This document shows, one piece after another, positions 1-64,000 of a DNA stretch of 64,000 bases. A model generated the notes under the pieces. The model searched no databases, was not told the DNA's origin, and was given only the letters and a program-made list of their open reading frames with translations. The stretch is taken from contig NZ_CP080269.1 in NCBI RefSeq assembly GCF_019431355.1, positions 558,001 through 622,000 of the forward strand, written 5' to 3'. A program made the position numbers and the translations under genes. The stretch's first letter is position 1, and each line of letters opens with the position of its first letter. This DNA comes from Paenibacillus sp. R14(2021) (GTDB lineage: Bacteria; Bacillota; Bacilli; Paenibacillales; Paenibacillaceae).

Positions 1-18
1 CACATATATACAAATCGA

Positions 19-48
19 AGCCGCCCGTTCAACGGGCGGCTTTTTTTC
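19..48 (+). terminator. Rho-independent terminator of the gene upstream of the window
   Basis: A perfect 9-bp GC-rich stem (AGCCGCCCG / CGGGCGGCT) with a 5-nt loop is followed by seven T residues. It most likely ends a rightward gene lying before base 1. Confidence 0.85.
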
Positions 49-101
49 GTGCGCATAGGTTTCGATCGCAAGCATAAGGAATGGATTCAAGTGCGTCATC
101 C

Positions 102-166
102 TTACAACGCTGTAAGCTTGTTGAAAGCCGAATCAATAGGAGAATGGGGATCCGAACAGCTACACT
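102..166 (+). promoter_or_regulatory. Promoter/operator copy 1 of the van-bce locus
   Basis: An inverted repeat TTACA-ACGC-TGTAA (102-115) is followed by TTGAAA at 121, ATCAATAGG at 132 and a -10-like TACACT at 161. The same elements at the same spacing recur before the VanXY-like gene (1264) and the transporter (6134). Bce-type response regulators are known to bind inverted repeats with TNACA/TGTAA half-sites. No good -35 lies at the normal distance from TACACT, which fits an activator-dependent promoter. Confidence 0.7.
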
Positions 167-208
167 TGAGAAGAATTCAATCAAGCCGTAAGGAAAGGGA
201 GATCGAAT

Positions 209-1258
209 ATGGCAAAACTAACACTAGGCGTTCTATTCGGCGGAGCTTCGACGGAGTATGAGGTATCGCTGTCATCCGCTGCTGCCGTCATTTCACAATT
301 AGATCCCATGAAATATGACATAGTCCTGATCGGTATCACGCAGGAAGGACATTGGTATCGTTATGGAGGCGGCGCAGCCGAAATCAAGGATGGTCGATGG
401 AGCCAGCATCCCAGCTGTGTGCCGGCCTTCCTGTCATCGAACCGGGCGATGAAGGGATTGTTCGAACTGGCGGGAACGGAATACAGGTTCATTCCGCTGG
501 ATGTTGTGTTCCCTGTGCTTCACGGCAAGAACGGAGAGGACGGCACGCTGCAGGGACTCTTGGAGCTTGCGGGTTTCCCGTTCGTCGGCTGCGACAGCTT
601 GTCGTCTGCCATCTGCATGGACAAGGTCGTCGCCAAGACGATAATCCAAGCAGAGGGGATATCCGTACCGCCCTCGATTACGCTCAGGGCAGACGTATGG
701 GAGGCTGAGCGAAGAATCGAGCCCGGTAAGCTGTCTTACCCGGTGTATGTGAAGCCGGCAAGATCCGGCTCCTCCATCGGCATTACGAAGGCGAATAACG
801 ATTTTGAGCTTACAGCAGGCATCGAGGCTGCACTGCTGCATGACGACAAAATCATCATCGAGACGCATATCGAAGGCGTTGAGCTCGGCTGCGCCATACT
901 GGGGGGAGCGAAGCCCATGACGGGAGAGCTGGATGAAATTGAGCTGACCGGAGGTTTCTTCGACCATGCCGAGAAATATTCGCTGCTTACGTCGGTCATT
1001 CATCTGCCTGCCCGTTTGAGCGAAGCGAAAGCGACGGAAGCACGTGAGCTGGCACTGCGTATTTATCGCGTTCTTGGCTGCAGCGGTTTAGCGCGGGTAG
1101 ACCTGTTTCTCCAGGCGGACGGCACGCTGTACTTCAATGAGGTGAACACAATTCCCGGATTTACATCCACAAGCCGCTATCCAAGCATGATGCGCGAAGC
1201 GGGTCTTGATTTTCCTGATTTATTGGACAGATTGATTGCGGATGCGCTTCGTGTCTAG
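209..1258 (+). CDS. D-alanine--D-alanine/D-serine ligase, VanG/VanC-like
   Basis: This is a 349-aa ATP-grasp ligase that should join D-Ala to a second D-residue for the end of the peptidoglycan stem peptide. The N-terminus has GVLFGGASTEYEVS (residues 7-20), the ATP-grasp core has KPARSGSSIG (182-191), and the C-terminal signature NEVNTIPGFTS spans 310-320. The omega-loop region reads FFDHAEKY (250-257), like the EKY form of D-Ala-D-Ser ligases and unlike the loop I recall for VanA-type D-Lac ligases. D-Ser specificity is inferred from this loop and from the downstream VanXY-like and VanT-like genes; a housekeeping Ddl is possible but less likely. Start ATG 209 follows AAGGGAG. The gene has its own copy of the locus promoter and is separated from the next gene by a second copy. 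Confidence 0.85.
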   Translation: MAKLTLGVLFGGASTEYEVSLSSAAAVISQLDPMKYDIVLIGITQEGHWYRYGGGAAEIKDGRWSQHPSCVPAFLSSNRAMKGLFELAGTEYRFIPLDVVFPVLHGKNGEDGTLQGLLELAGFPFVGCDSLSSAICMDKVVAKTIIQAEGISVPPSITLRADVWEAERRIEPGKLSYPVYVKPARSGSSIGITKANNDFELTAGIEAALLHDDKIIIETHIEGVELGCAILGGAKPMTGELDEIELTGGFFDHAEKYSLLTSVIHLPARLSEAKATEARELALRIYRVLGCSGLARVDLFLQADGTLYFNEVNTIPGFTSTSRYPSMMREAGLDFPDLLDRLIADALRV

Positions 1259-1263
1259 TCACC

Positions 1264-1327
1264 TTACGACATTGTAAGCAATTTGAAAGACGGATCAATA
1301 GGAGATATTGGCTTGAACGGCTACACT
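1264..1327 (+). promoter_or_regulatory. Promoter/operator copy 2 of the van-bce locus
   Basis: TTACG-ACAT-TGTAA (1264-1277), TTGAAA at 1283, ATCAATAGG at 1294 and TACACT at 1322 repeat the order and spacing of copy 1. The copy lies in the 115-bp gap between the ligase and the VanXY-like gene, so the second transcription unit probably starts here. Confidence 0.65.
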
Positions 1328-1373
1328 CGGCTTAATCAAGTAAGCCATCAAGCTGAAGCGAGGAGTGTCACTT

Positions 1374-2255
1374 ATGAACCTTTTATCGAGAAAAGCATTA
1401 GCAGATGCACACGGCTGGACATCAAGAAGCGCAGAGCTCCAAGCTGTTTCATATAGCTCCATATACCTCGGAGAGGAGCAGCAATTCAGCGGTCCGCTGA
1501 TCCTCGTCAACAAGGCGCATCCGGTAAGAAGCAGCCTGCCGCCGCGAATTAGAGCTGTGTCCGGCGATATTTTGCAAGCAGCGGGCGAGATGGAGCCGCA
1601 GATTGCCCTAGAGGAGGAATGCCTGTCGCAGCTCAGCGGTCTGCTCGATGCCTGCGGCGGCAAGTCGCGCATTTCCGTCGTAAGCGGCTATCGCTCCAAG
1701 GAAACGCAGACGGCGTTATACTTGAATTCCTCACGAACGAACGGTGCGGTGTTTACGGAAAGCTATGTTGCGCTTCCGGGGGCAAGCGAGCATCAGACCG
1801 GACTTGCCGTGGATGTTGGACTTGTTAATGAAAGCTTGGATTATATCCGGCCTTCGTTTCCCGATGACGGCGTGAGTGGTTCATTCAAGCAGCAAGCCGC
1901 TGCTTTCGGGTTCATTCAGCGCTATCAGGCGGGGAAGACGCCGATTACCGGCATCGCCAGCGAGCCGTGGCACTTCCGCTATGTGGGATTCCCGCATTCA
2001 GCGGTTATGGTGAACGAAGATTTATGTTTGGAAGAATATATGGATTTCTTGAAACGCCATACATTCGGAGAAACGCATTTTATATTCGAGAACGATGCGA
2101 GTTGGTACGAGATTTATTACGTTCCAGCCTGGAACGAAAAGTCGGCAGTTCCGGTTCCGGAAGCAAGCGAGGTAAAGTGGCGAATATCCGGCAATAACAT
2201 GGACGGCTTCATCGTGACGGCCGCGTATCCGAAGGACGGCGCCAGTCATGTCTAA
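1374..2255 (+). CDS. VanXY/VanY-like D,D-peptidase (M15B family)
   Basis: This 293-aa zinc D,D-carboxypeptidase is of the D-alanyl-D-alanine carboxypeptidase (M15B) family. The family's zinc ligands are visible: SEHQTGLAVD (His140, Asp147) and EPWHFRYVG (catalytic Glu197, His200). VanX/VanY-type enzymes remove D-Ala-D-Ala dipeptide or terminal D-Ala so that only modified precursors remain. The position between the ligase and the racemase copies the vanC/vanE gene order ligase-XY-T. It is longer than enterococcal VanXY, with extra sequence on both sides of the catalytic core. ATG 1374 is preferred because AGGAG (1361-1365) lies 8 nt upstream; an in-frame GTG at 1365 overlaps that site. No signal peptide is evident, which fits a cytoplasmic XY role. 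The 3' end overlaps the next gene by 8 bp. Confidence 0.8.
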   Translation: MNLLSRKALADAHGWTSRSAELQAVSYSSIYLGEEQQFSGPLILVNKAHPVRSSLPPRIRAVSGDILQAAGEMEPQIALEEECLSQLSGLLDACGGKSRISVVSGYRSKETQTALYLNSSRTNGAVFTESYVALPGASEHQTGLAVDVGLVNESLDYIRPSFPDDGVSGSFKQQAAAFGFIQRYQAGKTPITGIASEPWHFRYVGFPHSAVMVNEDLCLEEYMDFLKRHTFGETHFIFENDASWYEIYYVPAWNEKSAVPVPEASEVKWRISGNNMDGFIVTAAYPKDGASHV

Positions 2256-4441
2256 CAAGAGCTATGGAGCTGTCGACCTCGCCAAGCTGGCTGCCGCGGT
2301 TCTGGTCATTACGATTCATATCGGCCCTCTGATGTCTATAAGTCCGGCTTCCGACTATATCTTGACCGGCATTTTTGCCCGTCTTGGCGTTCCGATCTTC
2401 TTCATGGCGTCGGGGTTCTTCTTCTTCCGCCAGATAGAGGAAGGACAATGGAACTGGCGCGCTTGGCGGCGCTTCATGGCCCGTATTGGCGCACTTTACG
2501 GAATCGGCATTCTGCTGTATGCGCCGCTCAATCTATACAGCGGGCATTTCGACAAGCCTTGGAGCGGATATTCGATCGTTCGCGAGCTGCTCTGGGGCGG
2601 AACGTTCTATCATCTCTGGTATTTGCCTGCGATGATGCTCGGGTTGACACTCGTTTATGCGCTTCGAACATGGATCGCAAATCGATACGTCCTGACTGTC
2701 GCTGCCGTGCTGTACGGCATTGCATTGCTTGGGGACAGCTATTACGGTCTATCGTTGGAGCTCGGGCCTGTTTCCAAGGTTTACGATCATCTGTTTCAGC
2801 TGTTCGGGCAGACGCGCAACGGCCTCCTGTTCGCACCGATTTTCATTGCACTTGGAGCGTCGGCGGGAAGAAGGGATGCGGCGCCGCGCGACTCGGCTTG
2901 GTACGGAGGCATGTTTCTTGTCTCCTTCGCGCTTCTGATCGCGGAAGGAACAGCGCTTCATCATGACGGCATGCCGATTCATAATGATATGTATATTGCG
3001 CTGATTCCAGCCGACTATGCGCTTTTCCGGCTGCTGCTGCTGCTGGGCGGCAAGGAGCGCCGCATCATCCGAAGCATGAGTACGTCGGTGTACATGCTTC
3101 ATCCGCTTGTGATCGCGCTTGTACATGGCGGCGTTAAGGCTGCTGGGCTTCAATCCGTGGTACTCGGCAGCAGTATGGTCAACTTCCTGAGCGTCACCGC
3201 ACTATCGTTGCTGTTCGCGCTGGCGATTGCTATACTCACGTTAAAACGAAAACGTCCGATGCCAAATCAACAGCGCACCTGGGTGGAAATCAATCTGAAT
3301 CATCTCGACCATAATACGCGCGTCTTGCAGCAGTCCCTTCCTGAAGGAACGGCGATGATGGCCGTCGTCAAAGCCAATGCGTACGGGCATGGCAGCGTCC
3401 AAGTCGCCAAGCGCTTGTACAGCTCGGGCATCCGTCATTTTGCGGTAGCTGAGATTGGCGAAGGTGTTGAACTGCGGAAGCACGGCGTGAAGGGCGAAAT
3501 TCTAGTGCTCGGATATACGCCGACGCAGCAGCTGGGCGAACTGGTCCGATGGAAGCTGACGCAGACGGTGATCCATGCCGATGATGCGCGCCGGCTTCAG
3601 GATTTCGGCAGCAGCTTCAAGGTGCATGTCAAAATCGATACGGGCATGAACCGCCTCGGCGAGCCAAGCGATCATCCCGAGGAGATTCTATCGATGTATC
3701 GGCACAGCCGCCTGCATGTAACCGGCACGTATAGCCATCTGGCAGAAGCGGACAATTTGGATTGCGATGGCGCAGCATTCAGCAAGGAGCAGATCAGACG
3801 CTTCCACCAAATCGTAGACGTTATTAGAGACGAAAGCTTGGACCCCGGACGGCTTCATCTTCAAAGCAGCTACGGCATATTGAATTTCCCGGAGCTTCGA
3901 ATGGATATGGCGAGGCCAGGAATCGCGTTGTACGGATTATTATCCTTGGAAAGCGATACGACCCGTATGAATGTCGAGCTGCGTCCGGTATTATCGCTCA
4001 AAGCGAGCGACAGTCTCTCGCGTGCATACGATCAAAGCGGGCGAATCCGTCGGTTATGGCAGAAGCTTCATGGCTGCACGCGATACGCAGGTGGCCACGG
4101 TTACGATCGGTTACGCGGACGGCATTCCGAGGGATTTGTCGGAACGGGGCGGCAGCGTCCTGATCCGCGGCCGGCGCGTCCCGATCGTAGGCAGAATCTG
4201 CATGGATCAGCTGACCGTTGACGTAAGCGGCATCGAAGACGTGCAGCAGGGAGACACGGTCACATTGATCGGGGAGGACGGCGGACTGCGCATAACAGCA
4301 GGCGAGATTGCCAAACGGACCGGAACGATTACAAATGAAATCGTGTGCGCACTCGGAACCCGTGCGGTCAAGCAGTACGAGGATGACAAAGGTACGCAGC
4401 CGCAAGAGCAGCTGCTGCCCCGCATTTCTATCATTCGATAA
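2248..4441 (+). pseudogene. VanT-like membrane-bound serine/alanine racemase, frameshifted
   Basis: The N-terminal ~335 residues form a multi-TM acyltransferase-3-type domain (starting around VDLAKLAAAVLVITIHIG) and the rest is an alanine-racemase domain. The PLP lysine is in VVKANAYGHG (Lys375). This two-domain build is diagnostic of VanT serine racemases, which supply D-Ser. At 4003-4010 GCGA occurs twice in tandem; removing one copy restores the reading LKATVSRVHTIKAGESVGYG and gives about 729 aa. As written, the frame shifts at about residue 586 and stops at 4221, losing the catalytic-Tyr region (SVGYGRS) and the C-terminal beta domain. The downstream sequence to 4441 is otherwise well conserved, so the change is recent, a slippage variant or an assembly error. 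ATG 2248 overlaps the end of the VanXY-like gene. Confidence 0.8.
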
Positions 4442-4450
4442 AGGAGCCAG

Positions 4451-5155
4451 ATGATGTACGATATCATGATCATAGAAGACGATCGCAAAATTGCGATGCT
4501 GCTGCAAGCCCATATTCAAAAATACGGCTACGGCAGCACGATCGTCGACGATTTCGAGCATGTTCTCGAACAGTTTCAGGCCCATAAGCCCCATCTGGTG
4601 CTGCTCGATATCAACTTGCCCAGCTACGACGGATATTATTGGTGCCGTCAGATCCGCTCCGTCTCCACCTGCCCAATCATCGTCATCTCGGCACGCAGCG
4701 GCAAGATGGACCAGCTGATGGCGCTTGAGAACGGGGCGGATGACTACATGACAAAGCCCTTCCATTACGAGATCGTCATGGCCAAAATACGCAGCCAGCT
4801 TCGGCGTGCCTACGGCGATTATGCGTCCAAGTCGGAAGAGCGCGTTATTGGCCAGTCCGGACTGCTGCTCTACCCGGAACGTATGGAACTGCATCTGAAC
4901 GACAAATTCGTCACCTTGAGCAAGAAGGAAACCGTGCTGATGGAGACGCTGCTCGAGCGATGTCCACGGGTCGTCAGCCGGGAGACGATTCTGGACAAGC
5001 TATGGGATGATACGTTCGTGGACGATAACACGCTCAGCGTCAACATTACGCGCATCCGCAAACGGCTGGCAGAGCTCGGAATCGAGCATGCGCTCGAAAC
5101 CGTCCGGGGAACGGGTTATCGGCTCAATCTGGTTTGGAAGGATGAAGCCGAATGA
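4451..5155 (+). CDS. OmpR-family response regulator, BceR/VanR-like
   Basis: This 234-aa regulator has a receiver domain (acidic EDD near residue 10, phospho-acceptor Asp53 in LLDINLPSYDG, Lys in MTKPFH) and a C-terminal winged helix ending RGTGYRL. The stretch SYDGYYWCRQIR is typical of Bce-type regulators rather than enterococcal VanR. It is expected to activate the three TTACA-N4-TGTAA promoters of this locus. AAGGAG (4441-4446) precedes ATG 4451; ATG 4454 has slightly better spacing and is equally possible. The stop overlaps the kinase start as ATGA, so the two are translationally coupled. It sits 9 nt after the racemase gene. Confidence 0.85.
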   Translation: MMYDIMIIEDDRKIAMLLQAHIQKYGYGSTIVDDFEHVLEQFQAHKPHLVLLDINLPSYDGYYWCRQIRSVSTCPIIVISARSGKMDQLMALENGADDYMTKPFHYEIVMAKIRSQLRRAYGDYASKSEERVIGQSGLLLYPERMELHLNDKFVTLSKKETVLMETLLERCPRVVSRETILDKLWDDTFVDDNTLSVNITRIRKRLAELGIEHALETVRGTGYRLNLVWKDEAE

Positions 5156-6147
5156 TGAAGCTGTTCGTGCGCGAGCATCTGCCCCTGCTGGGGTGGTCTG
5201 CCGTCCAATGGACGGTAGTGCTGCTCATCTACCGCTTAGATGGCTATGATCGGCTGCCGACCGCATTGTACGCGGTATTTCTGAGCTTTTTTATGCTTGC
5301 CTGCTATTTGGGCATCCGGTACGCTACGCATCGCGGCTTCTATGCACGTCTATCGAGCCGGCTCACCTCGCTCGGACAATCGGTGAATCGCCGGGAATCA
5401 GCGCCGCTTCCGGCTGCGCTCGGGCAGCTGCTGGAAACGCAGTACAGCCATTACCGCAACGAGCTGCAAGTCTGGGAACGGAAGCAGCGGGAGCATCTGA
5501 CGTTCGTCAACCAGTGGGCGCACCAGATGAAAACGCCGCTGTCCGTCATTGAAATGATTACGCAAGGCGAAGAGGATGAGCGATTGAAAAGCATCTCGGA
5601 AGAGGTCGACCGGATGAAACACGGCATCGAAATGGTGCTCTATACGGCCAGGCTGGAAACGTTCGAACAGGATTTCAGCGTGGAACAGGTAGCGCTGCTG
5701 CAGACGGTGCGCGAAGCCGTTCACGAATATAAGCGGTTGTTTATCCGCAGTCACGTCTATCCCGAGGTCAGCGTAGACGAGCATTATGTCGTTCAAACCG
5801 ATGCCAAGTGGCTTCGGTTCATTGTCATGCAGCTGTTGTCCAATGCGATCAAATATACGTCCAGCAGCGGACAATCCATCAAGATAGCCGCCTTCGAGCA
5901 CGAAGGAAACGTAATCCTCGAAATTCGCGACCGAGGCGTCGGAATACCCAAATCCGACCGTAAGCGCGTATTTCAGGCGTTCTACACAGGGGAAAACGGC
6001 AGATCCTTCAAGGAATCGACGGGCATGGGCCTATACCTCGTCAAGGAAGTCAGCGAGAAATTGAATCTGCAGCTGCAATTGGAGTCGGAGGTCGGCGTAG
6101 GGACGGCAGTGCGTATCCTGTTCGGGAGTAAGCTTACAAGGTTGTAA
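5152..6147 (+). CDS. Intramembrane-sensing histidine kinase, BceS-like
   Basis: This 331-aa kinase has two closely spaced N-terminal TM segments (about residues 12-28 and 36-56) with almost no extracellular loop. The H-box is FVNQWAHQMKTPLS (His124) and the ATPase domain has LLSNAIKY, DRGVGIP and GMGLYLVKEV. The lack of an input domain is typical of BceS-type kinases, which read the activity of a partner ABC transporter; that partner is encoded immediately downstream. Enterococcal VanS of C/E-type clusters occupies this position but normally has a larger sensor. The TAA stop (6145-6147) forms part of the TGTAA half-site of operator copy 3. Confidence 0.85.
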   Translation: MMKLFVREHLPLLGWSAVQWTVVLLIYRLDGYDRLPTALYAVFLSFFMLACYLGIRYATHRGFYARLSSRLTSLGQSVNRRESAPLPAALGQLLETQYSHYRNELQVWERKQREHLTFVNQWAHQMKTPLSVIEMITQGEEDERLKSISEEVDRMKHGIEMVLYTARLETFEQDFSVEQVALLQTVREAVHEYKRLFIRSHVYPEVSVDEHYVVQTDAKWLRFIVMQLLSNAIKYTSSSGQSIKIAAFEHEGNVILEIRDRGVGIPKSDRKRVFQAFYTGENGRSFKESTGMGLYLVKEVSEKLNLQLQLESEVGVGTAVRILFGSKLTRL

Positions 6148-6198
6148 GGGAGTTGAAAGGCGAATCAATAGGTTTTGCGGCGCGGGGTAGGTTACACT
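6134..6198 (+). promoter_or_regulatory. Promoter/operator copy 3 of the van-bce locus
   Basis: TTACA-AGGT-TGTAA (6134-6147), TTGAAA at 6153, ATCAATAGG at 6164 and TACACT at 6193 match copies 1 and 2 in order and spacing. The operator overlaps the last codons of the kinase gene. CATCAAGC follows the -10 as in copy 2. It should drive the ABC transporter separately from the upstream genes. Confidence 0.7.
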
Positions 6199-6231
6199 TA
6201 CGGCATCAAGCATAAGAGGAGGATAACCAAG

Positions 6232-7005
6232 GTGGATATCGTAACCGTTCGAAATCTTGGCAAAATCTACGGAGGCGCCGTTTCCTACGAAGCGCTGTCA
6301 AATATCGACCTCACGATCGGCGAAGGCGAATTCGTCGGCATCATGGGTCCGTCCGGAAGCGGGAAGACCACGCTGCTGAACATGGTATCCACGATCGATC
6401 GGCCGACGTCCGGCGAAGTGAAAATCGGGGGAGCGGATCCGCACCGTTTAACGTACGATCAACTGGCCTTGTTCAGACGTCGGGAGCTTGGCTTCGTCTT
6501 TCAAGCCTATAATCTGCTGCAGACACTGACGGTCAAAGAGAACATCCTGCTTCCTCTCGTGCTGGATGGGATCGGCCTTGGCGAAATGAATCGACGGGTG
6601 GAGGAGATGGCCGATAAGCTCGGCATTACAGCCATCATGAATAAACGCACCTATGAGATTTCCGGCGGACAGGCGCAGCGAACGGCAATTGCAAGGGCGC
6701 TGATTCACAAGCCGAAGCTGGTCTTGGCCGACGAACCGACCGGCAATCTGGATTCACGCGCCGCGCGCGACGTCATGGAGATTTTGGAGAAACGCAGTAA
6801 GGAAGACCGGACGACAATGCTGCTCGTGACGCATGATCCAGCCGCGGCCAGCTATTGCAATCGTGTCATCTTTATCAAGGACGGCAAGCTGTACAACGAA
6901 ATCCACTGCGGAGACAGCCGCGCGGCATTTTACCAGAAAATCATTGATTTGCTGTCCATGATGGGAGGGACAGAGCATGAGTTTTCGCCAGTTCGCTATT
7001 CTTAA
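6232..7005 (+). CDS. ABC transporter ATPase, BceA-like
   Basis: This 257-aa ATPase of the MacB/BceA type has Walker A GPSGSGKTT (about residues 40-48), the Q-loop VFQAYNLLQTLTV, the signature ISGGQAQRTAIARAL and Walker B LVLADEPTGNLDS. Bce-type transporters protect cell-wall cycle intermediates from peptide antibiotics and also signal to a BceS-type kinase. The GTG start at 6232 follows AGGAGG (6217-6222). Its 3' end overlaps the permease by 29 bp, so the two are coupled. It has its own operator copy immediately upstream. Confidence 0.9.
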   Translation: MDIVTVRNLGKIYGGAVSYEALSNIDLTIGEGEFVGIMGPSGSGKTTLLNMVSTIDRPTSGEVKIGGADPHRLTYDQLALFRRRELGFVFQAYNLLQTLTVKENILLPLVLDGIGLGEMNRRVEEMADKLGITAIMNKRTYEISGGQAQRTAIARALIHKPKLVLADEPTGNLDSRAARDVMEILEKRSKEDRTTMLLVTHDPAAASYCNRVIFIKDGKLYNEIHCGDSRAAFYQKIIDLLSMMGGTEHEFSPVRYS

Positions 7006-8902
7006 CGTGCTGCGAAATAAGCGCGTCTATCTCGCTTATTTCTTAAGCAGCGCCTTCTCGGTAATGATCTTCTTCACGTATGCGCTGCTGCTGTTCCACC
7101 CCGATCTGCAAGGCGAGCTGGTCGCATCTCATGACACACTCAGTCTGCTCGGGACGATGGGAATGAAGGTATCGGAAGTCATTATCTTCGTCTTCTCGTT
7201 CTTCTTCCTGCTGTATTCTGTCGGCGCGTTCTTGAAGCTTAGGAAGAAGGAATTCGGCATTCTTATTCTGCTCGGCATGTCGAGGAAGCAGCTGAATCGA
7301 ATGCTGTTCGTCGAAAATGCTTCGATCGGCTTGGCTGCGGTTGTGTTCGGTATCGGGCTCGGGCTCGTATTCTCCAAGCTGATTCTGTTAGTATGCGCGA
7401 AGCTGCTCGCTATCGACCACGGGTTGCGGTTCTATGTGCCCCTGAACGCCATATGGCTCACCTTGGCGGCCTTCGCAATGCTGTTCCTCGTTATTGCATC
7501 GCTAACCTCCAAGATGGCGGGGAAAGAGAAGGTGGCAGCGCTTATCCAGTCAGAGGACCGTCCCAAGCCGGAGCCGACCGCTTCGCTGGGGTTGTCCGTG
7601 CTTGCTATCGTGCTGATCGCGGCCGGTTACTGGCTGGAATTCGATTTCGCCATTCATCATCATTTTACGCCGCAGCAGCTGCTCGGGGGCGTGGTCCTGG
7701 CTATCGCGGGTACGTATGTTCTCTTCAGGCAAACGAGCATTTACGTGCTCCGGGCGCTGCGGAAGAACAAGCTGTTTTATCGCAGGACGAATATGCTGAC
7801 GCTGGCTGAACTCACGTACCGGATGAAAGACAACGCGACGATGTTCTTTATCGTATCGGTCATCTCCGCCATGGCGTTCACGGGCATCGGCACGACGCTT
7901 GCTATCGGGGATCCAGGCTTGGCTTCCATGTCGAATCCGTATGCATTCAGCTATTTCTATACGGCCAGCAATGTGGATGCCGCGCAGAAGCTGAAGGCGA
8001 TCGAGAACGAATTGACCCATGCCGGATATGCGTTCCAAGCCGGACCGGTCAGCGCGCTTCCAACCGAGAATGGCCTCACGCTAGTGAAACTAAGCGAATA
8101 CAACCGGCTGGCTGCCGCGCTGGGCTACAAAACGGAGAAGCTGAGCAATGATAGCGAGATGTTCGCCACGCCGTCGTATATCTGGCAGAAGAGCGATTAC
8201 GAAAAAGACGGTACCCCGACTGGAACGGTGGAGTTGACGAACGGCAAGTCAAAGGCGACGGCCGAATTTATCAGGTACATTCCAACTATCGTGCTGCCCG
8301 GCATCGGTTATGGGGGGACAGCCGTCGTGACGGATAGTTTGTACTCGAAACTGCTTGCCGGCTACGAAGATCGCGCGAATTTGCCTACGACGGTTCAAAT
8401 TGTCGTGAAGGACTGGAAGACGACTGGCGAGCTGTCCCAGCAGCTGCAAGAAAGCATTCAAAACGACGCGGCTGCGGACGATTATTTGCGGTCGCTCTCC
8501 CTCGAATGGATTGCGTCCAGGCAGCAGAATGGCATGCTGCTCATCGTCAGCGGTCTCGTCGGCATCGTATTCTTCACGTTCGCCGCGAGCTTCTTGTACT
8601 TCAGACTCTATGCGGACTTGGAACGTGACGAGAAACAGTACGGCATGATTGCAAAGGTTGGCCTAAGCAGCAAGGAATTAAGCCGCATTCTGACCCGCCA
8701 GCTGTTTATTATGTTTTTCGTTCCTCTCGCGATGGCGCTCTTCCATAGTACAATCGCGTTCATTGCGCTCCAGCAGCTGGTTGATTTTTCGATCCTAGCG
8801 AATTCGCTCGAAATATTCGGATCGTTTGTTTTCATTCAATTGGTCTATTTCCTCATTGCACGCTGGAGATCCATTGAACATTTGAAGCATCAGCTGAGCT
8901 AG
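6977..8902 (+). CDS. ABC transporter permease, BceB-like (FtsX family)
   Basis: This 641-aa membrane protein has the BceB layout: a TM segment near residues 17-37, further TM helices to about 255, a large hydrophilic extracellular region at roughly 315-520 and FtsX-like TM helices at the C-terminus. In characterised Bce systems the large extracellular domain helps recognise the antibiotic or target complex, and the permease contacts the kinase. GGGAGGG precedes ATG 6977. It ends the locus, followed by a strong terminator. The substrate cannot be read from sequence; a lipid II-binding peptide or glycopeptide is the natural guess given the van-type neighbours. Confidence 0.88.
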   Translation: MSFRQFAILNVLRNKRVYLAYFLSSAFSVMIFFTYALLLFHPDLQGELVASHDTLSLLGTMGMKVSEVIIFVFSFFFLLYSVGAFLKLRKKEFGILILLGMSRKQLNRMLFVENASIGLAAVVFGIGLGLVFSKLILLVCAKLLAIDHGLRFYVPLNAIWLTLAAFAMLFLVIASLTSKMAGKEKVAALIQSEDRPKPEPTASLGLSVLAIVLIAAGYWLEFDFAIHHHFTPQQLLGGVVLAIAGTYVLFRQTSIYVLRALRKNKLFYRRTNMLTLAELTYRMKDNATMFFIVSVISAMAFTGIGTTLAIGDPGLASMSNPYAFSYFYTASNVDAAQKLKAIENELTHAGYAFQAGPVSALPTENGLTLVKLSEYNRLAAALGYKTEKLSNDSEMFATPSYIWQKSDYEKDGTPTGTVELTNGKSKATAEFIRYIPTIVLPGIGYGGTAVVTDSLYSKLLAGYEDRANLPTTVQIVVKDWKTTGELSQQLQESIQNDAAADDYLRSLSLEWIASRQQNGMLLIVSGLVGIVFFTFAASFLYFRLYADLERDEKQYGMIAKVGLSSKELSRILTRQLFIMFFVPLAMALFHSTIAFIALQQLVDFSILANSLEIFGSFVFIQLVYFLIARWRSIEHLKHQLS

Positions 8903-8936
8903 AAAGGGATTAGGGTGCAGCGATGCTGCATGCATG

Positions 8937-8965
8937 AATCCCCCGGATTCCGGGGGATTTTTTTG
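8937..8965 (+). terminator. Terminator of the van-bce locus
   Basis: A perfect 10-bp stem (AATCCCCCGG / CCGGGGGATT) with a 3-nt loop is followed by seven T residues, 35 bp after the permease stop. Confidence 0.9.
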
Positions 8966-9134
8966 GTTACCCCGCATCGTATTCTTTCTATGCAATGCTG
9001 GTATGCGCCGCATGATTTGCAGCTCAGGACCAGCCTAACTATGGTAAGATAGAAACGTTATTTTACAACATTTACGAAACATGGTGAAAATTTCTGCGTA
9101 TCATTCATTACTATCGTTACTGGAGGTTATTATC

Positions 9135-10226
9135 ATGGGATTGATGAACTGGATTCGAGAAGGATTGACGGGACAGAAAATTTGTCCGATCGAGCATTTG
9201 GAAGCCTACACGCGATTAGGTGAGCAAGTCTACGCGCTGCATGTGGAATTCGCCGACTGCAAATCGCCGCGGGCGCTGGCCTTCGTGCAAGCGGCAAGAA
9301 GCCTGCAGACGATGGCTGATGCGCTGATCGGAGATGCGTTCGAGGGCGGCGAGCCAAAGCCGGTGCCGATCGTCACGCATGACCAGGCCGACGAGTGGTA
9401 TGGTGCATTGCCTGATATTATGGTAGCTGCCCGGCAGGAAGCGGCTTTTGCCAATTCAGCCCGCTTGGAGCTGCCGATCCGTCTTGACAAGCAAATCGAA
9501 GGGCCGAAGCCTTGTCCGGAAGCGCATTTGGCGGGCCTTCGCAGATCAGCCGCCGATATGGAGGAACTGCTGAAATTGGACGTCGATCTCGCGCGCGGCG
9601 AAGGTGATACGTACAAAGAAGCAATTCTGCTGTACGAGGAAGCTAGAACACGCAGGCAAGCGGGCGATGCCATCGTCGGCAACATTACGAACGGGCGCCG
9701 CGTTTCGGCGGAGAGCCATGAAGAAGCGGAAGAACAGTACTGGATCGCACTGTCGAATTTCATTCTGATCGCACAGGGCTTGAAGGAGCCGGGACTGCTG
9801 AAACAGCAGACGTCTCGCATGCCGAAAGGGAATTTCCGTACCTGCAAGCTGGATGCCAAGGATATCTGGAAGGTCACCTCGCAGCTGGCGATACAGGATA
9901 TCAACCGTTCGGGGGAGCGAAGGCAGGCAATCGAGGACTTGAACGAGCATTGGGAGAACTTCGTCGAAACGCCGGTTGAACGGGAATACGAAACGACGGT
10001 CGAAGAGCTGCTCTCCCGCGGCATGATTAAAGAAGATTCGTATTGGTACTGCTGTCCATTCCCGTCGGTATACCGCGTGACGGCGCCATATGTGCATGTG
10101 CTAGGCAAAGAAATCTTAAGAAGCCATGTCTTCGTCTACGAGTACGGCGACGACGGTGCGCCGGGCCGATTCATCACGCAGGCGTCGTTTCAACCGGCAG
10201 ACTCGCGGAAGTATTGCGAAGACTAA
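9135..10226 (+). CDS. Uncharacterised protein with duplicated helical domain
   Basis: I do not recognise this 363-aa protein. It looks soluble, with no signal peptide or TM segment. It contains an internal duplication: residues about 15-105 and 120-225 share the pattern K-x-CP-x2-HL at the start, a DALIG or DAIVG motif in the middle, and a helix with ADEWYGALPDIMVAARQEA matched by AEEQYWIALSNFILIAQGL. The last ~110 residues are different and include a YWYCCPFPSVYRVTAPYVH stretch with paired cysteines. ATG 9135 follows GGAGG (9122-9126). The stop is 18 bp before a PspA-like gene, so the two probably form an operon. An envelope-stress role is only inferred from that partner. Confidence 0.75.
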   Translation: MGLMNWIREGLTGQKICPIEHLEAYTRLGEQVYALHVEFADCKSPRALAFVQAARSLQTMADALIGDAFEGGEPKPVPIVTHDQADEWYGALPDIMVAARQEAAFANSARLELPIRLDKQIEGPKPCPEAHLAGLRRSAADMEELLKLDVDLARGEGDTYKEAILLYEEARTRRQAGDAIVGNITNGRRVSAESHEEAEEQYWIALSNFILIAQGLKEPGLLKQQTSRMPKGNFRTCKLDAKDIWKVTSQLAIQDINRSGERRQAIEDLNEHWENFVETPVEREYETTVEELLSRGMIKEDSYWYCCPFPSVYRVTAPYVHVLGKEILRSHVFVYEYGDDGAPGRFITQASFQPADSRKYCED

Positions 10227-10244
10227 TGAACGGAGATTGTAATC

Positions 10245-10844
10245 ATGGGGATTCTGGGACGGTTAAAGGGATGGCTGCAAGCTGCCGAGGAGCCCAATCG
10301 CACGACGGAGCCTTCGTTTGAAACCTATTTGGAATCCGCGGGCGAGCGTCTTCGCGAGTTTGCGGTCATCATCAGCAAGCTGGAGTCTGAGCTGCTGACG
10401 GTGAGAGACCGTGTTCGCGGGCAGGAACGTCAGCTGGTTCGCTTGCGAGGTGAGGCGGAAGCAGCTGCTGCTAGGCAGGACGCGGGGGCTGCAAGATCCC
10501 ATTTGGAACGGGAGTTTGAGGGGAGGAGCCAGCTCGCGGTCATGATCCAGCAGGCCGAGAGCATGGAAGCTTCGCTGCTCCAAACGAAGCAGAGGTTCGC
10601 TTCGTTCAAGCAGGCCGTAGATGAAGCCGGGGCGAAGCGCGATATGCTGCTGCTTCGGAAGCTGCATGCTTCAGCGGAGCTGGAGGCAAGCAAGCTGATA
10701 TCCGGTCAGCAAGCGGAAGGCGGCTTGGAGCAGCTGCGGCAGGAGGCGCTGGAAGCGGAGTCGCGTGCGGAGCTTGCGCGTGCCGCAAGCTCGGATGCTA
10801 TCGATGAGGAGATCGAGAAGCTGCTACGGAGCAAGCAGCAGTAG
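10245..10844 (+). CDS. PspA/IM30-like coiled-coil protein
   Basis: This 199-aa protein begins MGILGRLKGWLQAAEE, like the amphipathic N-terminal helix of PspA/IM30 proteins, and continues as charged coiled coil with many Ala, Glu, Arg and Gln heptads. PspA-family proteins bind the inner face of the membrane under envelope stress. At 199 aa it is slightly shorter than typical PspA (about 220 aa), and helix-by-helix homology was not checked. It lies 18 bp after the uncharacterised gene at 9135 and is followed by a long hairpin. Confidence 0.65.
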   Translation: MGILGRLKGWLQAAEEPNRTTEPSFETYLESAGERLREFAVIISKLESELLTVRDRVRGQERQLVRLRGEAEAAAARQDAGAARSHLEREFEGRSQLAVMIQQAESMEASLLQTKQRFASFKQAVDEAGAKRDMLLLRKLHASAELEASKLISGQQAEGGLEQLRQEALEAESRAELARAASSDAIDEEIEKLLRSKQQ

Positions 10845-10881
10845 GGAGTTTGAGCGGCAGCCTTTGCCGAATTGGCAGATG

Positions 10882-10936
10882 AACAACAAGAAGACCAAGC
10901 TTTCGCTGTAGGCGAAGCCTGGTCTTCTTGTTGTTT
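10882..10936. terminator. Long bidirectional terminator hairpin
   Basis: A stem of about 24 bp with one mismatch and one bulge (arms start AACAACAAGAAGACCA and end TGGTCTTCTTGTTGTT, loop TGTA) lies between two convergent genes. It probably terminates both transcripts. Confidence 0.75.
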
Positions 10937-10964
10937 GCCTTGCGGCAGGCCGACTGCGAAGCGG

Positions 10965-13900
10965 CTAGTAAACGTCCCGCGCGTACCGCTTGGTACGGGA
11001 CATTTCTTTCACGTAAGCGTCCGTCTCGGCTGCGCTCATTCCGCTGTGCTGCTGGATCGCCTTCTTCAGCGCCGTATCCACTTCCTTCGCCATTCGGCTG
11101 GCATCGCCGCAAATGTAGAAGTGGGCGCCTTCCTTAATCCAGGACCACAGCTCCGCACCGTGCTCTTGCATGCGATGCTGGACATAGATCTTCTCCTTCT
11201 GATCGCGGGAGAAAGCGGTCGTTAATCGGTGCAGCTGGCCATTCTGCTGCATCTCTTTAAGCTCTTCTTGGAAGTAATAATCATATTCCGCACGCTGCTC
11301 GCCGAAGAAGAGCCAATTCTTTCCTGTGGCGCCTGCTGCATGGCGCTCCTGAATGAAGCCGCGGAAAGGACCTACGCCGGTCCCGGCGCCGACCATGATC
11401 ATCGGCGTCGAGGGATCCGCCGGGGGACGGAAATGAGGCGCCTTCTGTACAAAGATCGGCACTTCGGATCTTTCATCTGTTCGTTCGGCAAGGAAGACGG
11501 AGCAGACGCCTTTTCTGATCTTGCCGTTGAAGTTATAACGGACCGTTGATACGGTAATATGCACCTCGTCCGGATTGTGCAAGGCGCTTGACGAGATGGA
11601 GTATAGCCTTGGCTGCATTGGCTTCAATGCGTGTAAGAAAGCCTCAGGCGCTGCGTGGATCGGGAACTCCTGCAGCAAGTCGATCAGCTGCCGTCCCCAC
11701 AGCCATTTGCTGAGTTTTGCTTTGTTCTCTTCCTGCAATAAGCCGCCGAGCACCTCGCTTCTTGAGTGTTCATGGACGAACTGGAGCATGCTGGGGGTGA
11801 TCCGCGTGATGTCGTAATGCTTCTGCAGCGCCGTACCCAGCGTCATCTCGCGGCCTTTCACTTCGACGACGGATGAAGGATCCTGCTGTATTGCTTCAAG
11901 CAGCTCGCTGACGAGTGCCGGGTCATTCGTCGGCCATACGCCAAGTGCGTCGCCGGCTTCATAGTGAAGACCGGTATTCTTCAAATCAAATACATAATGG
12001 CGGGTATCCTTCTCGGAGCCTTCTTTGTTTAAGCTTTGAACGGAGGCGATCTTCGCCAAGAGCGGTTGATTGCGATCATAGGTTTGTTTGCTCTCTAGGC
12101 GCAGCGCCTCTGCGTTGACCTGTTGTATGGTTTGCATAACGGATTGCTGCCAGCCGCTGACAAACGACTCGTAGTCGGTATCCAGATCCATTCGGTTCAT
12201 AAGGCGCTGTGCACCTAGATGCTCAAGCCTTGCGTCCAGGCTGCGGCCATATCCGCAAAATTGATCATAGCTGGAATCGCCGAACGCGAGCACCGCATAA
12301 CGCAGCTCTTGCAGCTTGGGAGCGTGATCGCTCTGCAGCGATGCCCAGAAGCTTGTTCCGTTATCCGGCGGGTCGCCTGCGCCGAATGTGCTGGTAATAA
12401 ACAAGACCATGCGCTCTGAAGCCAAATCGGACCACGTATAAGCGTCCATGCTGCTAACACGCACGTTAAGCCCGGAGGATTGCAGCTTCGCCGCGCTATC
12501 CAGCGCCGCTTGTTCGGATGTTCCCGTTTGCGACGCCCACAGGATCGTTACGCGTGCATTGCCTGCCGATGCTGCCTGCTTCTCCTCCTGTGCGACGGAT
12601 GCCGGACTTTCAGAGCTAGTTGCAGGAGGCGGCGGGTCCAGCGTTACGATGCTGGAAGAGGAGGCCGGTGAAGAAGAACCGGTTTCCGCATCGTCGGGAA
12701 GGAATGTACGCGAGAACATACCGGCTAGAATGCCGTCCAGCCATATTCGTTTGGAGCGCTCGAGCGGCGCGGACGGAGGCAGCACGGGAATTCCCGGCGA
12801 CGTCATGGATTCGTCGGTCCTCAGGCTGGTGATGAAGCCTGCGACGTACATTTTCTCGTGACTGTCGAGCGTAAGCGTAGACGAAGATTCAATGCCTAGC
12901 ATACTCGCGAGCGTATCCACTTTGGCCATATACATTTCCTCCTTGTAGATTGGGCTTCCTCCGCCCGCTGCGCCGTCATCCTCGGCTCTTGGTTCAGGGG
13001 AGTCGGTGAATTCGGAGTTTAGGTTAGCAGCGCGGACAAGAGAGACGGCGCATACTTTCATTTCAGGCTGCATGGAGATGGGATCGACGGCATCGTTCGT
13101 CACATCGTTGATGGCGAGCATACTGCCGAACCTATCATTCCAATGAATTGGAGCGAAGCAGTTGCCGGGCATTACGCGATCCGTCACTACTGCCGGCAGA
13201 ACAGCGCTTCCCCGGCGGGATGCAATTGCAATGCGATCCTGCTCACGAATGCCGAGCTGAGCCGCATCCTCGGGATGAATCTCGATGAAGGGGCCAGGAT
13301 TCAACTTGTTCAAGGTCGGAATCTTGCCCGTCTTCGTCATCGTATGCCACTGATGCTGCACGCGGCCGGTGTTTAGAATGAAGGGAAAGGTATCATCGGG
13401 CATTTCGGCCGGAGGCATGAACGGGCGGGCCCAAAAAACGGCTTTGCCGCTGTCCGTCGGAAATGCGATTCGCGGCTGGCTTCCGTCCGGAAGCTTCACC
13501 AGCTTCTGGCTGACGCCGTCGTTTAAATAACGAATGGGATTGCGGATCATGCCGCTCTCTTCGGCAATCGGCCACTGCATCGAGGCTTCGCGAAGCCGTT
13601 CGTAGGAAGCACCGCGGATATCATAACCCGTCTTTGGGTTCCAGGCTTGCTGGATCTCGGCGAACACTTCGCTGGATGAAGCATAAGTGAACGCATCGGC
13701 AAATCCCATTTCGCAGGCGACCTTCGCGATCAACATCCAGTCCGCCATTACCTCGCCAGGCGGCTCGACGGCTTGCTGCATCAAGGTGAGATTGCGTTCG
13801 GAATTGATCATCACGCCTTCGGCTTCCGACCACAGTGCGCCGGGCAGCATATAGTCCGCGTATGCGTTCGTCTCGGTATCGAGAAATGCATCCTGCGTAA

Positions 13901-15176
13901 TGACGAGCTCCGCGGCTTGAAGACCAGCGATTACGTTCTTGCGATTGGGTACGGAAGCGACCGGGTTCGTACAAATGATCCAACACGCCTTGATGTCGCC
14001 GGCCTGCATACTTTGAAACATCGAGACGGTTCCTGTACCGACCTCAGTGCGAAGCGTTCCGCGAGGCACCTGCCACATGTCCTCGATGAACTGCCGTTCC
14101 GCGTCAACCAGCACGGACCGCTGGCCTGGAAGTCCAGGACCCATGTAGCCCATTTCGCGTCCGCCCATTGCATTGGGCTGACCGGTCAAGGAGAATGGAC
14201 CGCTGCCAAGGCGGCATATCGCACCGGTAGCCAGGTGAAGATTGCAGATGGCATTGGTATGCCAAGTGCCATGCGTGCTCTGGTTCAGCCCCATCGTCCA
14301 GCAGCTGATCCAATTGGGCGCTTCGCCGATCCATTGTGCGGCTTGACGAATGTCGGCTTCCGGAATACCGGTGAGCTGCGAGACGCGGTCTGGCGGGTAA
14401 TCCTCCAAGAACGCCGGCATCGCTTCCCAACCGGTCGTGAATTCGGCGATGAAGGCCGGATCGGTTCGGCCGTTCTTCACGAGCAGATGGAGCAAGCCGT
14501 TCAGTAAAGCCAGGTCGGAGCCGGGCTTGATCTGGAGGAAGAGCGATGCTTTATCCGCTGTCGCGCTTCGGCGCGGGTCGACGACGATGAGCCTCGCGCC
14601 AGCTTTCACCCGATCCATCATCCGAAGGTAGAGAATGGGGTGGCAGTCCGCCATATTAGCGCCGATCACAAAGAACAAATCGGTATGATCCATATCCTGA
14701 TAAGAGCCGGGCGGACCGTCTGAGCCTAAGGAGAGCTTATAGCCGCTGCCGGCGCTTGCCATGCAAAGTCGCGAGTTCGATTCGATATTATTCGTGCGAA
14801 CGAAGCCTTTAGCTAGCTTATTGATGAGATACTGCGCTTCAAGCGACATTTGGCCGGATACATAGAAGGAAAGCGCATCAGGTCCATACTTATCGAGAAT
14901 GGAACGCAGCTTGGCAGCCGTTTCGGTTATGGCTTGATCCAAGCCGAGACGTGTCGGTTCGTCGTTGCGGCTCTGCCGTTTATAGGCGTAGTCGAGGCGT
15001 CCGGGTGCTGCGATCGCCGTCCCGCAGGTACTGCCCTTCGTGCATAATCTGCCGAAATTCGTCGGATGGGATTTATCGCCAGTGACTTTGACGACGCGAT
15101 TATTGGAAACTTCCATAATAATGCCGCAGCCAACGCCGCAATACGGGCATACACTCTTCACTTTCGTTGTCGTCAT
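10965..15176 (-). CDS. Fused assimilatory nitrate reductase / CysJ-like NADPH flavoprotein
   Basis: This 1403-aa protein has two parts. Residues 1 to ~740 are a molybdopterin oxidoreductase of the NasA/NarB type, with a 4Fe-4S motif CPYCGVGC...LC (Cys10, 13, 17, 45) and a C-terminal molybdopterin dinucleotide-binding domain. After an acidic, Gly-rich linker, residues ~750-1403 resemble sulfite reductase flavoprotein alpha: an FMN flavodoxin domain (ILWASQTGTSEQ), an FAD-binding domain (RLYSISSS) and an NADPH domain (MVGAGTGVGPFRGF), ending YARDVY. The fusion would pass electrons from NADPH through FAD, FMN and Fe-S to the Mo centre for nitrate-to-nitrite reduction in the cytoplasm. ATG 15176 is preferred over ATG 15200 because AAGGTGA precedes it. 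No nitrite reductase or nitrate transporter is next to it. An internal ribosome-binding site lies at the domain junction. Confidence 0.9.
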   Translation of the reverse strand: MTTTKVKSVCPYCGVGCGIIMEVSNNRVVKVTGDKSHPTNFGRLCTKGSTCGTAIAAPGRLDYAYKRQSRNDEPTRLGLDQAITETAAKLRSILDKYGPDALSFYVSGQMSLEAQYLINKLAKGFVRTNNIESNSRLCMASAGSGYKLSLGSDGPPGSYQDMDHTDLFFVIGANMADCHPILYLRMMDRVKAGARLIVVDPRRSATADKASLFLQIKPGSDLALLNGLLHLLVKNGRTDPAFIAEFTTGWEAMPAFLEDYPPDRVSQLTGIPEADIRQAAQWIGEAPNWISCWTMGLNQSTHGTWHTNAICNLHLATGAICRLGSGPFSLTGQPNAMGGREMGYMGPGLPGQRSVLVDAERQFIEDMWQVPRGTLRTEVGTGTVSMFQSMQAGDIKACWIICTNPVASVPNRKNVIAGLQAAELVITQDAFLDTETNAYADYMLPGALWSEAEGVMINSERNLTLMQQAVEPPGEVMADWMLIAKVACEMGFADAFTYASSSEVFAEIQQAWNPKTGYDIRGASYERLREASMQWPIAEESGMIRNPIRYLNDGVSQKLVKLPDGSQPRIAFPTDSGKAVFWARPFMPPAEMPDDTFPFILNTGRVQHQWHTMTKTGKIPTLNKLNPGPFIEIHPEDAAQLGIREQDRIAIASRRGSAVLPAVVTDRVMPGNCFAPIHWNDRFGSMLAINDVTNDAVDPISMQPEMKVCAVSLVRAANLNSEFTDSPEPRAEDDGAAGGGSPIYKEEMYMAKVDTLASMLGIESSSTLTLDSHEKMYVAGFITSLRTDESMTSPGIPVLPPSAPLERSKRIWLDGILAGMFSRTFLPDDAETGSSSPASSSSIVTLDPPPPATSSESPASVAQEEKQAASAGNARVTILWASQTGTSEQAALDSAAKLQSSGLNVRVSSMDAYTWSDLASERMVLFITSTFGAGDPPDNGTSFWASLQSDHAPKLQELRYAVLAFGDSSYDQFCGYGRSLDARLEHLGAQRLMNRMDLDTDYESFVSGWQQSVMQTIQQVNAEALRLESKQTYDRNQPLLAKIASVQSLNKEGSEKDTRHYVFDLKNTGLHYEAGDALGVWPTNDPALVSELLEAIQQDPSSVVEVKGREMTLGTALQKHYDITRITPSMLQFVHEHSRSEVLGGLLQEENKAKLSKWLWGRQLIDLLQEFPIHAAPEAFLHALKPMQPRLYSISSSALHNPDEVHITVSTVRYNFNGKIRKGVCSVFLAERTDERSEVPIFVQKAPHFRPPADPSTPMIMVGAGTGVGPFRGFIQERHAAGATGKNWLFFGEQRAEYDYYFQEELKEMQQNGQLHRLTTAFSRDQKEKIYVQHRMQEHGAELWSWIKEGAHFYICGDASRMAKEVDTALKKAIQQHSGMSAAETDAYVKEMSRTKRYARDVY
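12927..12944 (-). promoter_or_regulatory. Internal ribosome-binding site at the fusion junction
   Basis: On the minus strand AAGGAGG (12944-12938) is followed after 8 nt by an in-frame ATG at 12929, exactly where the flavoprotein part begins (MAKVDTLASMLG). In the fusion the site is translated as KEE-M-Y-M. Use of it would give a free 654-aa CysJ-like protein. Confidence 0.6.
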
Positions 15177-15254
15177 GCTGATCACCTTGCCAACGTGCAT
15201 CGCACGTATAATGGGGTCGTTCCGAGAAAGATCGTATTACGAACTATTTGATTA

Positions 15255-15273
15255 ATGTTATATTATATAACAT
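15255..15273. promoter_or_regulatory. 19-bp palindrome A, probable MarR operator
   Basis: ATGTTATATTATATAACAT has perfect 8-bp arms around a 3-nt centre. It lies about 80 bp upstream of the nitrate reductase start and is almost identical in outline to a second palindrome 50 bp away, beside a divergent MarR gene. Confidence 0.6.
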
Positions 15274-15304
15274 CATCTTCCTTGTCAACGGATTTTGAGG
15301 TATG

Positions 15305-15323
15305 ATGTTAATTAATATTACAT
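15305..15323. promoter_or_regulatory. 19-bp palindrome B, probable MarR operator
   Basis: ATGTTAATTAATATTACAT keeps the outer ATGT/ACAT and the length of palindrome A but is imperfect inside. It is the copy nearer the MarR gene and could mediate autoregulation. Confidence 0.5.
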
Positions 15324-15410
15324 TAGCACCTCAAGAGGCCGATAATGCTACTAGGTGCCTGCAGCTTTAGGCTACTATTTAATGAAACAACGCAGATGAG
15401 GAGCTTCGCT

Positions 15411-15818
15411 ATGAATAAGAATAAATTGCCTAAGAATGTGTATGAACAGCTCGCTTATTTTCGCTATCGGATCCGCAAGTTTATTCGCTTTAGTGAAGAG
15501 GCCGCCCGCAGCAAAGGAATTACGCCTCAGTATCATCAACTGATGCTGTCCATCATGGGCTTTCCGAATCGCGAGTATGCAACGCCCAAGGAGCTGGCGG
15601 AAAGGTTGCAAATAACGCCGCACGCCTGCGTGGAGCTGATTCATCGGTGCGAGGAGCTTGAATTGGTGCAGCGGTTCCCGAACCCTAATGACCGCAGAAG
15701 TATCTTTATCCGCCTAACAGAGAGCGGGATGGGGATCCTTGAGGAGCTATCGGAAATTCATATGGATGAACTGAAACGGGCAGGCTTGCTGGAGTTTCAA
15801 GAGCATTTTCAGTTATAA
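15411..15818 (+). CDS. MarR-family transcriptional regulator
   Basis: This 135-aa protein has a MarR winged helix: TPKELAERLQITPHACVELIHRCEELELVQR covers the recognition region, followed by the wing motif NPNDRRSIFIRLTESG. MarR proteins act as dimers on short palindromes, and two fit in the divergent gap to the nitrate reductase gene. ATG 15411 follows GAGGAG; an upstream in-frame ATG at 15345 lacks a site. It probably controls the divergent gene and itself. Effector unknown; a nitrogen or nitrate signal is only a guess from position. Confidence 0.85.
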   Translation: MNKNKLPKNVYEQLAYFRYRIRKFIRFSEEAARSKGITPQYHQLMLSIMGFPNREYATPKELAERLQITPHACVELIHRCEELELVQRFPNPNDRRSIFIRLTESGMGILEELSEIHMDELKRAGLLEFQEHFQL

Positions 15819-15986
15819 AGAGCCGTACAATGTGTCAGAAATATTGACATGGAAACACCTGCTGAAGAGGTAATCTATGAAATAAGAAGGCGTTAATTTT
15901 TTCAAAATATATGTATAAATAGTGAACACTTCGTGGCGAATTTGTGATATACTATAGCCATAATCCGTCAACGGGAGTGTTGCGCA

Positions 15987-16292
15987 ATGAACAAACGTCA
16001 TGAGACAGCAGGCGCGGAATTGATTACCCCTATAGAATCGAAGAAACCTTCGTATTGGACTTCGCTTATGCCTAAGATCGGTTTGGCACTGATGCTGATC
16101 GGATTCATTATGAGCTGCTGCTTTGCTTATGAATTTAAAGATACCAATCTCGGCTTAATGGTCGGTTTCGGGTTCATCATCGGCGGTACGCAAGTGCTGC
16201 TGCTCGGAAGCTTGTTCCATGCGCTTCAGCCGAAGGTCGTGAAGGAGAGCAGCCTGCCTGCCGTCCAATCGTTGGATCAAATTCAGCCGTAA
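15987..16292 (+). CDS. Small membrane protein, two predicted TM segments
   Basis: I do not recognise this 101-aa protein. Hydrophobic stretches at about residues 30-48 (IGLALMLIGFIMSCCFAY) and 55-75 (LGLMVGFGFIIGGTQVLLLG) suggest a hairpin in the membrane with short polar ends. GGGAG lies upstream of ATG 15987 with somewhat long spacing. It is monocistronic, ended by a strong terminator, and precedes the quinol oxidase operon; a role in respiration is not shown. Confidence 0.65.
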   Translation: MNKRHETAGAELITPIESKKPSYWTSLMPKIGLALMLIGFIMSCCFAYEFKDTNLGLMVGFGFIIGGTQVLLLGSLFHALQPKVVKESSLPAVQSLDQIQP

Positions 16293-16307
16293 AAGGTTAG
16301 CGCTTTC

Positions 16308-16341
16308 AAAAAAAGAGACAGCAGCCGCTGTCTCTTTTTTT
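16308..16341. terminator. Bidirectional terminator
   Basis: GAGACAGC-AGCC-GCTGTCTC with A7 before and T7 after lies 15 bp past the small membrane protein gene. Confidence 0.85.
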
Positions 16342-16621
16342 GCGTTGTCAAGATTGCAAATAATGACAACTTGCATGACCGGAAAATGCCATGGGAAATA
16401 AGCCCAAAAGACTGTGAGGATCAGGAAAAGAAAACGTTTTAAAAGGCGATTATTACGAAAGCGGTCTCAATATTGAACGACTGTTGAACGAAAAGTGTCG
16501 GAAAAGAAACAGAACATTGACGGAATTGTTAACTGCGGTTTCAATCCGGCGTTCATCTGCTATGCTAGCGTCAAAAGAAACAAAATAAGTGATTCTGCAC
16601 GTGCTAGGAGATGAGAAGCAG
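16342..16621 (+). other. Leader/promoter region of the quinol oxidase operon
   Basis: This 280-bp gap holds no ORF with a credible start. It contains a short palindrome AAAACGTTTT near 16433, resembling the core of a catabolite-responsive element, and TATGCT at 16561 as a possible -10 with a weak TTTCAA 16 nt upstream. Neither is convincing alone. Confidence 0.3.
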
Positions 16622-17602
16622 ATGAAGAGAACATCCAAAATCCGCGGCTTGATGCTGCTGATAACCGGGTTGTTGACCATGGTGCTGCTGTCAGGATGCG
16701 ACAGCAAATACGTTGTCTTCAACCCGCAAGGTCCAGTCGCCGAAACGCAGTACCGACTAATTATTTTATCGGTGGTGCTTTGCGCCATTGTCGTTATCCC
16801 AGTCTTAGCGATTACGGCTTTCATTGTATGGCGATATCGCGACAAGCCGGACAATAAAGCGCCTTATAAACCGCACTGGGATGACAGCAAAGTGCTTGAA
16901 ATCCTCTGGTGGGGCATACCGATTGTCATTATTGCCATTTTGGGCTTCTACACGGCCCGTGATACGTATGCGCTGGCGAAACCGCCGGTTACGGATGTGA
17001 AGCCGATTGAAATTCAAGTCACTTCGCTCGATTGGAAATGGCTCTTCCAATATCCAGACCAAAATATTGCGACAGTCAATTACGTCCATATCCCTGCCGG
17101 GGTGCAAGTGCATTTCGAGCTAACGAGCGATGCGCCGATGAACTCCTTCTGGATTCCGCAGCTAGGCGGTCAGGAATATACGATGCCGGGCATGGCCATG
17201 TCGCTGTGGCTGCAGGCCGACCATACCGGCGAGTTTTACGGTACGGGAGCCAACTTCTCGGGTAAAGAATTTGCTCATATGCGCTTTAACGTCATTTCCG
17301 AGTCGCAAGAAGATTTCAACAAATGGGTTAAGGGCGTTCAAGGCACGTCGAATGAGCTGACGAAAGCCGGCTATGATGAGCTTGCGAAACCAGGCAGATC
17401 TGAAGAACAAACCTTTTCTTCATACCCGCCGGACCTGTTCGATTCCGTTGTTATCAAGAATGGCAACCATCATATGATCATGGGTGATGACAAGGATGCC
17501 GACAAAGACGGCGGCAAAACCGACCATGACATGGGCGACATGGATATGACGGATATGAACGATATGAATTCTAGTGAAATGAATCACAATCATCAGGATT
17601 GA
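16622..17602 (+). CDS. qoxA: Quinol oxidase subunit II (QoxA)
   Basis: This 326-aa lipoprotein begins with a signal peptide ending in a lipobox (MVLLSGC, Cys near residue 24), then two TM helices (about 43-68 and 88-108) and an extracytoplasmic cupredoxin-like domain (DWKWLFQYPDQ, SFWIPQLGGQEYTMPGM). The Cu-A ligands of cytochrome c oxidases are not evident, as in quinol oxidases. The last ~38 residues are an unusual Asp/Met/His-rich tail (for example MGDMDMTDMNDMN). ATG 16622 follows AGGAG; the upstream in-frame start at 16589 lacks a site. First gene of qoxABCD, 18 bp before qoxB. Confidence 0.9.
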   Translation: MKRTSKIRGLMLLITGLLTMVLLSGCDSKYVVFNPQGPVAETQYRLIILSVVLCAIVVIPVLAITAFIVWRYRDKPDNKAPYKPHWDDSKVLEILWWGIPIVIIAILGFYTARDTYALAKPPVTDVKPIEIQVTSLDWKWLFQYPDQNIATVNYVHIPAGVQVHFELTSDAPMNSFWIPQLGGQEYTMPGMAMSLWLQADHTGEFYGTGANFSGKEFAHMRFNVISESQEDFNKWVKGVQGTSNELTKAGYDELAKPGRSEEQTFSSYPPDLFDSVVIKNGNHHMIMGDDKDADKDGGKTDHDMGDMDMTDMNDMNSSEMNHNHQD

Positions 17603-17620
17603 TGAGGGAGGAACACAGCT

Positions 17621-19594
17621 ATGTTTGCCAGTATAAAATCTTTCGCCTCCTCTTTCTTTGTGACAGGCGATCCGCTCATCTATGGCGCTGATGTATCGAT
17701 CGCGCTGACTTCGATTGCGATTGTCTTCGTCCTCTTCTATTTTAAGAAGTGGGGCTGGCTTTGGAGAGAGTGGCTGACAACCGTCGATCATAAGAAGATT
17801 GGAATGATGTATCTGATCGCATCGCTGCTGATGCTGTTCCGCGGCGGCGTGGATGCGCTCATGATGCGGGCGCAGCTTGCTTTTCCGAATGTGGAATTCT
17901 TGCATGCAGATCATTATAACTCGGTCTTCACGACACACGGTACCATCATGATACTATTCATGGCGATGCCGATGATGTTCGGACTCTTCAATATGGTCGT
18001 GCCGCTGCAGATCGGGGCGCGCGACGTTGCTTATCCATATTTGAACGCCGTCAGCTTCTGGCTGTTCTTATTCGGCGCGATGCTGTTCAACTTAAGCTTC
18101 GTTATCGGCGGTTCGCCGGATGCAGGATGGCTCAGCTACCCGCCGTTGTCCGAGATGTCGCATAGTCCCGGCGTCGGGCAGAACTTCTATATTTGGGGGA
18201 TCCAAATATCGGGGATCGGTTCGCTTGCAACGGGGATCAACTTCATCGTTACGATTCTCAAGATGCGCGCTCCAGGTATGAAAATGATGAAAATGCCATT
18301 GTTCAGCTGGTCTGTATTCTCTAGCTGCATCATGATTATCTTTGCTTTCCCAATCTTGACAATTACGCTTGCACTGCTCTTCGTTGACCGTTTCTTCGGC
18401 GGCCATATCTTTACGATTGACGGCGGGGGAAACCCGATGATGTACGTCAACTTGATCTGGATGTGGGGTCACCCCGAGGTGTATATCGTGGTGCTGCCTG
18501 CATTCGGTATCTTCTCCGAAGTCGTGGCGACGTTCTCGCGTAAACGGATTTTCGGTTATAAATCGATGGTGTATTCGCTGCTTAGCATCAGTATCTTAGC
18601 CTTCTTCACTTGGGTCCATCACTTCTTCACGATGGGTTCCGGCGCAGACGTCAACGTCTTCTTCGCGTTAGCGACGATGGCGATCGGGATACCGACCGGG
18701 GCGAAAATATTCAACTGGCTCTTCACGATGTTCCGAGGACGGATTCGGATGGAGCAGCCGATGCTGTGGACGCTCGCGTTCATACCGTGCTTTGTCGTCG
18801 GTGGAGCAACGGGGGTTATGCTCGCTGTAGCGCCCGCCGACTATCAATACCATAACAGCTACTTCCTGATCGCTCACTTCCACCAAGTGCTCATCGGCGG
18901 CGTCGTGTTCGGTTATTTGGCGGGGATTTACTACTGGTGGCCGAAGCTGTTCGGCTTCAAGCTGAACGATCGTCTTGGTAAGTATGCGTTCTGGCTCTGG
19001 AATATTGGTTTCTATGTTTGTTTCATGCCGCAATATGCGCTTGGCTTCATGGGCATGACGCGCCGTGTCTACACGTACGGCTGGGATATGGGCTGGGCGC
19101 CGCTCAACCTCGTATCGACCATCGGCGCAGTACTGATGGGTATCGGCTTTGTGTTCCAAGTCTGGCAAATTCTGTACAGCGTCAAATTCGGCGAGCGCGA
19201 TACGACTGGGGATCCTTGGAATGGCCGTACGCTTGAATGGTCGATTCCATCGCCGCCGCCGCTTTATAATTTCGCGATTGTACCTGAGGTCGATGAACGC
19301 GATTCGTATTGGGAAGAGAAGGAACGCCGCAATTTCGCACCTGCGGAGCCCGTCCAGGCTTCGAAGCTGGAGGCTATTCATATGCCCAAAAATTCGGGCA
19401 TACCGTTCATCTTCTCGGCGTGCTGGTTCGTTGCGGGCTTTGGTTTCGTGTTCGGCTGGCTGTGGATTGCTTTCGCAGGCTTGGCCGGTGTCGGCATAAC
19501 GCTGTTAATCCGCTCCTTCCAGTACGATACGGATTATTACGTACCGGTTAAAGAAGTGGTCGAGATTGAGAAATCAGCAGGGAGGGCGGTTTAA
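17621..19594 (+). CDS. qoxB: Quinol oxidase subunit I (QoxB)
   Basis: This 657-aa haem-copper oxidase catalytic subunit has about 15 TM helices. Visible motifs are MWGHPEVYIVVLPAFG (CuB His and the cross-linked Tyr), TWVHHFFT (CuB His pair) and AHFHQVLIGG (haem ligands). It reduces oxygen to water with electrons from menaquinol and pumps protons. The length matches Bacillus QoxB (about 650 aa). GGGAGGAAC precedes ATG 17621. The qoxC start follows its stop by 1 bp. Confidence 0.95.
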   Translation: MFASIKSFASSFFVTGDPLIYGADVSIALTSIAIVFVLFYFKKWGWLWREWLTTVDHKKIGMMYLIASLLMLFRGGVDALMMRAQLAFPNVEFLHADHYNSVFTTHGTIMILFMAMPMMFGLFNMVVPLQIGARDVAYPYLNAVSFWLFLFGAMLFNLSFVIGGSPDAGWLSYPPLSEMSHSPGVGQNFYIWGIQISGIGSLATGINFIVTILKMRAPGMKMMKMPLFSWSVFSSCIMIIFAFPILTITLALLFVDRFFGGHIFTIDGGGNPMMYVNLIWMWGHPEVYIVVLPAFGIFSEVVATFSRKRIFGYKSMVYSLLSISILAFFTWVHHFFTMGSGADVNVFFALATMAIGIPTGAKIFNWLFTMFRGRIRMEQPMLWTLAFIPCFVVGGATGVMLAVAPADYQYHNSYFLIAHFHQVLIGGVVFGYLAGIYYWWPKLFGFKLNDRLGKYAFWLWNIGFYVCFMPQYALGFMGMTRRVYTYGWDMGWAPLNLVSTIGAVLMGIGFVFQVWQILYSVKFGERDTTGDPWNGRTLEWSIPSPPPLYNFAIVPEVDERDSYWEEKERRNFAPAEPVQASKLEAIHMPKNSGIPFIFSACWFVAGFGFVFGWLWIAFAGLAGVGITLLIRSFQYDTDYYVPVKEVVEIEKSAGRAV

Positions 19595-19595
19595 T

Positions 19596-20216
19596 ATGGC
19601 GCACGCTATTCAAGGACATTCGAAGCACGGCGCGGATTCGCATGATCATGGCCACCATGATCAAGAATCGCTCAAAGTGCTCGGCTTCTGGATATTCCTC
19701 GTCACGGACTGTCTGCTCTTCGGTACTTTGTTCGCTACGTACGTCGTTCTTCAGGCGCATACGGCTGGCGGCCCGACGGGCAAGGAATTGTTTGAAATCC
19801 CTGGATTTGTCGCAGAGACGTTCATTCTCTTGACAAGCAGCTTTACGAGCGGCTTAGCCGTTCTTGCAATGAATAAGGGCAAAGTCAATCAGCTGATAGG
19901 CTGGTTGATCGTCACGGCCATTCTCGGCGCAGCATTCGTCGGTCTTGAAATCAACGAGTTCGTGAACATGGTGCATGAAGGCGCGACGATTTCGACAAGC
20001 GCGTTCTTGACCGCATTCTATGTCCTTGTCAGCACGCACGGTATTCACGTTTCCGTTGGTCTGATCTGGATGATCGGTCTTATGATTCAGTTGAAGATGA
20101 AGGGGATTAACCCTGTCACGCGTCGTAAGATCACGGTCATCAGCTTGTATTGGCATTTTCTCGATGTGGTTTGGATCTTCCTCTTCACGATCGTGTATTT
20201 GATAGGGGTGATGTAA
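19596..20216 (+). CDS. qoxC: Quinol oxidase subunit III (QoxC)
   Basis: This 206-aa subunit III has five TM helices, with LGFWIFLVTDCLLFGTLFATY near the start and STHGIHVSVGLIWM later, both typical of the family. The N-terminus is His-rich (HDHGHHDQ). ATG 19596 follows GGGAGG within the end of qoxB; an upstream in-frame start at 19566 lies inside qoxB. The stop is immediately followed by the qoxD start. Confidence 0.93.
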   Translation: MAHAIQGHSKHGADSHDHGHHDQESLKVLGFWIFLVTDCLLFGTLFATYVVLQAHTAGGPTGKELFEIPGFVAETFILLTSSFTSGLAVLAMNKGKVNQLIGWLIVTAILGAAFVGLEINEFVNMVHEGATISTSAFLTAFYVLVSTHGIHVSVGLIWMIGLMIQLKMKGINPVTRRKITVISLYWHFLDVVWIFLFTIVYLIGVM

Positions 20217-20549
20217 ATGAGCCAGCATGCAGCAAGCCACGGTCATGACGAGCATGAGTCGCACGGATCGCTGAAGTCGTATATTATCGGCTTTATTCTA
20301 TCCATCGTGCTGACGCTCATTCCGCTCATCATCGTATTTAAAACCAACATGGGCAAAACGGCCGTCATCGCGACAATTATAGCGATGGCTATCATTCAGC
20401 TGCTTGTTCAACTGTTGTTCTTCATGCATATCCGCGAGGGCGAGAAGCCGCGCTACAATGTCATGGCACTCATACTCGGACTCTTCATCGTGGTCGTTAT
20501 CGTGCTAGGTTCGGTGTGGATCATGTCGTTCAACTCTGTCGTGCAGTAG
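20217..20549 (+). CDS. qoxD: Quinol oxidase subunit IV (QoxD)
   Basis: This 110-aa protein has three TM helices and the family motif QLLVQLLFFMHI. The N-terminus is His-rich (HAASHGHDEHESHG), as in QoxC. Subunit IV assists assembly and stability of the oxidase. It is the last gene of the operon and is followed by a terminator within 20 bp. Confidence 0.92.
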   Translation: MSQHAASHGHDEHESHGSLKSYIIGFILSIVLTLIPLIIVFKTNMGKTAVIATIIAMAIIQLLVQLLFFMHIREGEKPRYNVMALILGLFIVVVIVLGSVWIMSFNSVVQ

Positions 20550-20567
20550 CAGCTTGGTCCTTGAATC

Positions 20568-20605
20568 AGCCGAATCCGTCCTGTGTGGACGGGTTCGGCT
20601 TTCTT
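20568..20605 (+). terminator. Terminator of qoxABCD
   Basis: A 14-bp stem (AGCCGAATCCGTCC / GGACGGGTTCGGCT, one wobble) with loop TGTGT precedes TTCTT. Confidence 0.8.
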
Positions 20606-20704
20606 ATATAATCCGGTGATGGACATGACTGCGGTGAATTGCCTATTGACGCTTCTTTGATCTCTGCTCTATAATGACAACTAACTTCATTACGTAAACA
20701 TTCG

Positions 20705-20956
20705 TGGAAGAGAAAGAGTACGTCAAACCGTCTGATTCACAGAGAGTTGGGGCAGGTGCAAACCAACATTCAGGCGCTGGCCGAAGCCGTCTCCGAGAAG
20801 CACGCTGAACGTCAAGTAAGCGATGCCGTATGCCCGGCGTTAACGGGACGCGTATGCATGCATGCGCGGAAGAGTGCCGATTTCCTGCGGGGAATTGGAA
20901 CTAGGGTGGTAACACGGGTATAACAGCTCGTCCCTTTATGGGGACGGGCTTTTTTG
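20705..20956 (+). promoter_or_regulatory. T-box riboswitch leader
   Basis: The leader contains the stem I features AGAGTA (20715) and CAGAGAG (20739) with the G-rich apical loop, the AGTAAGC and GCGTTA elements further down, and the T-box proper CTAGGGTGGTAACACG (20901-20916). The terminator is AGCTCGTCCC / GGGGACGGGCT followed by T6 (20925-20956). T-box leaders bind an uncharged tRNA and antiterminate. I could not assign the specifier codon with confidence. The controlled gene is the aminotransferase at 20992. Confidence 0.88.
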
Positions 20957-20991
20957 CGTGCATTTTGAATGAAACAAAGGAGGAGCAACGG

Positions 20992-22164
20992 ATGAGCGGA
21001 ACAACGTTAACGGATTTATTGTCCCCGGCTGCACGCAGGATGCAGCCGTCGGGTATACGGAGGTATTTCGACTATGCGGCGGGCAAGAAGGATATCATTT
21101 CGCTTGGCGTCGGCGAGCCGGATTTCGTGACGCCGAAGCATGTTCGCGACGCGTGCATACAAGCGCTTGAGAGAGGCCGCACGACGTATACGTCGAATGC
21201 CGGCATGCCGGAGCTGCGCGAGGCGATCGTGAATTACCTGCGAGACGGATTTCAGCTGGAATACGATCCCGCTAACGAGGTTATTGTTACGGTAGGCAGC
21301 AGCGAGTCAATCGATTTGGCCTTGCGGACGATCATTTCCGAAGGCGATGAGATTCTCATTCCGGAGCCCTGCTTTATTGCCTATTCTCCGATCGCAGAGC
21401 TATGCGGAGGCGTGACCGTGCCGATCGAAACAACGGCGGAGCAGCAATTCAAGCTTACGGCGGAAGCGCTCAAGGCGAAGCTGACGCATCGTTCAAAGGT
21501 GCTAGTCCTCAGTTACCCGAGCAATCCGACAGGCGCAATCATGACACGGGAGGACTGGGTTCCGATTGCGAAGCTTGTCCTCGAACATGGACTCATCGTC
21601 ATCTCGGACGAAATTTACGCTGAGCTGACCTTCGGCGCGGTTCACGCAAGCATCGCGTCCCTCCCAGGCATGATGGAGCGAACGCTTGTTGTCAGCGGCT
21701 TCTCCAAAGCTTTCGCCATGACAGGCTGGCGTGTCGGCTATGCGTGCGGACCGGCGGAGCTCATTGCAGCCATGTTGAAAATCCATCAGTATACGATCAT
21801 GTGTGCGCCGATTCTGAGCCAGATCGGTGCGATTGAATCGCTGGTCAACGGCCTCGAAGAGAAAGACCGGATGGTGGATTCCTACAACCAGCGGCGTCTC
21901 TCCTTCGTTGACGGGCTTCGCGGGATTGGGCTGCCGTGCCATGAGCCGCTTGGTTCTTTCTACGCGTTTCCGTCGATCGCGCACACAGGGCTGACTTCGG
22001 ATGAATTTGCGCGGCGCTTGCTGGATGAAGCCGGTGTCGTAACCGTTCCCGGCCATGTCTTCGGGGCCGGCGGGGAGGGCTTCATCCGCTGCTGCTATGC
22101 GACATCCCCATCGCAGCTGGAGAGCGCATTGGAGCGCATGGATGTCTTCCTACGTTCGCTCTGA
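20992..22164 (+). CDS. Class I/II PLP-dependent aminotransferase (PatA-like)
   Basis: This 390-aa fold-type I aminotransferase carries SLGVGEPDFVTPKHV (about 35-50), SYPSNPTGAIMT, the D-x-Y pair in SDEIYAELTF and the PLP lysine in SGFSKAFAMTGWRVGYA. It belongs with the aspartate/aromatic/PatA group, which interconverts amino and keto acids; the substrate is not fixed by sequence. The T-box leader upstream means expression rises when one tRNA is uncharged, which points to a biosynthetic role. GGAGGAG precedes ATG 20992. The 3' end overlaps the convergent LysR gene by 15 bp. Confidence 0.85.
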   Translation: MSGTTLTDLLSPAARRMQPSGIRRYFDYAAGKKDIISLGVGEPDFVTPKHVRDACIQALERGRTTYTSNAGMPELREAIVNYLRDGFQLEYDPANEVIVTVGSSESIDLALRTIISEGDEILIPEPCFIAYSPIAELCGGVTVPIETTAEQQFKLTAEALKAKLTHRSKVLVLSYPSNPTGAIMTREDWVPIAKLVLEHGLIVISDEIYAELTFGAVHASIASLPGMMERTLVVSGFSKAFAMTGWRVGYACGPAELIAAMLKIHQYTIMCAPILSQIGAIESLVNGLEEKDRMVDSYNQRRLSFVDGLRGIGLPCHEPLGSFYAFPSIAHTGLTSDEFARRLLDEAGVVTVPGHVFGAGGEGFIRCCYATSPSQLESALERMDVFLRSL

Positions 22165-23061
22165 CGAAGCTTCCTGGAAACAGGCAATGAAGCGCTGCGC
22201 ACGCTTCGATAAGAGATGATCCTTCAGCCACAGGATGCCGGTATCGGACTCGAAGCTGGCGTCGCGAATCGGGAGCATGCGAATATCGCCGGACGGAAAA
22301 GAAGAGAGGATCGATTTTGGAAACACGGTCGCGCCGATGCCGGCTGCGACCAGTGACATAATGACCGCGACGCTGGAGCATTCGCAGATGATGCTCGGCT
22401 CGAGTCCATGTCGACGGAACTCGTTCACAACCTGCTCATGCATGCGAATTGTCTTGTCCGTCTTCAGCGTCAGCAGCGGGTATTCCGCCAGCTCCTTCAT
22501 GGTGATTAATCCGTCGTCGCCGGCAAAGGGAGTCCAAGACTTCGGAAAGACGGTGACATAGGGGTCGGAAGGGAGCGGGAGCATCGATAATTTGGAAGGC
22601 AAAATGCCTGTCTCGAAGGGCAGCCGCGAGATGACCAGCTCGATAGTTCGTTTCTCCAGCATCTCGCCGAGCAGGAAGTGATCACCCTCGTTGATCTTGT
22701 ACGTAATCTGAGGGAAGGCTTCACGCAGCTTACGGATCGGTTCAGGCAGGATGGAGATGCACGACACGACGGCACCAATCGACAAGGTACCCCGGATCCC
22801 TTCTTCAAGCTCCTTGACCTCCAACATGGTTTCGTCAAGCTGGAACAGCAGCGACTCCGCCTTGGACTTCAGGAGTTCACCGGCTGCAGTCAGCGTCAAT
22901 TGCTTTCTGCCGCGTTCGAAGAGCTTGGCACCAAGTTCTTCTTCCATGAGCATAAGCTGGCGGCTTAGCGGCGGCTGTTCCATATGCAGGCGTTTGGCCG
23001 CGCGGGTAATCTGTTTCTCCTCGGCGATGGCGAGAAAATATTTTAACTGCTTTAGCTCCAT
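22150..23061 (-). CDS. LysR-family transcriptional regulator
   Basis: This 303-aa LTTR has the N-terminal winged helix MELKQLKYFLAIAEEKQITRAAKRLHMEQPPLSRQ (helix-turn-helix about residues 18-37) and a periplasmic-binding-like effector domain. ATG 23061 follows GGGAG; longer in-frame starts up to 23148 have no site. It is divergent from the branched-chain aminotransferase gene, and a 19-bp palindrome with the LTTR-type ATAC-N7-GTAT core lies between them. Probable regulator of that gene; effector unknown. Confidence 0.85.
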   Translation of the reverse strand: MELKQLKYFLAIAEEKQITRAAKRLHMEQPPLSRQLMLMEEELGAKLFERGRKQLTLTAAGELLKSKAESLLFQLDETMLEVKELEEGIRGTLSIGAVVSCISILPEPIRKLREAFPQITYKINEGDHFLLGEMLEKRTIELVISRLPFETGILPSKLSMLPLPSDPYVTVFPKSWTPFAGDDGLITMKELAEYPLLTLKTDKTIRMHEQVVNEFRRHGLEPSIICECSSVAVIMSLVAAGIGATVFPKSILSSFPSGDIRMLPIRDASFESDTGILWLKDHLLSKRAQRFIACFQEASSERT

Positions 23062-23075
23062 AATAGCTCCCATTA

Positions 23076-23094
23076 GCATACCTTGAAGGTATGC
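23076..23094. promoter_or_regulatory. LysR-type operator (perfect palindrome)
   Basis: GCATACCTT-G-AAGGTATGC is a perfect 9-bp inverted repeat with a 1-nt centre. It contains ATAC-N7-GTAT, the classic T-N11-A LTTR box, and starts 15 bp upstream of the lysR start codon. Confidence 0.65.
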
Positions 23095-23182
23095 GAAATT
23101 AATAAAACCGATATTATTACTATAGTCATGCGCGTAGTACAATAGCAACTAGTTCGGACTTTTGAATAAGGAAGGGATTCAT

Positions 23183-24259
23183 ATGCAGGCAGCAACATCG
23201 ATTGCGATCGAACGCACACAATCGCCTAAAGCCAAGCCGCCGCAGGATCAGCTGGGCTTCGGCGTATATTTTACCGACCATATGTTCGTGATGGATTATA
23301 CGACAGAAGAAGGCTGGCATGGATCGCGCATCGTGCCCTACCAATCCATTGCGCTTGATCCCGCTGCGAAAGTATTTCATTACGGACAAACGGTATTCGA
23401 AGGGTTAAAGGCTTACCGAACCGAGGACGGACGCATTTTGTTGTTCAGGCCGGAAGCCAATTTCGCGCGAATGAACCGATCGAATGAACGGATGAACATG
23501 CCGCCCATTCCGATTGATATGGCCATGGCCGCGATTAAGGCGCTTACGCTGGCCGACCAAGATTGGATTCCGACGGATGCAGGCAACTCGCTTTATATCC
23601 GGCCGTTCATGATCGCAACGCAGGCGACGCTTGGCGTGCAGCCTTCGGAGCGCTATCAGTTCATCATCATCATGTCGCCGGTCGGCGCGTACTATCCGGA
23701 AGGCATTAATCCCGTCAAAATATTCGTGGAATCGCATTACGTCCGCGCGATGATCGGCGGCGTCGGGGAGGCGAAGACAGCAGGCAACTATGCAGCAGGA
23801 CTCAGGGCGCAGACGGCAGCGAAGGAGCAGGGCTACACGCAGGTGCTCTGGCTTGACGGCGCTGCGCACAAGTATATCGAGGAAGTCGGCAGCATGAATG
23901 TCTTCTTCAAAATCGGCGGCACCGTTTATACGCCTGCACTTAACGGAAGTATATTGGATGGCATAACCCGGAACTCCGTTATCCAAATGCTGAAGCATTG
24001 GAACATTCCGGTCGTCGAGCGGGTTCTGTCTATCGAGGAGATCTACGAGGCGGGCAGGGACGGTACGCTCGAAGAAGCCTTCGGCACGGGCACGGCAGCA
24101 GTCATATCGCCGGTGGGTGAGCTGTGCTGGTTAGGCGAGAAGCTGGTCATATGCGGCGGTGAGACCGGAGAGCTGTCGAAGAGACTCTACGGGTCATTAA
24201 CGGGCATTCAATACGGCAGAGAAACCGATCGGTTGCAGTGGATGGTTGAAGTGAAATAA
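23183..24259 (+). CDS. ilvE: Branched-chain amino acid aminotransferase (IlvE)
   Basis: This 358-aa fold-type IV aminotransferase should transfer amino groups between glutamate and Leu, Ile or Val keto acids. Family features include YGQTVFEGLKAYR, IRPFMIAT, KTAGNYAAGLRAQTAA (catalytic Lys region), WLDGAAHKYIEEVGSMNVFF and GTGTAAVISPVG. Length and motifs fit the group II BCAT family. ATG 23183 follows AAGGAAGGG. It is monocistronic with a terminator 47 bp downstream, and its promoter region shares the LTTR palindrome with the divergent regulator. Confidence 0.92.
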   Translation: MQAATSIAIERTQSPKAKPPQDQLGFGVYFTDHMFVMDYTTEEGWHGSRIVPYQSIALDPAAKVFHYGQTVFEGLKAYRTEDGRILLFRPEANFARMNRSNERMNMPPIPIDMAMAAIKALTLADQDWIPTDAGNSLYIRPFMIATQATLGVQPSERYQFIIIMSPVGAYYPEGINPVKIFVESHYVRAMIGGVGEAKTAGNYAAGLRAQTAAKEQGYTQVLWLDGAAHKYIEEVGSMNVFFKIGGTVYTPALNGSILDGITRNSVIQMLKHWNIPVVERVLSIEEIYEAGRDGTLEEAFGTGTAAVISPVGELCWLGEKLVICGGETGELSKRLYGSLTGIQYGRETDRLQWMVEVK

Positions 24260-24305
24260 GCTATAGAAGCAGTGAAATAAGGAGAAGTAAAATAAGTCAT
24301 ACGAG

Positions 24306-24338
24306 AAGAGACCGCGCCATCATAGACGCGGTCTCTTT
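24306..24338. terminator. Terminator between ilvE and a convergent lysR
   Basis: AGAGACCGCG / CGCGGTCTCT form a 10-bp stem with a 10-nt loop followed by TTTC. The complementary tail can also serve the minus-strand gene. Confidence 0.75.
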
Positions 24339-24356
24339 CATTTGCGTGTGTTTTCT

Positions 24357-25241
24357 CTATAGGGCTTCCAATTGCTCGTTAGAATCCTGCATCTCCGAGA
24401 GGAATACTTGAAGCGCAGGGGTTACCAATGCATCCTTGCGTCGTACGAAAACCGTGCTGACCTTGGCGTATTTCTCGGCAATTTCGTGGATGCGAACTTG
24501 ATCGCGATATTGCGGCATGTCGACGGTGGAGCGCGGCAGCAGCGTGATGCCAAGGCCCGCGGCTACGCAGCCGATGATGCCTTCGAGCGTGCCGAACTCC
24601 ATGATTTTGACCTGAGCGGCGCCTTCGTCGTGCAGCATGCTGGATAGCTTCGAGCGATACGAGCAGCCGTTCCGAAAGACCAGAATGGTGCGGCTTGCCA
24701 AGTCACTGATCCGGCGGATGACCGGATGGTCGACAGCCGTGACAAGAACGAGCTCTTCTTCGATGAAGGTTTCTTGAACAAGATCCGGATGCTCGACGGG
24801 AGACGCGACGAAAGCGCCATCTAGCTCATAATGGAGTACGGAGCTTATGCCTTCATCGCTCGTCCCCGTGGAGATAGACAAATCGACATTCGGATAGCGT
24901 TTATGGTAATTAGTCAGCAGCGTCGGCAGTCGAACGGCGGCTGTCGTCTCCAAGGACCCGATGTGCAGCGGGCCTTGAGGGGAGGTGGTGCCGGTAATCG
25001 CCTGCTTGGCTTCGTCCGTCAGATGAAGGATTTTCTCGGCGAAGGGCAGCAGCGTATGGCCGGACGGGGTCAGCAATATTCCCTTGTTATGACGGTAGAA
25101 GAGCTGCGTGTTCAAATCCGCTTCCAGCTGCTTTATCTTGTTGGTGACATTGGATTGCGCGTAGCCCAAGTGCTGCGCAGCCTTGGAAATGCTGCCTTGG
25201 GCAGCAGTAATATGAAAGACATGGAGCAAATGAAGATCCAT
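24357..25241 (-). CDS. LysR-family transcriptional regulator
   Basis: This 294-aa LTTR has an N-terminal helix-turn-helix (GSISKAAQHLGYAQSNVTNK, about residues 16-35) followed by a ligand-binding domain with GIGITLLPRS-like GLGITLLPRST near residue 225. The minus-strand leader has GGAGG before ATG 25241 and a near-perfect 22-bp palindrome 19 bp upstream. Its target is unclear: the flanking genes are convergent on one side and co-directional but 319 bp away on the other. Confidence 0.85.
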   Translation of the reverse strand: MDLHLLHVFHITAAQGSISKAAQHLGYAQSNVTNKIKQLEADLNTQLFYRHNKGILLTPSGHTLLPFAEKILHLTDEAKQAITGTTSPQGPLHIGSLETTAAVRLPTLLTNYHKRYPNVDLSISTGTSDEGISSVLHYELDGAFVASPVEHPDLVQETFIEEELVLVTAVDHPVIRRISDLASRTILVFRNGCSYRSKLSSMLHDEGAAQVKIMEFGTLEGIIGCVAAGLGITLLPRSTVDMPQYRDQVRIHEIAEKYAKVSTVFVRRKDALVTPALQVFLSEMQDSNEQLEAL

Positions 25242-25260
25242 TGTTGGTTGCCTCCGCTCA

Positions 25261-25282
25261 CAAATCCGTATGTACGGATTTG
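25261..25282. promoter_or_regulatory. 22-bp palindrome upstream of lysR
   Basis: Arms CAAATCCGTA and TACGGATTTG are perfect complements separated by TG. The position just upstream of the ribosome-binding site fits an autoregulatory operator or a leader hairpin. Confidence 0.55.
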
Positions 25283-25476
25283 CTATCTGATCTATGTATA
25301 GTTGATTGCACTCCTATGTATTATACAGGATAACAAGACTTACGTAAGCCTAAACGCATCGTATAGGGGCGTGACAGTCGCTGATCGCTAAGATGTCATG
25401 TCCAGAGCGTTATCGATGCGGCATGCTTGCTGTTGACATCGCCTCATGGTGTCATCCAATTAAAGCTTGCCATTAA

Positions 25477-25523
25477 AGAAGCTGTCCTGTGCGCATCATT
25501 GAATGATGACAGGGACAGCTTCT
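25477..25523 (-). terminator. Probable terminator of the glutamate-synthase-like gene
   Basis: AGAAGCTGTCC and GGACAGCTTCT form an 11-bp stem with an inner ATCATT/ATGAT helix. It lies 38 bp past the minus-strand stop at 25561; the T-tract on that strand is weak. Nothing else is visible in the 25283-25560 gap. Confidence 0.55.
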
Positions 25524-25560
25524 ATTTCGCGAGTGGCGAATTCCTCTCCTTAAGGGATAC

Positions 25561-27135
25561 TCACACCATTGTCTCAGGATAAGGGAACAAGTCGACAATT
25601 CGCGTGCTCTGTCCGCTTTCATTCGTGAAGACGACGTGCTCGCGCCTGAAGCCGCGCGGACTCTCCAGGCCGCAAGCGGCAGCTAGCGAGAATAGACCCT
25701 CCCGGAGTTGAAGAATATAGTTCATGACGCGCCACTGCTTCTCTTCCGGGACCAGCGCTTCCTGGTACTTGGAATCCGTTGTCGTGATGCCGGTCGGGCA
25801 TTTGCCCGTATGGCACTGCATCGCCATTATGCAACCGTTCGCCATCATGAAGCCACGGGCAGAATTGACGCAGTCTGCACCGAGCGCAAGCGCTATGGCA
25901 ACTTTGTCGGGGGTAACCAGCTTACCGGAGGCGAAAATTTTAATTCGGTCCCGTATGCCAAATTTACGCGCGGTGTCGTCCAAGATGAGCAGCCCTGCAA
26001 ACAATGGAAGCCCCATGCCGTCGGCCATCGCTTTGAAGGTTGCGCCGGAACCGCCTTCCGAGCCATCGACGGTGATGAAATCCGGATAGATGCCGGTATC
26101 CAGCATTGCCTGGAAGAACGGTTCAAGCCGTTTGCCATCGCCGACGACGAGCTTCACGCCGACAGGCTTGCCGCCTTCGTCTTGCAGGGAACGAATGAAT
26201 CGCAGTGCCTCCTCGGGGTTCGTCAGCGACTCGAAGCGATTTGGCGAATTGACGGTCTTCCCAACCTCGACGAGGCGCGCTTTCGCTACGGGCACTGTCA
26301 CTTTGGCGCCTTCTAGATGGCCGCCGCGGATTTTGGCGCCTTGATGGAATTTGAGCTCGAAAGCCTTGATATTCGGCAGGCTTGCTTTATATCTGAAGGC
26401 TTCCAAGGAGAATCGTCCGTCTTGATTGCGAAAGCCGAATAAGCCCGGCCCAATCTGGGAGATGATATCGACACCGGTCTCAAGGTGAACGTCCGCAACG
26501 CCTCCTTCTCCGGTATTGATCCATGAGCCGCCCGCCATCAAGGCGCCGCTTCCTGTCGATTGAATATAGTGTTCGCCGACTGCGCCGAAGGAAGTGGCCG
26601 AAGCGCCGAACATGCCCTTGAGCCGCCAAGGCTCCCTGCGATCAGGTCCGATCACGATGACGTCATCCTCGTGCAGCAGCCATGGCTTCACTTGATCTTG
26701 AATGAATTTCTCCTGGCGCGTGAAAAGGCCTTCATTCGTAATGACGTATTTCTTGCCTGGCCGTACTATATCGTTATCGACGCGAAGCTCGCTTGTAAGC
26801 TTAGGGAACATGGCATTCGACAAGTAATAACCAGGCTTCTCGTAATCTCGCCTTCCGCCGAAGGAGATAAGGTCCGTCCGGTATTTGGCCGCATAGACCA
26901 ATCCGACGAAATCAGCCCGCGAGAACGGCCTGCCGTCGTTGTCGTTATCGAACCAATATTGGCGAAACTCCGGACCGAGCTTCTCCAGCAGGTAGCGGAC
27001 CCAACCGAGAAACGGATGCGAGCGGATGATGGAGTGCTTCGGCTGTTTGGATAATACGAGCATATAACCGAAAAAAACCAGAGGAGGGACGAGAATAAGA
27101 ATGAGCAGAACGACCAAAATAACGGTAAAAAGCAT
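25561..27135 (-). CDS. Membrane-anchored FMN-binding glutamate synthase-family protein
   Basis: This 524-aa protein starts with one TM helix (residues ~2-27, VILVVLLILILVPPLVFFGY) followed by a domain like the FMN-binding centre of glutamate synthase large subunit. It has GVKLVVGDGK, DGSEGGSGATF and a 3Fe-4S-type cysteine pattern C-x5-C-x4-C in CIMAMQCHTGKCPTG. It lacks the amidotransferase domain, so it cannot by itself use glutamine. Archaeal-type and stand-alone relatives exist; the true reaction is unclear. ATG 27135 follows GGAGGG; upstream in-frame ATG 27198 lacks a site. It is a single gene, divergent from a TetR regulator. Confidence 0.85.
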   Translation of the reverse strand: MLFTVILVVLLILILVPPLVFFGYMLVLSKQPKHSIIRSHPFLGWVRYLLEKLGPEFRQYWFDNDNDGRPFSRADFVGLVYAAKYRTDLISFGGRRDYEKPGYYLSNAMFPKLTSELRVDNDIVRPGKKYVITNEGLFTRQEKFIQDQVKPWLLHEDDVIVIGPDRREPWRLKGMFGASATSFGAVGEHYIQSTGSGALMAGGSWINTGEGGVADVHLETGVDIISQIGPGLFGFRNQDGRFSLEAFRYKASLPNIKAFELKFHQGAKIRGGHLEGAKVTVPVAKARLVEVGKTVNSPNRFESLTNPEEALRFIRSLQDEGGKPVGVKLVVGDGKRLEPFFQAMLDTGIYPDFITVDGSEGGSGATFKAMADGMGLPLFAGLLILDDTARKFGIRDRIKIFASGKLVTPDKVAIALALGADCVNSARGFMMANGCIMAMQCHTGKCPTGITTTDSKYQEALVPEEKQWRVMNYILQLREGLFSLAAACGLESPRGFRREHVVFTNESGQSTRIVDLFPYPETMV

Positions 27136-27273
27136 GCGTAAACCCTCCAGTAGACGATAGATGATATGCAATGAGCAGGAGCAGGTATATCTTACCACGA
27201 ATCCGTAAAATCATTCATGACGACTATGATTGACCCTGGAAGCATGGGTAGCGGTCTCGCGGAAAAAAAATTC

Positions 27274-27287
27274 GGAATGATCGTTCC
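27274..27287. promoter_or_regulatory. TetR operator, copy at the tetR promoter
   Basis: GGAATGATCGTTCC is a nearly perfect 14-bp palindrome 8 bp upstream of a TTGTTT-17-TAATAT promoter (27296-27324) for tetR. It matches GGAATGCTCATTCC before the SDR gene at 27973. Confidence 0.65.
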
Positions 27288-27340
27288 TTAAAGTATTGTT
27301 TTCTGACGTTCCCTATAGTAATATGTGTGCAGGGGATGAG

Positions 27341-27910
27341 ATGCCAATGGCTAGAACAAAGGAATTTAATATCGATGATGCAATCGAGAAAGCAATCCAA
27401 GTGTTCAGAGCGAAAGGCTATGAAGGCACCTCGATGCAGGACCTGGTGGACGCACTCGGACTGAGTCGAAGCAGCATTTATGAAACCTTTGGCAGCAAGA
27501 AGGACCTATATCTATCGGCCTTAGACCGTTACGGAGACAGCACAAGTGAATCACTCACCGCTGTTCTTTATGAAGCGGGTCCAACGAGAGAATTGCTCCT
27601 TCGCTTCTTCGATAAATTCATTGCGCATAATACGCCTCATAGCTGTTTGATGGTGAATGCATCTTTGGAAATGTGCGATCATGCCGACGTTTCGGCAAGA
27701 GTGCAGGCATCAATGGCGGGCAATGAACGTGCTTTCTACCAATTGCTGACTCGCGCTATGTCGAATGGCGAGCTGAAGGGCAGCCCTAATTTACGTGCCT
27801 TGTCGAAATATCTCGTGAATGTGAGAAACGGGATCACCGTCTCTGCTTCCGCAATGGACCGGTCGTCGTTAGATCATATCGTAAAGATGTCACTCACCTT
27901 TTTAAAGTAA
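27341..27910 (+). CDS. TetR-family transcriptional regulator
   Basis: This 189-aa regulator has the TetR helix-turn-helix GTSMQDLVDALGLSRSSIYETFGSKKDLY (about residues 30-58) and an all-helical effector domain with a C-terminal pattern like YxaF/AcrR-group members. ATG 27341 lies 5 nt after AGGGG; ATG 27347 is the alternative. GGAAnnnnnnTTCC palindromes precede both this gene and the next, 62 bp downstream, so it likely represses itself and the SDR until an organic or electrophilic ligand binds. Confidence 0.88.
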   Translation: MPMARTKEFNIDDAIEKAIQVFRAKGYEGTSMQDLVDALGLSRSSIYETFGSKKDLYLSALDRYGDSTSESLTAVLYEAGPTRELLLRFFDKFIAHNTPHSCLMVNASLEMCDHADVSARVQASMAGNERAFYQLLTRAMSNGELKGSPNLRALSKYLVNVRNGITVSASAMDRSSLDHIVKMSLTFLK

Positions 27911-27928
27911 TTTTTTTTGACCTTTTTC

Positions 27929-27942
27929 GGAATGCTCATTCC
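27929..27942. promoter_or_regulatory. TetR operator, copy before the SDR gene
   Basis: GGAATGCTCATTCC (14 bp) lies between tetR and the SDR start, next to TTGACC and GATAAT elements. It differs from the tetR-promoter copy at two positions. Confidence 0.65.
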
Positions 27943-27972
27943 CGATAATTTAGTTAAGGAGATGCAAACCAT

Positions 27973-28725
27973 ATGACAACACAAACAAATTCACTGACGG
28001 GTAAAGTAGCATTCGTAACCGGAGGTTCCCGCGGTATTGGAGCCGAAATCGTGAAGCGTCTCGCTTCGGACGGTGCAGCCGTAGCGTTCACCTATGCAAG
28101 CGCGGAACAGAAGGCAGCCGAATTAGTGAAAGAGATCGAAGCGGCAGGCGGTCGTGCGCTAGCTATTCGTGCAGACAGCGCGAATGTACATGAAGTTAAG
28201 GACGCGGTAGACGAAGCGGTGAAGGTATACGGCGGCGTTAATATTCTGGTCAATAATGCCGGTCTGCTTCTCACGAAGCCTTATCATGAATTCACGACAG
28301 AAGAATTCGATCAGATGGTTGCCGTTAACGTACGTGCCGTATTCGCAGCCGTGCAGGCGGCGGGTCCGCTTATGGGCGAAGGCGATCGCATTATTACGAT
28401 CGGCAGCGTTAATGCGGATTCGAGTGGCTTCCCGGGAATGAGCTTGTATTCCATGTCCAAAGCTGCTGTAGCCGGTCTTACTCACGCTCTGGCACGGGAT
28501 TTGGCGCCTCAGGGCGTAACGGTAAACAACATTCAACCGGGTCCGATTAATACCGATATGAACCCCGCTGACGGCCCAAATGCGCCGTTCCTTAACTCGC
28601 TTATGGCGCTTGGCCGTTACGGCAAAACATCCGAAATTGCGAGTCTGGTCGCATACCTGGCATCGCCGGATGCAGCATTTATCACGGGTGCGTCGATCGA
28701 CATTAACGGCGGATTCATGATCTAA
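27973..28725 (+). CDS. Short-chain dehydrogenase/reductase (FabG-like)
   Basis: This 250-aa classical SDR has the NAD(P) motif TGGSRGIGAE (about residues 16-25), NNAG, the catalytic Ser region TIGSVNADS, Tyr-Lys in YSMSKAAV and the C-terminal TGASIDINGGF. These enzymes reduce or oxidise carbonyl groups; the substrate is not evident. It follows tetR and carries a TetR-like operator, typical of a small inducible detoxification pair. AAGGAG precedes ATG 27973 by about 12 nt. A terminator follows. Confidence 0.9.
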   Translation: MTTQTNSLTGKVAFVTGGSRGIGAEIVKRLASDGAAVAFTYASAEQKAAELVKEIEAAGGRALAIRADSANVHEVKDAVDEAVKVYGGVNILVNNAGLLLTKPYHEFTTEEFDQMVAVNVRAVFAAVQAAGPLMGEGDRIITIGSVNADSSGFPGMSLYSMSKAAVAGLTHALARDLAPQGVTVNNIQPGPINTDMNPADGPNAPFLNSLMALGRYGKTSEIASLVAYLASPDAAFITGASIDINGGFMI

Positions 28726-28742
28726 TTCTTTCTATCGTTTGC

Positions 28743-28788
28743 GGGCCGCCGATCATCTGAACCATCAGGTGAACGACGGCCTTTTTCT
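28743..28788 (+). terminator. Terminator of the tetR-SDR pair
   Basis: GGCCG and CGGCC enclose a second helix (TCATCTGA / TCAGGTGA), followed by TTTTTC. Confidence 0.65.
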
Positions 28789-28915
28789 TATGTGCTCGTG
28801 GATCGTGGAAATTCGAAAAACAGTTATTCGCGTACTTCCTATCATTTGGATCTTGCATATGCTGGTTTAAGAGAATCAAGTAGACAAGCAAATACGAGTT
28901 TCGAAGGATGATAGC

Positions 28916-30544
28916 ATGCCGCGCACACCGTTAGCCAGATTGCTTCGAGAGATATATGTGGTTGCAAACTTATCCAAGGAGAAGAAACAACCGATCGGGC
29001 ATATCCTGCACGAACAGCAGGATCGCCGCAAAGTCATACTCCAACGTATGAGAGAGACGAAGCTTGAACAAGAGGATAGCGCATTGGTTCCGCCAGAAAC
29101 ACCAGACCCCCGAAAGGCAGAGGTTCATGGACAAGCAGCTGTCGCGCCGCGTATCGTCATCATCGGAGCCGGCCTTGCCGGATTGGCTTGCGCCTATAGA
29201 CTGAAGCAAGCCGGTATTAACGCGATGCTGTACGAAGCCGACGACAAGCCGCATGCCGGACGTGTAAGCACCCGGTACGGCGAATTCGATGAAGGACAAA
29301 TCGCCGAGCGCGGAGGGATGCTCATCGATACCGGACATCGGGCCGTCATTCGATTGGCGCGTGAATTGGGGCTTCGATTGACCGATTTACTCGCAGCAGA
29401 AGCAGCCGGTACGGAGCCGCGGTATTTTTTTGACGGCGGGGCGTATACGTTCACCGAAGCGGCGGAGGACTTTAAATCGATTATGAACAAGCTGAACCGG
29501 GATACGAAGCAAGCGGGGTATCCTACGTTGTACAATCGATACACGCAGCATGGGTTCCAGCTCGACCAACTGTCCGTTATCGATTGGATCAATTTGAACG
29601 TTCCCGGCGGCACGCAATCGAAATTCGGCAGACTGCTGGATATCGCCTGCAACATTGAATACGGCGCGGAATCCAGCGTTCAGAGCGCGCTGAATTTTAT
29701 TTATTTGCACGGATTTCTGGCGGAAGAGGATGCTTTTCGCATGTTTGGCCTCTCCGATGAGCGGTTTCATATACGCGGCGGCAACGAGCAGCTGATCCAT
29801 CGATTGAGCACCAAGCTGGATGAAGCGAATATCGTTCGCGGGACGCGGCTGACAGCCATCGCCGAACAATTGGACGGGAGCTATAAGCTGACGTTCCAAC
29901 GCGATTCCGCAAGCATGGATGTGATCGCGGATAAGGTCGTGCTGACCGTGCCGTTCAGCATCCTGCGTTCTTCCGTCGATATAAGCAAGGCCGGGTTCAA
30001 ACACCTCAAACGCCAAGCGATTCAAGAGCTCGGCATGGGGATCAACAGCAAGCTGCATCTGCAATTCACCGACCGTCACTGGCAGTCGCTGCATGCGAAC
30101 GGCGACACGATCGCCGATACGGGTTACCAGAACACATTCGATGTCGTACGCGGACAGCCGGGGACAGCAGGCATGTTGGTTGATTACACGGGAGGGCGTA
30201 TCGGCGAGGGCATGGTTACAGGAACGGCTGATGAGCGGGCCATCCAGTTTCTGCAGCAGATCGAACCCGTGTTACCTGGGCTCAGCGGGAAATGGAACGG
30301 GAAGGCGGCCAGGGATTACTGGCTGGGCAATCCCTATTCCCTTGGATCCTATTCCTTTCGCAAAATCGGGCAGTATACGGCATTCGCCGGCGTGGAAGGG
30401 GAGCGGGAGGGGGCTGGCGGGAATTGTCACTTTGCCGGAGAACACACGTCCATTGCATTCCAAGGGTACATGAACGGAGCGGTTGAGAGCGGAGAACGAG
30501 CGGCCAAAGAAATTGTTCAAGACATGAAGAAGCGAAAACCATAA
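28916..30544 (+). CDS. Flavin-dependent amine oxidase family protein
   Basis: This 542-aa FAD protein has the dinucleotide motif IVIIGAGLAGLACAYRL (about residues 77-95), EADDKPHAGRV, ERGGMLID and the C-terminal FAD motif HFAGEHTS...GYMNGAVESGERAA. This is the flavin monoamine oxidase/L-amino-acid oxidase build. The first ~75 residues are a charged, helical extension before the Rossmann fold, without a clear signal peptide. Substrate unknown. The start ATG at 28916 has only a weak AAGGATGATAG site. It is monocistronic between two terminators. Confidence 0.85.
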   Translation: MPRTPLARLLREIYVVANLSKEKKQPIGHILHEQQDRRKVILQRMRETKLEQEDSALVPPETPDPRKAEVHGQAAVAPRIVIIGAGLAGLACAYRLKQAGINAMLYEADDKPHAGRVSTRYGEFDEGQIAERGGMLIDTGHRAVIRLARELGLRLTDLLAAEAAGTEPRYFFDGGAYTFTEAAEDFKSIMNKLNRDTKQAGYPTLYNRYTQHGFQLDQLSVIDWINLNVPGGTQSKFGRLLDIACNIEYGAESSVQSALNFIYLHGFLAEEDAFRMFGLSDERFHIRGGNEQLIHRLSTKLDEANIVRGTRLTAIAEQLDGSYKLTFQRDSASMDVIADKVVLTVPFSILRSSVDISKAGFKHLKRQAIQELGMGINSKLHLQFTDRHWQSLHANGDTIADTGYQNTFDVVRGQPGTAGMLVDYTGGRIGEGMVTGTADERAIQFLQQIEPVLPGLSGKWNGKAARDYWLGNPYSLGSYSFRKIGQYTAFAGVEGEREGAGGNCHFAGEHTSIAFQGYMNGAVESGERAAKEIVQDMKKRKP

Positions 30545-30572
30545 ATAACGGAAAGATAGCTGTAATAACGAG

Positions 30573-30612
30573 TAACCGGTTCCTGCATGCAGCGGGAGCC
30601 GGTTATTTGTTG
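30573..30612 (+). terminator. Terminator of the amine oxidase gene
   Basis: TAACCGG-TTCC pairs with GGGA-GCCGGTTA around a 9-nt loop and is followed by TTTGTTG. Confidence 0.65.
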
Positions 30613-30761
30613 TAATTCGATCAAAAGTACGCGGGAAATTGTCATTTCTTTGGGTATTTTTTCGGTTAGAACTTGTTCAAGGCTATTCGAACATGTCATA
30701 ATAAATAAAGTAATGTTCTTGTCATCAATTTGAAAACATATGAAAGCGGGAATCGAACACA

Positions 30762-31481
30762 ATGGGTCGTAAATGGAACAACATTAAAGAAAAGAAAGCT
30801 TCGAAGGATGCCAATACAAGCCGTATATATGCGAAATTCGGTCTTGAAATCTATGTAGCCGCCAAGAAAGGCGAGCCGGACCCGGAATCCAACCAAGCGT
30901 TGAAATTCGTTCTGGAGCGCGCCAAAACGTATAATGTACCACGCGCCATTATTGACCGTGCCATCGAGAAAGCGAAGGGCAGCTCCGACGAGAACTACGT
31001 TGAACTGCGTTACGAAGGCTTTGGCCCGAACGGATCGATGGTGATCGTGGATGCACTGACGAATAACGTGAACCGTACAGCGCCGGAGGTCCGCTCCGCA
31101 TTTACGAAGAATGGAGGCAGCATGGGCGTCAGCGGCTCTGTATCGTATATGTTTAATTCAACAGCAGTCTTCGGCGTGGAAGGCAAAACCGTCGATGAAG
31201 TTCTCGAGCTGATGATGGAAGCCGACGTGGATGTACGCGATATTACCGAAGAGGACGAAGCGGTAATTGTATATGCGGAGCCGAATCAATTCCAAGCCGT
31301 ACAGGACGCATTCAAGCAAGCGGGAATAACAGAGTTCACAGTTGCGGAGCTGACGATGCTTCCTCAGAACTATGTGGAAATTCCGGAAGAGTCCCAAGCA
31401 CAGTTCGAAAGACTCATCGATATGCTGGAAGACCTAGAGGATGTGCAGCAGGTCTATCATAATGTAGAATTTGGCGAGTAA
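30762..31481 (+). CDS. YebC/PmpR-family protein
   Basis: This 239-aa protein begins [17 protein letters not shown] and contains [20 protein letters not shown] and [14 protein letters not shown], all hallmarks of the YebC/YeeN family. Family members have been described as transcriptional regulators and, more recently, as factors that help ribosomes through difficult stretches such as polyproline. It is the YeeN-like form found in Firmicutes. The ribosome-binding site (AAAGCGGG) is weak. It stands alone with a terminator 36 bp downstream. Confidence 0.9.
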
Positions 31482-31516
31482 TTTTTTTTACCGCTAAAAA
31501 TAGGAAGAATGATTAC

Positions 31517-31545
31517 AAAAGCCGCAGGTTTGCGGCTTTTTATTT
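31517..31545 (+). terminator. Terminator of the YebC-family gene
   Basis: AAAAGCCGCA-GGT-TTGCGGCTTTT followed by TATTT. Confidence 0.8.
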
Positions 31546-31705
31546 GCAAATGCATAAGAAAAGAGACAATATCATCCAGATGCGCTAAGATAATAGTAAA
31601 TAATTTTGTTCATTCATCTAGCAGGCATTGTGAAAATTTTGTCGAATTTTTAAGAAATAAGAGATGATATTGCTTCTATTACAAAGGTTTGAGGTGCCAG
31701 CAGGG

Positions 31706-33628
31706 ATGATGCTAAAAATAGTTTTTAGACTATTGATTATTTTCATTGGTTTGGTCGGCGTTGGACCAAGCATCGCTCAAGGGGCGTCAAATGCCGCGAG
31801 CGATAACGAAATTACATCTTGGCAGATTCGCTGGGAGCGCGCATCGGAAAAAACAGCGTCTCCTGAACAAGCAGCTGGTGCCGGAGAATGGCAGACCATT
31901 CACATGCAACATCCCCTTATAACAAAACCGGATGAAACTGTTTCTGCATGGGTGAAATTTAAGCTGCCTAAACTGAATAATAATGAAGGCTTGTTCTTTC
32001 CTTTAGTTTACGGGCAGACAGTAACTGTTTATAAGAGCGGACAAGTGTTGTTCCACTCGGAACGTAAGTACTGGTTCGACATTAATCGCGTTTTGATCCC
32101 GCTGTCGGAACAAGATTCCGGTAAAGAAATTTATTTTCAGCTGCAGAGTGATACGGATCGTTTAGGCTTGGGAGCCGGAATGGAGATCGGAGATTATCAG
32201 AATCTTGTCCGATCGTATTCGAAATACGATATACTCGATATTATTATCGGCAGCGCTTTTATTTTCGTGGCACTTGTTATGTTGGTTTGCTCCGTGTTTC
32301 TTGTCCGCAATCAGCTCAAAAGTTGGATTTCGTTATGCTTCATTATTTTACCGATCGGTGGAATTTTGATTGGCTACTCCCCATTCTTGTATACCTTCTA
32401 CGGTCAATATGGGTATATTTATTTAGCAATTTTCGATATCTCCCTGTACATTTTCTTACCAGCACTGATGTTTTTCTTCGAATTGGTATTCGGCAGCGGC
32501 TATCGCAATATCGTATCGTATTTCCGACGATTTCAAATCTATTATTCCATCTTTGGCCTTATCTTTTTAGCTGTTAACCGTATGTCAGCGGATAAATTCC
32601 AACATGCATACTTTTTCGTTTCGGTTACTTTCATAGGCTTAATTATGATTGTGCAATTTATACTTATTCTAGGTATTCTTCTTCAACAATTGTTAAGGAA
32701 AAATATCGATTCCATTATCCTTTCAACAGGGCTTGCGATTTTTGCGATCGTAAGCATAGCTGAGTTATTGAAATTTTATGCATCCTCGCAAACCTATAAT
32801 TTGTCCTGGTGGAAATGGGGACTCGTTGCGTTTGTGCTCTCCCTTATTATTCTTCTTGGCCGCAGATTTACTTACCAGCATAAGCTGATCGTAACGTATT
32901 CTAGAGATTTAGAGATCTATAATCTTGAACTTCAGCGATCGGAGAAAATGGAAATTATCAGTCAACTGGCTGCTTCAGTCGCCCACGAGGTTCGCAACCC
33001 GCTGCAGGTGACGCGCGGCATGCTTCAATTGTTAGGAGAGCGTAACACTTACTCAACAAGAGAAGGCGAATACTATAAGCTTGCCATTGATGAGCTCGAT
33101 CGCGCATCGACAATTATTACGGATTTCCTTACCTTTGCCAAACCGCAGCTTGAGCAAGTGATTGAGCTTAATTTAGCCGAAGAAATCAAACATGTTGAGG
33201 GCATTATCGTACCGCTTGCAAATCTTCAGGGCGGTCGAATTGAAATCAATGTGCCTAAGACGTTGATGATTATCGGGAATTCTTCCAAGCTTAAACAAGC
33301 GTTGATCAATATCATCAAGAACAGTATAGAGGCTTTGGAAGGCGACGGAAGTGTTCGCGTTTGGGCTTACCAGGAGAAGGAGCACGTTGTTATTCATATC
33401 GCAGACAGCGGCAACGGGATGGATGAGCGAATTCTTGCCCGGCTCGGTGAACCGTATTTTTCTAATAAAACAAAAGGTACGGGTCTAGGGCTGATGGTTA
33501 CGTTTCGGATTATTGAAGCCATGCAAGGGACGATTGAATTCAAGAGTCAGAAGGGAATTGGAACGGAAGCAACGATTCGCTTTCCTATTGCAAGCGTTGA
33601 AAAAACAAACGCGAAGGTCCCTATGTGA
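31706..33628 (+). CDS. Multi-TM sensor histidine kinase
   Basis: This 640-aa kinase has a signal-like N-terminal helix, an extracytoplasmic domain of about 165 residues, then seven or so TM helices (about residues 195-395) and a cytoplasmic kinase. The H-box is SVAHEVRNPLQVTRGMLQLL and the ATPase motifs are IIKNSIEAL, DSGNGMDE and GTGLGLMVTFRI. The layout recalls 7TMR-type sensors, and the kinase core resembles sporulation kinases. No cognate regulator is adjacent. ATG 31706 follows GAGGTG; ATG 31664 lacks a good site. The gene lies in an AT-rich island and converges on the NHLP-leader peptide gene, so it could sense that product, but this is inference. Confidence 0.85.
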   Translation: MMLKIVFRLLIIFIGLVGVGPSIAQGASNAASDNEITSWQIRWERASEKTASPEQAAGAGEWQTIHMQHPLITKPDETVSAWVKFKLPKLNNNEGLFFPLVYGQTVTVYKSGQVLFHSERKYWFDINRVLIPLSEQDSGKEIYFQLQSDTDRLGLGAGMEIGDYQNLVRSYSKYDILDIIIGSAFIFVALVMLVCSVFLVRNQLKSWISLCFIILPIGGILIGYSPFLYTFYGQYGYIYLAIFDISLYIFLPALMFFFELVFGSGYRNIVSYFRRFQIYYSIFGLIFLAVNRMSADKFQHAYFFVSVTFIGLIMIVQFILILGILLQQLLRKNIDSIILSTGLAIFAIVSIAELLKFYASSQTYNLSWWKWGLVAFVLSLIILLGRRFTYQHKLIVTYSRDLEIYNLELQRSEKMEIISQLAASVAHEVRNPLQVTRGMLQLLGERNTYSTREGEYYKLAIDELDRASTIITDFLTFAKPQLEQVIELNLAEEIKHVEGIIVPLANLQGGRIEINVPKTLMIIGNSSKLKQALINIIKNSIEALEGDGSVRVWAYQEKEHVVIHIADSGNGMDERILARLGEPYFSNKTKGTGLGLMVTFRIIEAMQGTIEFKSQKGIGTEATIRFPIASVEKTNAKVPM

Positions 33629-33640
33629 CCTTCGCGTTTG
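33606..33640. terminator. Bidirectional terminator between the kinase and the peptide gene
   Basis: CAAACGCGAAGGTC and GACCTTCGCGTTTG form a perfect 14-bp stem that overlaps the last codons of the kinase gene and ends 23 bp before the peptide gene stop. Confidence 0.8.
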
Positions 33641-33662
33641 TATATGTAATGGGGTTGATATT

Positions 33663-33899
33663 TTACCAAACCTCTTCGACACCATCCGATTTGGATGCAT
33701 CACCTGGGTTTTGAGGAATAACCAAAGCTACTTTGGATTCCGATTCTTCCACGACAATAATTTCTACGTCATCCGGCAAAATCAGGCCAAAAGCTTCATT
33801 TAACGCGCCTTTTGGATCAGCTAGCAGCTTAGCTTTGAAAGATTCGTCCGACCAGGCTTTTTCAATAATTTGCTGTTTTAATTCTTGTTCCTGACTCAT
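33663..33899 (-). CDS. NHLP-leader RiPP precursor peptide
   Basis: This 78-aa peptide matches the nitrile-hydratase-alpha-like leader family: IIEKAWSDESFKAKLLADP (residues 11-29), then LPDDVEIIVVEESESK and VALVIP near residue 61. The remaining 17 residues, QNPGDASKSDGVEEVW, are acidic, lack Cys, and end in Trp. In NHLP natural-product systems the conserved part is a leader and the variable tail is the modified core. Here no double-glycine cleavage site is obvious. AGAGGTG precedes ATG 33899. It lies 124 bp downstream of an isoprenoid-fold enzyme gene on the same strand and has its own probable promoter. A prenylated or methylated tail is plausible. Confidence 0.85.
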   Translation of the reverse strand: MSQEQELKQQIIEKAWSDESFKAKLLADPKGALNEAFGLILPDDVEIIVVEESESKVALVIPQNPGDASKSDGVEEVW

Positions 33900-33932
33900 T
33901 GATGAACACCTCTTCGATAGGGATATAATACC

Positions 33933-33944
33933 AGTCCTAGTGTA
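33933..33944 (-). promoter_or_regulatory. Shared promoter motif before the peptide gene
   Basis: Plus-strand AGTCCTAGT (33933-33941), read leftward as ACTAGGACT, overlaps a -10-like TACACT. The same nonamer lies beside TATACT upstream of the methyltransferase gene (35765). ACAATAG occurs 13 bp upstream here and 10 bp upstream there. Confidence 0.45.
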
Positions 33945-34023
33945 CCATTAAGTGAGACTATTGTTCTACTATTATTTGATAAAATACGACAAAATGTGTG
34001 TAAATAGGACGGTATAACCAATT

Positions 34024-34956
34024 TCACCTTATCGTAGACAACAAACGAGAAAATCCACCATCAAGATGCAGCCTTTTGTTACGGTCGATTGAAGAGGCTT
34101 CGATGGTTAATTGATCACGAAGATGAGCCTGAAAGGCATTTAAATGGGGGATTGACACGTTCAAGCTCAGACTAAGTACGCAGTTTTCGGCAGCAAGCTG
34201 TGCGTACCGATTTAATGCGCCATTGAGGTAAATGGCGTTTTTGATTTCGACGATTGTCATAGGAACCGCAGGAGTTGATTGTTGTTCTAGGGCGATCATG
34301 TTTAATAAGCTGTTAGCGGTGTTTAACGCGAAGTCTTCTTCCCAATCCGAATAGTCGTCCGAAAGCTGCAACGTTGCAAGCGTGAGATCAATTGCACAGG
34401 TAGTCTCTTGTTCGAGTTCTAGCTTTCCTGCTAGCAGCAGCGCTCCGGTACTCGCCAATTTGACAGGAGACGCTTTAAGCGCGAGTTGCTGCATATCAAT
34501 CGGATGTGAATAGCCGGTATTCTCGCTGGATACCGCAATCGACCATTCCGTTACATAGGTACGATAATAGCTCCAGAAGGGCGATTGATGATGGAATAAG
34601 GATTGGTAAAGCTCAAGCATCGATAGTTGAAACAAATTGCCGAGTGCAAGCTGGTTTTTCCAATCTTCCGGAGCGGTGTCCATTAAGTCATCCTGAATGA
34701 AGAAGTAAAGCATGACAAATACGTTGGCCAGTGAAAGCTTACGGTAATGCTCCGGTTGAAGTTGGGTGATCGGTTCCATCCAGTAAGGGAGCAGATAGCA
34801 AATATAGTTCTTGGTGCCGGCTGGGTTCAACGGATTGAAAGCCTTCAAGTAATTCAAGCCAAGTTCATTCAGAGACGCGGGATATGCTCCGATGCGGGCT
34901 TCCGCTTCATTGAAAACGAGTTGCATTTCTTGTTCATACTCCGTTTTCCATAGCAT
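34024..34956 (-). CDS. Class I isoprenoid-fold enzyme, possible peptide prenyltransferase
   Basis: This 310-aa all-helical protein has two aspartate-rich motifs: QDDLMD (DDxxD at 89-93) and SDDYSDWEED (DDxxD at 200-204). Paired DDxxD motifs bind the Mg-diphosphate of a prenyl donor in polyprenyl synthases and in ComQ, which prenylates Trp of the ComX pheromone. Overall similarity to housekeeping polyprenyl synthases is low, so a specialised role is likely. It could instead be a small terpene synthase. It is the second gene of a methyltransferase-isoprenoid enzyme pair (7-bp gap), directly upstream of the NHLP-leader peptide. AGAGGATGATTCAGCA precedes ATG 34956. The gene is AT-rich relative to the window. 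Confidence 0.7.
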   Translation of the reverse strand: MLWKTEYEQEMQLVFNEAEARIGAYPASLNELGLNYLKAFNPLNPAGTKNYICYLLPYWMEPITQLQPEHYRKLSLANVFVMLYFFIQDDLMDTAPEDWKNQLALGNLFQLSMLELYQSLFHHQSPFWSYYRTYVTEWSIAVSSENTGYSHPIDMQQLALKASPVKLASTGALLLAGKLELEQETTCAIDLTLATLQLSDDYSDWEEDFALNTANSLLNMIALEQQSTPAVPMTIVEIKNAIYLNGALNRYAQLAAENCVLSLSLNVSIPHLNAFQAHLRDQLTIEASSIDRNKRLHLDGGFSRLLSTIR

Positions 34957-34963
34957 TGCTGAA

Positions 34964-35734
34964 TCATCCTCTCTGATCTATCTTCATGGTTAATGCGAAC
35001 ATACCAACCTGATAGGAGGCATCTTCGTTCGTTAACCAGCCGTCTAGTTCCCGGTTTCGTTCGTTCTTCAATCCATCGCGCTGCATGAGTTCCGTAACCG
35101 TCCCCATATAACGGTGCAATAGCTTTCGCGAATCGGACTCGGCAGCATTTATGCGGTAAGTCTGCATCGCAGCTTCGCTATACCCGGCTTGGATAGCGGC
35201 ATCGAGAATATGCTCGGCAACGGAGCCTGGGAACTTGTCCGTGATTGGCTTGCGGGAAGCACGGAAGAGTGCCTCAAACAGTGGTAGACCCTCAGCTGGC
35301 ACAGGGCCTGTCGCGGCATCCAGCAAATCTATGATTATGATGGTGGAGTCTTTGTGCGTAACAGATCGCAGCCAATCCAAGAAGTGAGGCAAATCGGGCA
35401 GATGAGGGACGACGAGCCTGGATATGACGAGGTCGAAAGGCTCTTTACCCTTGAAATTCTTATAGTCATCGCGAATGAAATCAAGTCCCGGCATGCTGCG
35501 TGTTTCGGCATAAGCAAAGATTCGCTCGTCTTTCTCAAGACCCGTACAGCGAAGATGCGGGTAGTGCTGCTTGATCTCCGCTAAGTAGGAGCCGTTTCCG
35601 GAACCGATGTCCAGTACGGATGACGCAGACTGAAGTCGTTCACGCAAGATTAGCTTTTCTTCCTGCTGGTAAAACAGTTCTGTCGTCAGGTTCAGCATGT
35701 CGTTGAACAGACGCGCGGAGTCGATGGCGCTCAT
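34964..35734 (-). CDS. Class I SAM-dependent methyltransferase
   Basis: This 256-aa methyltransferase has motif I LDIGSGNGSYLAEI (41-54), the acidic end of beta2 (GLEKDE) and DLVISRLVVPHL as motif II. The family uses S-adenosylmethionine; the acceptor is not readable. As first gene of the leftward unit with the isoprenoid-fold enzyme it may methylate the prenyl donor, the peptide core or a released terpenoid. AAGGATATGCAGCC precedes ATG 35734. Its promoter shares a nonamer with that of the peptide gene. Confidence 0.82.
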   Translation of the reverse strand: MSAIDSARLFNDMLNLTTELFYQQEEKLILRERLQSASSVLDIGSGNGSYLAEIKQHYPHLRCTGLEKDERIFAYAETRSMPGLDFIRDDYKNFKGKEPFDLVISRLVVPHLPDLPHFLDWLRSVTHKDSTIIIIDLLDAATGPVPAEGLPLFEALFRASRKPITDKFPGSVAEHILDAAIQAGYSEAAMQTYRINAAESDSRKLLHRYMGTVTELMQRDGLKNERNRELDGWLTNEDASYQVGMFALTMKIDQRG

Positions 35735-35764
35735 GGCTGCATATCCTTCCCTGAATAAGAAATT

Positions 35765-35782
35765 AGTCCTAGTTCCAGTATA
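35765..35782 (-). promoter_or_regulatory. Shared promoter motif before the methyltransferase gene
   Basis: AGTCCTAGT (35765-35773) and a leftward TATACT -10 (35777-35782), with CGACAATAG further upstream, mirror the elements before the peptide gene. Confidence 0.45.
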
Positions 35783-35836
35783 CCGTCAGGATCTATTGTC
35801 GAACAATGGGGAATGTCTTTACGAGGGTGATTTGTT

Positions 35837-35865
35837 TTGACGCTCTTGGTCGAATCACCTATGAT
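35837..35865 (+). promoter_or_regulatory. SigA-type promoter of the Ecs-like operon
   Basis: TTGACG and TATGAT are separated by 17 bp. The start point would be near 35872, giving a leader of about 185 nt that contains a terminator-like hairpin. Confidence 0.7.
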
Positions 35866-35937
35866 AGGGATATGCAAATGTTGCCGCGGATCGTTATTTG
35901 AAATCTTGAATCGTAAATGTCCACCTCGAATACAGTA

Positions 35938-35966
35938 CTGCCGCCTATTGGCGGCAGTTTGCTTTT
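35938..35966 (+). terminator. Terminator-like hairpin in the leader of the Ecs-like operon
   Basis: CTGCCGCC-TATT-GGCGGCAG is a perfect 8-bp stem followed by TTTGCTTTT. It sits between the promoter at 35837 and the ABC gene at 36059, so it may act as an attenuator. Confidence 0.55.
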
Positions 35967-36058
35967 GCCAGGAAGCTCGGCAGATGCAGATCTCGTATGA
36001 TATCGTTGCAGAAATGAAGCAGATTGAATAGCGGCGCAAGCCGGATGGAGGTTAAGCC

Positions 36059-36760
36059 ATGCAAGTGCTTGAAGTAGATATTCGCAAGGCGGGGTATTCC
36101 GCGGAAGATCCGGTTATTCGGAATATAGGTTTTTCCATTGGCGCAGGAGAGTTAGTCGGCTTGATCGGACCGAACGGAGCAGGCAAGAGCACCACGATCA
36201 AATCGCTGCTTGGTCTCATCCGCTACGTGGACGGCCAGATGACGTTCGGCGGCGAGCAGGGGCGATATGCCTATGTGCCGGAACAGCCAGTACTCTATGA
36301 ATATATGACGCTGTGGGAGCATCTTCAGCTTGCCGCTTCCGCTTATGAGCTTGACGAGTCAACGTTTCACGAGCGGGCGGAGGCGATGCTGGAGCGGTTC
36401 CGTCTGTCGGATGAGCGCCATAAGCTGCCGACAGGCTTCTCGAAGGGCATGCAGCAGAAGATGATGCTGATCATCGGCTTCCTGCTGAAGCCGGATGTCT
36501 ATGTCGTAGACGAGCCCTTCGTCGGCTTGGATCCGCGCGCGACGAGGGACTTCCTGGAGCTGCTGCAGGACGAACGCCGGCGTGGCGCAGGCGTATTGAT
36601 GTGCACGCATGTGCTTGATACTGCTGAGAAAATTTGTGACCGCATCATTCTCATCAACAGCGGTTCAATCGTTGCCCAAGGAACGCTGGCGGAGGTCAGA
36701 GAGCAGTCGGGCTGTGCGGTGGATGCGCCGCTAACGGATTGCTTCTACGCGCTGACTTAA
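36059..36760 (+). CDS. ABC transporter ATPase, EcsA-like
   Basis: This 233-aa ATPase has Walker A GPNGAGKSTT, the signature FSKGMQQKM, Walker B VYVVDEPFVGLDP and the switch His in CTHVLDTAEKICDR. EcsA-type ATPases work with an EcsB membrane partner and affect secretion, regulated proteolysis and stress in Bacillus; the transported substrate is not settled. GGAGG precedes ATG 36059. It is 11 bp upstream of its permease partner. The leader carries a terminator-like hairpin. Confidence 0.85.
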   Translation: MQVLEVDIRKAGYSAEDPVIRNIGFSIGAGELVGLIGPNGAGKSTTIKSLLGLIRYVDGQMTFGGEQGRYAYVPEQPVLYEYMTLWEHLQLAASAYELDESTFHERAEAMLERFRLSDERHKLPTGFSKGMQQKMMLIIGFLLKPDVYVVDEPFVGLDPRATRDFLELLQDERRRGAGVLMCTHVLDTAEKICDRIILINSGSIVAQGTLAEVREQSGCAVDAPLTDCFYALT

Positions 36761-36771
36761 GGAGGATGCAT

Positions 36772-38034
36772 GTGAATCAACAATATAGCAAATGGACGAA
36801 TGCCGTACTGTTTAGACGAAGACTGCGGCGGTTTTGGATGGAGCAATGGAAGGTATGGCGCACCGCGCTCGACTGGACGGTATGGCTTTACTTCATCGTA
36901 CCAGGATTGTGGCTTGGGGGCGGCTCCTACCTGGATATCTGGCATCATCCTGCATCATGGTTAACGGGCATGCCGATATGGACAGGTGAACGCTTGCCGC
37001 TGTTCGTGATTTTCCTGGGCAGGCTGCGCACCTTTACCGAAGAAGCGGATGTACTGTTCCTGCTGCAGAAACAAACATGGGGGAGAGGGCTGAAGCTTAG
37101 AGGGTTTGGCTACACGGCTTGTATGCTGCTCTTGTTAACGTTAATTGTTTATGCGCTGCTGCTTCCTTTCTTCGTTGTCGTGCATCATTTTACGGCAGCA
37201 TCCCTAGCGGTTATGGTCATCTATACCTGGATATGGGCCTGCATGGGTGCGGTATGGAGAAATAGGTTGGAGGCCCGCTACTCCGGTTATCTGAAGTGGG
37301 CGGTCAAGCTCGCCGCCATGCTTCTATTGGCTGTCACCTATCTGATCCCGATGATTGTGCTCGGTTCGGAGCCGCTGGATCTGATCGTTCCGATCTGCGT
37401 GGGCCTTGTGGTGCTAATCCTCCTCATGAGGTCGAAGCTGCGGGCAAGAGATATGTTTGACTCCGATGTTCAACAAGAACAGCTGGCTCGGCTGGCCAGC
37501 ACGCAGCTGCTGCTAAGAAACGTAATGACGCGCAAACCGAGGATTCGCATGACTCGCCCGGTCGTTTTTCGCCACTCCAACCGTTTGTTTAAACGGTTTC
37601 AGAGCGATGCCGTTCTCGCCGAAATGATCATCAAATCGTTCGTTCGCAGGCTGCCGCTCATTCGGACCTGGCTCATCTTTACGGTCATTTCCGCCGTGGC
37701 TGTCCTGCTGTCGCCTACGGTGCTGAAGCCATTCCTGCTCATCGTACTGGCGCTGCTGCTGTCTTCCTGGGTCGTTTCCCATTGGCGGAGTATGCTGGCC
37801 GAACCGTACTTTGCTCAATTCAAATGGTCGGACCATGCGCTTCGGGAATCGTCCGGGCTCGTTCGCTTCTGGCTTGTCGTCCCGTCTGTCTTCTTGATGT
37901 CACTGATTACCGGCTTGCAGGATTATGGAGGCTGGGGCGTGCTGGCTGTCGTACCGAGCGTGTTCATATGGATCGGCCTCAGCAAATTTCTGAGTACGAT
38001 GGTGCTGCTCAAGGCACGGCCTAAAGGCGAATAA
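36772..38034 (+). CDS. ABC transporter permease, EcsB-like
   Basis: This 420-aa protein has the EcsB outline: FRRRLRRFWMEQWKVWRTALDW in the cytoplasmic N-terminus, then about ten TM segments in groups (residues 35-60, 110-165, 180-215, 305-345, 370-410). GTG 36772 is preferred because GGAGG (36761-36765) lies 6 nt upstream; an in-frame ATG at 36766 touches that site. It pairs with the EcsA-like ATPase. No peptidase or scaffold gene accompanies it. Confidence 0.8.
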   Translation: MNQQYSKWTNAVLFRRRLRRFWMEQWKVWRTALDWTVWLYFIVPGLWLGGGSYLDIWHHPASWLTGMPIWTGERLPLFVIFLGRLRTFTEEADVLFLLQKQTWGRGLKLRGFGYTACMLLLLTLIVYALLLPFFVVVHHFTAASLAVMVIYTWIWACMGAVWRNRLEARYSGYLKWAVKLAAMLLLAVTYLIPMIVLGSEPLDLIVPICVGLVVLILLMRSKLRARDMFDSDVQQEQLARLASTQLLLRNVMTRKPRIRMTRPVVFRHSNRLFKRFQSDAVLAEMIIKSFVRRLPLIRTWLIFTVISAVAVLLSPTVLKPFLLIVLALLLSSWVVSHWRSMLAEPYFAQFKWSDHALRESSGLVRFWLVVPSVFLMSLITGLQDYGGWGVLAVVPSVFIWIGLSKFLSTMVLLKARPKGE

Positions 38035-38206
38035 CGATAATCCAACCATTGCCTGCCGCGAGGTGCGGTTGTGAATTCATCTGTTCTTGAGCAAGGTTGA
38101 ACTTAGAGGGGAATCCAAGCTTCTCTTGAATGAGCCGGTTGCGGCGCTTTCGCCAGCCAGGCAGCTGGACAGCGAGATCTAATGGATATAAAGGAGTGCA
38201 GCCGCA

Positions 38207-38617
38207 ATGAGAATAATCGCCGCAACGATTTCGGACTATGCTTACATTAGAGAGCATGACCGTCATATCATTGAAAAATTAATCTTACCTAAAATTAGGC
38301 AGAACGAGATTTACATCCTTCAGCATGAAAGCGAAATGAATGTGGGGTGGATGCGTTACGGTTACTTTTGGGATAACACGCCTTTTATGAATATGATTTG
38401 GATAGACGAAGCGCATCGTAACAGAGGATTCGGCAAGAAAGTCGTTCTCTTCTGGGAGGAAGAAATGAAGAAGATGGGATTTACATGCGTAATGACCTCT
38501 ACCTTGGCCAATGAAGAGGCGCAGCACTTTTACAGAAAACTAGGTTATCGCGATTCGGGCTGCTTGATTCTTGAAGAAGAGCCATTGGAAATTCTTCTTA
38601 CGAAGTCACTGAAGTAA
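38207..38617 (+). CDS. GNAT-family N-acetyltransferase
   Basis: This 136-aa acetyltransferase shows the GNAT acetyl-CoA motif as IDEAHRNRGFGKKVVLFWEEE (about residues 66-86) and the late motif NEEAQHFYRKLGY. Family members acetylate small amines, antibiotics or protein N-termini; nothing indicates which. AAAGGAG precedes ATG 38207. It is a single gene. Confidence 0.85.
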   Translation: MRIIAATISDYAYIREHDRHIIEKLILPKIRQNEIYILQHESEMNVGWMRYGYFWDNTPFMNMIWIDEAHRNRGFGKKVVLFWEEEMKKMGFTCVMTSTLANEEAQHFYRKLGYRDSGCLILEEEPLEILLTKSLK

Positions 38618-38719
38618 CGGCCGCGCGGCAAAAGGTCTTGGATAGGCCGTTGACGAAATAAATCGAGAAACAAGCTTCGGGCAAATCGGTATTGAAAATG
38701 AAACTGGGGATGATGAAGC

Positions 38720-40573
38720 ATGAATGACAGGCTTCGCTGGCGAAACTATTTATTGAAAACGAAGATGTTCATTGTGTTCGCTGCAACATCCCTGTTTATC
38801 GTCGCGCTGACCTGCCTTATTTTTTACCTTAAGAATGTAAACGATTTCAAGGCACAGACGATCGCGTTGTCCGATACGATTACGCGTCAGTTCAGCCGGA
38901 CCTTCGAGCTGTACGTGCAGGACATCGAGCGGCTGTCGGTCTCCATCATCGGCGACCCCGTCATTCAGCAGAGCCTCATTGACCACTACAAATCAACGGA
39001 CGAGGTGGAGCAGAACCAGATCGAGCTGCAGGTCAACAACCGATTATTCTCGCATTTACAGCCGCGTCCGCAGCTTCAGAGCATCTATATTTTCTCCTTG
39101 GACAACTTCGCGTATTTCATCTCTAAAGCAAGCGGACCCAAAACCAGCTTCCATCTGCGCGACGAATCCTGGTACGCGTACCGGGACGCCGTTCTTCGGA
39201 ACAAATTTCTTCTGCTGCCGGTCACCGAAGAGGATACGGGCGGCGACCGCAAAGCCCAGGTCATCTCGTTCGTCCGCAACATTAACCGTATTCCTTACCG
39301 CGAAATATCCGCCTATATGAAAATCAACATCAACGTCAGCATCTTCAAATCCATGCTCGTCAATTCCGACGCCAACGAAGTGGAACGAAATATGAGGGTG
39401 TTCATTGTGACGGACGACGGACATATCGTTTACGATGACCGGGACAAGCTGACGGGACAGATCGACGCGGAACTTGGACTGTCCGCATTCCGTCCCTCGG
39501 GACGCTCCGGCGAGCTGGTTTGGCAGGGTCAACCGTATCTGTACACGATGGAGAAGTCGGCCTATACCAATTGGAATACGGTCATCCTCATTCCGAACGA
39601 ATTCCTATTGTCGAAGCAGAAGAAAGCACAATATATCCTGCTGCTCGTCGGTCTGCTCGCCACGCTGCTCATTGCTATTGTCTCCTATGTCCTGTCGCAT
39701 CAGATTACCCTGCCGCTTCGTTCCATGATGAAGAAAATGTCGCGCGTCGAGCTGGGCGATCTGAGCCAGCGGATGACCGTGCAGGGCAGCGATGAGATCG
39801 GCCGTCTGAGCCGAATCTACAACAACATGCTGGACAGTATCTCCCGTCTGATCTCCGAGGTATACGAATCCAAGCTCGCGGAGAAGAACGCCCAATTGTC
39901 GGCGCTGCAGGCGCAGATCAATCCGCATTTTCTGTATAATACGTTGAATATCATGAAGTCGATCAGCCGCATTCGGGGCATTGAAGAGGTGGCCGAGATG
40001 TCGGAATCGCTGGCCGAATTGTTCCAATACAGCATGAAGAACCTGCAGCACCCCGTGCCGCTGCGGGATGAGCTCGACCACATCCATAATTATATGAAAA
40101 TCCAGCAGCACCGCTTCAGCAATCGGTTCGATCTGTCCACCGATATCCCGGACGAGCTGCTGGACGCCTCCGTGCTCAAGCTCACCATACAGCCGCTCGT
40201 TGAGAATGCAGTCATTCACGGACTCGGCAAAGTGAAAGCGGGGGGATGCATCGACATTCGCGCGCGCAGGCGCAAGGGCATGCTCATCGTGGAGGTGTCC
40301 GACAACGGCGCCGGCATGGACGGGAATCGGCTGCACGAGCTCCAGCACACCCTTCGGTATCCCGGACGGCTGTTCGATCCGATGGAGGAGCCGAATGGTA
40401 TTGGACTGCGAAACATCGGCCAGCGGCTGCAGTTGCTGTACGGAGAGAATTGCGGGATCGAACTGGCCGGCAATGCTGGAGGCGGATTAACGGTGCGGCA
40501 CACGTTGCCTTACCAGCGGTACGATCACAAGGAAGGAGAGACGGTCAATGAATATCTTCCTCGTCGAGGATGA
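38720..40573 (+). CDS. YesM-type sensor histidine kinase
   Basis: This 617-aa kinase has a TM segment at about 17-37, a large extracellular sensor domain, a second TM at about 305-325, HAMP (LPLRSMMKKMSRVELGDLSQ), and the His_kinase core QINPHFLYNTLNIMKSI, with ATPase motifs VENAVIHGL, DNGAGM and GIGLRNI. YesM kinases in Paenibacillus usually sit beside ABC sugar porters and sense carbohydrate or binding protein. GGGGATGATGAAGC precedes ATG 38720. It overlaps the regulator gene by 26 bp. Confidence 0.92.
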   Translation: MNDRLRWRNYLLKTKMFIVFAATSLFIVALTCLIFYLKNVNDFKAQTIALSDTITRQFSRTFELYVQDIERLSVSIIGDPVIQQSLIDHYKSTDEVEQNQIELQVNNRLFSHLQPRPQLQSIYIFSLDNFAYFISKASGPKTSFHLRDESWYAYRDAVLRNKFLLLPVTEEDTGGDRKAQVISFVRNINRIPYREISAYMKININVSIFKSMLVNSDANEVERNMRVFIVTDDGHIVYDDRDKLTGQIDAELGLSAFRPSGRSGELVWQGQPYLYTMEKSAYTNWNTVILIPNEFLLSKQKKAQYILLLVGLLATLLIAIVSYVLSHQITLPLRSMMKKMSRVELGDLSQRMTVQGSDEIGRLSRIYNNMLDSISRLISEVYESKLAEKNAQLSALQAQINPHFLYNTLNIMKSISRIRGIEEVAEMSESLAELFQYSMKNLQHPVPLRDELDHIHNYMKIQQHRFSNRFDLSTDIPDELLDASVLKLTIQPLVENAVIHGLGKVKAGGCIDIRARRRKGMLIVEVSDNGAGMDGNRLHELQHTLRYPGRLFDPMEEPNGIGLRNIGQRLQLLYGENCGIELAGNAGGGLTVRHTLPYQRYDHKEGETVNEYLPRRG

Positions 40574-42101
40574 ACGATGGGCGCTGGCAGAGCTGGTGGA
40601 ATTGTTCAAGCGCTATCAGCCCGCCCACAGCATCCATGCTTTCAGCAACGGAGAGGACGCGCTGCTCGCTGCGGCGACGGTCCCCCCGCACCTCGTGCTA
40701 ACCGACATCACGATGCCGGGTATGGACGGCCTTGAACTAATCGAGGCGCTGATCGGCTTATATCCGGATGCGAAGGGGATCGTGCTCAGCGTTCACGACC
40801 AGTTCGCTTATGCGCAGCGGGGCGTGAAGCTTGGCGTAATCGATTATCTGCTGAAGCCGGTTAAGAAGGACGTGCTCTACAACGCAATCGACCGGGCGCT
40901 GCAGAGCATCGCCGATGACTCTAGGAAGAACGACGACCGCGCCTGCTGGTCGCTCATGCAGCAGATGCTTACCGCGGATGCAGCGAATCACTTAATCGCC
41001 GATACGCTTATGGATAAGCGTTATGGCATGGCGCTGATTCAGATCGACATCAAGCCCGCCTCTGCCGAGTCCGGGGACTCTGGTGCTGGACTTCGTACAG
41101 ACGAGCTGAAGTCGCACTTTCGCCATCCCCGCCTGCGCGACCAAGAGCTGAACTGCATGACGATCGACCCGAGACGCAAAGTAATCCTAGCGCCTGCGCC
41201 AGACGACGAATTAGCGGGAGCCTTTCGAGTCGGCCTTGCTCAGCTGTATGGCAGGTTAACGCGGACGGGGATGCAAGCGCATGTCGGGTACTGCTTTAAG
41301 GAGGCAGCGAAAAGTCTGAACGGATGCTATGAAGGGCTGTTGAAGACATTCGAATCGCGGCTGAGATTCGGACAATCAACGTGGATCGAGCCTGAGCCGC
41401 AGGCGCGCAGCGAGAAGGGGCAGCTTCCCGAACTATCCGCCGTATGGGAGAAGGTTCGCGTCCTCCAAATACACCTTAAACAGGGTGATATGCTGAAAGG
41501 AAGGGAAACAATCCAGAAAATCGCTAGCGAGCTTAGCAGGAGGGACATGACCGTGAAGCAGCTGACGCTGTTCGTGAATGACCTGTTCTACTCGCTGAAA
41601 TACAACCTTCAGGCATCCTCGCGAAGCGAGATCAACCTCGGCAAGCTGCAGGAAGATATCAGCACCATGAGTGCGTTTACCACGTATGAGCAATTGACGC
41701 GCTGGTTGACCGATAAGACGTTCGCGCTCATTGGTGAGCATGTGCCGATCGATCCGAACCCGAAGGGGCTTGTTCCCGTCCTTATGAATTGGATTCATGC
41801 GAACTATCCGAACGACTTATCATTGCAGAAATTCGCGTTCGACAATCATATCAGCTTAAGCTATCTATCGAGACTTTTTAAGTCTCAGACCGGCTTCACT
41901 TTCTCCGATTATTTAATCCGCCACCGAATCGCCAAGGCGAAGGAACTGCTGAATGAAGGCGGTGCGCGGCTGTCCGATGTAAGCAGTCTGGTCGGCTACG
42001 AGGATGCGAAGCATTTCAGCCATTTATTCAAAAAAATCGTGGGCGAGAGCCCTCATGCCTACACGAAACGAAAAAAGGAAAATTCACCCCCCCAATTCTG
42101 A
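40548..42101 (+). CDS. YesN-type response regulator, AraC DNA-binding domain
   Basis: This 517-aa regulator has a receiver domain (EDE near residue 7, phospho-acceptor Asp in VLTDITMPGMDG, Lys in LLKPVKK), a long central helical linker and a C-terminal AraC-type double helix-turn-helix (LSYLSRLFKSQTGFTFSDYLIRHRI, then LVGYEDAKHFSHLFKK). AAGGAGAG precedes ATG 40548. It should activate the ABC importer genes that start 183 bp downstream when phosphorylated by the YesM partner. Confidence 0.92.
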   Translation: MNIFLVEDERWALAELVELFKRYQPAHSIHAFSNGEDALLAAATVPPHLVLTDITMPGMDGLELIEALIGLYPDAKGIVLSVHDQFAYAQRGVKLGVIDYLLKPVKKDVLYNAIDRALQSIADDSRKNDDRACWSLMQQMLTADAANHLIADTLMDKRYGMALIQIDIKPASAESGDSGAGLRTDELKSHFRHPRLRDQELNCMTIDPRRKVILAPAPDDELAGAFRVGLAQLYGRLTRTGMQAHVGYCFKEAAKSLNGCYEGLLKTFESRLRFGQSTWIEPEPQARSEKGQLPELSAVWEKVRVLQIHLKQGDMLKGRETIQKIASELSRRDMTVKQLTLFVNDLFYSLKYNLQASSRSEINLGKLQEDISTMSAFTTYEQLTRWLTDKTFALIGEHVPIDPNPKGLVPVLMNWIHANYPNDLSLQKFAFDNHISLSYLSRLFKSQTGFTFSDYLIRHRIAKAKELLNEGGARLSDVSSLVGYEDAKHFSHLFKKIVGESPHAYTKRKKENSPPQF

Positions 42102-42283
42102 CAAATCCGCAGGTGTCAAGGCCAGCTGGCTCCATCTAAAATAAGGGTAAAGGGAGCCCGGGCCCTTGGCAGTACGCTCCTCATTGCAAGCGCATACATC
42201 CAATCATTTTGAAATATCGAGGGGTCCGTAAGGAACGGCTGACGATGTCAAAAAAACAGACCGATTAGGGAGGATGTTCAAGA

Positions 42284-43693
42284 ATGAGTCGAACGAAACG
42301 CCAATCACTTGCGATTTTTATGAGCACGCTGCTCATCGTCGTCCTGCTTGCAGGCTGCGGCGGAAGCGGGGGAAGCAATAACGCGGGTGCAAACACACCA
42401 GCGGCAACGAACAACAAAGCAGACAACACGGCAGCAGGCAATACAGATAATGCTAGCCCAGATGAAGCGAATGCAGCGAACACACCTGCCGAGAAGCAGA
42501 CGCTGACGCTTATGGTCGGCAATACAGGCACGACGCTGGACGCGCTCAAGAACGTCGCGGCCGAAGCCGAGAAGAAGCTCAATATCGCCATCGAATTCGA
42601 TATTAAGCCAGACGGCACGGAAGGCGACAACCTCGTCAAGACGCGTCTTGCGACAGGCGATATGGACGATCTGCTCGTGTACAATACAGGCTCTCTGCTG
42701 CAGGCGCTCAACCCGGCAGACAACTTCCTGGATCTGGCGAACGAAGCGTTTATGGGTGACGTGATGGATTCGTTCAAGACAGTCGTCACCATTGACGGCA
42801 AGGTGTTCGGCGCCCCGGTCGGCTCATCCCAAGCCGGCGCGATTCTCTACAACAAGAAGGTATATGCGGATCTCGGCCTGAAGGTGCCGACGACGTGGAC
42901 CGAATTCATGGCCAATAATGAAAAAATCAAGGCAGCGGGCAAGACGGCGGTCATCGCGTCCTACAAGGACACATGGACCTCGCAGCTGTTCGTGCTAGGG
43001 GATTTTTACAACGTGTCGACACAGGTGCCTAGCTTCGCTGCCGATTATACGGCTAACAAAGCGAAGTACGGCACGACGCCTGAGGCGCTGCGCGGCTTCG
43101 AGAAGACGGCCGAAGTATTCAAGGCCGGGTATATGAACAAGGATTTCCTCGCCACAACCTATGATGTAGCACTCAAGATGCTCGCAGACGGCACCGGCGT
43201 TCATTATCCGATGCTGACAGGCGGCCTGGATACGGTCATGCAGAACAGCCCCGACAAGATCGGCGACATCGGCGTCTTCCCGATTCCAAGCGAGAAGGCG
43301 GACGTGAACGGGCTGACGGTATGGATGCCGAGCGGCATGTATATCAACAAGAACAGCAAGAAGGTCGAGGCGGCAAAGCAATGGGTAGCCTACTTCGTCT
43401 CCAAGGAAGGACAAGCGGCATTCGCATCCAAAGTGAAAGCAGCAGGTCCTTACGTCATCAAGGGTATCGATCTGCCTGCGGATTCCTACGAAGGCGTTAA
43501 GGAAATGCAGCAGTACTTCGATGCAGGCAAGACGGCGCCGGCGCTCGAGTTCGTATCGCCGGTCAAAGGACCGAACCTCGAGAACATCACGGTTGCGGTC
43601 GGCAGCGGCATCAGCGACGCTGCAAAGGGCGCAAAGGACTACGACAAGGATGTCCAGAAGCAGGCGCAGCAGTTGAATCTGCCCGGCTGGTAG
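42284..43693 (+). CDS. ABC carbohydrate importer, solute-binding lipoprotein
   Basis: This 469-aa family-1 solute-binding protein has a signal peptide with lipobox LLAGC (Cys near residue 25), a Gly/Asn/Ala-rich spacer of about 40 residues, then the binding fold with VFGAPVGSSQAGAILYNKKVYADLGLKVPTTW-type motif typical of sugar-binding proteins. It captures an oligosaccharide for the permeases encoded next. GGGAGG precedes ATG 42284. A hairpin separates it from the permease genes, the common arrangement that keeps binding protein in excess. Sugar unknown. Confidence 0.9.
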   Translation: MSRTKRQSLAIFMSTLLIVVLLAGCGGSGGSNNAGANTPAATNNKADNTAAGNTDNASPDEANAANTPAEKQTLTLMVGNTGTTLDALKNVAAEAEKKLNIAIEFDIKPDGTEGDNLVKTRLATGDMDDLLVYNTGSLLQALNPADNFLDLANEAFMGDVMDSFKTVVTIDGKVFGAPVGSSQAGAILYNKKVYADLGLKVPTTWTEFMANNEKIKAAGKTAVIASYKDTWTSQLFVLGDFYNVSTQVPSFAADYTANKAKYGTTPEALRGFEKTAEVFKAGYMNKDFLATTYDVALKMLADGTGVHYPMLTGGLDTVMQNSPDKIGDIGVFPIPSEKADVNGLTVWMPSGMYINKNSKKVEAAKQWVAYFVSKEGQAAFASKVKAAGPYVIKGIDLPADSYEGVKEMQQYFDAGKTAPALEFVSPVKGPNLENITVAVGSGISDAAKGAKDYDKDVQKQAQQLNLPGW

Positions 43694-43731
43694 TCAGCAT
43701 AGACAGCGGACGAATGGCATTATTATGGGGA

Positions 43732-43763
43732 AGGGCTCTGCACAAGCGCTGCAGAGCCCCTTT
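43732..43763 (+). terminator. Intercistronic hairpin between binding protein and permeases
   Basis: AGGGCTCTGC and GCAGAGCCCC enclose a 9-nt loop, followed by TTTCTC. Partial termination here would lower permease expression relative to the binding protein. Confidence 0.6.
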
Positions 43764-43786
43764 CTCGAAAGAAAGAGGAGAGACCG

Positions 43787-44653
43787 ATGACCAAAGTAAC
43801 GATGCGGACGTATTCCTACCTGTTCCTGCTGCCGGCCGGAATCATTTATTTCGTCTTCTACCTGCTGCCGACCATCTTGTCCTTCTTCTTCAGCATGACG
43901 AGATGGACGCTCACCAAATGGGATTTTATCGGCTTCGAGAACTACGCGACCTTCTTCTCTGAAACATCGCTCAGTATCGGCTTTAAGAATACCGTGATCT
44001 ATGCGATTGTGACATGCGGGCTGAAGGTTGTATTCGGCCTGCTGCTCGGCGCGTTCCTGACCTCGCAAGTGAAGTTCAAGAACTACTTGCGCTCGGTCGT
44101 CTTCTTCCCGACGCTTCTCAGTACGATCGCAGTCGGGATTGCCTTCTCCACCATGATGCATCCCTCCCAAGGTGTCATGAACAAGGCGCTGGATGCCATC
44201 GGCATCATCGGGCCGGACTGGCTCGGCAATACGAAGCTCGCGCTGCTGTCCGTCGCCTCGGTTGATGTTTGGAAGGGTGTCGGCGTTGCTACGGTCATCT
44301 TCATCGCCGGCATTACGGCCATTCCGCAGGAATATTATGAAGCGCTCAAGATCGACGGCGGCAGCAACTGGTCCGCATTTCGGCACATTACCATGCCGCT
44401 CAGCCGACCTGCCATGAACTCGGTCATCATCTTGGCGTTTATTGGCGGTTTACGCTCGTTCGATCTCATTTGGGCCATGACCAAGGGGGGGCCGGGCTTC
44501 ACGACCGACCTGATCGCCTCGATCATATACAAGCAGTATCAAGCCGGCTTCTACGGTCTCGCAACCGCAGGCAACGTCATCCTCTTCATCTGCGTGTCTG
44601 TGCTGGCGTTCCCGCTGTATAAGTTTCTGACCAGAAGCGAGGTGGATGTATGA
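43787..44653 (+). CDS. ABC sugar permease (MsmF/UgpA-like)
   Basis: This 288-aa permease has six TM helices and the EAA loop YYEALKIDGGSNWSAFRHITMPL (about residues 185-207) that contacts the ATPase. The first TM begins LFLLPAGIIYFVFYLLPT. It pairs with the next gene. GAGGAGAG precedes ATG 43787; the stop overlaps the next start as ATGA. No ATPase gene is in the operon, so a shared MsmX-type ATPase is presumably used. Confidence 0.92.
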   Translation: MTKVTMRTYSYLFLLPAGIIYFVFYLLPTILSFFFSMTRWTLTKWDFIGFENYATFFSETSLSIGFKNTVIYAIVTCGLKVVFGLLLGAFLTSQVKFKNYLRSVVFFPTLLSTIAVGIAFSTMMHPSQGVMNKALDAIGIIGPDWLGNTKLALLSVASVDVWKGVGVATVIFIAGITAIPQEYYEALKIDGGSNWSAFRHITMPLSRPAMNSVIILAFIGGLRSFDLIWAMTKGGPGFTTDLIASIIYKQYQAGFYGLATAGNVILFICVSVLAFPLYKFLTRSEVDV

Positions 44654-45555
44654 GCAAATGGATGAGCACCCCGGTGAGTAAAAGCATGCGCCGTAACGTG
44701 AACTTCTCGGCAGTCCGGGGAATGGGCAGAGGCGGCCGGCAGCTCGCGCTCGGCGTGGTTGCGCTCTTCATCAGCACCATGATTTTCTGGATTCCGTTCT
44801 ACTTCGTCATTATCAATTCGCTCAAGAACCAGACGCAATCAGCCGACCTGTCCATGGCATGGCCAACCAGCTTCCATTTCTTCGAGAACTATAAAGCCGT
44901 TTTGTCTGCGTCCGAGCATATGCTTGTGCGCGCCTTCCTAAACAGCGCGCTGCTGACCATACTCTCGATTGGCATCCTCGTCCTTGTCGCCGCGATGGCG
45001 GGCTTCGTCCTGCAGCGCAGGGAAGGTGGGCGCGCCTCCTCCTTGATCAATTTCTTGGTGCTCGCCGGACTGATGATTCCGCCCGCTATCGTCCCTACAA
45101 TCTGGGTACTGGACGGCATTCACCTGTTTAAGACGCTGACCGGCATTACGCTTGTCGAGGTGTCCTTGCATTTCCCGTTCGCCGCGATTCTGTATAAAGC
45201 TTTCGTTGCATCGCTTCCGCGTGAAATCGATGAGAGCGCAATGATTGATGGCTGCGGCGGCGGTCGGCTCTTCTTCGGTATCATTTTCCCGCTGCTTAAG
45301 CCGGTGACTTCGACGATCATCGTCCTTACCTCGATCAACGTGTTCAATGACTTCGTCAACCCGCTTTACTTCTTCCCAGGCTCGGCAAACGCGACAGTGC
45401 AGCTGACGCTGTACAACTTCATGAGCCGGTTCACGACCTCATGGAACCTGCTGTTCGCAGACATCGTGCTAATCTCAATTCCGATGCTGGTCCTGTTCAT
45501 TTTCTTCAATAAGAAGATTGTGGCAGGCATGACGGCAGGTGCGGTCAAAGGTTGA
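44650..45555 (+). CDS. ABC sugar permease (MsmG/UgpE-like)
   Basis: This 301-aa permease has a polar N-terminal tail of about 30 residues, six TM helices and the EAA loop ESAMIDGCGGGRLFFGIIFPLLKP (about residues 195-218). It forms a heterodimer with the preceding permease. The start overlaps the previous stop. It ends the operon, followed by a terminator. Confidence 0.92.
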   Translation: MSKWMSTPVSKSMRRNVNFSAVRGMGRGGRQLALGVVALFISTMIFWIPFYFVIINSLKNQTQSADLSMAWPTSFHFFENYKAVLSASEHMLVRAFLNSALLTILSIGILVLVAAMAGFVLQRREGGRASSLINFLVLAGLMIPPAIVPTIWVLDGIHLFKTLTGITLVEVSLHFPFAAILYKAFVASLPREIDESAMIDGCGGGRLFFGIIFPLLKPVTSTIIVLTSINVFNDFVNPLYFFPGSANATVQLTLYNFMSRFTTSWNLLFADIVLISIPMLVLFIFFNKKIVAGMTAGAVKG

Positions 45556-45594
45556 GCGGGCAGCATAACAAGATTCCTACATGTTTAAACGGTG

Positions 45595-45627
45595 AAAAGC
45601 TTGAGAAATCAGGCTTTTTATTTTTTA
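45595..45627 (+). terminator. Terminator of the ABC sugar importer operon
   Basis: AAAAGC-TTGA-GAAA-TCA-GGCTTTTT forms a short stem followed by ATTTTTT. Confidence 0.65.
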
Positions 45628-45691
45628 GTCTGGGGTAGGTGCCGTTTGAATATGAAAGTGCTTCCTTAAATTTCCTGAAAAAGGAGATTGT

Positions 45692-45742
45692 ATGCAGTTC
45701 GCGAATATAAAACAGGAAGGATTTTACGTGAAGTTTGAATAA
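45692..45742 (+). CDS. Possible 16-aa small ORF
   Basis: AAAAAGGAG lies 6 nt before an ATG that opens a 16-codon ORF (MQFANIKQEGFYVKFE) ending 45 bp before the P-loop kinase gene. It may be a leader peptide, a remnant of a lost gene, or nothing. Only the strong ribosome-binding site supports it. Confidence 0.25.
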   Translation: MQFANIKQEGFYVKFE

Positions 45743-45787
45743 TACGGGGTCAGAAATCGTCGCAAGAGCGAGAGAAGGATGAACATC

Positions 45788-46309
45788 ATGAATCGAATCA
45801 TTGTAATCGGATCTGCCGGTTCAGGCAAGTCTACCTTATCACAAAGATTAGGCGAGGCGCTCTCGTTACCAGTCGTTCACTTGGACCGATATTATTGGAA
45901 GCCCAATTGGCTGGCAACCCCGAGCGAAGAGTGGGATGAATTCCTAGAAGAAGTTGCAAGTAGAGAGCGATGGATTATGGACGGGAATTATACGAGGACA
46001 TTAGGTATTCGATTGCATGCTGCCAATGCGGTCGTGTTTCTAGATATGCCAAGAATTTTGTGTATTTATCGGATTATCAAAAGAAGAATACAATATCATG
46101 GTAAAACAAGACCGGATTTAAATGAGGATTGCCCTGAGAAACTAGATTGGGCTTTTATTAGCTGGGTATGGAATTATAAGAAAAGCAGCAGACCAAGAAT
46201 TGTTGAAATGCTTGAACGAGTGAAGGAAGGTAAACAGGTTGTAATATTAAAGACAAGGAACGAGGTAAAGGAATTTATAGCACGATTAGAGAAGAATGGA
46301 AGATCCTAA
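45788..46309 (+). CDS. P-loop nucleotide kinase-like protein
   Basis: This 173-aa protein begins with Walker A IGSAGSGKST (about residues 6-15), followed by LDRYYWKPNW and WIMDGNYTRTL, as in the adenylate-kinase-like proteins often annotated as DNA topology modulation (FlaR-like). Arg-rich RIIKRRIQY forms the lid region. The substrate is unknown. ATG 45788 is preferred, as AAGG lies 9 nt upstream; ATG 45779 touches that site. It lies in an AT-rich stretch. Confidence 0.8.
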   Translation: MNRIIVIGSAGSGKSTLSQRLGEALSLPVVHLDRYYWKPNWLATPSEEWDEFLEEVASRERWIMDGNYTRTLGIRLHAANAVVFLDMPRILCIYRIIKRRIQYHGKTRPDLNEDCPEKLDWAFISWVWNYKKSSRPRIVEMLERVKEGKQVVILKTRNEVKEFIARLEKNGRS

Positions 46310-46337
46310 GAAGATGTCAGGAAGCGGGTGGTAGCTC

Positions 46338-46700
46338 ATGCGCAGGATAACTTTCATTTTCGTGTTCCTTGTAATTTTATCCGCTTGTCAGGCAGCTCAT
46401 ACAAGAGGAAATCCAACGGCAGAAGAAGCGTTAAGAATGGATCCAGATGCAAATATTTTCATGTATAACGACACGATATTTAATACAGGCGTTCCGTGGG
46501 TGGATGAATTAATGTTGACGAAAGATAAACAGGTAACCGAAATTAGTAAACAAAAGAGCAATGGTAAAGACTTCAAAAATGGTACAGCAAACAAACTAGC
46601 AAAAGGGACCAAAATCTACCGTGTCAAAGAAAGACAGGATATTTTAATTGCAGAAACCAAAGATGGTGACCTAAGATACTATAATTTAATTGAAGGATAA
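46338..46700 (+). CDS. Small lipoprotein of unknown function
   Basis: This 120-aa protein has a short signal peptide with lipobox VILSAC (Cys17) and a soluble domain with alternating charged and beta-prone segments (LAKGTKIYRVKERQDILIAETKDG). I do not recognise the domain. It follows the P-loop kinase gene by 28 bp and may share its transcript. The ribosome-binding site GCGGGTGG is weak. Confidence 0.7.
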   Translation: MRRITFIFVFLVILSACQAAHTRGNPTAEEALRMDPDANIFMYNDTIFNTGVPWVDELMLTKDKQVTEISKQKSNGKDFKNGTANKLAKGTKIYRVKERQDILIAETKDGDLRYYNLIEG

Positions 46701-46845
46701 GAAACTAGGAACCCGGTACCTCACATTTTCACGATATGGGTTTTGAAAGCGGGCTCAAAGATTCTACTGAGGTTCAGTCAGTCATACAGCAGATACAGGG
46801 TCTGGGTAATTAAACCCGGATGGAATAAGGAGGGAAAACCTTATC

Positions 46846-47388
46846 ATGATTTATGTCGTTAGACATGGAGAAACAGATTTAAACAAGCAAGGAAGACTTC
46901 AAGGAAGACAAGGCATTGAGCTAAATACCCGAGGTATCGAGCAGGCGGAAGCACTCCGAATGCAGCTGAGTTCTATTACATTCAGTCATATCTATTCATC
47001 TCCGCAAGTAAGGGCTATTCAGACTGCAGAAATCATAACAGGAAAGAGAGCTGCCATCGATCCAAGACTTGATGTTTTTGATCTGGGGGAGGCTGATCGA
47101 TTACGCCGAGATGAAGTGAAATGGAAAGGGCTTGTTCCAGACCCGGAAATATATAAAGGTGTTGAAGATATAAATGGCTTCGTTATACGGGTGTTTGATT
47201 TCATGAAAGAGCTTGAAAGTAACTCGGGAGCAAGAGATGTACATATATTAATAGCGGGGCATCGGTGCACGACGGGATGCATTGGGGCTTACTTTGAAGG
47301 GATGCCAGACAATGGTAATATACTCAAGTTCTCTTCAAATAACGGCGAATATAAGAGCTATACATGTAAACCAATAGAAGAAGTTTAG
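46846..47388 (+). CDS. Histidine phosphatase family protein
   Basis: This 180-aa phosphatase has the catalytic RHGETDLNKQGRLQG motif (His7 and RHG at 6-8), a middle acidic region and the second His in LIAGHRCTTG. Family members hydrolyse phosphate esters through a phosphohistidine; the substrate is not evident. GGAGGG precedes ATG 46846. A weakly structured 145-bp gap separates it from the lipoprotein gene. Confidence 0.88.
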   Translation: MIYVVRHGETDLNKQGRLQGRQGIELNTRGIEQAEALRMQLSSITFSHIYSSPQVRAIQTAEIITGKRAAIDPRLDVFDLGEADRLRRDEVKWKGLVPDPEIYKGVEDINGFVIRVFDFMKELESNSGARDVHILIAGHRCTTGCIGAYFEGMPDNGNILKFSSNNGEYKSYTCKPIEEV

Positions 47389-47414
47389 GTTTCTATCGAC
47401 CAGAAAGAGAGGGG

Positions 47415-47696
47415 ATGGATGACTTGAGCGATACAGAGGAAGCGAACAAAGTTGAGCGTAGGAACGAGCGAATGCGGAAAGATGCCAAACCATCCGCAGT
47501 CGATCCCGCGCTTTGCCCGATCTGCGGAAAAGACAACCGCTGCGGGAATCTAAAGGGGATGCCGCAGGGGACTTGCTGGTGCTTCAGCACGACGTTTTCT
47601 GAGGAAATCTTCAACCTCATTCCAGATGATCGCCGCGGACTCGCGTGCATCTGTCAAGCATGCGTAGAAGAATCTCGCGAGAAGCAAAAGCGATAA
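47415..47696 (+). CDS. Cysteine-rich CWC-like protein
   Basis: This 93-aa protein has a charged N-terminus and the pattern CPICGKDNRCGN...GTCWCFS...ACICQACVEE, with eight cysteines suited to bind metal. It matches the cysteine-rich CWC family of unknown function. ATG 47415 directly follows AGAGGGG; a TTG at 47424 with better spacing is possible. It follows the phosphatase gene by 26 bp. Confidence 0.7.
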   Translation: MDDLSDTEEANKVERRNERMRKDAKPSAVDPALCPICGKDNRCGNLKGMPQGTCWCFSTTFSEEIFNLIPDDRRGLACICQACVEESREKQKR

Positions 47697-47770
47697 TTAC
47701 CCCAAATGCACATAGAACGTTGCAGCTTGTGGTCGGAAGCAGCAGCCTCATATTGACGGATTTCCACACG

Positions 47771-47811
47771 AACAAATCCCCATCGTTATGCATTTACGAT
47801 GGGGATTTGTT
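47771..47811. terminator. Bidirectional terminator
   Basis: AACAAATCCCCATCGT and ACGATGGGGATTTGTT form a perfect 16-bp stem around a 9-nt loop, between convergent genes. Confidence 0.85.
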
Positions 47812-47870
47812 ATTCATATGGGATGGCGAGATGACTTCAAGTAGCTATATCGCTGCAGACCATTCTCCTG

Positions 47871-48212
47871 TTAAGGAAGAGAAATATGCAGCTGTTTTAT
47901 CAATCCGCCTTCGAGCTTAAAGGTATGCTTCAATAAGAACGGATCGGGAAGATTCGTCTTATCGAAGTCACCGTCAATCGAAGCGATGACGACGTAAGTC
48001 CCGTCATGCTCTGACGTATCGGTCATTTCAAAACGAACATGAGGGCCAAACACATCGGATTTGCTCCAATTGTCGATGGCTTCCAGCCCTTTGTACGCTC
48101 TGTTATCGTCAACGACTTGTGCATTAACGTCGAACGCGGCGATAAAGATGTCGGGCTGTTCATCATTCGCGGCGTTAAAGTAAGCATGGACGGATTCCGG
48201 CAATTGAATCAT
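47871..48212 (-). CDS. SnoaL-like / nuclear transport factor 2-fold protein
   Basis: This 113-aa protein has the NTF2-like pattern: an N-terminal helix VHAYFNAANDEQPDIFIAAF, then VVDDNRAYKGLEAIDNW and beta strands ending FKLEGGLIKQLHIS. Such proteins bind or isomerise small hydrophobic molecules. AAAGGAGG precedes ATG 48212; the frame stays open upstream but only this start has a site. It is 34 bp after the SDR gene in a likely two-gene operon. Confidence 0.85.
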   Translation of the reverse strand: MIQLPESVHAYFNAANDEQPDIFIAAFDVNAQVVDDNRAYKGLEAIDNWSKSDVFGPHVRFEMTDTSEHDGTYVVIASIDGDFDKTNLPDPFLLKHTFKLEGGLIKQLHISLP

Positions 48213-48246
48213 GAACAAAACCTCCTTTGCGTGTAGGACTAAACCA

Positions 48247-49038
48247 TTAGACCGTAGGGATCGTACCGCCGTCAATGACATATTCACTTCCCGTAATGGT
48301 GGCAGCACGGTCAGAAACCAAGAAGGCAGCGAGCTCGGCGACTTCCTCAGGCAGCCCCGGACGACCGATCGGGATACCGCCAAGGGAGTCCATCAGTTCT
48401 TGAAGCGCGGCTTCGCGGCTTCCCGCAACAGTTGCGATTCGGTCGATCATCCGATCTGCCGCTTCTGTCTGAATAAATCCAGGCGCGATGGTATTAATCC
48501 GAATGCCTTTCGGAGAAAACTCGTTGGATAAGCCCTTGCTGTAATTGGTAAGGGCTGCTTTCGTTGCAGCATAGGCCAAGGTCGTCTCGTACAGCGGGAG
48601 CTTCCTCTGAATGGAGCTTACGTGAATAATCGCGCCCTTCCCTTGCTCGACCATAAGCGGGAGCAAGTTTCTGTCCAAGCGGACGGAGCCAAGCAAATTC
48701 AAGTTCAAGGTTCCGATCCAGTCTTCTTCGGTTAAGGCAAGTGCGCCCCCTGGAGGAGTGGAAGCACCGCCTACCGTATTAATGAGGATATCAATGCCGC
48801 CCAGCTTCTCTTTCACAGCTTCTACAATCAGCGTAGTACCTTCCGGCTTCGTAACATCGGCTTGAATGAAATGAACCCCCGGGATATCAAAATCCGCCGG
48901 AATCGTCCGCGCAGTCGTCAACACCGTGGCGCCGGCTGCAGCCAGCCGCATCACAATGGCGTACCCCATTCCCTTGGTTCCTCCGGTTATTAATGCGCGT
49001 TTCCCTTGAAATTCATGCTCATAAGCAGCGAAATTCAT
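48247..49038 (-). CDS. Short-chain dehydrogenase/reductase
   Basis: This 263-aa SDR has [12 protein letters not shown] (about residues 18-29), the catalytic Ser in HVSSIQ, Tyr-Lys in [11 protein letters not shown] and [10 protein letters not shown] at the C-terminus. It is divergent from a LysR gene and followed by the SnoaL-like gene, the usual layout for an inducible carbonyl detoxification unit. GGAGGATATTCAAT precedes ATG 49038. Substrate unknown. Confidence 0.9.
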
Positions 49039-49133
49039 ATTGAATATCCTCCATGTGTATAGAATGAAATGAGTTGTGTATCGGTCACATGTGCTAGCTT
49101 ACGCCCTATTGATACATAAGTCTAATTTATTAT

Positions 49134-49152
49134 AATAATATATATCATTATT
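49134..49152. promoter_or_regulatory. Candidate LysR-binding site
   Basis: AATAAT-N7-ATTATT inside the SDR/LysR divergent gap contains a T-N11-A pattern. The region is AT-rich, so chance is a concern. Confidence 0.35.
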
Positions 49153-49256
49153 TTCGTTCATGTATAGTGGTCCCTGAAGCCTGATCTGGCATTAATCATG
49201 AGAAGTATGTATGATTAAAACATTGCTTATGAGTCGTATGAATAGGAGGCATTCAG

Positions 49257-50144
49257 ATGGAACTTACTCAATTAGAATACTTCCTGGAAGTTGCAAAGAC
49301 CGAGCATCTGACTAAATCAGCAGAGGCTCTATCTGTCACGCAGCCTGCGCTTAGCCATTCCATTTCGAAGCTTGAAGCTGAGCTCGGGGTACCGTTATTT
49401 GAACGGAAGGGAAGAAGCCTGCAAATTAATCGCTACGGAAAGATGTTTGCTCGGCGTGTGGAGAAGATATTGCAGGAAGTGGAACGGGGAAAACAGGAAA
49501 TTGAAGAATGCTCGAACCCGGAATCGGGAACAATCCACCTTTCTTATTTGAATATATTGGGCGTGGAACTGATTCCCCATCTCATTCGTGAATACCAGAA
49601 AGCGAATCCCGCAATAACCTTCCGGTTATCTCAAGGGGACAAGGGAACGATCCTGGATCAGGTCGAGGACGGCTTCTCGGATCTGTTGATCACCTCAGAA
49701 AGACCCGTAAACGACACCTATGAATGGGTGCCAATTCGGACGTACCCCCTGTACTTAATCGTCTCCTCCGAACACGCGTTTGCGGATATGGAAACGATCA
49801 GTCTGAAGGAAATTGCCGGCGAACCGTTTGTCAGCCTGAAACAGAACTGTTCGTTACGCGACTCGATTCTGACCCGCTTTCATCATATCAATTTCACGCT
49901 GTCATCCACTTATGATGCCGAGGATCTCCAGACGGTGGCCGGATTCGTAGCCGCTGGACTCGGCGTATCCGTATTGCCCAAATCAGCCGGCTTGAACCTC
50001 GAAGGGCTGCGATGGATTCCGATTCAAGAGGAGGAATGGGTTTGGGAAATCGGCTTGCATCTCAAGAAGGACCGATTTCTATCCCCGGCAACCGACCGAT
50101 TCGTTCATTTTATGAAGGAGGAAGCGTCGGCCTATTCAAGCTGA
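49257..50144 (+). CDS. LysR-family transcriptional regulator
   Basis: This 295-aa LTTR has the N-terminal helix-turn-helix MELTQLEYFLEVAKTEHLTKSAEALSVTQPALSHSI and an effector domain with GLGVSVLPKSAGLN near residue 235. GGAGG precedes ATG 49257. It is divergent from the SDR/SnoaL-like operon, which it probably controls. Confidence 0.88.
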   Translation: MELTQLEYFLEVAKTEHLTKSAEALSVTQPALSHSISKLEAELGVPLFERKGRSLQINRYGKMFARRVEKILQEVERGKQEIEECSNPESGTIHLSYLNILGVELIPHLIREYQKANPAITFRLSQGDKGTILDQVEDGFSDLLITSERPVNDTYEWVPIRTYPLYLIVSSEHAFADMETISLKEIAGEPFVSLKQNCSLRDSILTRFHHINFTLSSTYDAEDLQTVAGFVAAGLGVSVLPKSAGLNLEGLRWIPIQEEEWVWEIGLHLKKDRFLSPATDRFVHFMKEEASAYSS

Positions 50145-50198
50145 GACTTCCGTCGACGAGGGAATAGTAGGGGAGATTGGTAACATGCACCGGCAAAC

Positions 50199-50245
50199 TT
50201 GCTGGAAAGCGATTCGCATACTATAATGTGCTTATTAAAGTTGCA
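50199..50245 (+). promoter_or_regulatory. rrf2 promoter with operator copy 1
   Basis: TTGCTG-17-TATAAT (50199-50227) is a good SigA promoter. TGTGCTTATTAAAGTTGCA (50227-50245) starts at the last base of the -10 and recurs downstream at 50772 and 50923 with the same overlap. Confidence 0.65.
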
Positions 50246-50283
50246 TCTCCACAGAAGCATCATCATGATTAGGAGGGAAACAA

Positions 50284-50724
50284 ATGAGCACAGTGAATCG
50301 AGGCATTAATATCGGTCCTCCTTGGTTTAAAATTGCCGTTCATTCGGTTGTCTGGTTAGCAAAAAGCGGAGGGATCGTATCAAGCGCTATGATCGCGAGT
50401 CAGGTTGATTCCCACGCAACGTTCATGCGCCGCGTCATGCAAACTTTATCGGTCGCAGGGATTGTGGAATCCAGGGGAGGTCGCGAAGGCGGATATATGC
50501 TGCGCAGACCCGCTGAACAAATTACGTTAGGGGATATTTACGCTGCCGTTAATCAATGTTCACCAGAACAAGAGCAAAGCGTAGAAGATTGTGATGAAGC
50601 AGGCGAGCTGCTCGATCTGGAACTGGAAAAAATCCTAGCAGAAGCTGAGCAGCAAACGATCGATTTCCTGCGTCGGTATACGTTGACTCAGGTCATGAAC
50701 CGGGTCGATTACTTCGTCAATTAA
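50284..50724 (+). CDS. Rrf2-family transcriptional regulator
   Basis: This 146-aa regulator has an N-terminal winged helix with GGIVSSAMIASQVDSHATFMRRVMQTLSVAGIVESRGGREGGYML, typical of Rrf2 proteins including the GRxGGY wing. Two cysteines (in QCSPEQE and EDCDEA) are present rather than the three-Cys Fe-S cluster signature, so a YwnA-like redox or ligand sensor is more likely than an IscR type. GGAGGG precedes ATG 50284. Repeated TGTGC-N5-AAAGTTGCA elements at its own and downstream promoters suggest it controls itself and the DoxX-SDR genes. Confidence 0.88.
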   Translation: MSTVNRGINIGPPWFKIAVHSVVWLAKSGGIVSSAMIASQVDSHATFMRRVMQTLSVAGIVESRGGREGGYMLRRPAEQITLGDIYAAVNQCSPEQEQSVEDCDEAGELLDLELEKILAEAEQQTIDFLRRYTLTQVMNRVDYFVN

Positions 50725-50771
50725 TTTTTTTTTAACGAATGGGTAGCCATATTTTCGATTTTGTTTTATAC

Positions 50772-50790
50772 TGTGCTTAATAAAGTTGCA
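50772..50790 (+). promoter_or_regulatory. Rrf2 operator copy 2
   Basis: TGTGCTTAATAAAGTTGCA differs from copy 1 at two adjacent bases and likewise overlaps the last base of a -10-like TATACT. Confidence 0.55.
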
Positions 50791-50815
50791 GTTAAGGACT
50801 GCACTTTTTATTTTA
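50787..50815 (+). terminator. Small terminator after operator copy 2
   Basis: TGCAGT-TAAGG-ACTGCA followed by CTTTTTATTTT. It can end the rrf2 transcript or any transcript begun at copy 2. Confidence 0.5.
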
Positions 50816-50822
50816 TTCTTAA

Positions 50823-50841
50823 TGTGCTTATTGTAAGCACA
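50823..50841. promoter_or_regulatory. Perfect inverted repeat related to the Rrf2 operators
   Basis: TGTGCTTA-TTG-TAAGCACA has perfect 8-bp arms. Its left half is the same TGTGCTTA as in copies 1 and 2. Confidence 0.5.
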
Positions 50842-50862
50842 TATATCGGGAGGGAAAAGCGT

Positions 50863-50916
50863 ATGACATTCCACCTTGGGCACAAGCGGGGCGGTCTAAT
50901 AACAGGTTATATCTAG
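50863..50916 (+). CDS. Possible 17-aa small ORF
   Basis: GGGAGGG lies 7 nt before an ATG opening 17 codons (MTFHLGHKRGGLITGYI). It sits between two Rrf2 operator copies. It could be a leader peptide or the truncated start of a lost gene. Confidence 0.3.
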   Translation: MTFHLGHKRGGLITGYI

Positions 50917-50922
50917 ACATAA

Positions 50923-50941
50923 TGTGCCTGTGAAAGTTGCA
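50923..50941 (+). promoter_or_regulatory. Rrf2 operator copy 3, before the DoxX gene
   Basis: TGTGCCTGTGAAAGTTGCA keeps TGTGC and AAAGTTGCA of copies 1 and 2 and again overlaps the last base of a -10-like CATAAT (50918-50923). Confidence 0.6.
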
Positions 50942-50972
50942 ATTAAAGATCAATTAAGAGGAGAAGATTGAA

Positions 50973-51347
50973 ATGACTATATTAACCATCGTATTACAAA
51001 GCGTGTTGGCCCTGATGTTCCTCATGGCTAGCTCTGGAAAAATCTCGGGTGCCAAAGTACAAGTTGAAGGCTTCAAACGCTGGGGACTGCCGCAATGGTT
51101 CCGAGTTGTAACGGGACTGATTGAACTCGTCGGAGCCGGAGCTTTAATCGTTGGCTATTGGGATGCGAGCTGGATTGCTCTAGGAGCCGTCATTATCGGT
51201 ATTACAGGAATCGGCGGCATTATCACGCATATTCGGGCTAACGATTCGATGAAAGAGACATTTATGATTGTTCTTCTGACGATTATCGCAATCGTATTGT
51301 ATGCTCTTCACGCATCCGCTTTATCCGATTTCCCGGGCTTTAACTAA
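50973..51347 (+). CDS. DoxX-family membrane protein
   Basis: This 124-aa protein has four TM helices and the DoxX pattern: LALMFLMASSGKISGAK near the start, then WFRVVTGLIELVGAGALIVGYW. DoxX-like proteins are linked to redox and thiol homeostasis, but their reaction is unknown. AGGAGAAG precedes ATG 50973. It is 43 bp before an SDR gene, in an operon controlled by an Rrf2-type operator. Confidence 0.85.
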   Translation: MTILTIVLQSVLALMFLMASSGKISGAKVQVEGFKRWGLPQWFRVVTGLIELVGAGALIVGYWDASWIALGAVIIGITGIGGIITHIRANDSMKETFMIVLLTIIAIVLYALHASALSDFPGFN

Positions 51348-51390
51348 ACGCCGGTAAAAACACGCATGATAAACAGGAGGAGGAATTGAC

Positions 51391-52155
51391 ATGGGAATTC
51401 TAGATAATAAAATCGTGCTCATTACGGGTACCGGAGGCGGACAAGGCCGCGTTGCTGCACTGACCTTTGCAAGAGAAGGCGCAATTGTTATTGGATCCGA
51501 TATTAAGGTTGATGGCAACAACGAGACGGTTGAGATGGTACGCAGAGCAGGCGGTACAATGACAGGCTTCGCTCCTGTCGATCTCACTGACCCTGAACAG
51601 GCTCGGAAGCTTGTAGAGGATGCCGTCGCTGCTTATGGCGGACTCGACATCGTCTACAATAACGCGGCTATGCAGTATTTCGGCCCGATGCCGGATTTCT
51701 CTATCGATCATTGGCGGGCTACGATTGCCGGCGAACTTGATATTCCATTTTTCGTATCGAAATACGCTTGGCCGCACTTGGTACAGCGCGGGGGCGGTGT
51801 CATCATCAATGTCGCGTCACTGGCAGGTATGGTCGCAGGAGAGACCCCTCCGATGGTTGCGCACAGCGCAGCAAACGCGGGCGTTATCGGCATGACGCGG
51901 CAATTCGCGCTTGAAGGCGCGCGCCATGGAATCCGTGCGGTAGCGATCAGTCCTGGACCGATCCTGACACCGGCAAGCGACCGCGACCTCGGCGACAACC
52001 AAGCGGCCCGGGACGCGATAACCAGCAAGACGCTTCTTAAGCGGTTCGGTCAACCCGAGGAAGTCGTGGAGCTTGCAGCTTTCCTCGCTTCTGATCGGGC
52101 GTCTTACATCACAGGCGCCAATTACGCAGTTGACGGCGGAGCTTCCGCTTGGTAA
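51391..52155 (+). CDS. SDR-family protein with altered catalytic residues
   Basis: This 254-aa SDR has the cofactor motif TGTGGGQGRVA (about residues 12-22), NNAAM and NVASLAG with the catalytic Ser. Where the active-site Tyr-x3-Lys is expected it reads HSAANAGV, so Tyr is His and Lys is Asn. Some SDR subfamilies use His in place of Tyr, but loss of the Lys is less usual. It may be inactive, act on a special substrate or serve as a binding protein. GGAGGAGG precedes ATG 51391. A terminator follows. Confidence 0.85.
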   Translation: MGILDNKIVLITGTGGGQGRVAALTFAREGAIVIGSDIKVDGNNETVEMVRRAGGTMTGFAPVDLTDPEQARKLVEDAVAAYGGLDIVYNNAAMQYFGPMPDFSIDHWRATIAGELDIPFFVSKYAWPHLVQRGGGVIINVASLAGMVAGETPPMVAHSAANAGVIGMTRQFALEGARHGIRAVAISPGPILTPASDRDLGDNQAARDAITSKTLLKRFGQPEEVVELAAFLASDRASYITGANYAVDGGASAW

Positions 52156-52164
52156 TCCTAAATG

Positions 52165-52200
52165 ATGGAATCCAGGAAATGAACCTGGATTCCATTTTTA
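52165..52200 (+). terminator. Terminator of the DoxX-SDR operon
   Basis: ATGGAATCCAGG and CCTGGATTCCAT form a perfect 12-bp stem, 7-nt loop, followed by TTTTTA. Confidence 0.88.
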
Positions 52201-52235
52201 ACATTCGGCGCTGGCCCGCGTTATTCAATTTAAGG

Positions 52236-52264
52236 TTGACAGAAATTAATCCTATAATTATATT
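52236..52264 (+). promoter_or_regulatory. SigA promoter of the luciferase-like gene
   Basis: TTGACA-17-TATATT matches the consensus closely and lies about 46 bp before the start codon, in an AT-rich stretch. Confidence 0.75.
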
Positions 52265-52309
52265 ATTTAATAATAGTTTATTTACGATGTGCTATAGGGG
52301 GAAACGAAC

Positions 52310-53347
52310 GTGGAAATCGGTGTAGATTCATTTATCGAAACAACGCCTGATGTGCAAACAGGCAAGACGATCAGTCATGCGGAACGTATACGTGAGGTCG
52401 TAGAGGAAATCGCCCTTGCCGATCAGGTCGGGCTCGATATATTCGGAGTTGGTGAGCATCATCGCAAGGAATTCGGGGATTCAGCGACCACCATTGTGCT
52501 GGCGGCGGGAGCGGCATTGACCAAAAAAATACGTTTAACGAGTTCAGTAACGGTGCTTTCGGCTGCTGATCCTGTACGCGTGTTTCAGGAATTTGCTACG
52601 CTAGACGGGATTTCAAATGGGCGTGCGGAGATGATCGTGGGCCGTGGCTCCATGGTCGACGCGTTCCCGTTGTTTGGCTATGATTTGAATGACTACGACG
52701 AGCTATTCGAAGAGAAGCTTGAACTGCTCTTGAAATTAAGAGAATCCGAGATCGTAACCTGGAAAGGCGGCCATCGACCGGCCTTTACGAATCTCGGCGT
52801 ATATCCGCGTCCGGTTCAGACTCCCATACCTGTCTGGATCGGCAGCGGGGGAAATCAAGCTTCGGCGGTTCGCGCCGGCGTACTGGGATTGCCCCTTGTT
52901 TTGGCGATTATCGGAGGGAGTCCGCTGCAGTTCGCTCCGATCGTGAAGCTTTATAAGAAAGCCGCGGCCCGTGCAGGTCATGATGAATCCAAACTTAAAG
53001 TAGCTGTACATTCACTGGGATTTGTTGCGGAGACGAATTCGCTTGCAGTCGACAGGTATTTCCCGCCTACTCAGGCATCGTTTAATTTATTCGGCAAAGA
53101 GCGCGGTTGGGGAGAATATACCCGTTCGTACTTTGATGCTTCACGGAACTTAGAAGGCTCACTCTACGTAGGCGATCCCGAAACGGTAGCCAACAAAATT
53201 TTGTTCATGCGCGAACATCTAGGCTTCTCGCGGTTCTTCCTGCATTTACCTGTAGGCACTATGCCGCATCATGAAGTGCTGAAAGCTATCGAGCTATTGG
53301 GAACCGAAGTCGCACCGCGCGTTCGAGAAGCGGTGGCTGCGAAATAA
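52310..53347 (+). CDS. Luciferase-like (LLM class) flavin-dependent oxidoreductase
   Basis: This 345-aa protein has LLM-class features: ALADQVGLDIFGVGEHH (about residues 32-48), SVTVLSAADPVRVFQEFATLDGISNGRAEMIVGRGS and PIPVWIGSGG. Family members use reduced FMN and oxygen to oxidise or cleave small organic molecules. GGGGGAAACGAAC precedes the GTG start at 52310. It is monocistronic, with a SigA promoter and a long hairpin. Substrate unknown. Confidence 0.9.
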   Translation: MEIGVDSFIETTPDVQTGKTISHAERIREVVEEIALADQVGLDIFGVGEHHRKEFGDSATTIVLAAGAALTKKIRLTSSVTVLSAADPVRVFQEFATLDGISNGRAEMIVGRGSMVDAFPLFGYDLNDYDELFEEKLELLLKLRESEIVTWKGGHRPAFTNLGVYPRPVQTPIPVWIGSGGNQASAVRAGVLGLPLVLAIIGGSPLQFAPIVKLYKKAAARAGHDESKLKVAVHSLGFVAETNSLAVDRYFPPTQASFNLFGKERGWGEYTRSYFDASRNLEGSLYVGDPETVANKILFMREHLGFSRFFLHLPVGTMPHHEVLKAIELLGTEVAPRVREAVAAK

Positions 53348-53367
53348 GCATAGAAGGCATAATTAAA

Positions 53368-53412
53368 TGGGATCAAGTATCTTGTCCGCTGATGGCGGAC
53401 AAGCACTTGATC
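53368..53412. terminator. Bidirectional terminator
   Basis: GGGATCAAGT and CTTGTCCGC pair with GCGGACAAG and ACTTGATCCC around TGATG, giving a 19-bp stem with one internal mismatch. It serves the LLM gene and the convergent glucosidase gene. Confidence 0.8.
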
Positions 53413-53430
53413 CCAATTTCAGTTACGGCA

Positions 53431-54777
53431 TTAAACCTCGAGTCCGTTGCGAACTGCCAGCTGGTTGTACCAGTAATAGCTCGCCTTGGGCGTACGTTCA
53501 AGCGTTTGGAAATTCACGTCGATCAGCCCGAATGGCTTCGAGTAGCCGAATGCCCATTCAAAGTTGTCCATAAGCGACCACACCATATAGCCTTTCAGAT
53601 TAACGCCGGACTCCAGCGCGCGATGCAGGGCAAGGATGTGCTTATGCAGGAAGCTGATCCGGTTCGCGTCGTTCACTTCGCCGTTTACGTTCTTCGCTTC
53701 ATAGCATGCGCCGTTCTCGGTAATATAGATCGGCAGCGCGCCGTATTCCGACGTCATCCACGTCAATACGTTATAGAAGCCTTCCGGATAAATGTTCCAG
53801 TCGAAATCCGTTTTCTCAAAGCCGGAGCGTATATCCAAGCTGTCGTACAGATCGCCCGCACCCGGGTTATATTTCACGAGCGTGCCCGTGTAGTAGTTAA
53901 TGCCCAGGAAATCGATCGGCCGACTGATGATTTCCATGTCGCCCGGTTGGATTTTGACCGTGTAGCCTTTGTCCGCATACCAGCGCTTTACATGTTCCGG
54001 ATAAGTGCCTTTCAATACCGGAGACAAGAACCATTCGTTAAACGCGCCGTTCCGAAGCGCCGCTGTTCGCACATCGTCCGGATGCGAGCTGTAAGGCTCG
54101 TTCCACTCCGTGTTCGGCGCATAGCCGATCTCGCCGACAATGCCGAGCTCTCTGAAGCGCTCAACCGTCTTGCCGTGAGCAACAAGGATATGGTGAGCCA
54201 CATCCAGCGCAGCCTGCAGGTCTTGCTTGCCCGGCGCATGAGCACCGATGTAGTTAGAGAGAATGGAGATACACCATGGCTCATTCAGCGTCAGCCATTT
54301 CTTCACTTTGCCGTTCAAACGCTGGAAAACGGTTTCGGCGTACGTAACGAAGGCATCAATCGTCGCGCGGTTTTCCCAGCCGCCCTGATCCTGCAGCGCT
54401 TGCGGTAGATCCCAGTGGTATAAAGTCAAGAATGGCTCAATGCCGTTCGCCAGTAATTTATCCACCAGCTCTTCATAGTAATCCAAGCCCACTGGATTCA
54501 CTTCGCCCGCGCCTTGCGGAATGACTCGAGGCCAAGCGATCGAGAAGCGGTACATCTTCACGCCCAGCTCTTTCAGCAGTCGGACATCATCATCAACGCG
54601 ATGGTAGCTGTCGCAAGCAATGTCGCCTGTATCGCCGTTCAACACTTTCCCCGGCGTCTTGGAGAATGTATCCCAAATACTAGGGGCGCGGCCATCCTCG
54701 TCGAACGCGCCTTCAATCTGGTAAGCAGCCGTGGCTGTACCCCACTGGAAATCGTCTGGAAATTTCACAAAAGTCAA
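53431..54777 (-). CDS. GH1 beta-glucosidase
   Basis: This 448-aa glycoside hydrolase family 1 enzyme has FQWGTATAAYQIEGA at the start, the acid/base Glu in LTLNEPW (about residue 162) and the nucleophile Glu in YITENGA (about residue 350). It should hydrolyse beta-glucosides such as cellobiose in the cytoplasm. A TTG start at 54777 is preferred because GGAGGG lies 7 nt upstream; an ATG at 54795 overlaps that site. No PTS or ABC gene is adjacent. An AT-rich stretch with TATAAT lies upstream. Confidence 0.93.
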   Translation of the reverse strand: MTFVKFPDDFQWGTATAAYQIEGAFDEDGRAPSIWDTFSKTPGKVLNGDTGDIACDSYHRVDDDVRLLKELGVKMYRFSIAWPRVIPQGAGEVNPVGLDYYEELVDKLLANGIEPFLTLYHWDLPQALQDQGGWENRATIDAFVTYAETVFQRLNGKVKKWLTLNEPWCISILSNYIGAHAPGKQDLQAALDVAHHILVAHGKTVERFRELGIVGEIGYAPNTEWNEPYSSHPDDVRTAALRNGAFNEWFLSPVLKGTYPEHVKRWYADKGYTVKIQPGDMEIISRPIDFLGINYYTGTLVKYNPGAGDLYDSLDIRSGFEKTDFDWNIYPEGFYNVLTWMTSEYGALPIYITENGACYEAKNVNGEVNDANRISFLHKHILALHRALESGVNLKGYMVWSLMDNFEWAFGYSKPFGLIDVNFQTLERTPKASYYWYNQLAVRNGLEV

Positions 54778-55002
54778 AACAGTTCCCTCCAGCATTCATC
54801 TTCTTTAACCATAGACAGCCTTATTATATAAATAAATAACTGTTGCTGCTACGCGGGGATTCTACTTTTTAGGTTAATTAATTTAAGGTTTTGGCGCATG
54901 CTTTATTCATTCGAATACACGCTCGCTTGAGGCTCGCATGGCTGCGATTACTTGACATCTGACATCGGCTCGTACTAATGTTAGTGGCAAGAGGTGGAGT
55001 AC

Positions 55003-55566
55003 ATGAGCAAGAAACAGGACATTATGGCTGCTACGCTCGACTTGATTCATGAAGAGGGGCTGCAGTCGGTTACGTTCTCCAAGTTATTTAAACGAGCAAA
55101 CGTAGGGTCCGGTACGCTGTATAATTATTTTGCCAATAAAGAAGAGCTCGTTAATGCTGTCTACAAGGATGCGCGGATGCTTATGGGGGAATATCTCTTG
55201 CAGGGTTACGATCCTGAAGCGAGCCTGTATGAGCGCTTTAAGTGCCTTCAGTTAAATCGACTGCGATTTGGCATCCATCATCCTAAAGAGTATCTGTTTA
55301 TCGACAGCTATTCGTTCTCGCCATATATATCACCAGAGCTGCGTAGTATGGACGATGCGCACAATTCCCGAGAAGTCGTGCTTTCCGTCATTATTGAAGG
55401 CCAGAAGCAGGGGATTATCAAAGAAATGGATTCTCATCTATGCCATCAGCTCATACACGGCATTATTACTTCGATACTGAAAGGCTATTATGTACAGAAA
55501 TACCCGCTGAACGATATTCAGATTCAACAAATGCTGGAGGCCTCGTGGAAAGCGGTCCTCGTCTAA
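55003..55566 (+). CDS. TetR-family transcriptional regulator
   Basis: This 187-aa TetR protein has VTFSKLFKRANVGSGTLYNYFANKEEL as its helix-turn-helix (about residues 23-49) and a helical ligand domain. ATG 55003 follows GAGGTGG. TTGACA at 54952 is a candidate -35. It is followed by a hairpin terminator and then by the SDR-MFS-aldehyde dehydrogenase group, for which it is one candidate regulator; the TetR at 27341 is the other. Confidence 0.88.
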   Translation: MSKKQDIMAATLDLIHEEGLQSVTFSKLFKRANVGSGTLYNYFANKEELVNAVYKDARMLMGEYLLQGYDPEASLYERFKCLQLNRLRFGIHHPKEYLFIDSYSFSPYISPELRSMDDAHNSREVVLSVIIEGQKQGIIKEMDSHLCHQLIHGIITSILKGYYVQKYPLNDIQIQQMLEASWKAVLV

Positions 55567-55567
55567 T

Positions 55568-55611
55568 AACAGCCCTTTTGACCGGCAGCGGTCTGAGCGG
55601 GCTGTTTTTTT
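55568..55611 (+). terminator. Terminator of the tetR gene
   Basis: AACAGCCC and GGGCTGTT enclose an inner GACCG-GCAG-CGGTC helix, followed by T7. Past it, 55612-55687 shows no gene or clear signal. Confidence 0.8.
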
Positions 55612-55687
55612 GTGGATTTCTCTTGTAAGCTTCGGTTCAAATTTAGAATATTAATTCCGAAACCGTTCAAACAATCGATTTAAGGAT

Positions 55688-55701
55688 GGAATGAATTTTC
55701 C
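55688..55701. promoter_or_regulatory. GGAAnnnnnnTTCC element, upstream copy
   Basis: GGAATGAATTTTCC fits the outer pattern of the two operators further down and of the operators near 27.3 and 27.9 kb. It is far from the promoter, so its role is uncertain. Confidence 0.35.
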
Positions 55702-55827
55702 GGTATATATCAGTTTTAACGCAAAAACCCCGTATGCTTCTTGCTTGTTCCACACGAACTATGGTGCTCTGAACAGAAATATCAAAGCACATGTCTGAAT
55801 TAATACATGTATTGGATAAATCTTCAT

Positions 55828-55841
55828 GGAATATTCATTCC
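55828..55841. promoter_or_regulatory. TetR-type operator upstream of the -35
   Basis: GGAATATTCATTCC is a near-perfect palindrome and differs from the operator at 27929 at two central bases. It ends 9 bp before the -35. Confidence 0.6.
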
Positions 55842-55850
55842 GAAAATCCA

Positions 55851-55899
55851 TTGACGTAGTTCAACCAAAGAGCTATACTCACTATGGAACAAACATTCC
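55851..55899 (+). promoter_or_regulatory. SigA promoter with downstream operator
   Basis: TTGACG-17-TATACT (55851-55879) is followed by GGAACAAACATTCC (55886-55899), which covers the expected start point. With the operator at 55828 the promoter is bracketed, a typical repression layout. Confidence 0.65.
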
Positions 55900-55925
55900 A
55901 AACATTTTCGAGGAGGTCATGATAC

Positions 55926-56807
55926 ATGTCTAAAGTATGGCTCATCACAGGAAGTTCCCGAGGGTTTGGCCGCAGTCTTGCAGAAGCGGTGTTGGCTAAA
56001 GGAGATCAACTCGTCGCAACGGCCCGCAAAACCGAACAGCTTGCCGATCTCGAAGAGCGCTACGGCAGCCAAGTCCGCCTCGTACAACTGGACGTCAATC
56101 GATACGAGCAGGCGGAAGCAGCCATCCAAGCCGCTTTCGAAACATTTGGACGGTTAGATGTCCTTGTGAATAATGCAGGTTATGGCAATGTCTCTTCTAT
56201 CGAAGAAACGTCAATGGACGACTTCCGCGCTCAAGTGGAAACAAACCTATGGGGCGTCATAAACGTCACGAAAGCTGCGCTGCCATTGCTGAGAGAGCAG
56301 GGTCATGGTCATATCGTACAATTCTCTTCCATCGGCGGCCGGACCGGCGCACCGGGTCTTGCTCCATATCAAGCGGCCAAATGGGCCGTGGAAGGCTTCT
56401 CCGAGGTACTGTCCAAAGAAGTCAGCCCGCTAGGGTTAAAGGTCACATTGATTGAACCGGGCGGTTTCCGTACCGATTGGGCAGGCTCCTCCATGCAGCA
56501 TATTGAGCCGAGCGACGCGTACAAGGATACGGTCGGCGGCTTGCTGAAGCATCTGCGCGATGTTACCGGCAAGGAGAATGGCGATCCAAGCAAAGCCGCT
56601 CAAGCGATCATCGCGATCGTCAATGAGGATAACCCGCCGCTTCGTTTGCTGCTCGGAAGCGATGCGGTCGCGATCGCAAACGCGGTTGATACAGGGAAAT
56701 TGGCGGAAACGAAACGTTGGGCGAAGCTCAGCATCTCAACGGACTTCGAAGCGAAAGCATTGGATCCGGAAGTAACGCGCATGTATGACGAGTTTGAGGA
56801 CGAGTAA
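55926..56807 (+). CDS. Short-chain dehydrogenase/reductase (oxidoreductase)
   Basis: This 293-aa SDR has TGSSRGFGRSLAEA (about residues 8-21), NNAGYGN, the catalytic Ser in FSSIGG and Tyr-Lys in YQAAKWAVEGF, and an extended C-terminus typical of the group that includes retinol-dehydrogenase-like SDRs. GAGGAGG precedes ATG 55926. It heads a group with a broken MFS gene and an aldehyde dehydrogenase. The promoter is flanked by two GGAAnnnnnnTTCC operators. Confidence 0.9.
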   Translation: MSKVWLITGSSRGFGRSLAEAVLAKGDQLVATARKTEQLADLEERYGSQVRLVQLDVNRYEQAEAAIQAAFETFGRLDVLVNNAGYGNVSSIEETSMDDFRAQVETNLWGVINVTKAALPLLREQGHGHIVQFSSIGGRTGAPGLAPYQAAKWAVEGFSEVLSKEVSPLGLKVTLIEPGGFRTDWAGSSMQHIEPSDAYKDTVGGLLKHLRDVTGKENGDPSKAAQAIIAIVNEDNPPLRLLLGSDAVAIANAVDTGKLAETKRWAKLSISTDFEAKALDPEVTRMYDEFEDE

Positions 56808-56881
56808 GCAGGAGCCGCAAGTGCGTGAACGCGGCCTAATGGGTTAACCGCTTCAACCAAACGCAGAAAGAAGGTGCATCA

Positions 56882-58046
56882 TTGCAAATAACCGCGAGAA
56901 TTTCGTTATTATCGATGGCTGTTGTTACTACCTTCGGAACGATGATGGCCGCGCCGGCAGTTAAGCTGCTGACCGTGGCTTTCCCGGATACGAACGCGCT
57001 GCTCGTGCAGTGGGTTGTAACGATGTCATCCTTGTTTATCTTGCCGACGTTATTCATGGCAGGCAGGCTCGGCAGGCGATTTAACCGCAAATCCATCTTA
57101 ATTGCAGGCTTACTCATGTACATCGTTGGGTGCGTCGGCCGGCATTCATGCATTCGTTTGACATGATTTTAGTCTTCAGGGCGATCTTGGGCTTAAGCAT
57201 TGGCCTGATCTCGCCAACGTTCAACACGCTCATTGCGGAGAATTTCCAGGGCAATGAAAGATCGCGGATGAACGGCTTGCAGACCTCAATCAATGGGATC
57301 GGCGGAGCGATTTTCCTTTCTATCGGCGGATTTATCGCATCGCTGGGGTGGAGAGACGTATTTCTAACGTATCTCTATGCTGTTGTATTATTCATTATGG
57401 TGCTCGTATTTCTTCCTAAATTTCCGCCTGCTCAGGCTAATCAAGGCGCTAAAGCAGCCGTTAAGCTGTCGAAGTTCTTCTATTCCGTAGCGATAGCAGG
57501 GGGACTGCATGCGATGCTGTTTACGCTGATCCAACGAATCTTTCTTTATTTCTGGCCAATAACGGGATCGGCAGTGTCACATCTGTAGGTTACTTGACCG
57601 CATTCGCTCTACTTGGTGTTTTCGCAGGCGGTCTTGCTGCGCGACTTAGCGGCGCATTAGGGAAGCGTCTTGTCCCGTTGAATTTAGGGGTGATGGCCGG
57701 CGGATTCCTGATGATCGGATCGGCGCACACGGTATGGACGGTCGCGCTGTCGGTATTCTTGATCGGCCTAGCGGAGGGAATGCTGTTCCCGCTGTCCTTC
57801 ATTAAGACGGCGGAGGTTGTGCCTAAGCTCGGCTTGACTACGGGCATTTCCTTACTGCTGGCATGCGTGTATGCTTGCCAATTCCTCAGCCCTTTGTTCG
57901 TAAGAGGGATCGAGCTGCTGCTTCACACGAATTCAGTCCGCGGTGTGTTTATTGCCGTGTCAGCTGCCTTAGCCGTGACGACCGTCATTTACTTGCCGTT
58001 TGCCCGAAATCGCAAGCGAGCAGAAGAGCAGCCAGCCATTTCGTAA
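56882..58046 (+). pseudogene. MFS transporter, broken by two frameshifts
   Basis: Three consecutive reading frames together encode one 12-TM major facilitator of about 388 aa. The first (from a TTG at 56882 after GAAGGTG) ends its homology at YIVGCVG near 57141; the second continues AFMHSFDMILVFRAILGLSIGL and ends near 57530 at MLFTLI; the third continues PTNLSLFLANNGIGSVTSVGYLTAFALLGV to 58046. Each junction is repaired by adding one base (near 57141, and in the ATCC run at 57529-57532). The rest is well preserved, so either decay is recent or the sequence has errors here. Family role: drug/H+ antiport of the DHA1/DHA2 sort. Confidence 0.8.
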
Positions 58047-58082
58047 TCATCTAACAAAATAAATTTATAGGCGGTGTTTTGA

Positions 58083-59513
58083 TTGCGCAACTTAGAACAA
58101 GTTTATATAAACGGGAAATTTGTGACTCCTCAAGGTACAGATCGGCAGGAGCTGGTCAATCCCTCAACTAGAGAAGTTTTTGGAACGGTAACGCTAGGCA
58201 ACGAAGAAGATGCTAAGCTTGCCATTGCAGCAGCGAAAGCAGCATTCACATCGTTCACGAAGACTTCGGTGCAGGAACGCGCGGCAATGCTGCAGCGTCT
58301 TAACGACGCCATCCTGGATCGAACCGACGAGCTGGCCGAAGCCAATATCCTCGAGTATGGCGCACCCCGGATGGCGGCTGCGGGCAGGGTGAAGCTGGCT
58401 GCGGCGAACTTGATGGACAGCAAGGAAGCGCTGGAGCAGTTCGAATTTGTTCACTATATCGGCAAGGCGAAGGTCGTATCAGAGCCTGTCGGCGTGATAG
58501 CAATTATTACGCCTTGGAATGCAAGCTATTCTCAGATTACAGCGAAGCTGGGCGCGGCGATTGCGGCGGGATGTACGGTCGTCATTAAACCGAGCGAGCT
58601 GAGCGGGCTTCAAACCCAGCTGCTTACGGAATGCTTCCACGCAGCGGATATTCCTGCCGGCGTCATTAACGTCGTGAATGGTCTCGGTGCTACGGTAGGG
58701 GCTGAGCTGACTCGAAATCGGGATGTCGCGATGGTCAATTTCACAGGCTCGACGCGGGTCGGCAAAGAAATTCGCAGGTCGACGGTCGATTCCATGAAAC
58801 GCGTGACCTTGGAGTTAGGCGGCAAATCGCCGAATATCGTTCTCGACGATGCCGACTTTGCCAAGGCGATCCCTGCGGCCGTTAGATCGTGCTACATGAA
58901 TAATGGACAAGCCTGCGTAGCTGGTACCCGATTGTTCGTTCCGGAGCATCGGCTTGATGAGGTGAAGCTGCTTGCCCGTGAAACGGTTCTGTCGATGAAA
59001 GTCGGCCTGCCTTCCGAAGCGGATACGATGCTTGGTCCGATCGTAACCGAGAAGCAATATAATCAAGTGCAGCACTACATCAGAGCCGGCCTGCAAGAAG
59101 GCGCTGAGCTCGTCATCGGCGGGGAAGGACATCCTGAAGGACTGGAACAAGGGAACTTCGTCAAACCGACGGTATTCGCTAACGTTACGGAAGCGATGGC
59201 GATCGCGAAGGAAGAGATTTTCGGACCGGTGCTGTCGATTCTGACGTACCGAACGGAGGAAGAAGCCGTTGAAATGGCGAATAATACGGACTATGGCCTG
59301 GGTGCTTACATCAGCACATCGAACCTGAAGAAGGCTAACGATCTGGCGTCACGCATTCAAGCCGGCGTGATACTCATCAACGGCGCAGGGTTCGAAATGA
59401 AAGCCCCGTTCGGCGGATTCAAGCACTCCGGCATCGGCCGTGAATACGGTATCCACGGGCTGCAGGACTGCCTGGAAACGAAAACGATCACTGGTTTCGA
59501 TCTGCCGATGTAA
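58083..59513 (+). CDS. Aldehyde dehydrogenase family protein
   Basis: This 476-aa NAD(P)-dependent aldehyde dehydrogenase has PWNASYSQITAKLGAAIAAGC (cofactor region), FTGSTRVGKEI, the general-base Glu in TLELGGKSPN and the catalytic Cys in NNGQACVAGTRL, followed by EEIFGPVLS and PFGGFKHSGIGREYG. It should oxidise an aldehyde to the acid. The TTG start at 58083 follows AGGCGGTG. It lies 36 bp after the broken MFS gene and is probably in the same unit as the SDR, which could supply or share the aldehyde. Confidence 0.92.
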   Translation: MRNLEQVYINGKFVTPQGTDRQELVNPSTREVFGTVTLGNEEDAKLAIAAAKAAFTSFTKTSVQERAAMLQRLNDAILDRTDELAEANILEYGAPRMAAAGRVKLAAANLMDSKEALEQFEFVHYIGKAKVVSEPVGVIAIITPWNASYSQITAKLGAAIAAGCTVVIKPSELSGLQTQLLTECFHAADIPAGVINVVNGLGATVGAELTRNRDVAMVNFTGSTRVGKEIRRSTVDSMKRVTLELGGKSPNIVLDDADFAKAIPAAVRSCYMNNGQACVAGTRLFVPEHRLDEVKLLARETVLSMKVGLPSEADTMLGPIVTEKQYNQVQHYIRAGLQEGAELVIGGEGHPEGLEQGNFVKPTVFANVTEAMAIAKEEIFGPVLSILTYRTEEEAVEMANNTDYGLGAYISTSNLKKANDLASRIQAGVILINGAGFEMKAPFGGFKHSGIGREYGIHGLQDCLETKTITGFDLPM

Positions 59514-59543
59514 GAATAACTCCATCAGTAACAACGAAAACAC

Positions 59544-59578
59544 AGCGGCTGCCGGTTAGATTACGGCAGCCGTTATTT
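59544..59578 (+). terminator. Terminator of the aldehyde dehydrogenase gene
   Basis: CGGCTGCCG and CGGCAGCCG form a 9-bp stem with a 9-nt loop, followed by TTATTTG. Confidence 0.75.
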
Positions 59579-59692
59579 GTGTATATCGTGATGACATCAA
59601 GCTAAGGCTAAGCAGAACAGATGGGAACGGCAGGTTGCCTCCGATTACCGGAGCATGCTTAATTGACATCTGACGACGAAGGAGCTGCCTTT

Positions 59693-59962
59693 ATGACCCT
59701 CATCTCCATGAATAACCGCGTCTTAACCTTTATTAATGTGTTTACGGTTGATCCCAAGAATCAGGATCGGCTTTGTAGTCTCCATCGCAGTCTAGACGGG
59801 ACGAAGGTTACGATGTATGCGCAGTGGCGAAGCGAAGAAGATTACCAAGCGATGCGCGATGACCCTAAGCCGCTTCCGTATCTTAAGGAAGCATTGACGA
59901 TCGCGGCCTTTGAGCCGGGCATGTATGAAGTCGTCCGAACCTTTGAGCCTTCTAAGGAGTAG
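59693..59962 (+). CDS. ABM-type monooxygenase-like protein with internal deletion
   Basis: This 89-aa protein matches the antibiotic biosynthesis monooxygenase (ABM) family at both ends: FINVFTVDPKNQDRL and HRSLDGTKVTMYAQWRSEEDYQAM, ending in FEPGMYEVVRTF. In the usual family about 25 residues (a helix and the PGF strand) lie between RL and HRSLDG, and they are absent here without breaking the frame. The ferredoxin-like fold would lack one helix, so the protein may not be functional. AAGGAG precedes ATG 59693. Confidence 0.7.
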   Translation: MTLISMNNRVLTFINVFTVDPKNQDRLCSLHRSLDGTKVTMYAQWRSEEDYQAMRDDPKPLPYLKEALTIAAFEPGMYEVVRTFEPSKE

Positions 59963-59996
59963 AGAGGAGAGCAAGGGAGGCAATGGGGCGCAACGA

Positions 59997-60026
59997 CAAA
60001 AAAGAGAGGGCGCTGAGCGCCCTCTC
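59997..60026 (-). terminator. Terminator of the SLH-like protein gene
   Basis: GAGAGGGCGC-TGA-GCGCCCTCTC is a perfect 10-bp stem followed on the minus strand by T7. Confidence 0.85.
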
Positions 60027-60040
60027 CGAATTCGGAATGA

Positions 60041-61510
60041 TTACTGATTCGAGAATTTATTCAATACATCATGTACGCGGCTAACCATAGCGGCTGCATC
60101 TGCGCGCGTCACTCCGGCTAAAGGATTGAAGTTGCCGGCCGCGTCCAGATCCACGATCTTCAAGGCAAGTGCCGTCTGAATCGCGCCTTGGTGCAGCACG
60201 TTGATGGCATCGTTATCCTTGATTTCCGCAGGGATCAGATTGAGCATCGGCAGCTTGCCGCTCTTTTGAAGCGTATGAATGAGAAGGTACGTGAACGATT
60301 CACGAGTTACGCTTGCATTCGGATCGATCTTAATTTGCAGGTTAGATCCTACGGCTTGCTTGATGAACTGTACAGCCTGTTCTGCCGTAATCATCTCATT
60401 CTCACCAGCCGGGGCCGGGTGAGCTTTAACATAAGCAACGGCTTGGTTCACGATCTCCGTAGCATCAGCACGAGTAATGCCTGCAGTCGGATTAAAGTTA
60501 CCGGCTTGATCCAATTTCACGAAACCAAGAACAAGCGCTGTCTGAATCGCGCCTTGGTTCAGGACGTTGATGGAATCATTATCGTTGATCGCGGCAGGGT
60601 TTACTTTCACCCTTGGCAGCTGGCCGCTTGTTTGAAGCGTATTAACGAGCAGGGATGTGAATGACTCACGAGTTACGATCGCGTTCGGATCAATCTTGAT
60701 TTGCAGGTTCGCACGAGGGCCAACCGCTTGCTTGATCAATTGTACGGCTTCTTCACCCGTAATCGTCTCGTTATCGCCAACTGGAGCCGGGTGAGCCTTC
60801 AAATAAGCAACGGCTTGGTTGACGATCTCCGTCGCATCGGCACGAGTAATGCCAGCAGTCGGATTAAAGTTACCGGCTTGGTCCAATTTCACGAAGCCGA
60901 GAACAAGCGCCGTCTGAATCGCGCCTTGGTTCAGGACGTTAATGGAATCGTTATCGTTGATCGCGGCAGGGTTTACTTTCACTCTTGGCAGTTGACCGCT
61001 TGTTTGAAGCGTATTAATGAGCAGGGACGTGAACGACTCACGAGTTACGATCGCGTTCGGATCAATCTTGATCTGCAGGTTCGCACGCGGACCAACAGCT
61101 TGCTTGATTAATTGTACAGCTTCTTCACCCGTAATCGTCTCGTTATCGTCAACTGGAGCGTGATGTGCTTTCAAGTAAGCAATCGCTTGGTTCGCGATCT
61201 CCGTTGCATCAGCACGGGTAAGACCAGCAGTCGGGTTAAAGTTGCCCGCTTGATCCAATTTCACGAAGCCAAGGGCGAGTGCTGTCTGAATGGCGCCTTG
61301 GTTCAGGACATTAATGGAATTGTTATCCTTAATATCCGCCGGGATCAGATTGAGCCTCGGCAGTTGACCGCTTGTTTGAAGGGCATTAACGAGCAGGGAC
61401 GTGAACGACTCGCGAGTTACGATGGCGTTCGGATCAATCTTGATTTGCAGGTTCGCACGAGGGCCAACGACTTTCTTGATCAATTGTACCGCTTCTTGTC
61501 CCGTAATCAT
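60041..61510 (-). repeat. Four tandem 372-bp coding repeats
   Basis: The phrase AATC-(G/A)-TCTC recurs near 60389, 60761, 61133 and 61505, exactly 372 bp apart. Copies 2 and 3 (61137 to about 60393) are nearly identical at the protein level; the first and last copies have diverged, and the last is two codons shorter after AVG. Confidence 0.9.
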
Positions 61511-62182
61511 CTTATTGTCTACGACCGGAGCAGTGTGCGCCTTCAGATAAGCTAATGCGTTGCTTATCTCTACAGTTGCATCCGCACGGCTAATTTCCTT
61601 CTTCGGATTGAACTTCCCATGGGCATCCAAATGCACAACACCATAGTTCAATGCGCGCTGGATCGCAGCGGAATAGCCCTTAGTGACGCGGTCTTGGTCT
61701 TTAAACTTCACAACAACCGGCTTGACCATCGGCAGTTTGCCGCTGACTTCAATCGCTTGAATGAGCTGGTACGTGAATGCTTCACGGCTAAGCTTCTTGT
61801 TGGGCATCAGATCCTTCGGAAGATCCAATCCGTTGACTGCCGCAATGATGAATGCATTTGAATACCAGGCGTTATTGCTGACATTCTTGAAGTAGTCGGT
61901 GGCTTTCGGTTTATGATCGAATCGCACCAGATCCAGGTTCAGTCCAAGCGCCTTGACGATCAGCGCAACGCCTTCTGCCTGCGAAACGGATTTATACGGA
62001 GCGAATTGCTGTGCGCCGACCCCTTTGACCATACCGCCATTTTGCATGGCAATAATTATATCCTTACTCGGAACGTTAGCAATATCCTTGAACGATGCCG
62101 CAGAAGCCATCTCTTGACCTGCAAAGCTGAGCGCTATAACAGCCGCGGTGGACAACATAATCATCTTGAATGGTTTATTCAT
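60041..62182 (-). CDS. Secreted SLH-like surface protein with tandem repeats
   Basis: This 713-aa protein has a signal peptide (MNKPFKMIMLSTAAVIALSF, cleavage after ASA near residue 29). It then has SLH-like segments (FKDIANVP, WYSNAFIIAAV, GKFNPKKEISRADATVEI) and four tandem 124-aa repeats from about residue 225. Each repeat carries EEAVQLIKQAVG, IDPNAIVTRESFTSLL, LNQGAIQTAL and GNFNPTAGITRADATEI; the last motif is close to the SLH signature GxFxP-x3-ITRAE. SLH domains bind pyruvylated cell-wall polysaccharide. The repeats may extend the protein on the cell surface or bind wall directly. ATG 62182 follows GAGGTGA; in-frame ATG 62302 lacks a site. It is monocistronic. Confidence 0.85.
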   Translation of the reverse strand: MNKPFKMIMLSTAAVIALSFAGQEMASAASFKDIANVPSKDIIIAMQNGGMVKGVGAQQFAPYKSVSQAEGVALIVKALGLNLDLVRFDHKPKATDYFKNVSNNAWYSNAFIIAAVNGLDLPKDLMPNKKLSREAFTYQLIQAIEVSGKLPMVKPVVVKFKDQDRVTKGYSAAIQRALNYGVVHLDAHGKFNPKKEISRADATVEISNALAYLKAHTAPVVDNKMITGQEAVQLIKKVVGPRANLQIKIDPNAIVTRESFTSLLVNALQTSGQLPRLNLIPADIKDNNSINVLNQGAIQTALALGFVKLDQAGNFNPTAGLTRADATEIANQAIAYLKAHHAPVDDNETITGEEAVQLIKQAVGPRANLQIKIDPNAIVTRESFTSLLINTLQTSGQLPRVKVNPAAINDNDSINVLNQGAIQTALVLGFVKLDQAGNFNPTAGITRADATEIVNQAVAYLKAHPAPVGDNETITGEEAVQLIKQAVGPRANLQIKIDPNAIVTRESFTSLLVNTLQTSGQLPRVKVNPAAINDNDSINVLNQGAIQTALVLGFVKLDQAGNFNPTAGITRADATEIVNQAVAYVKAHPAPAGENEMITAEQAVQFIKQAVGSNLQIKIDPNASVTRESFTYLLIHTLQKSGKLPMLNLIPAEIKDNDAINVLHQGAIQTALALKIVDLDAAGNFNPLAGVTRADAAAMVSRVHDVLNKFSNQ

Positions 62183-62350
62183 CGAAATCACCTCGTGGAG
62201 TTGTTTGTTGTTGCTTTCGTTGTTGTAGACGGGCCTTTGGTTAAAAAGGTTACACTTGCGAATGAAATTCTTTGAATTGGAGTCAGTTTTGGTGTTGAAC
62301 AAACCAATTAACCCTATGTACGTGCCAGAAATAATGCATATTGTAAACTA

Positions 62351-62395
62351 AAAAATGCCGTTTCTTATCGTTTAACGATAAGAAACGGCTATTAA
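62351..62395 (-). terminator. Orphan leftward terminator
   Basis: GCCGTTTCTTATCG and CGATAAGAAACGGC form a perfect 14-bp stem with a 5-nt loop, followed on the minus strand by T6. No intact minus-strand gene lies to its right in the window. Confidence 0.7.
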
Positions 62396-62464
62396 TATTG
62401 AATTATTCTCATCTGTACCTCAATGGATGAAGGCGCACTCGTTATCGAGCAGAGTAAATAGCTT

Positions 62465-62665
62465 GTAGAAGCGTCGCACGCGAAGCTTGCGGCAGTCCAA
62501 GCCGAAGAAGGGCAGCGTTCACGGGCCGTGGAAGCGGCCGTTGGTGAAGTCGTCGGTCTCATGGGGGAGGATTGCGGCCATCAGCCAAGAGAATCGGCGC
62601 GTCAAACATCGCTGCTGCAGCATCTCGTCGGCCAATTCCGGATGATTGGAACCCGTTTAAGATAG
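62465..62665 (+). pseudogene. Possible remnant of a chemotaxis-receptor-like gene
   Basis: A 66-codon open stretch without a start ends LLQHLVGQFRMIGTRLR-stop. The Ala/Glu-rich helical character and the VGQFR ending resemble the C-terminus of methyl-accepting chemotaxis proteins. There is no start codon with a ribosome-binding site. From here to 62778 nothing else is visible besides the amidase ribosome-binding site. Confidence 0.3.
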
Positions 62666-62778
62666 GTGGCCTGTTCTGTTCAGTTAGAAATTGCCGGATA
62701 TTCGATTTCAGGTTTGACGTTAGAAGACAAGCCCATTAAAGTAGAATGAGATAGAAATTACTGGAAAGGGTGACAAGC

Positions 62779-64000
62779 GTGGCATTTGAAATCGTAGAAG
62801 CGACAATATCGGACATGCTAGCGGCGTTCACCTCGGGCGAGCTGACTTCAAAGCAATTGGTTCTAATTTATTTGAACCGAATCGCGGACCATGACAAAAG
62901 CGGACTGCTCCTCAATTCTGTGCTCACGATCAATCCCGACGCGCTATTCATCGCCGAGGCGATGGATCGAGAACGCGAGGTCAAGGGACTGCGGGGGCCC
63001 TTGCACGGCATCCCCGTATTATTGAAAGATAATGTCGATACCGGTGACAAAATGCCGACAAGCGCCGGCTCCCTGGCCCTTGCGGACAGCTATGCGCCCG
63101 AGGATGCTTATATCGTCAAGAAGCTTCGGGAAGCCGGAGCCGTTATTCTGGGTAAAGTGAACATGACCGAATTCGCCAACATGATGACCGATGGGATGCC
63201 GACCGGCTACAGCTCGCGCGGCGGTCAGGTGATGAACCCGTACAACATCTCGACGCCGACGGGTGGTTCGAGCGCCGGCTCGGGTGTTGCGGTTGCGGCG
63301 AACTTCTGTGCGGCGGCTGTTGGCACGGAAACATCGGGCTCGATTCTGAATCCGAGCAATCTCTGTTCGGTGGTCGGCATCAAGCCTACGGTTGGCCTCT
63401 TAAGCCGGACGGGCATTCTTCCGCTGTCCAACTCGCAGGACACCGCAGGGCCGATGGCGCGAACGGTAACGGACGCAGTGCTGATGCTGCAAGTCATGAC
63501 GGGTTACGACGAGCGCGACGCGGCAATGGGCGGGGGCCTCGGCAAGCAGCCGGCAGATTATTCCGCGTATCTCGACCGGGAGGGGCTAAGAGGCGCCAGA
63601 ATCGGTATTCCACGAGACTATTATTTCGAGGAATTGACCGAGGAACAGCTGGCGATCTTCGACCGGGCTGTCGCAATCATGCAAGACATGGGCGCAACAA
63701 TCGTTGATCCGGCGAATATCGCCACCGCAAGAAGCATTGTCTATTCGACCGTGCTGATTAATGAATTCAAAGCTTCCCTAAATGCCTATCTCTCGAAGCT
63801 CGGTCCCGGCGCTCCCATGCGCACGCTGAAGGAAATCATCGCTTTCAACAACGAGCATCCCGTAGAAACATTACGATACGGACAAAAAACGCTGATCAAC
63901 GCGGAGTACCATTCTTCCGGCACATTGACCGACATTAAGTATTTGAACGACCGTGCTTTGGATATCCGCTTATGCAAGGAGGAAGGCATCGACGCGACGA
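62779..64000 (+). CDS. Amidase (amidase signature family), 5' part
   Basis: The gene starts at GTG 62779 after GGAAAGGGTGA and stays open to the end of the window (407 codons seen). It belongs to the amidase signature family: the catalytic Lys is in IPVLLKDN (near residue 85), the cis-Ser and nucleophile Ser are in GGSSAGSG and TETSGSI. The family hydrolyses amides, including GatA of the tRNA amidotransferase; absence of gatC and gatB neighbours on the left and the N-terminal sequence point to a stand-alone amidase. The 3' end lies beyond the window. Confidence 0.9.
   Translation, partial: MAFEIVEATISDMLAAFTSGELTSKQLVLIYLNRIADHDKSGLLLNSVLTINPDALFIAEAMDREREVKGLRGPLHGIPVLLKDNVDTGDKMPTSAGSLALADSYAPEDAYIVKKLREAGAVILGKVNMTEFANMMTDGMPTGYSSRGGQVMNPYNISTPTGGSSAGSGVAVAANFCAAAVGTETSGSILNPSNLCSVVGIKPTVGLLSRTGILPLSNSQDTAGPMARTVTDAVLMLQVMTGYDERDAAMGGGLGKQPADYSAYLDREGLRGARIGIPRDYYFEELTEEQLAIFDRAVAIMQDMGATIVDPANIATARSIVYSTVLINEFKASLNAYLSKLGPGAPMRTLKEIIAFNNEHPVETLRYGQKTLINAEYHSSGTLTDIKYLNDRALDIRLCKEEGIDAT

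Follow-up and report, generated by a model that had tools for sequence, protein, structure and literature searches.

A palQXP-type locus with an accessory methyltransferase in Paenibacillus, and the case for a prenylated-tryptophan peptide signal

The window, a 64,000-nucleotide stretch of the genome of Paenibacillus sp. R14(2021), contains three neighboring genes that a sequence-only reading had singled out as a possible peptide-modification cassette. We confirmed all three open reading frames, each on the minus strand, and refer to them here as M, Q, and X in the order in which they run. A fourth gene, P, absent from the sequence-only reading, belongs to the same unit as Q and X. The features of the locus are:

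31664..33628, plus strand: P, a PalP-like membrane histidine kinase of 654 aa with HisKA and HATPase_c domains, the presumed receptor
33605..33641, no strand assigned: terminator-like hairpin of 15 pairs between the convergent X and P genes, scored on the minus strand
33663..33899, minus strand: X, a precursor peptide of 78 aa with an NHLP leader (TIGR03793) and Trp as its last residue
33666..33668, minus strand: codon of the terminal Trp of X, the presumed prenylation site (from sequence)
34024..34956, minus strand: Q, a PalQ-like Trp prenyltransferase of 310 aa with a trans-prenyl-synthase fold, assigned from its modeled fold and conserved residues
34345..34359, minus strand: second Asp-rich motif of Q, DDYSD (D200–D204), in invariant columns
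34678..34692, minus strand: first Asp-rich motif of Q, DDLMD (D89–D93), with D89 and D93 invariant in 29 sequences
34964..35734, minus strand: M, an accessory SAM methyltransferase of 256 aa (Methyltransf_23), the first gene of the M-Q-X run

The end of M lies 7 bases from the start of Q, and P is convergent with X, with 34 bases between the ends of the two genes; the hairpin in this region (33605–33641) is terminator-like by its match to the consensus. X matches the NHLP leader model TIGR03793 with 72.3 bits (curated cut-off 50.9, E 2.2e-20), is the only match to that model in the whole genome, and ends in ...GVEEVW, which bears out the earlier description of a 78-aa NHLP-leader peptide ending in Trp. 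The descriptions of the other two products, a helical enzyme with two Asp-rich motifs and a SAM methyltransferase encoded on the same strand, held as well (the latter being of class I, with a match to Methyltransf_23 at E 4e-10). The M-Q-X run, convergent with P, is thus a palQXP-type locus with an accessory methyltransferase. Divergent from M are genes for an EcsA/EcsB-type ABC transporter (36059–38034; EcsB match E 8e-42), which we considered as an exporter and rejected, an ATPase of this family being found near Q in 3 of 41 loci; no exporter or protease linked to the locus was found. Farther along, a Cache-HAMP histidine kinase and an AraC-type response regulator are encoded in tandem (38720–42101) and are followed by a gene for a solute-binding protein (42284–43693), an arrangement that looks like an ordinary uptake two-component system.

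The genes of this locus closely resemble a system that is already in print. The paper by Miyata et al. (2023; PMC10853753) describes a P. alvei cluster consisting of PalQ, PalX (an NHLP precursor with a C-terminal Trp), and PalP (a histidine kinase), and states that the palQXP cluster is conserved across various Paenibacillus. According to the same paper, in vitro reactions show PalQ attaching a C5, C10, or C15 prenyl group to PalX at C3 of its C-terminal Trp, giving mass shifts of +68, +136, and +204 Da and a prenylated Trp in pyrroloindole form; alanines placed after the Trp abolish the reaction, and the PalQ residues singled out are D89/D93, D200/D204, and Q197 (PMC10853753). The shifts that the sequence-only reading had proposed to look for are the very ones published for PalQ. 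The window's locus shares with PalQXP an enzyme with an isoprenoid synthase fold and residues D89/D93, Q197, and D200/D204, an NHLP precursor with a C-terminal Trp, and an adjacent histidine kinase, whereas it has a dedicated fourth gene: PalQXP comprises three genes with no methyltransferase in the main text of the paper, where the word occurs once, concerning eukaryotes (PMC10853753). We conclude that the window's locus is a variant of the known PalQXP system and does not represent a new class; the proposal of an unusual class of modified peptide has to be given up, the chemistry having been in print since 2023 (PMC10853753). The main text of that paper contains no test of signalling through PalP, and among the open-licence papers that literature searches listed, none reported one in its title or opening abstract.

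The likeness of Q to PalQ is one of gene content and published residue numbers, read against an alignment that does not include PalQ. A degenerate pattern for the published core of PalQ (UniProt K4ZRG6) had no match in the genome contigs searched, nor among 19 genomes of the genus of G114. Searches with the window's copy of Q gave no match in Pfam at E 1, a single match at chance level in NCBIfam, and a single match among PDB sequences at E 1.7. Across the 29 members of the Q family, polyprenyl_synt was matched by 2 (best 0.003) and DUF5685 by 6 (best 1.2e-4), and the family profile reaches farnesyl synthases at E 0.041. A model of Q built from 29 homologues (pLDDT 91.8, almost all helix) aligned with polyprenyl synthase 4jyx over 273 residues (VIA-align Z 24.8, rmsd 2.6), and the 50 VIA-align matches listed were isoprenyl diphosphate synthases or entries that carry the name of an isoprenoid or polyprenyl synthase. 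As modeled, then, Q has a prenyl-synthase fold. In the window's numbering, D89, D93, Q197, D200, D201, and D204 are invariant among 29 aligned homologues, Q197 preceding DDYSD by three residues, and D90 is kept in at least 90% of them. The correspondence with PalQ, the fold, and these invariant residues support the suggestion that Q is a ComQ-like Trp prenyltransferase, just as the above-cut-off TIGR03793 score and the correspondence with PalX support the view of X as an NHLP-leader RiPP. By analogy with the published homologue, the terminal Trp of X is very likely prenylated.

The module formed by Q, X, and P is widespread. Q is present in 251 of 295 genomes of the family and TIGR03793 has matches in 259 of the 295 (254 of them above the cut-off), an occurrence far beyond chance. 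At the level of the order, Q is present in 123 of 198 genomes spread over four family codes, and in a draw of 398 genomes from the phylum it was found in 6, all from the window's own family. For the arrangement of the genes we assembled 40 stretches, the best 80 of 241 loci (nearly all Paenibacillus), and the window itself, and removed 17 of these 121 loci in which the last 200 residues of the enzyme were shared with another, leaving 104 distinct loci; X matches below 60 bits and kinases below 500 bits were left out of the counts. Because both locus sets were picked by a match to Q, they are uninformative on loci that lack it. X is present in 101 of the 104 loci, P in 101, and M in 20, so that the co-conservation sought for the three originally noted genes is found for Q and X and fails for the methyltransferase. 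X always lies on the strand of Q (108 of 108 X), in 95 of 101 loci no more than 500 bases separate the end of Q from the start of the first X, and 102 of the 108 X have a convergent P at a distance of up to 300 bases. In the three loci without X, one of which has Q at a contig end, another part of the assembly carries X and P next to each other.

According to 20 more stretches drawn from the order, Q, X, and P are kept together in other families, some with one P and between two and four X in tandem; P is missing from L201, which is cut by a contig end, and L205 has its X convergent with P yet on the strand opposite Q. In L215–L219, from genomes of family code f6, second copies of Q are accompanied by a single P and by one X or a tandem array of up to four, with one residue (S, N, or T) after the Trp; these copies are a diverged sister module. 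Tandem kinases of the P family occur after or around a single X in L085–L089, L129, L164, L172, and L181, which is receptor doubling without peptide doubling. Joint doubling of X and P is seen in L074, L153, L171, and L250, but we dropped joint duplication as a general pattern because the copy numbers differ in 21 of 24 loci with two P (which have one X) and in 4 of 7 loci with two X (which have one P).

In contrast to its leader, which has a median identity of 0.53 between loci, the tail of X is no more alike between loci than expected by chance, apart from its Trp. That residue lies within the last four residues in all 108 X and is the last residue in 81, with 1 residue after it in 24 cases, 2 residues in 2, and 3 residues in 1. 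As a control we examined 30 of 34 NHLP matches from 11 chosen genomes (4 were left out): none of the 25 located away from Q, two of which are one ORF and the weakest of which are doubtful members, has a Trp in its last four residues, whereas all five at Q loci do. The conservation of the Trp in the tails, on which the sequence-only reading had staked its case, is therefore upheld. The one to three residues that follow the Trp in 27 of the 108 X (e.g. L075, L095, L098, L099, and L100) are at odds with the strict requirement of P. alvei PalQ (PMC10853753); either the enzymes differ or the extra residues are trimmed. A P. terrae precursor that PMC7829367 classes as a proteusin bacteriocin may be the X of L125 and L128, two loci of that species.

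M is an accessory gene that is bound to the locus, as far as its genomic occurrence indicates, and the idea that it forms a core part finds no support in its presence in 20 of 104 loci. A profile built from 19 relatives placed M, at E 1e-25, in at least 22 of the 295 family genomes, with one copy in each and, among the matches listed, each copy at a Q/X locus. It lies directly upstream of Q in 19 of the 22 and directly upstream of X in the three in which X and Q are apart (G175, G046, and G188, the last with Q 17 kb away). Internal TAG codons are present in two copies of M (G207:C141:64744-65487 and G173:C10:200894-201640), and these copies are possibly decaying. None of 1000 permutations reached the agreement between distances among M sequences and those among Q sequences, and M undergoes 7 changes along the Q tree; together these argue that M is an old part of the locus that has been lost or gained several times. 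An exactly terminal Trp is found in 21 of 21 X at loci with M and in 60 of 87 at loci without (Fisher p 0.0015); we rejected this link as independent evidence, since on the Q tree, with 7 changes of M and 5 changes of Trp state, only 3 independent pairs fall on supported branches, too few for a test.

P has Pfam matches to HisKA and HATPase_c, and in the window's copy Pfam detects no PAS domain. Among 30 relatives of P, 19 match 7TMR-DISM_7TM and one matches 7TMR-DISMED2; the window's P matches neither (at E 1 for 7TMR-DISM_7TM), and its membrane helices were judged from relatives and by eye. Median identity of P falls outward, from 0.64 in the kinase through 0.38 in the membrane part to 0.26 in the outer part, and this, together with the diverse tail of X, is as expected of a ligand and a receptor that diverge. 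Partial correlations between the tail and P (0.09 for the outer part, 0.25 for the membrane part, and 0.20 for the kinase) were reached by none of 300 permutations. We nevertheless rejected this co-variation as proof of sensing, because the kinase co-varies with the tail about as well as the membrane part does, and more than the outer part, so that the pattern is not specific to sensing.

Across 41 loci, the neighborhood of P contains no conserved family of response regulators, and the nearest response regulator in the window, at 40548, follows a kinase of its own. The residues that specify the partner of a kinase were assigned, by a mapping of our own, to positions +7, +8, +11, +12, +14, and +15 after the phosphorylated His, which returns the KinA string from the H-box of KinA. 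By this mapping the residues of P read QVGFQL in 102 of 122 kinases (3 of 125 P without the H-box pattern were left out) and QVGMQL in the window's P. A table in PMC6136694 gives TAGFQL, TVGFQL, TSGFQI, TGGFQL, and TAGFQL for KinA to KinE of B. subtilis, and QVGFQL is close to the TVGFQL of KinB, with Q in the first position where these listed sporulation kinases have T. The xxG[FM]Q type is found in 7 of 30 HisKA kinases of the window's genome, P included (3 of 33 matches were left out). The specificity residues suggest, short of proof, that P may be linked to the sporulation phosphorelay. The arrangement of Q, X, and a convergent histidine kinase also lends support to the earlier idea of a pheromone-like layout; P, which that idea had been formed without, is the best evidence for signalling, and from the layout of the genes we consider signalling through P likely.

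ComQXPA of Bacillus likewise has an isoprenoid-synthase-like enzyme that prenylates a Trp of a small peptide and is encoded beside a membrane kinase. There the cognate response regulator, ComA, is encoded beside the kinase, whereas no response regulator is adjacent to P. The Trp of ComX is internal and ComQ is without the second Asp-rich motif, according to PMC10853753, whereas in the window's system the Trp is terminal, DDYSD is present with key positions invariant, the precursor has an NHLP leader, and the kinase is of the HisKA type. The window's system would work like ComQXP, with a peptide and a kinase of other families. Proteusins and other NHLP RiPPs share their leader with X, but X is without the GG before the tail that many NHLP matches unlinked to Q have. 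Proteusin clusters contain a radical SAM enzyme, and no radical SAM, LanM, or cyclodehydratase gene was found among the scanned neighbors from 24357 to 43693, as the sequence-only reading had also remarked. A looser analogy, and an analogy only, is to eukaryotic CaaX prenylation and carboxyl methylation, in which C-terminal prenylation is shared and possibly followed by methylation; the window has Trp in place of Cys, the enzymes are unrelated, and the target of M is putative.

Taken together, these observations lead us to favor, at a probability of about 75%, a ComX-like prenylated peptide signal with its receptor, in which Q prenylates the Trp of X, M is an accessory, and P reads the product. 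Q would bind the NHLP leader of X and, by extension from PalQ, attach what is probably a C10 or C15 prenyl group to the indole of the last Trp, at C3, after which the indole would close to a pyrroloindole as it does in vitro for P. alvei PalQ. Cleavage of the leader by a protease would release a short prenylated tail, variable in sequence from one species to another; M would probably methylate the peptide, for example at its C-terminal carboxylate or new N-terminus; and the modified peptide would leave the cell and be read by P, which, with no response regulator of its own nearby, would most likely feed the Spo0F phosphorelay. More tentatively, the module may constitute a signal common to the order Paenibacillales, a short prenylated-Trp peptide made by most of its species, methylated by a dedicated enzyme in a minority of lineages (the window's among them), and read by a 7TMR-DISM-like kinase feeding the sporulation phosphorelay.

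Alternatively, the product might be an antimicrobial lipopeptide, a bacteriocin, with P merely sensing the product or envelope stress for self-regulation or immunity. PMC7829367 lists Paenibacillus NHLP clusters as proteusin bacteriocins, and antimicrobial peptides prenylated by PalQ gain potency according to a 2026 review (PMC13290415), yet we regard this explanation as unlikely: conserved genes for immunity or export were not found across 41 loci, most loci encode a single short acidic tail, the module is all but universal among genomes of the family (251 of 295), and the peptide keeps with the kinase even where it is parted from the enzyme. Such breadth, and such constancy of peptide and kinase, would be more expected of a signal than of a weapon. 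Far less probable still is that Q makes a free terpene that M methylates, the NHLP peptide being an unrelated neighbor or a carrier only. A class I isoprenoid fold with both Asp-rich motifs would suit such an enzyme, but against it stand the closeness of X to the end of Q (500 bases or less in 95 of 101 loci), the conserved Trp at the end of X, the invariance in Q of the residues named for PalQ, Q197 included, and the action of PalQ itself on a peptide, as reported in PMC10853753.

The remaining alternative retains the prenylated peptide and concerns M, which might methylate the prenyl donor (GPP or FPP) before transfer by Q, yielding a C11 or C16 group. The best sequence match of M is a plant alkaloid N-methyltransferase (51.4 bits), and its relatives act on alkaloids, peptide N-termini (BpumL and BamL), C-termini (LahSb), small acids, and FPP, so that homology decides little about its substrate. 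In 19 of 22 genomes M immediately precedes Q, which would suit methylation of the donor, as would the kinship of M with the FPP methyltransferase VbFPPMT (35.7 bits); however, BpumL and BamL score as well or better (41–50 bits), LahSb and BpumL are within the first ten Foldseek rows for the model of M (pLDDT 93.6, class I fold), and M keeps with X in the three M-bearing genomes in which Q and X are apart. Methylation of the donor is thus improbable in our judgment, and the three genomes in which M accompanies X rather than Q tilt the balance toward the peptide as the target of M.

For the ComX-like reading that we prefer, what the survey adds to the published chemistry is a biological setting. 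The enzymology is known from one species, and the module proves close to universal in the family, its peptide keeping beside the kinase even after leaving the enzyme, while some lineages add a methyltransferase that, among the matches listed, is detected nowhere else in their genomes. What began as an account of an enzyme tool thereby becomes a directly testable hypothesis about signalling in a large group of spore-forming bacteria, one that names a receptor and points to a likely downstream route. If the hypothesis is true, a 7TMR-DISM-type receptor for a lipidated peptide would be of interest, as would a bacterial parallel to prenylation followed by methylation.
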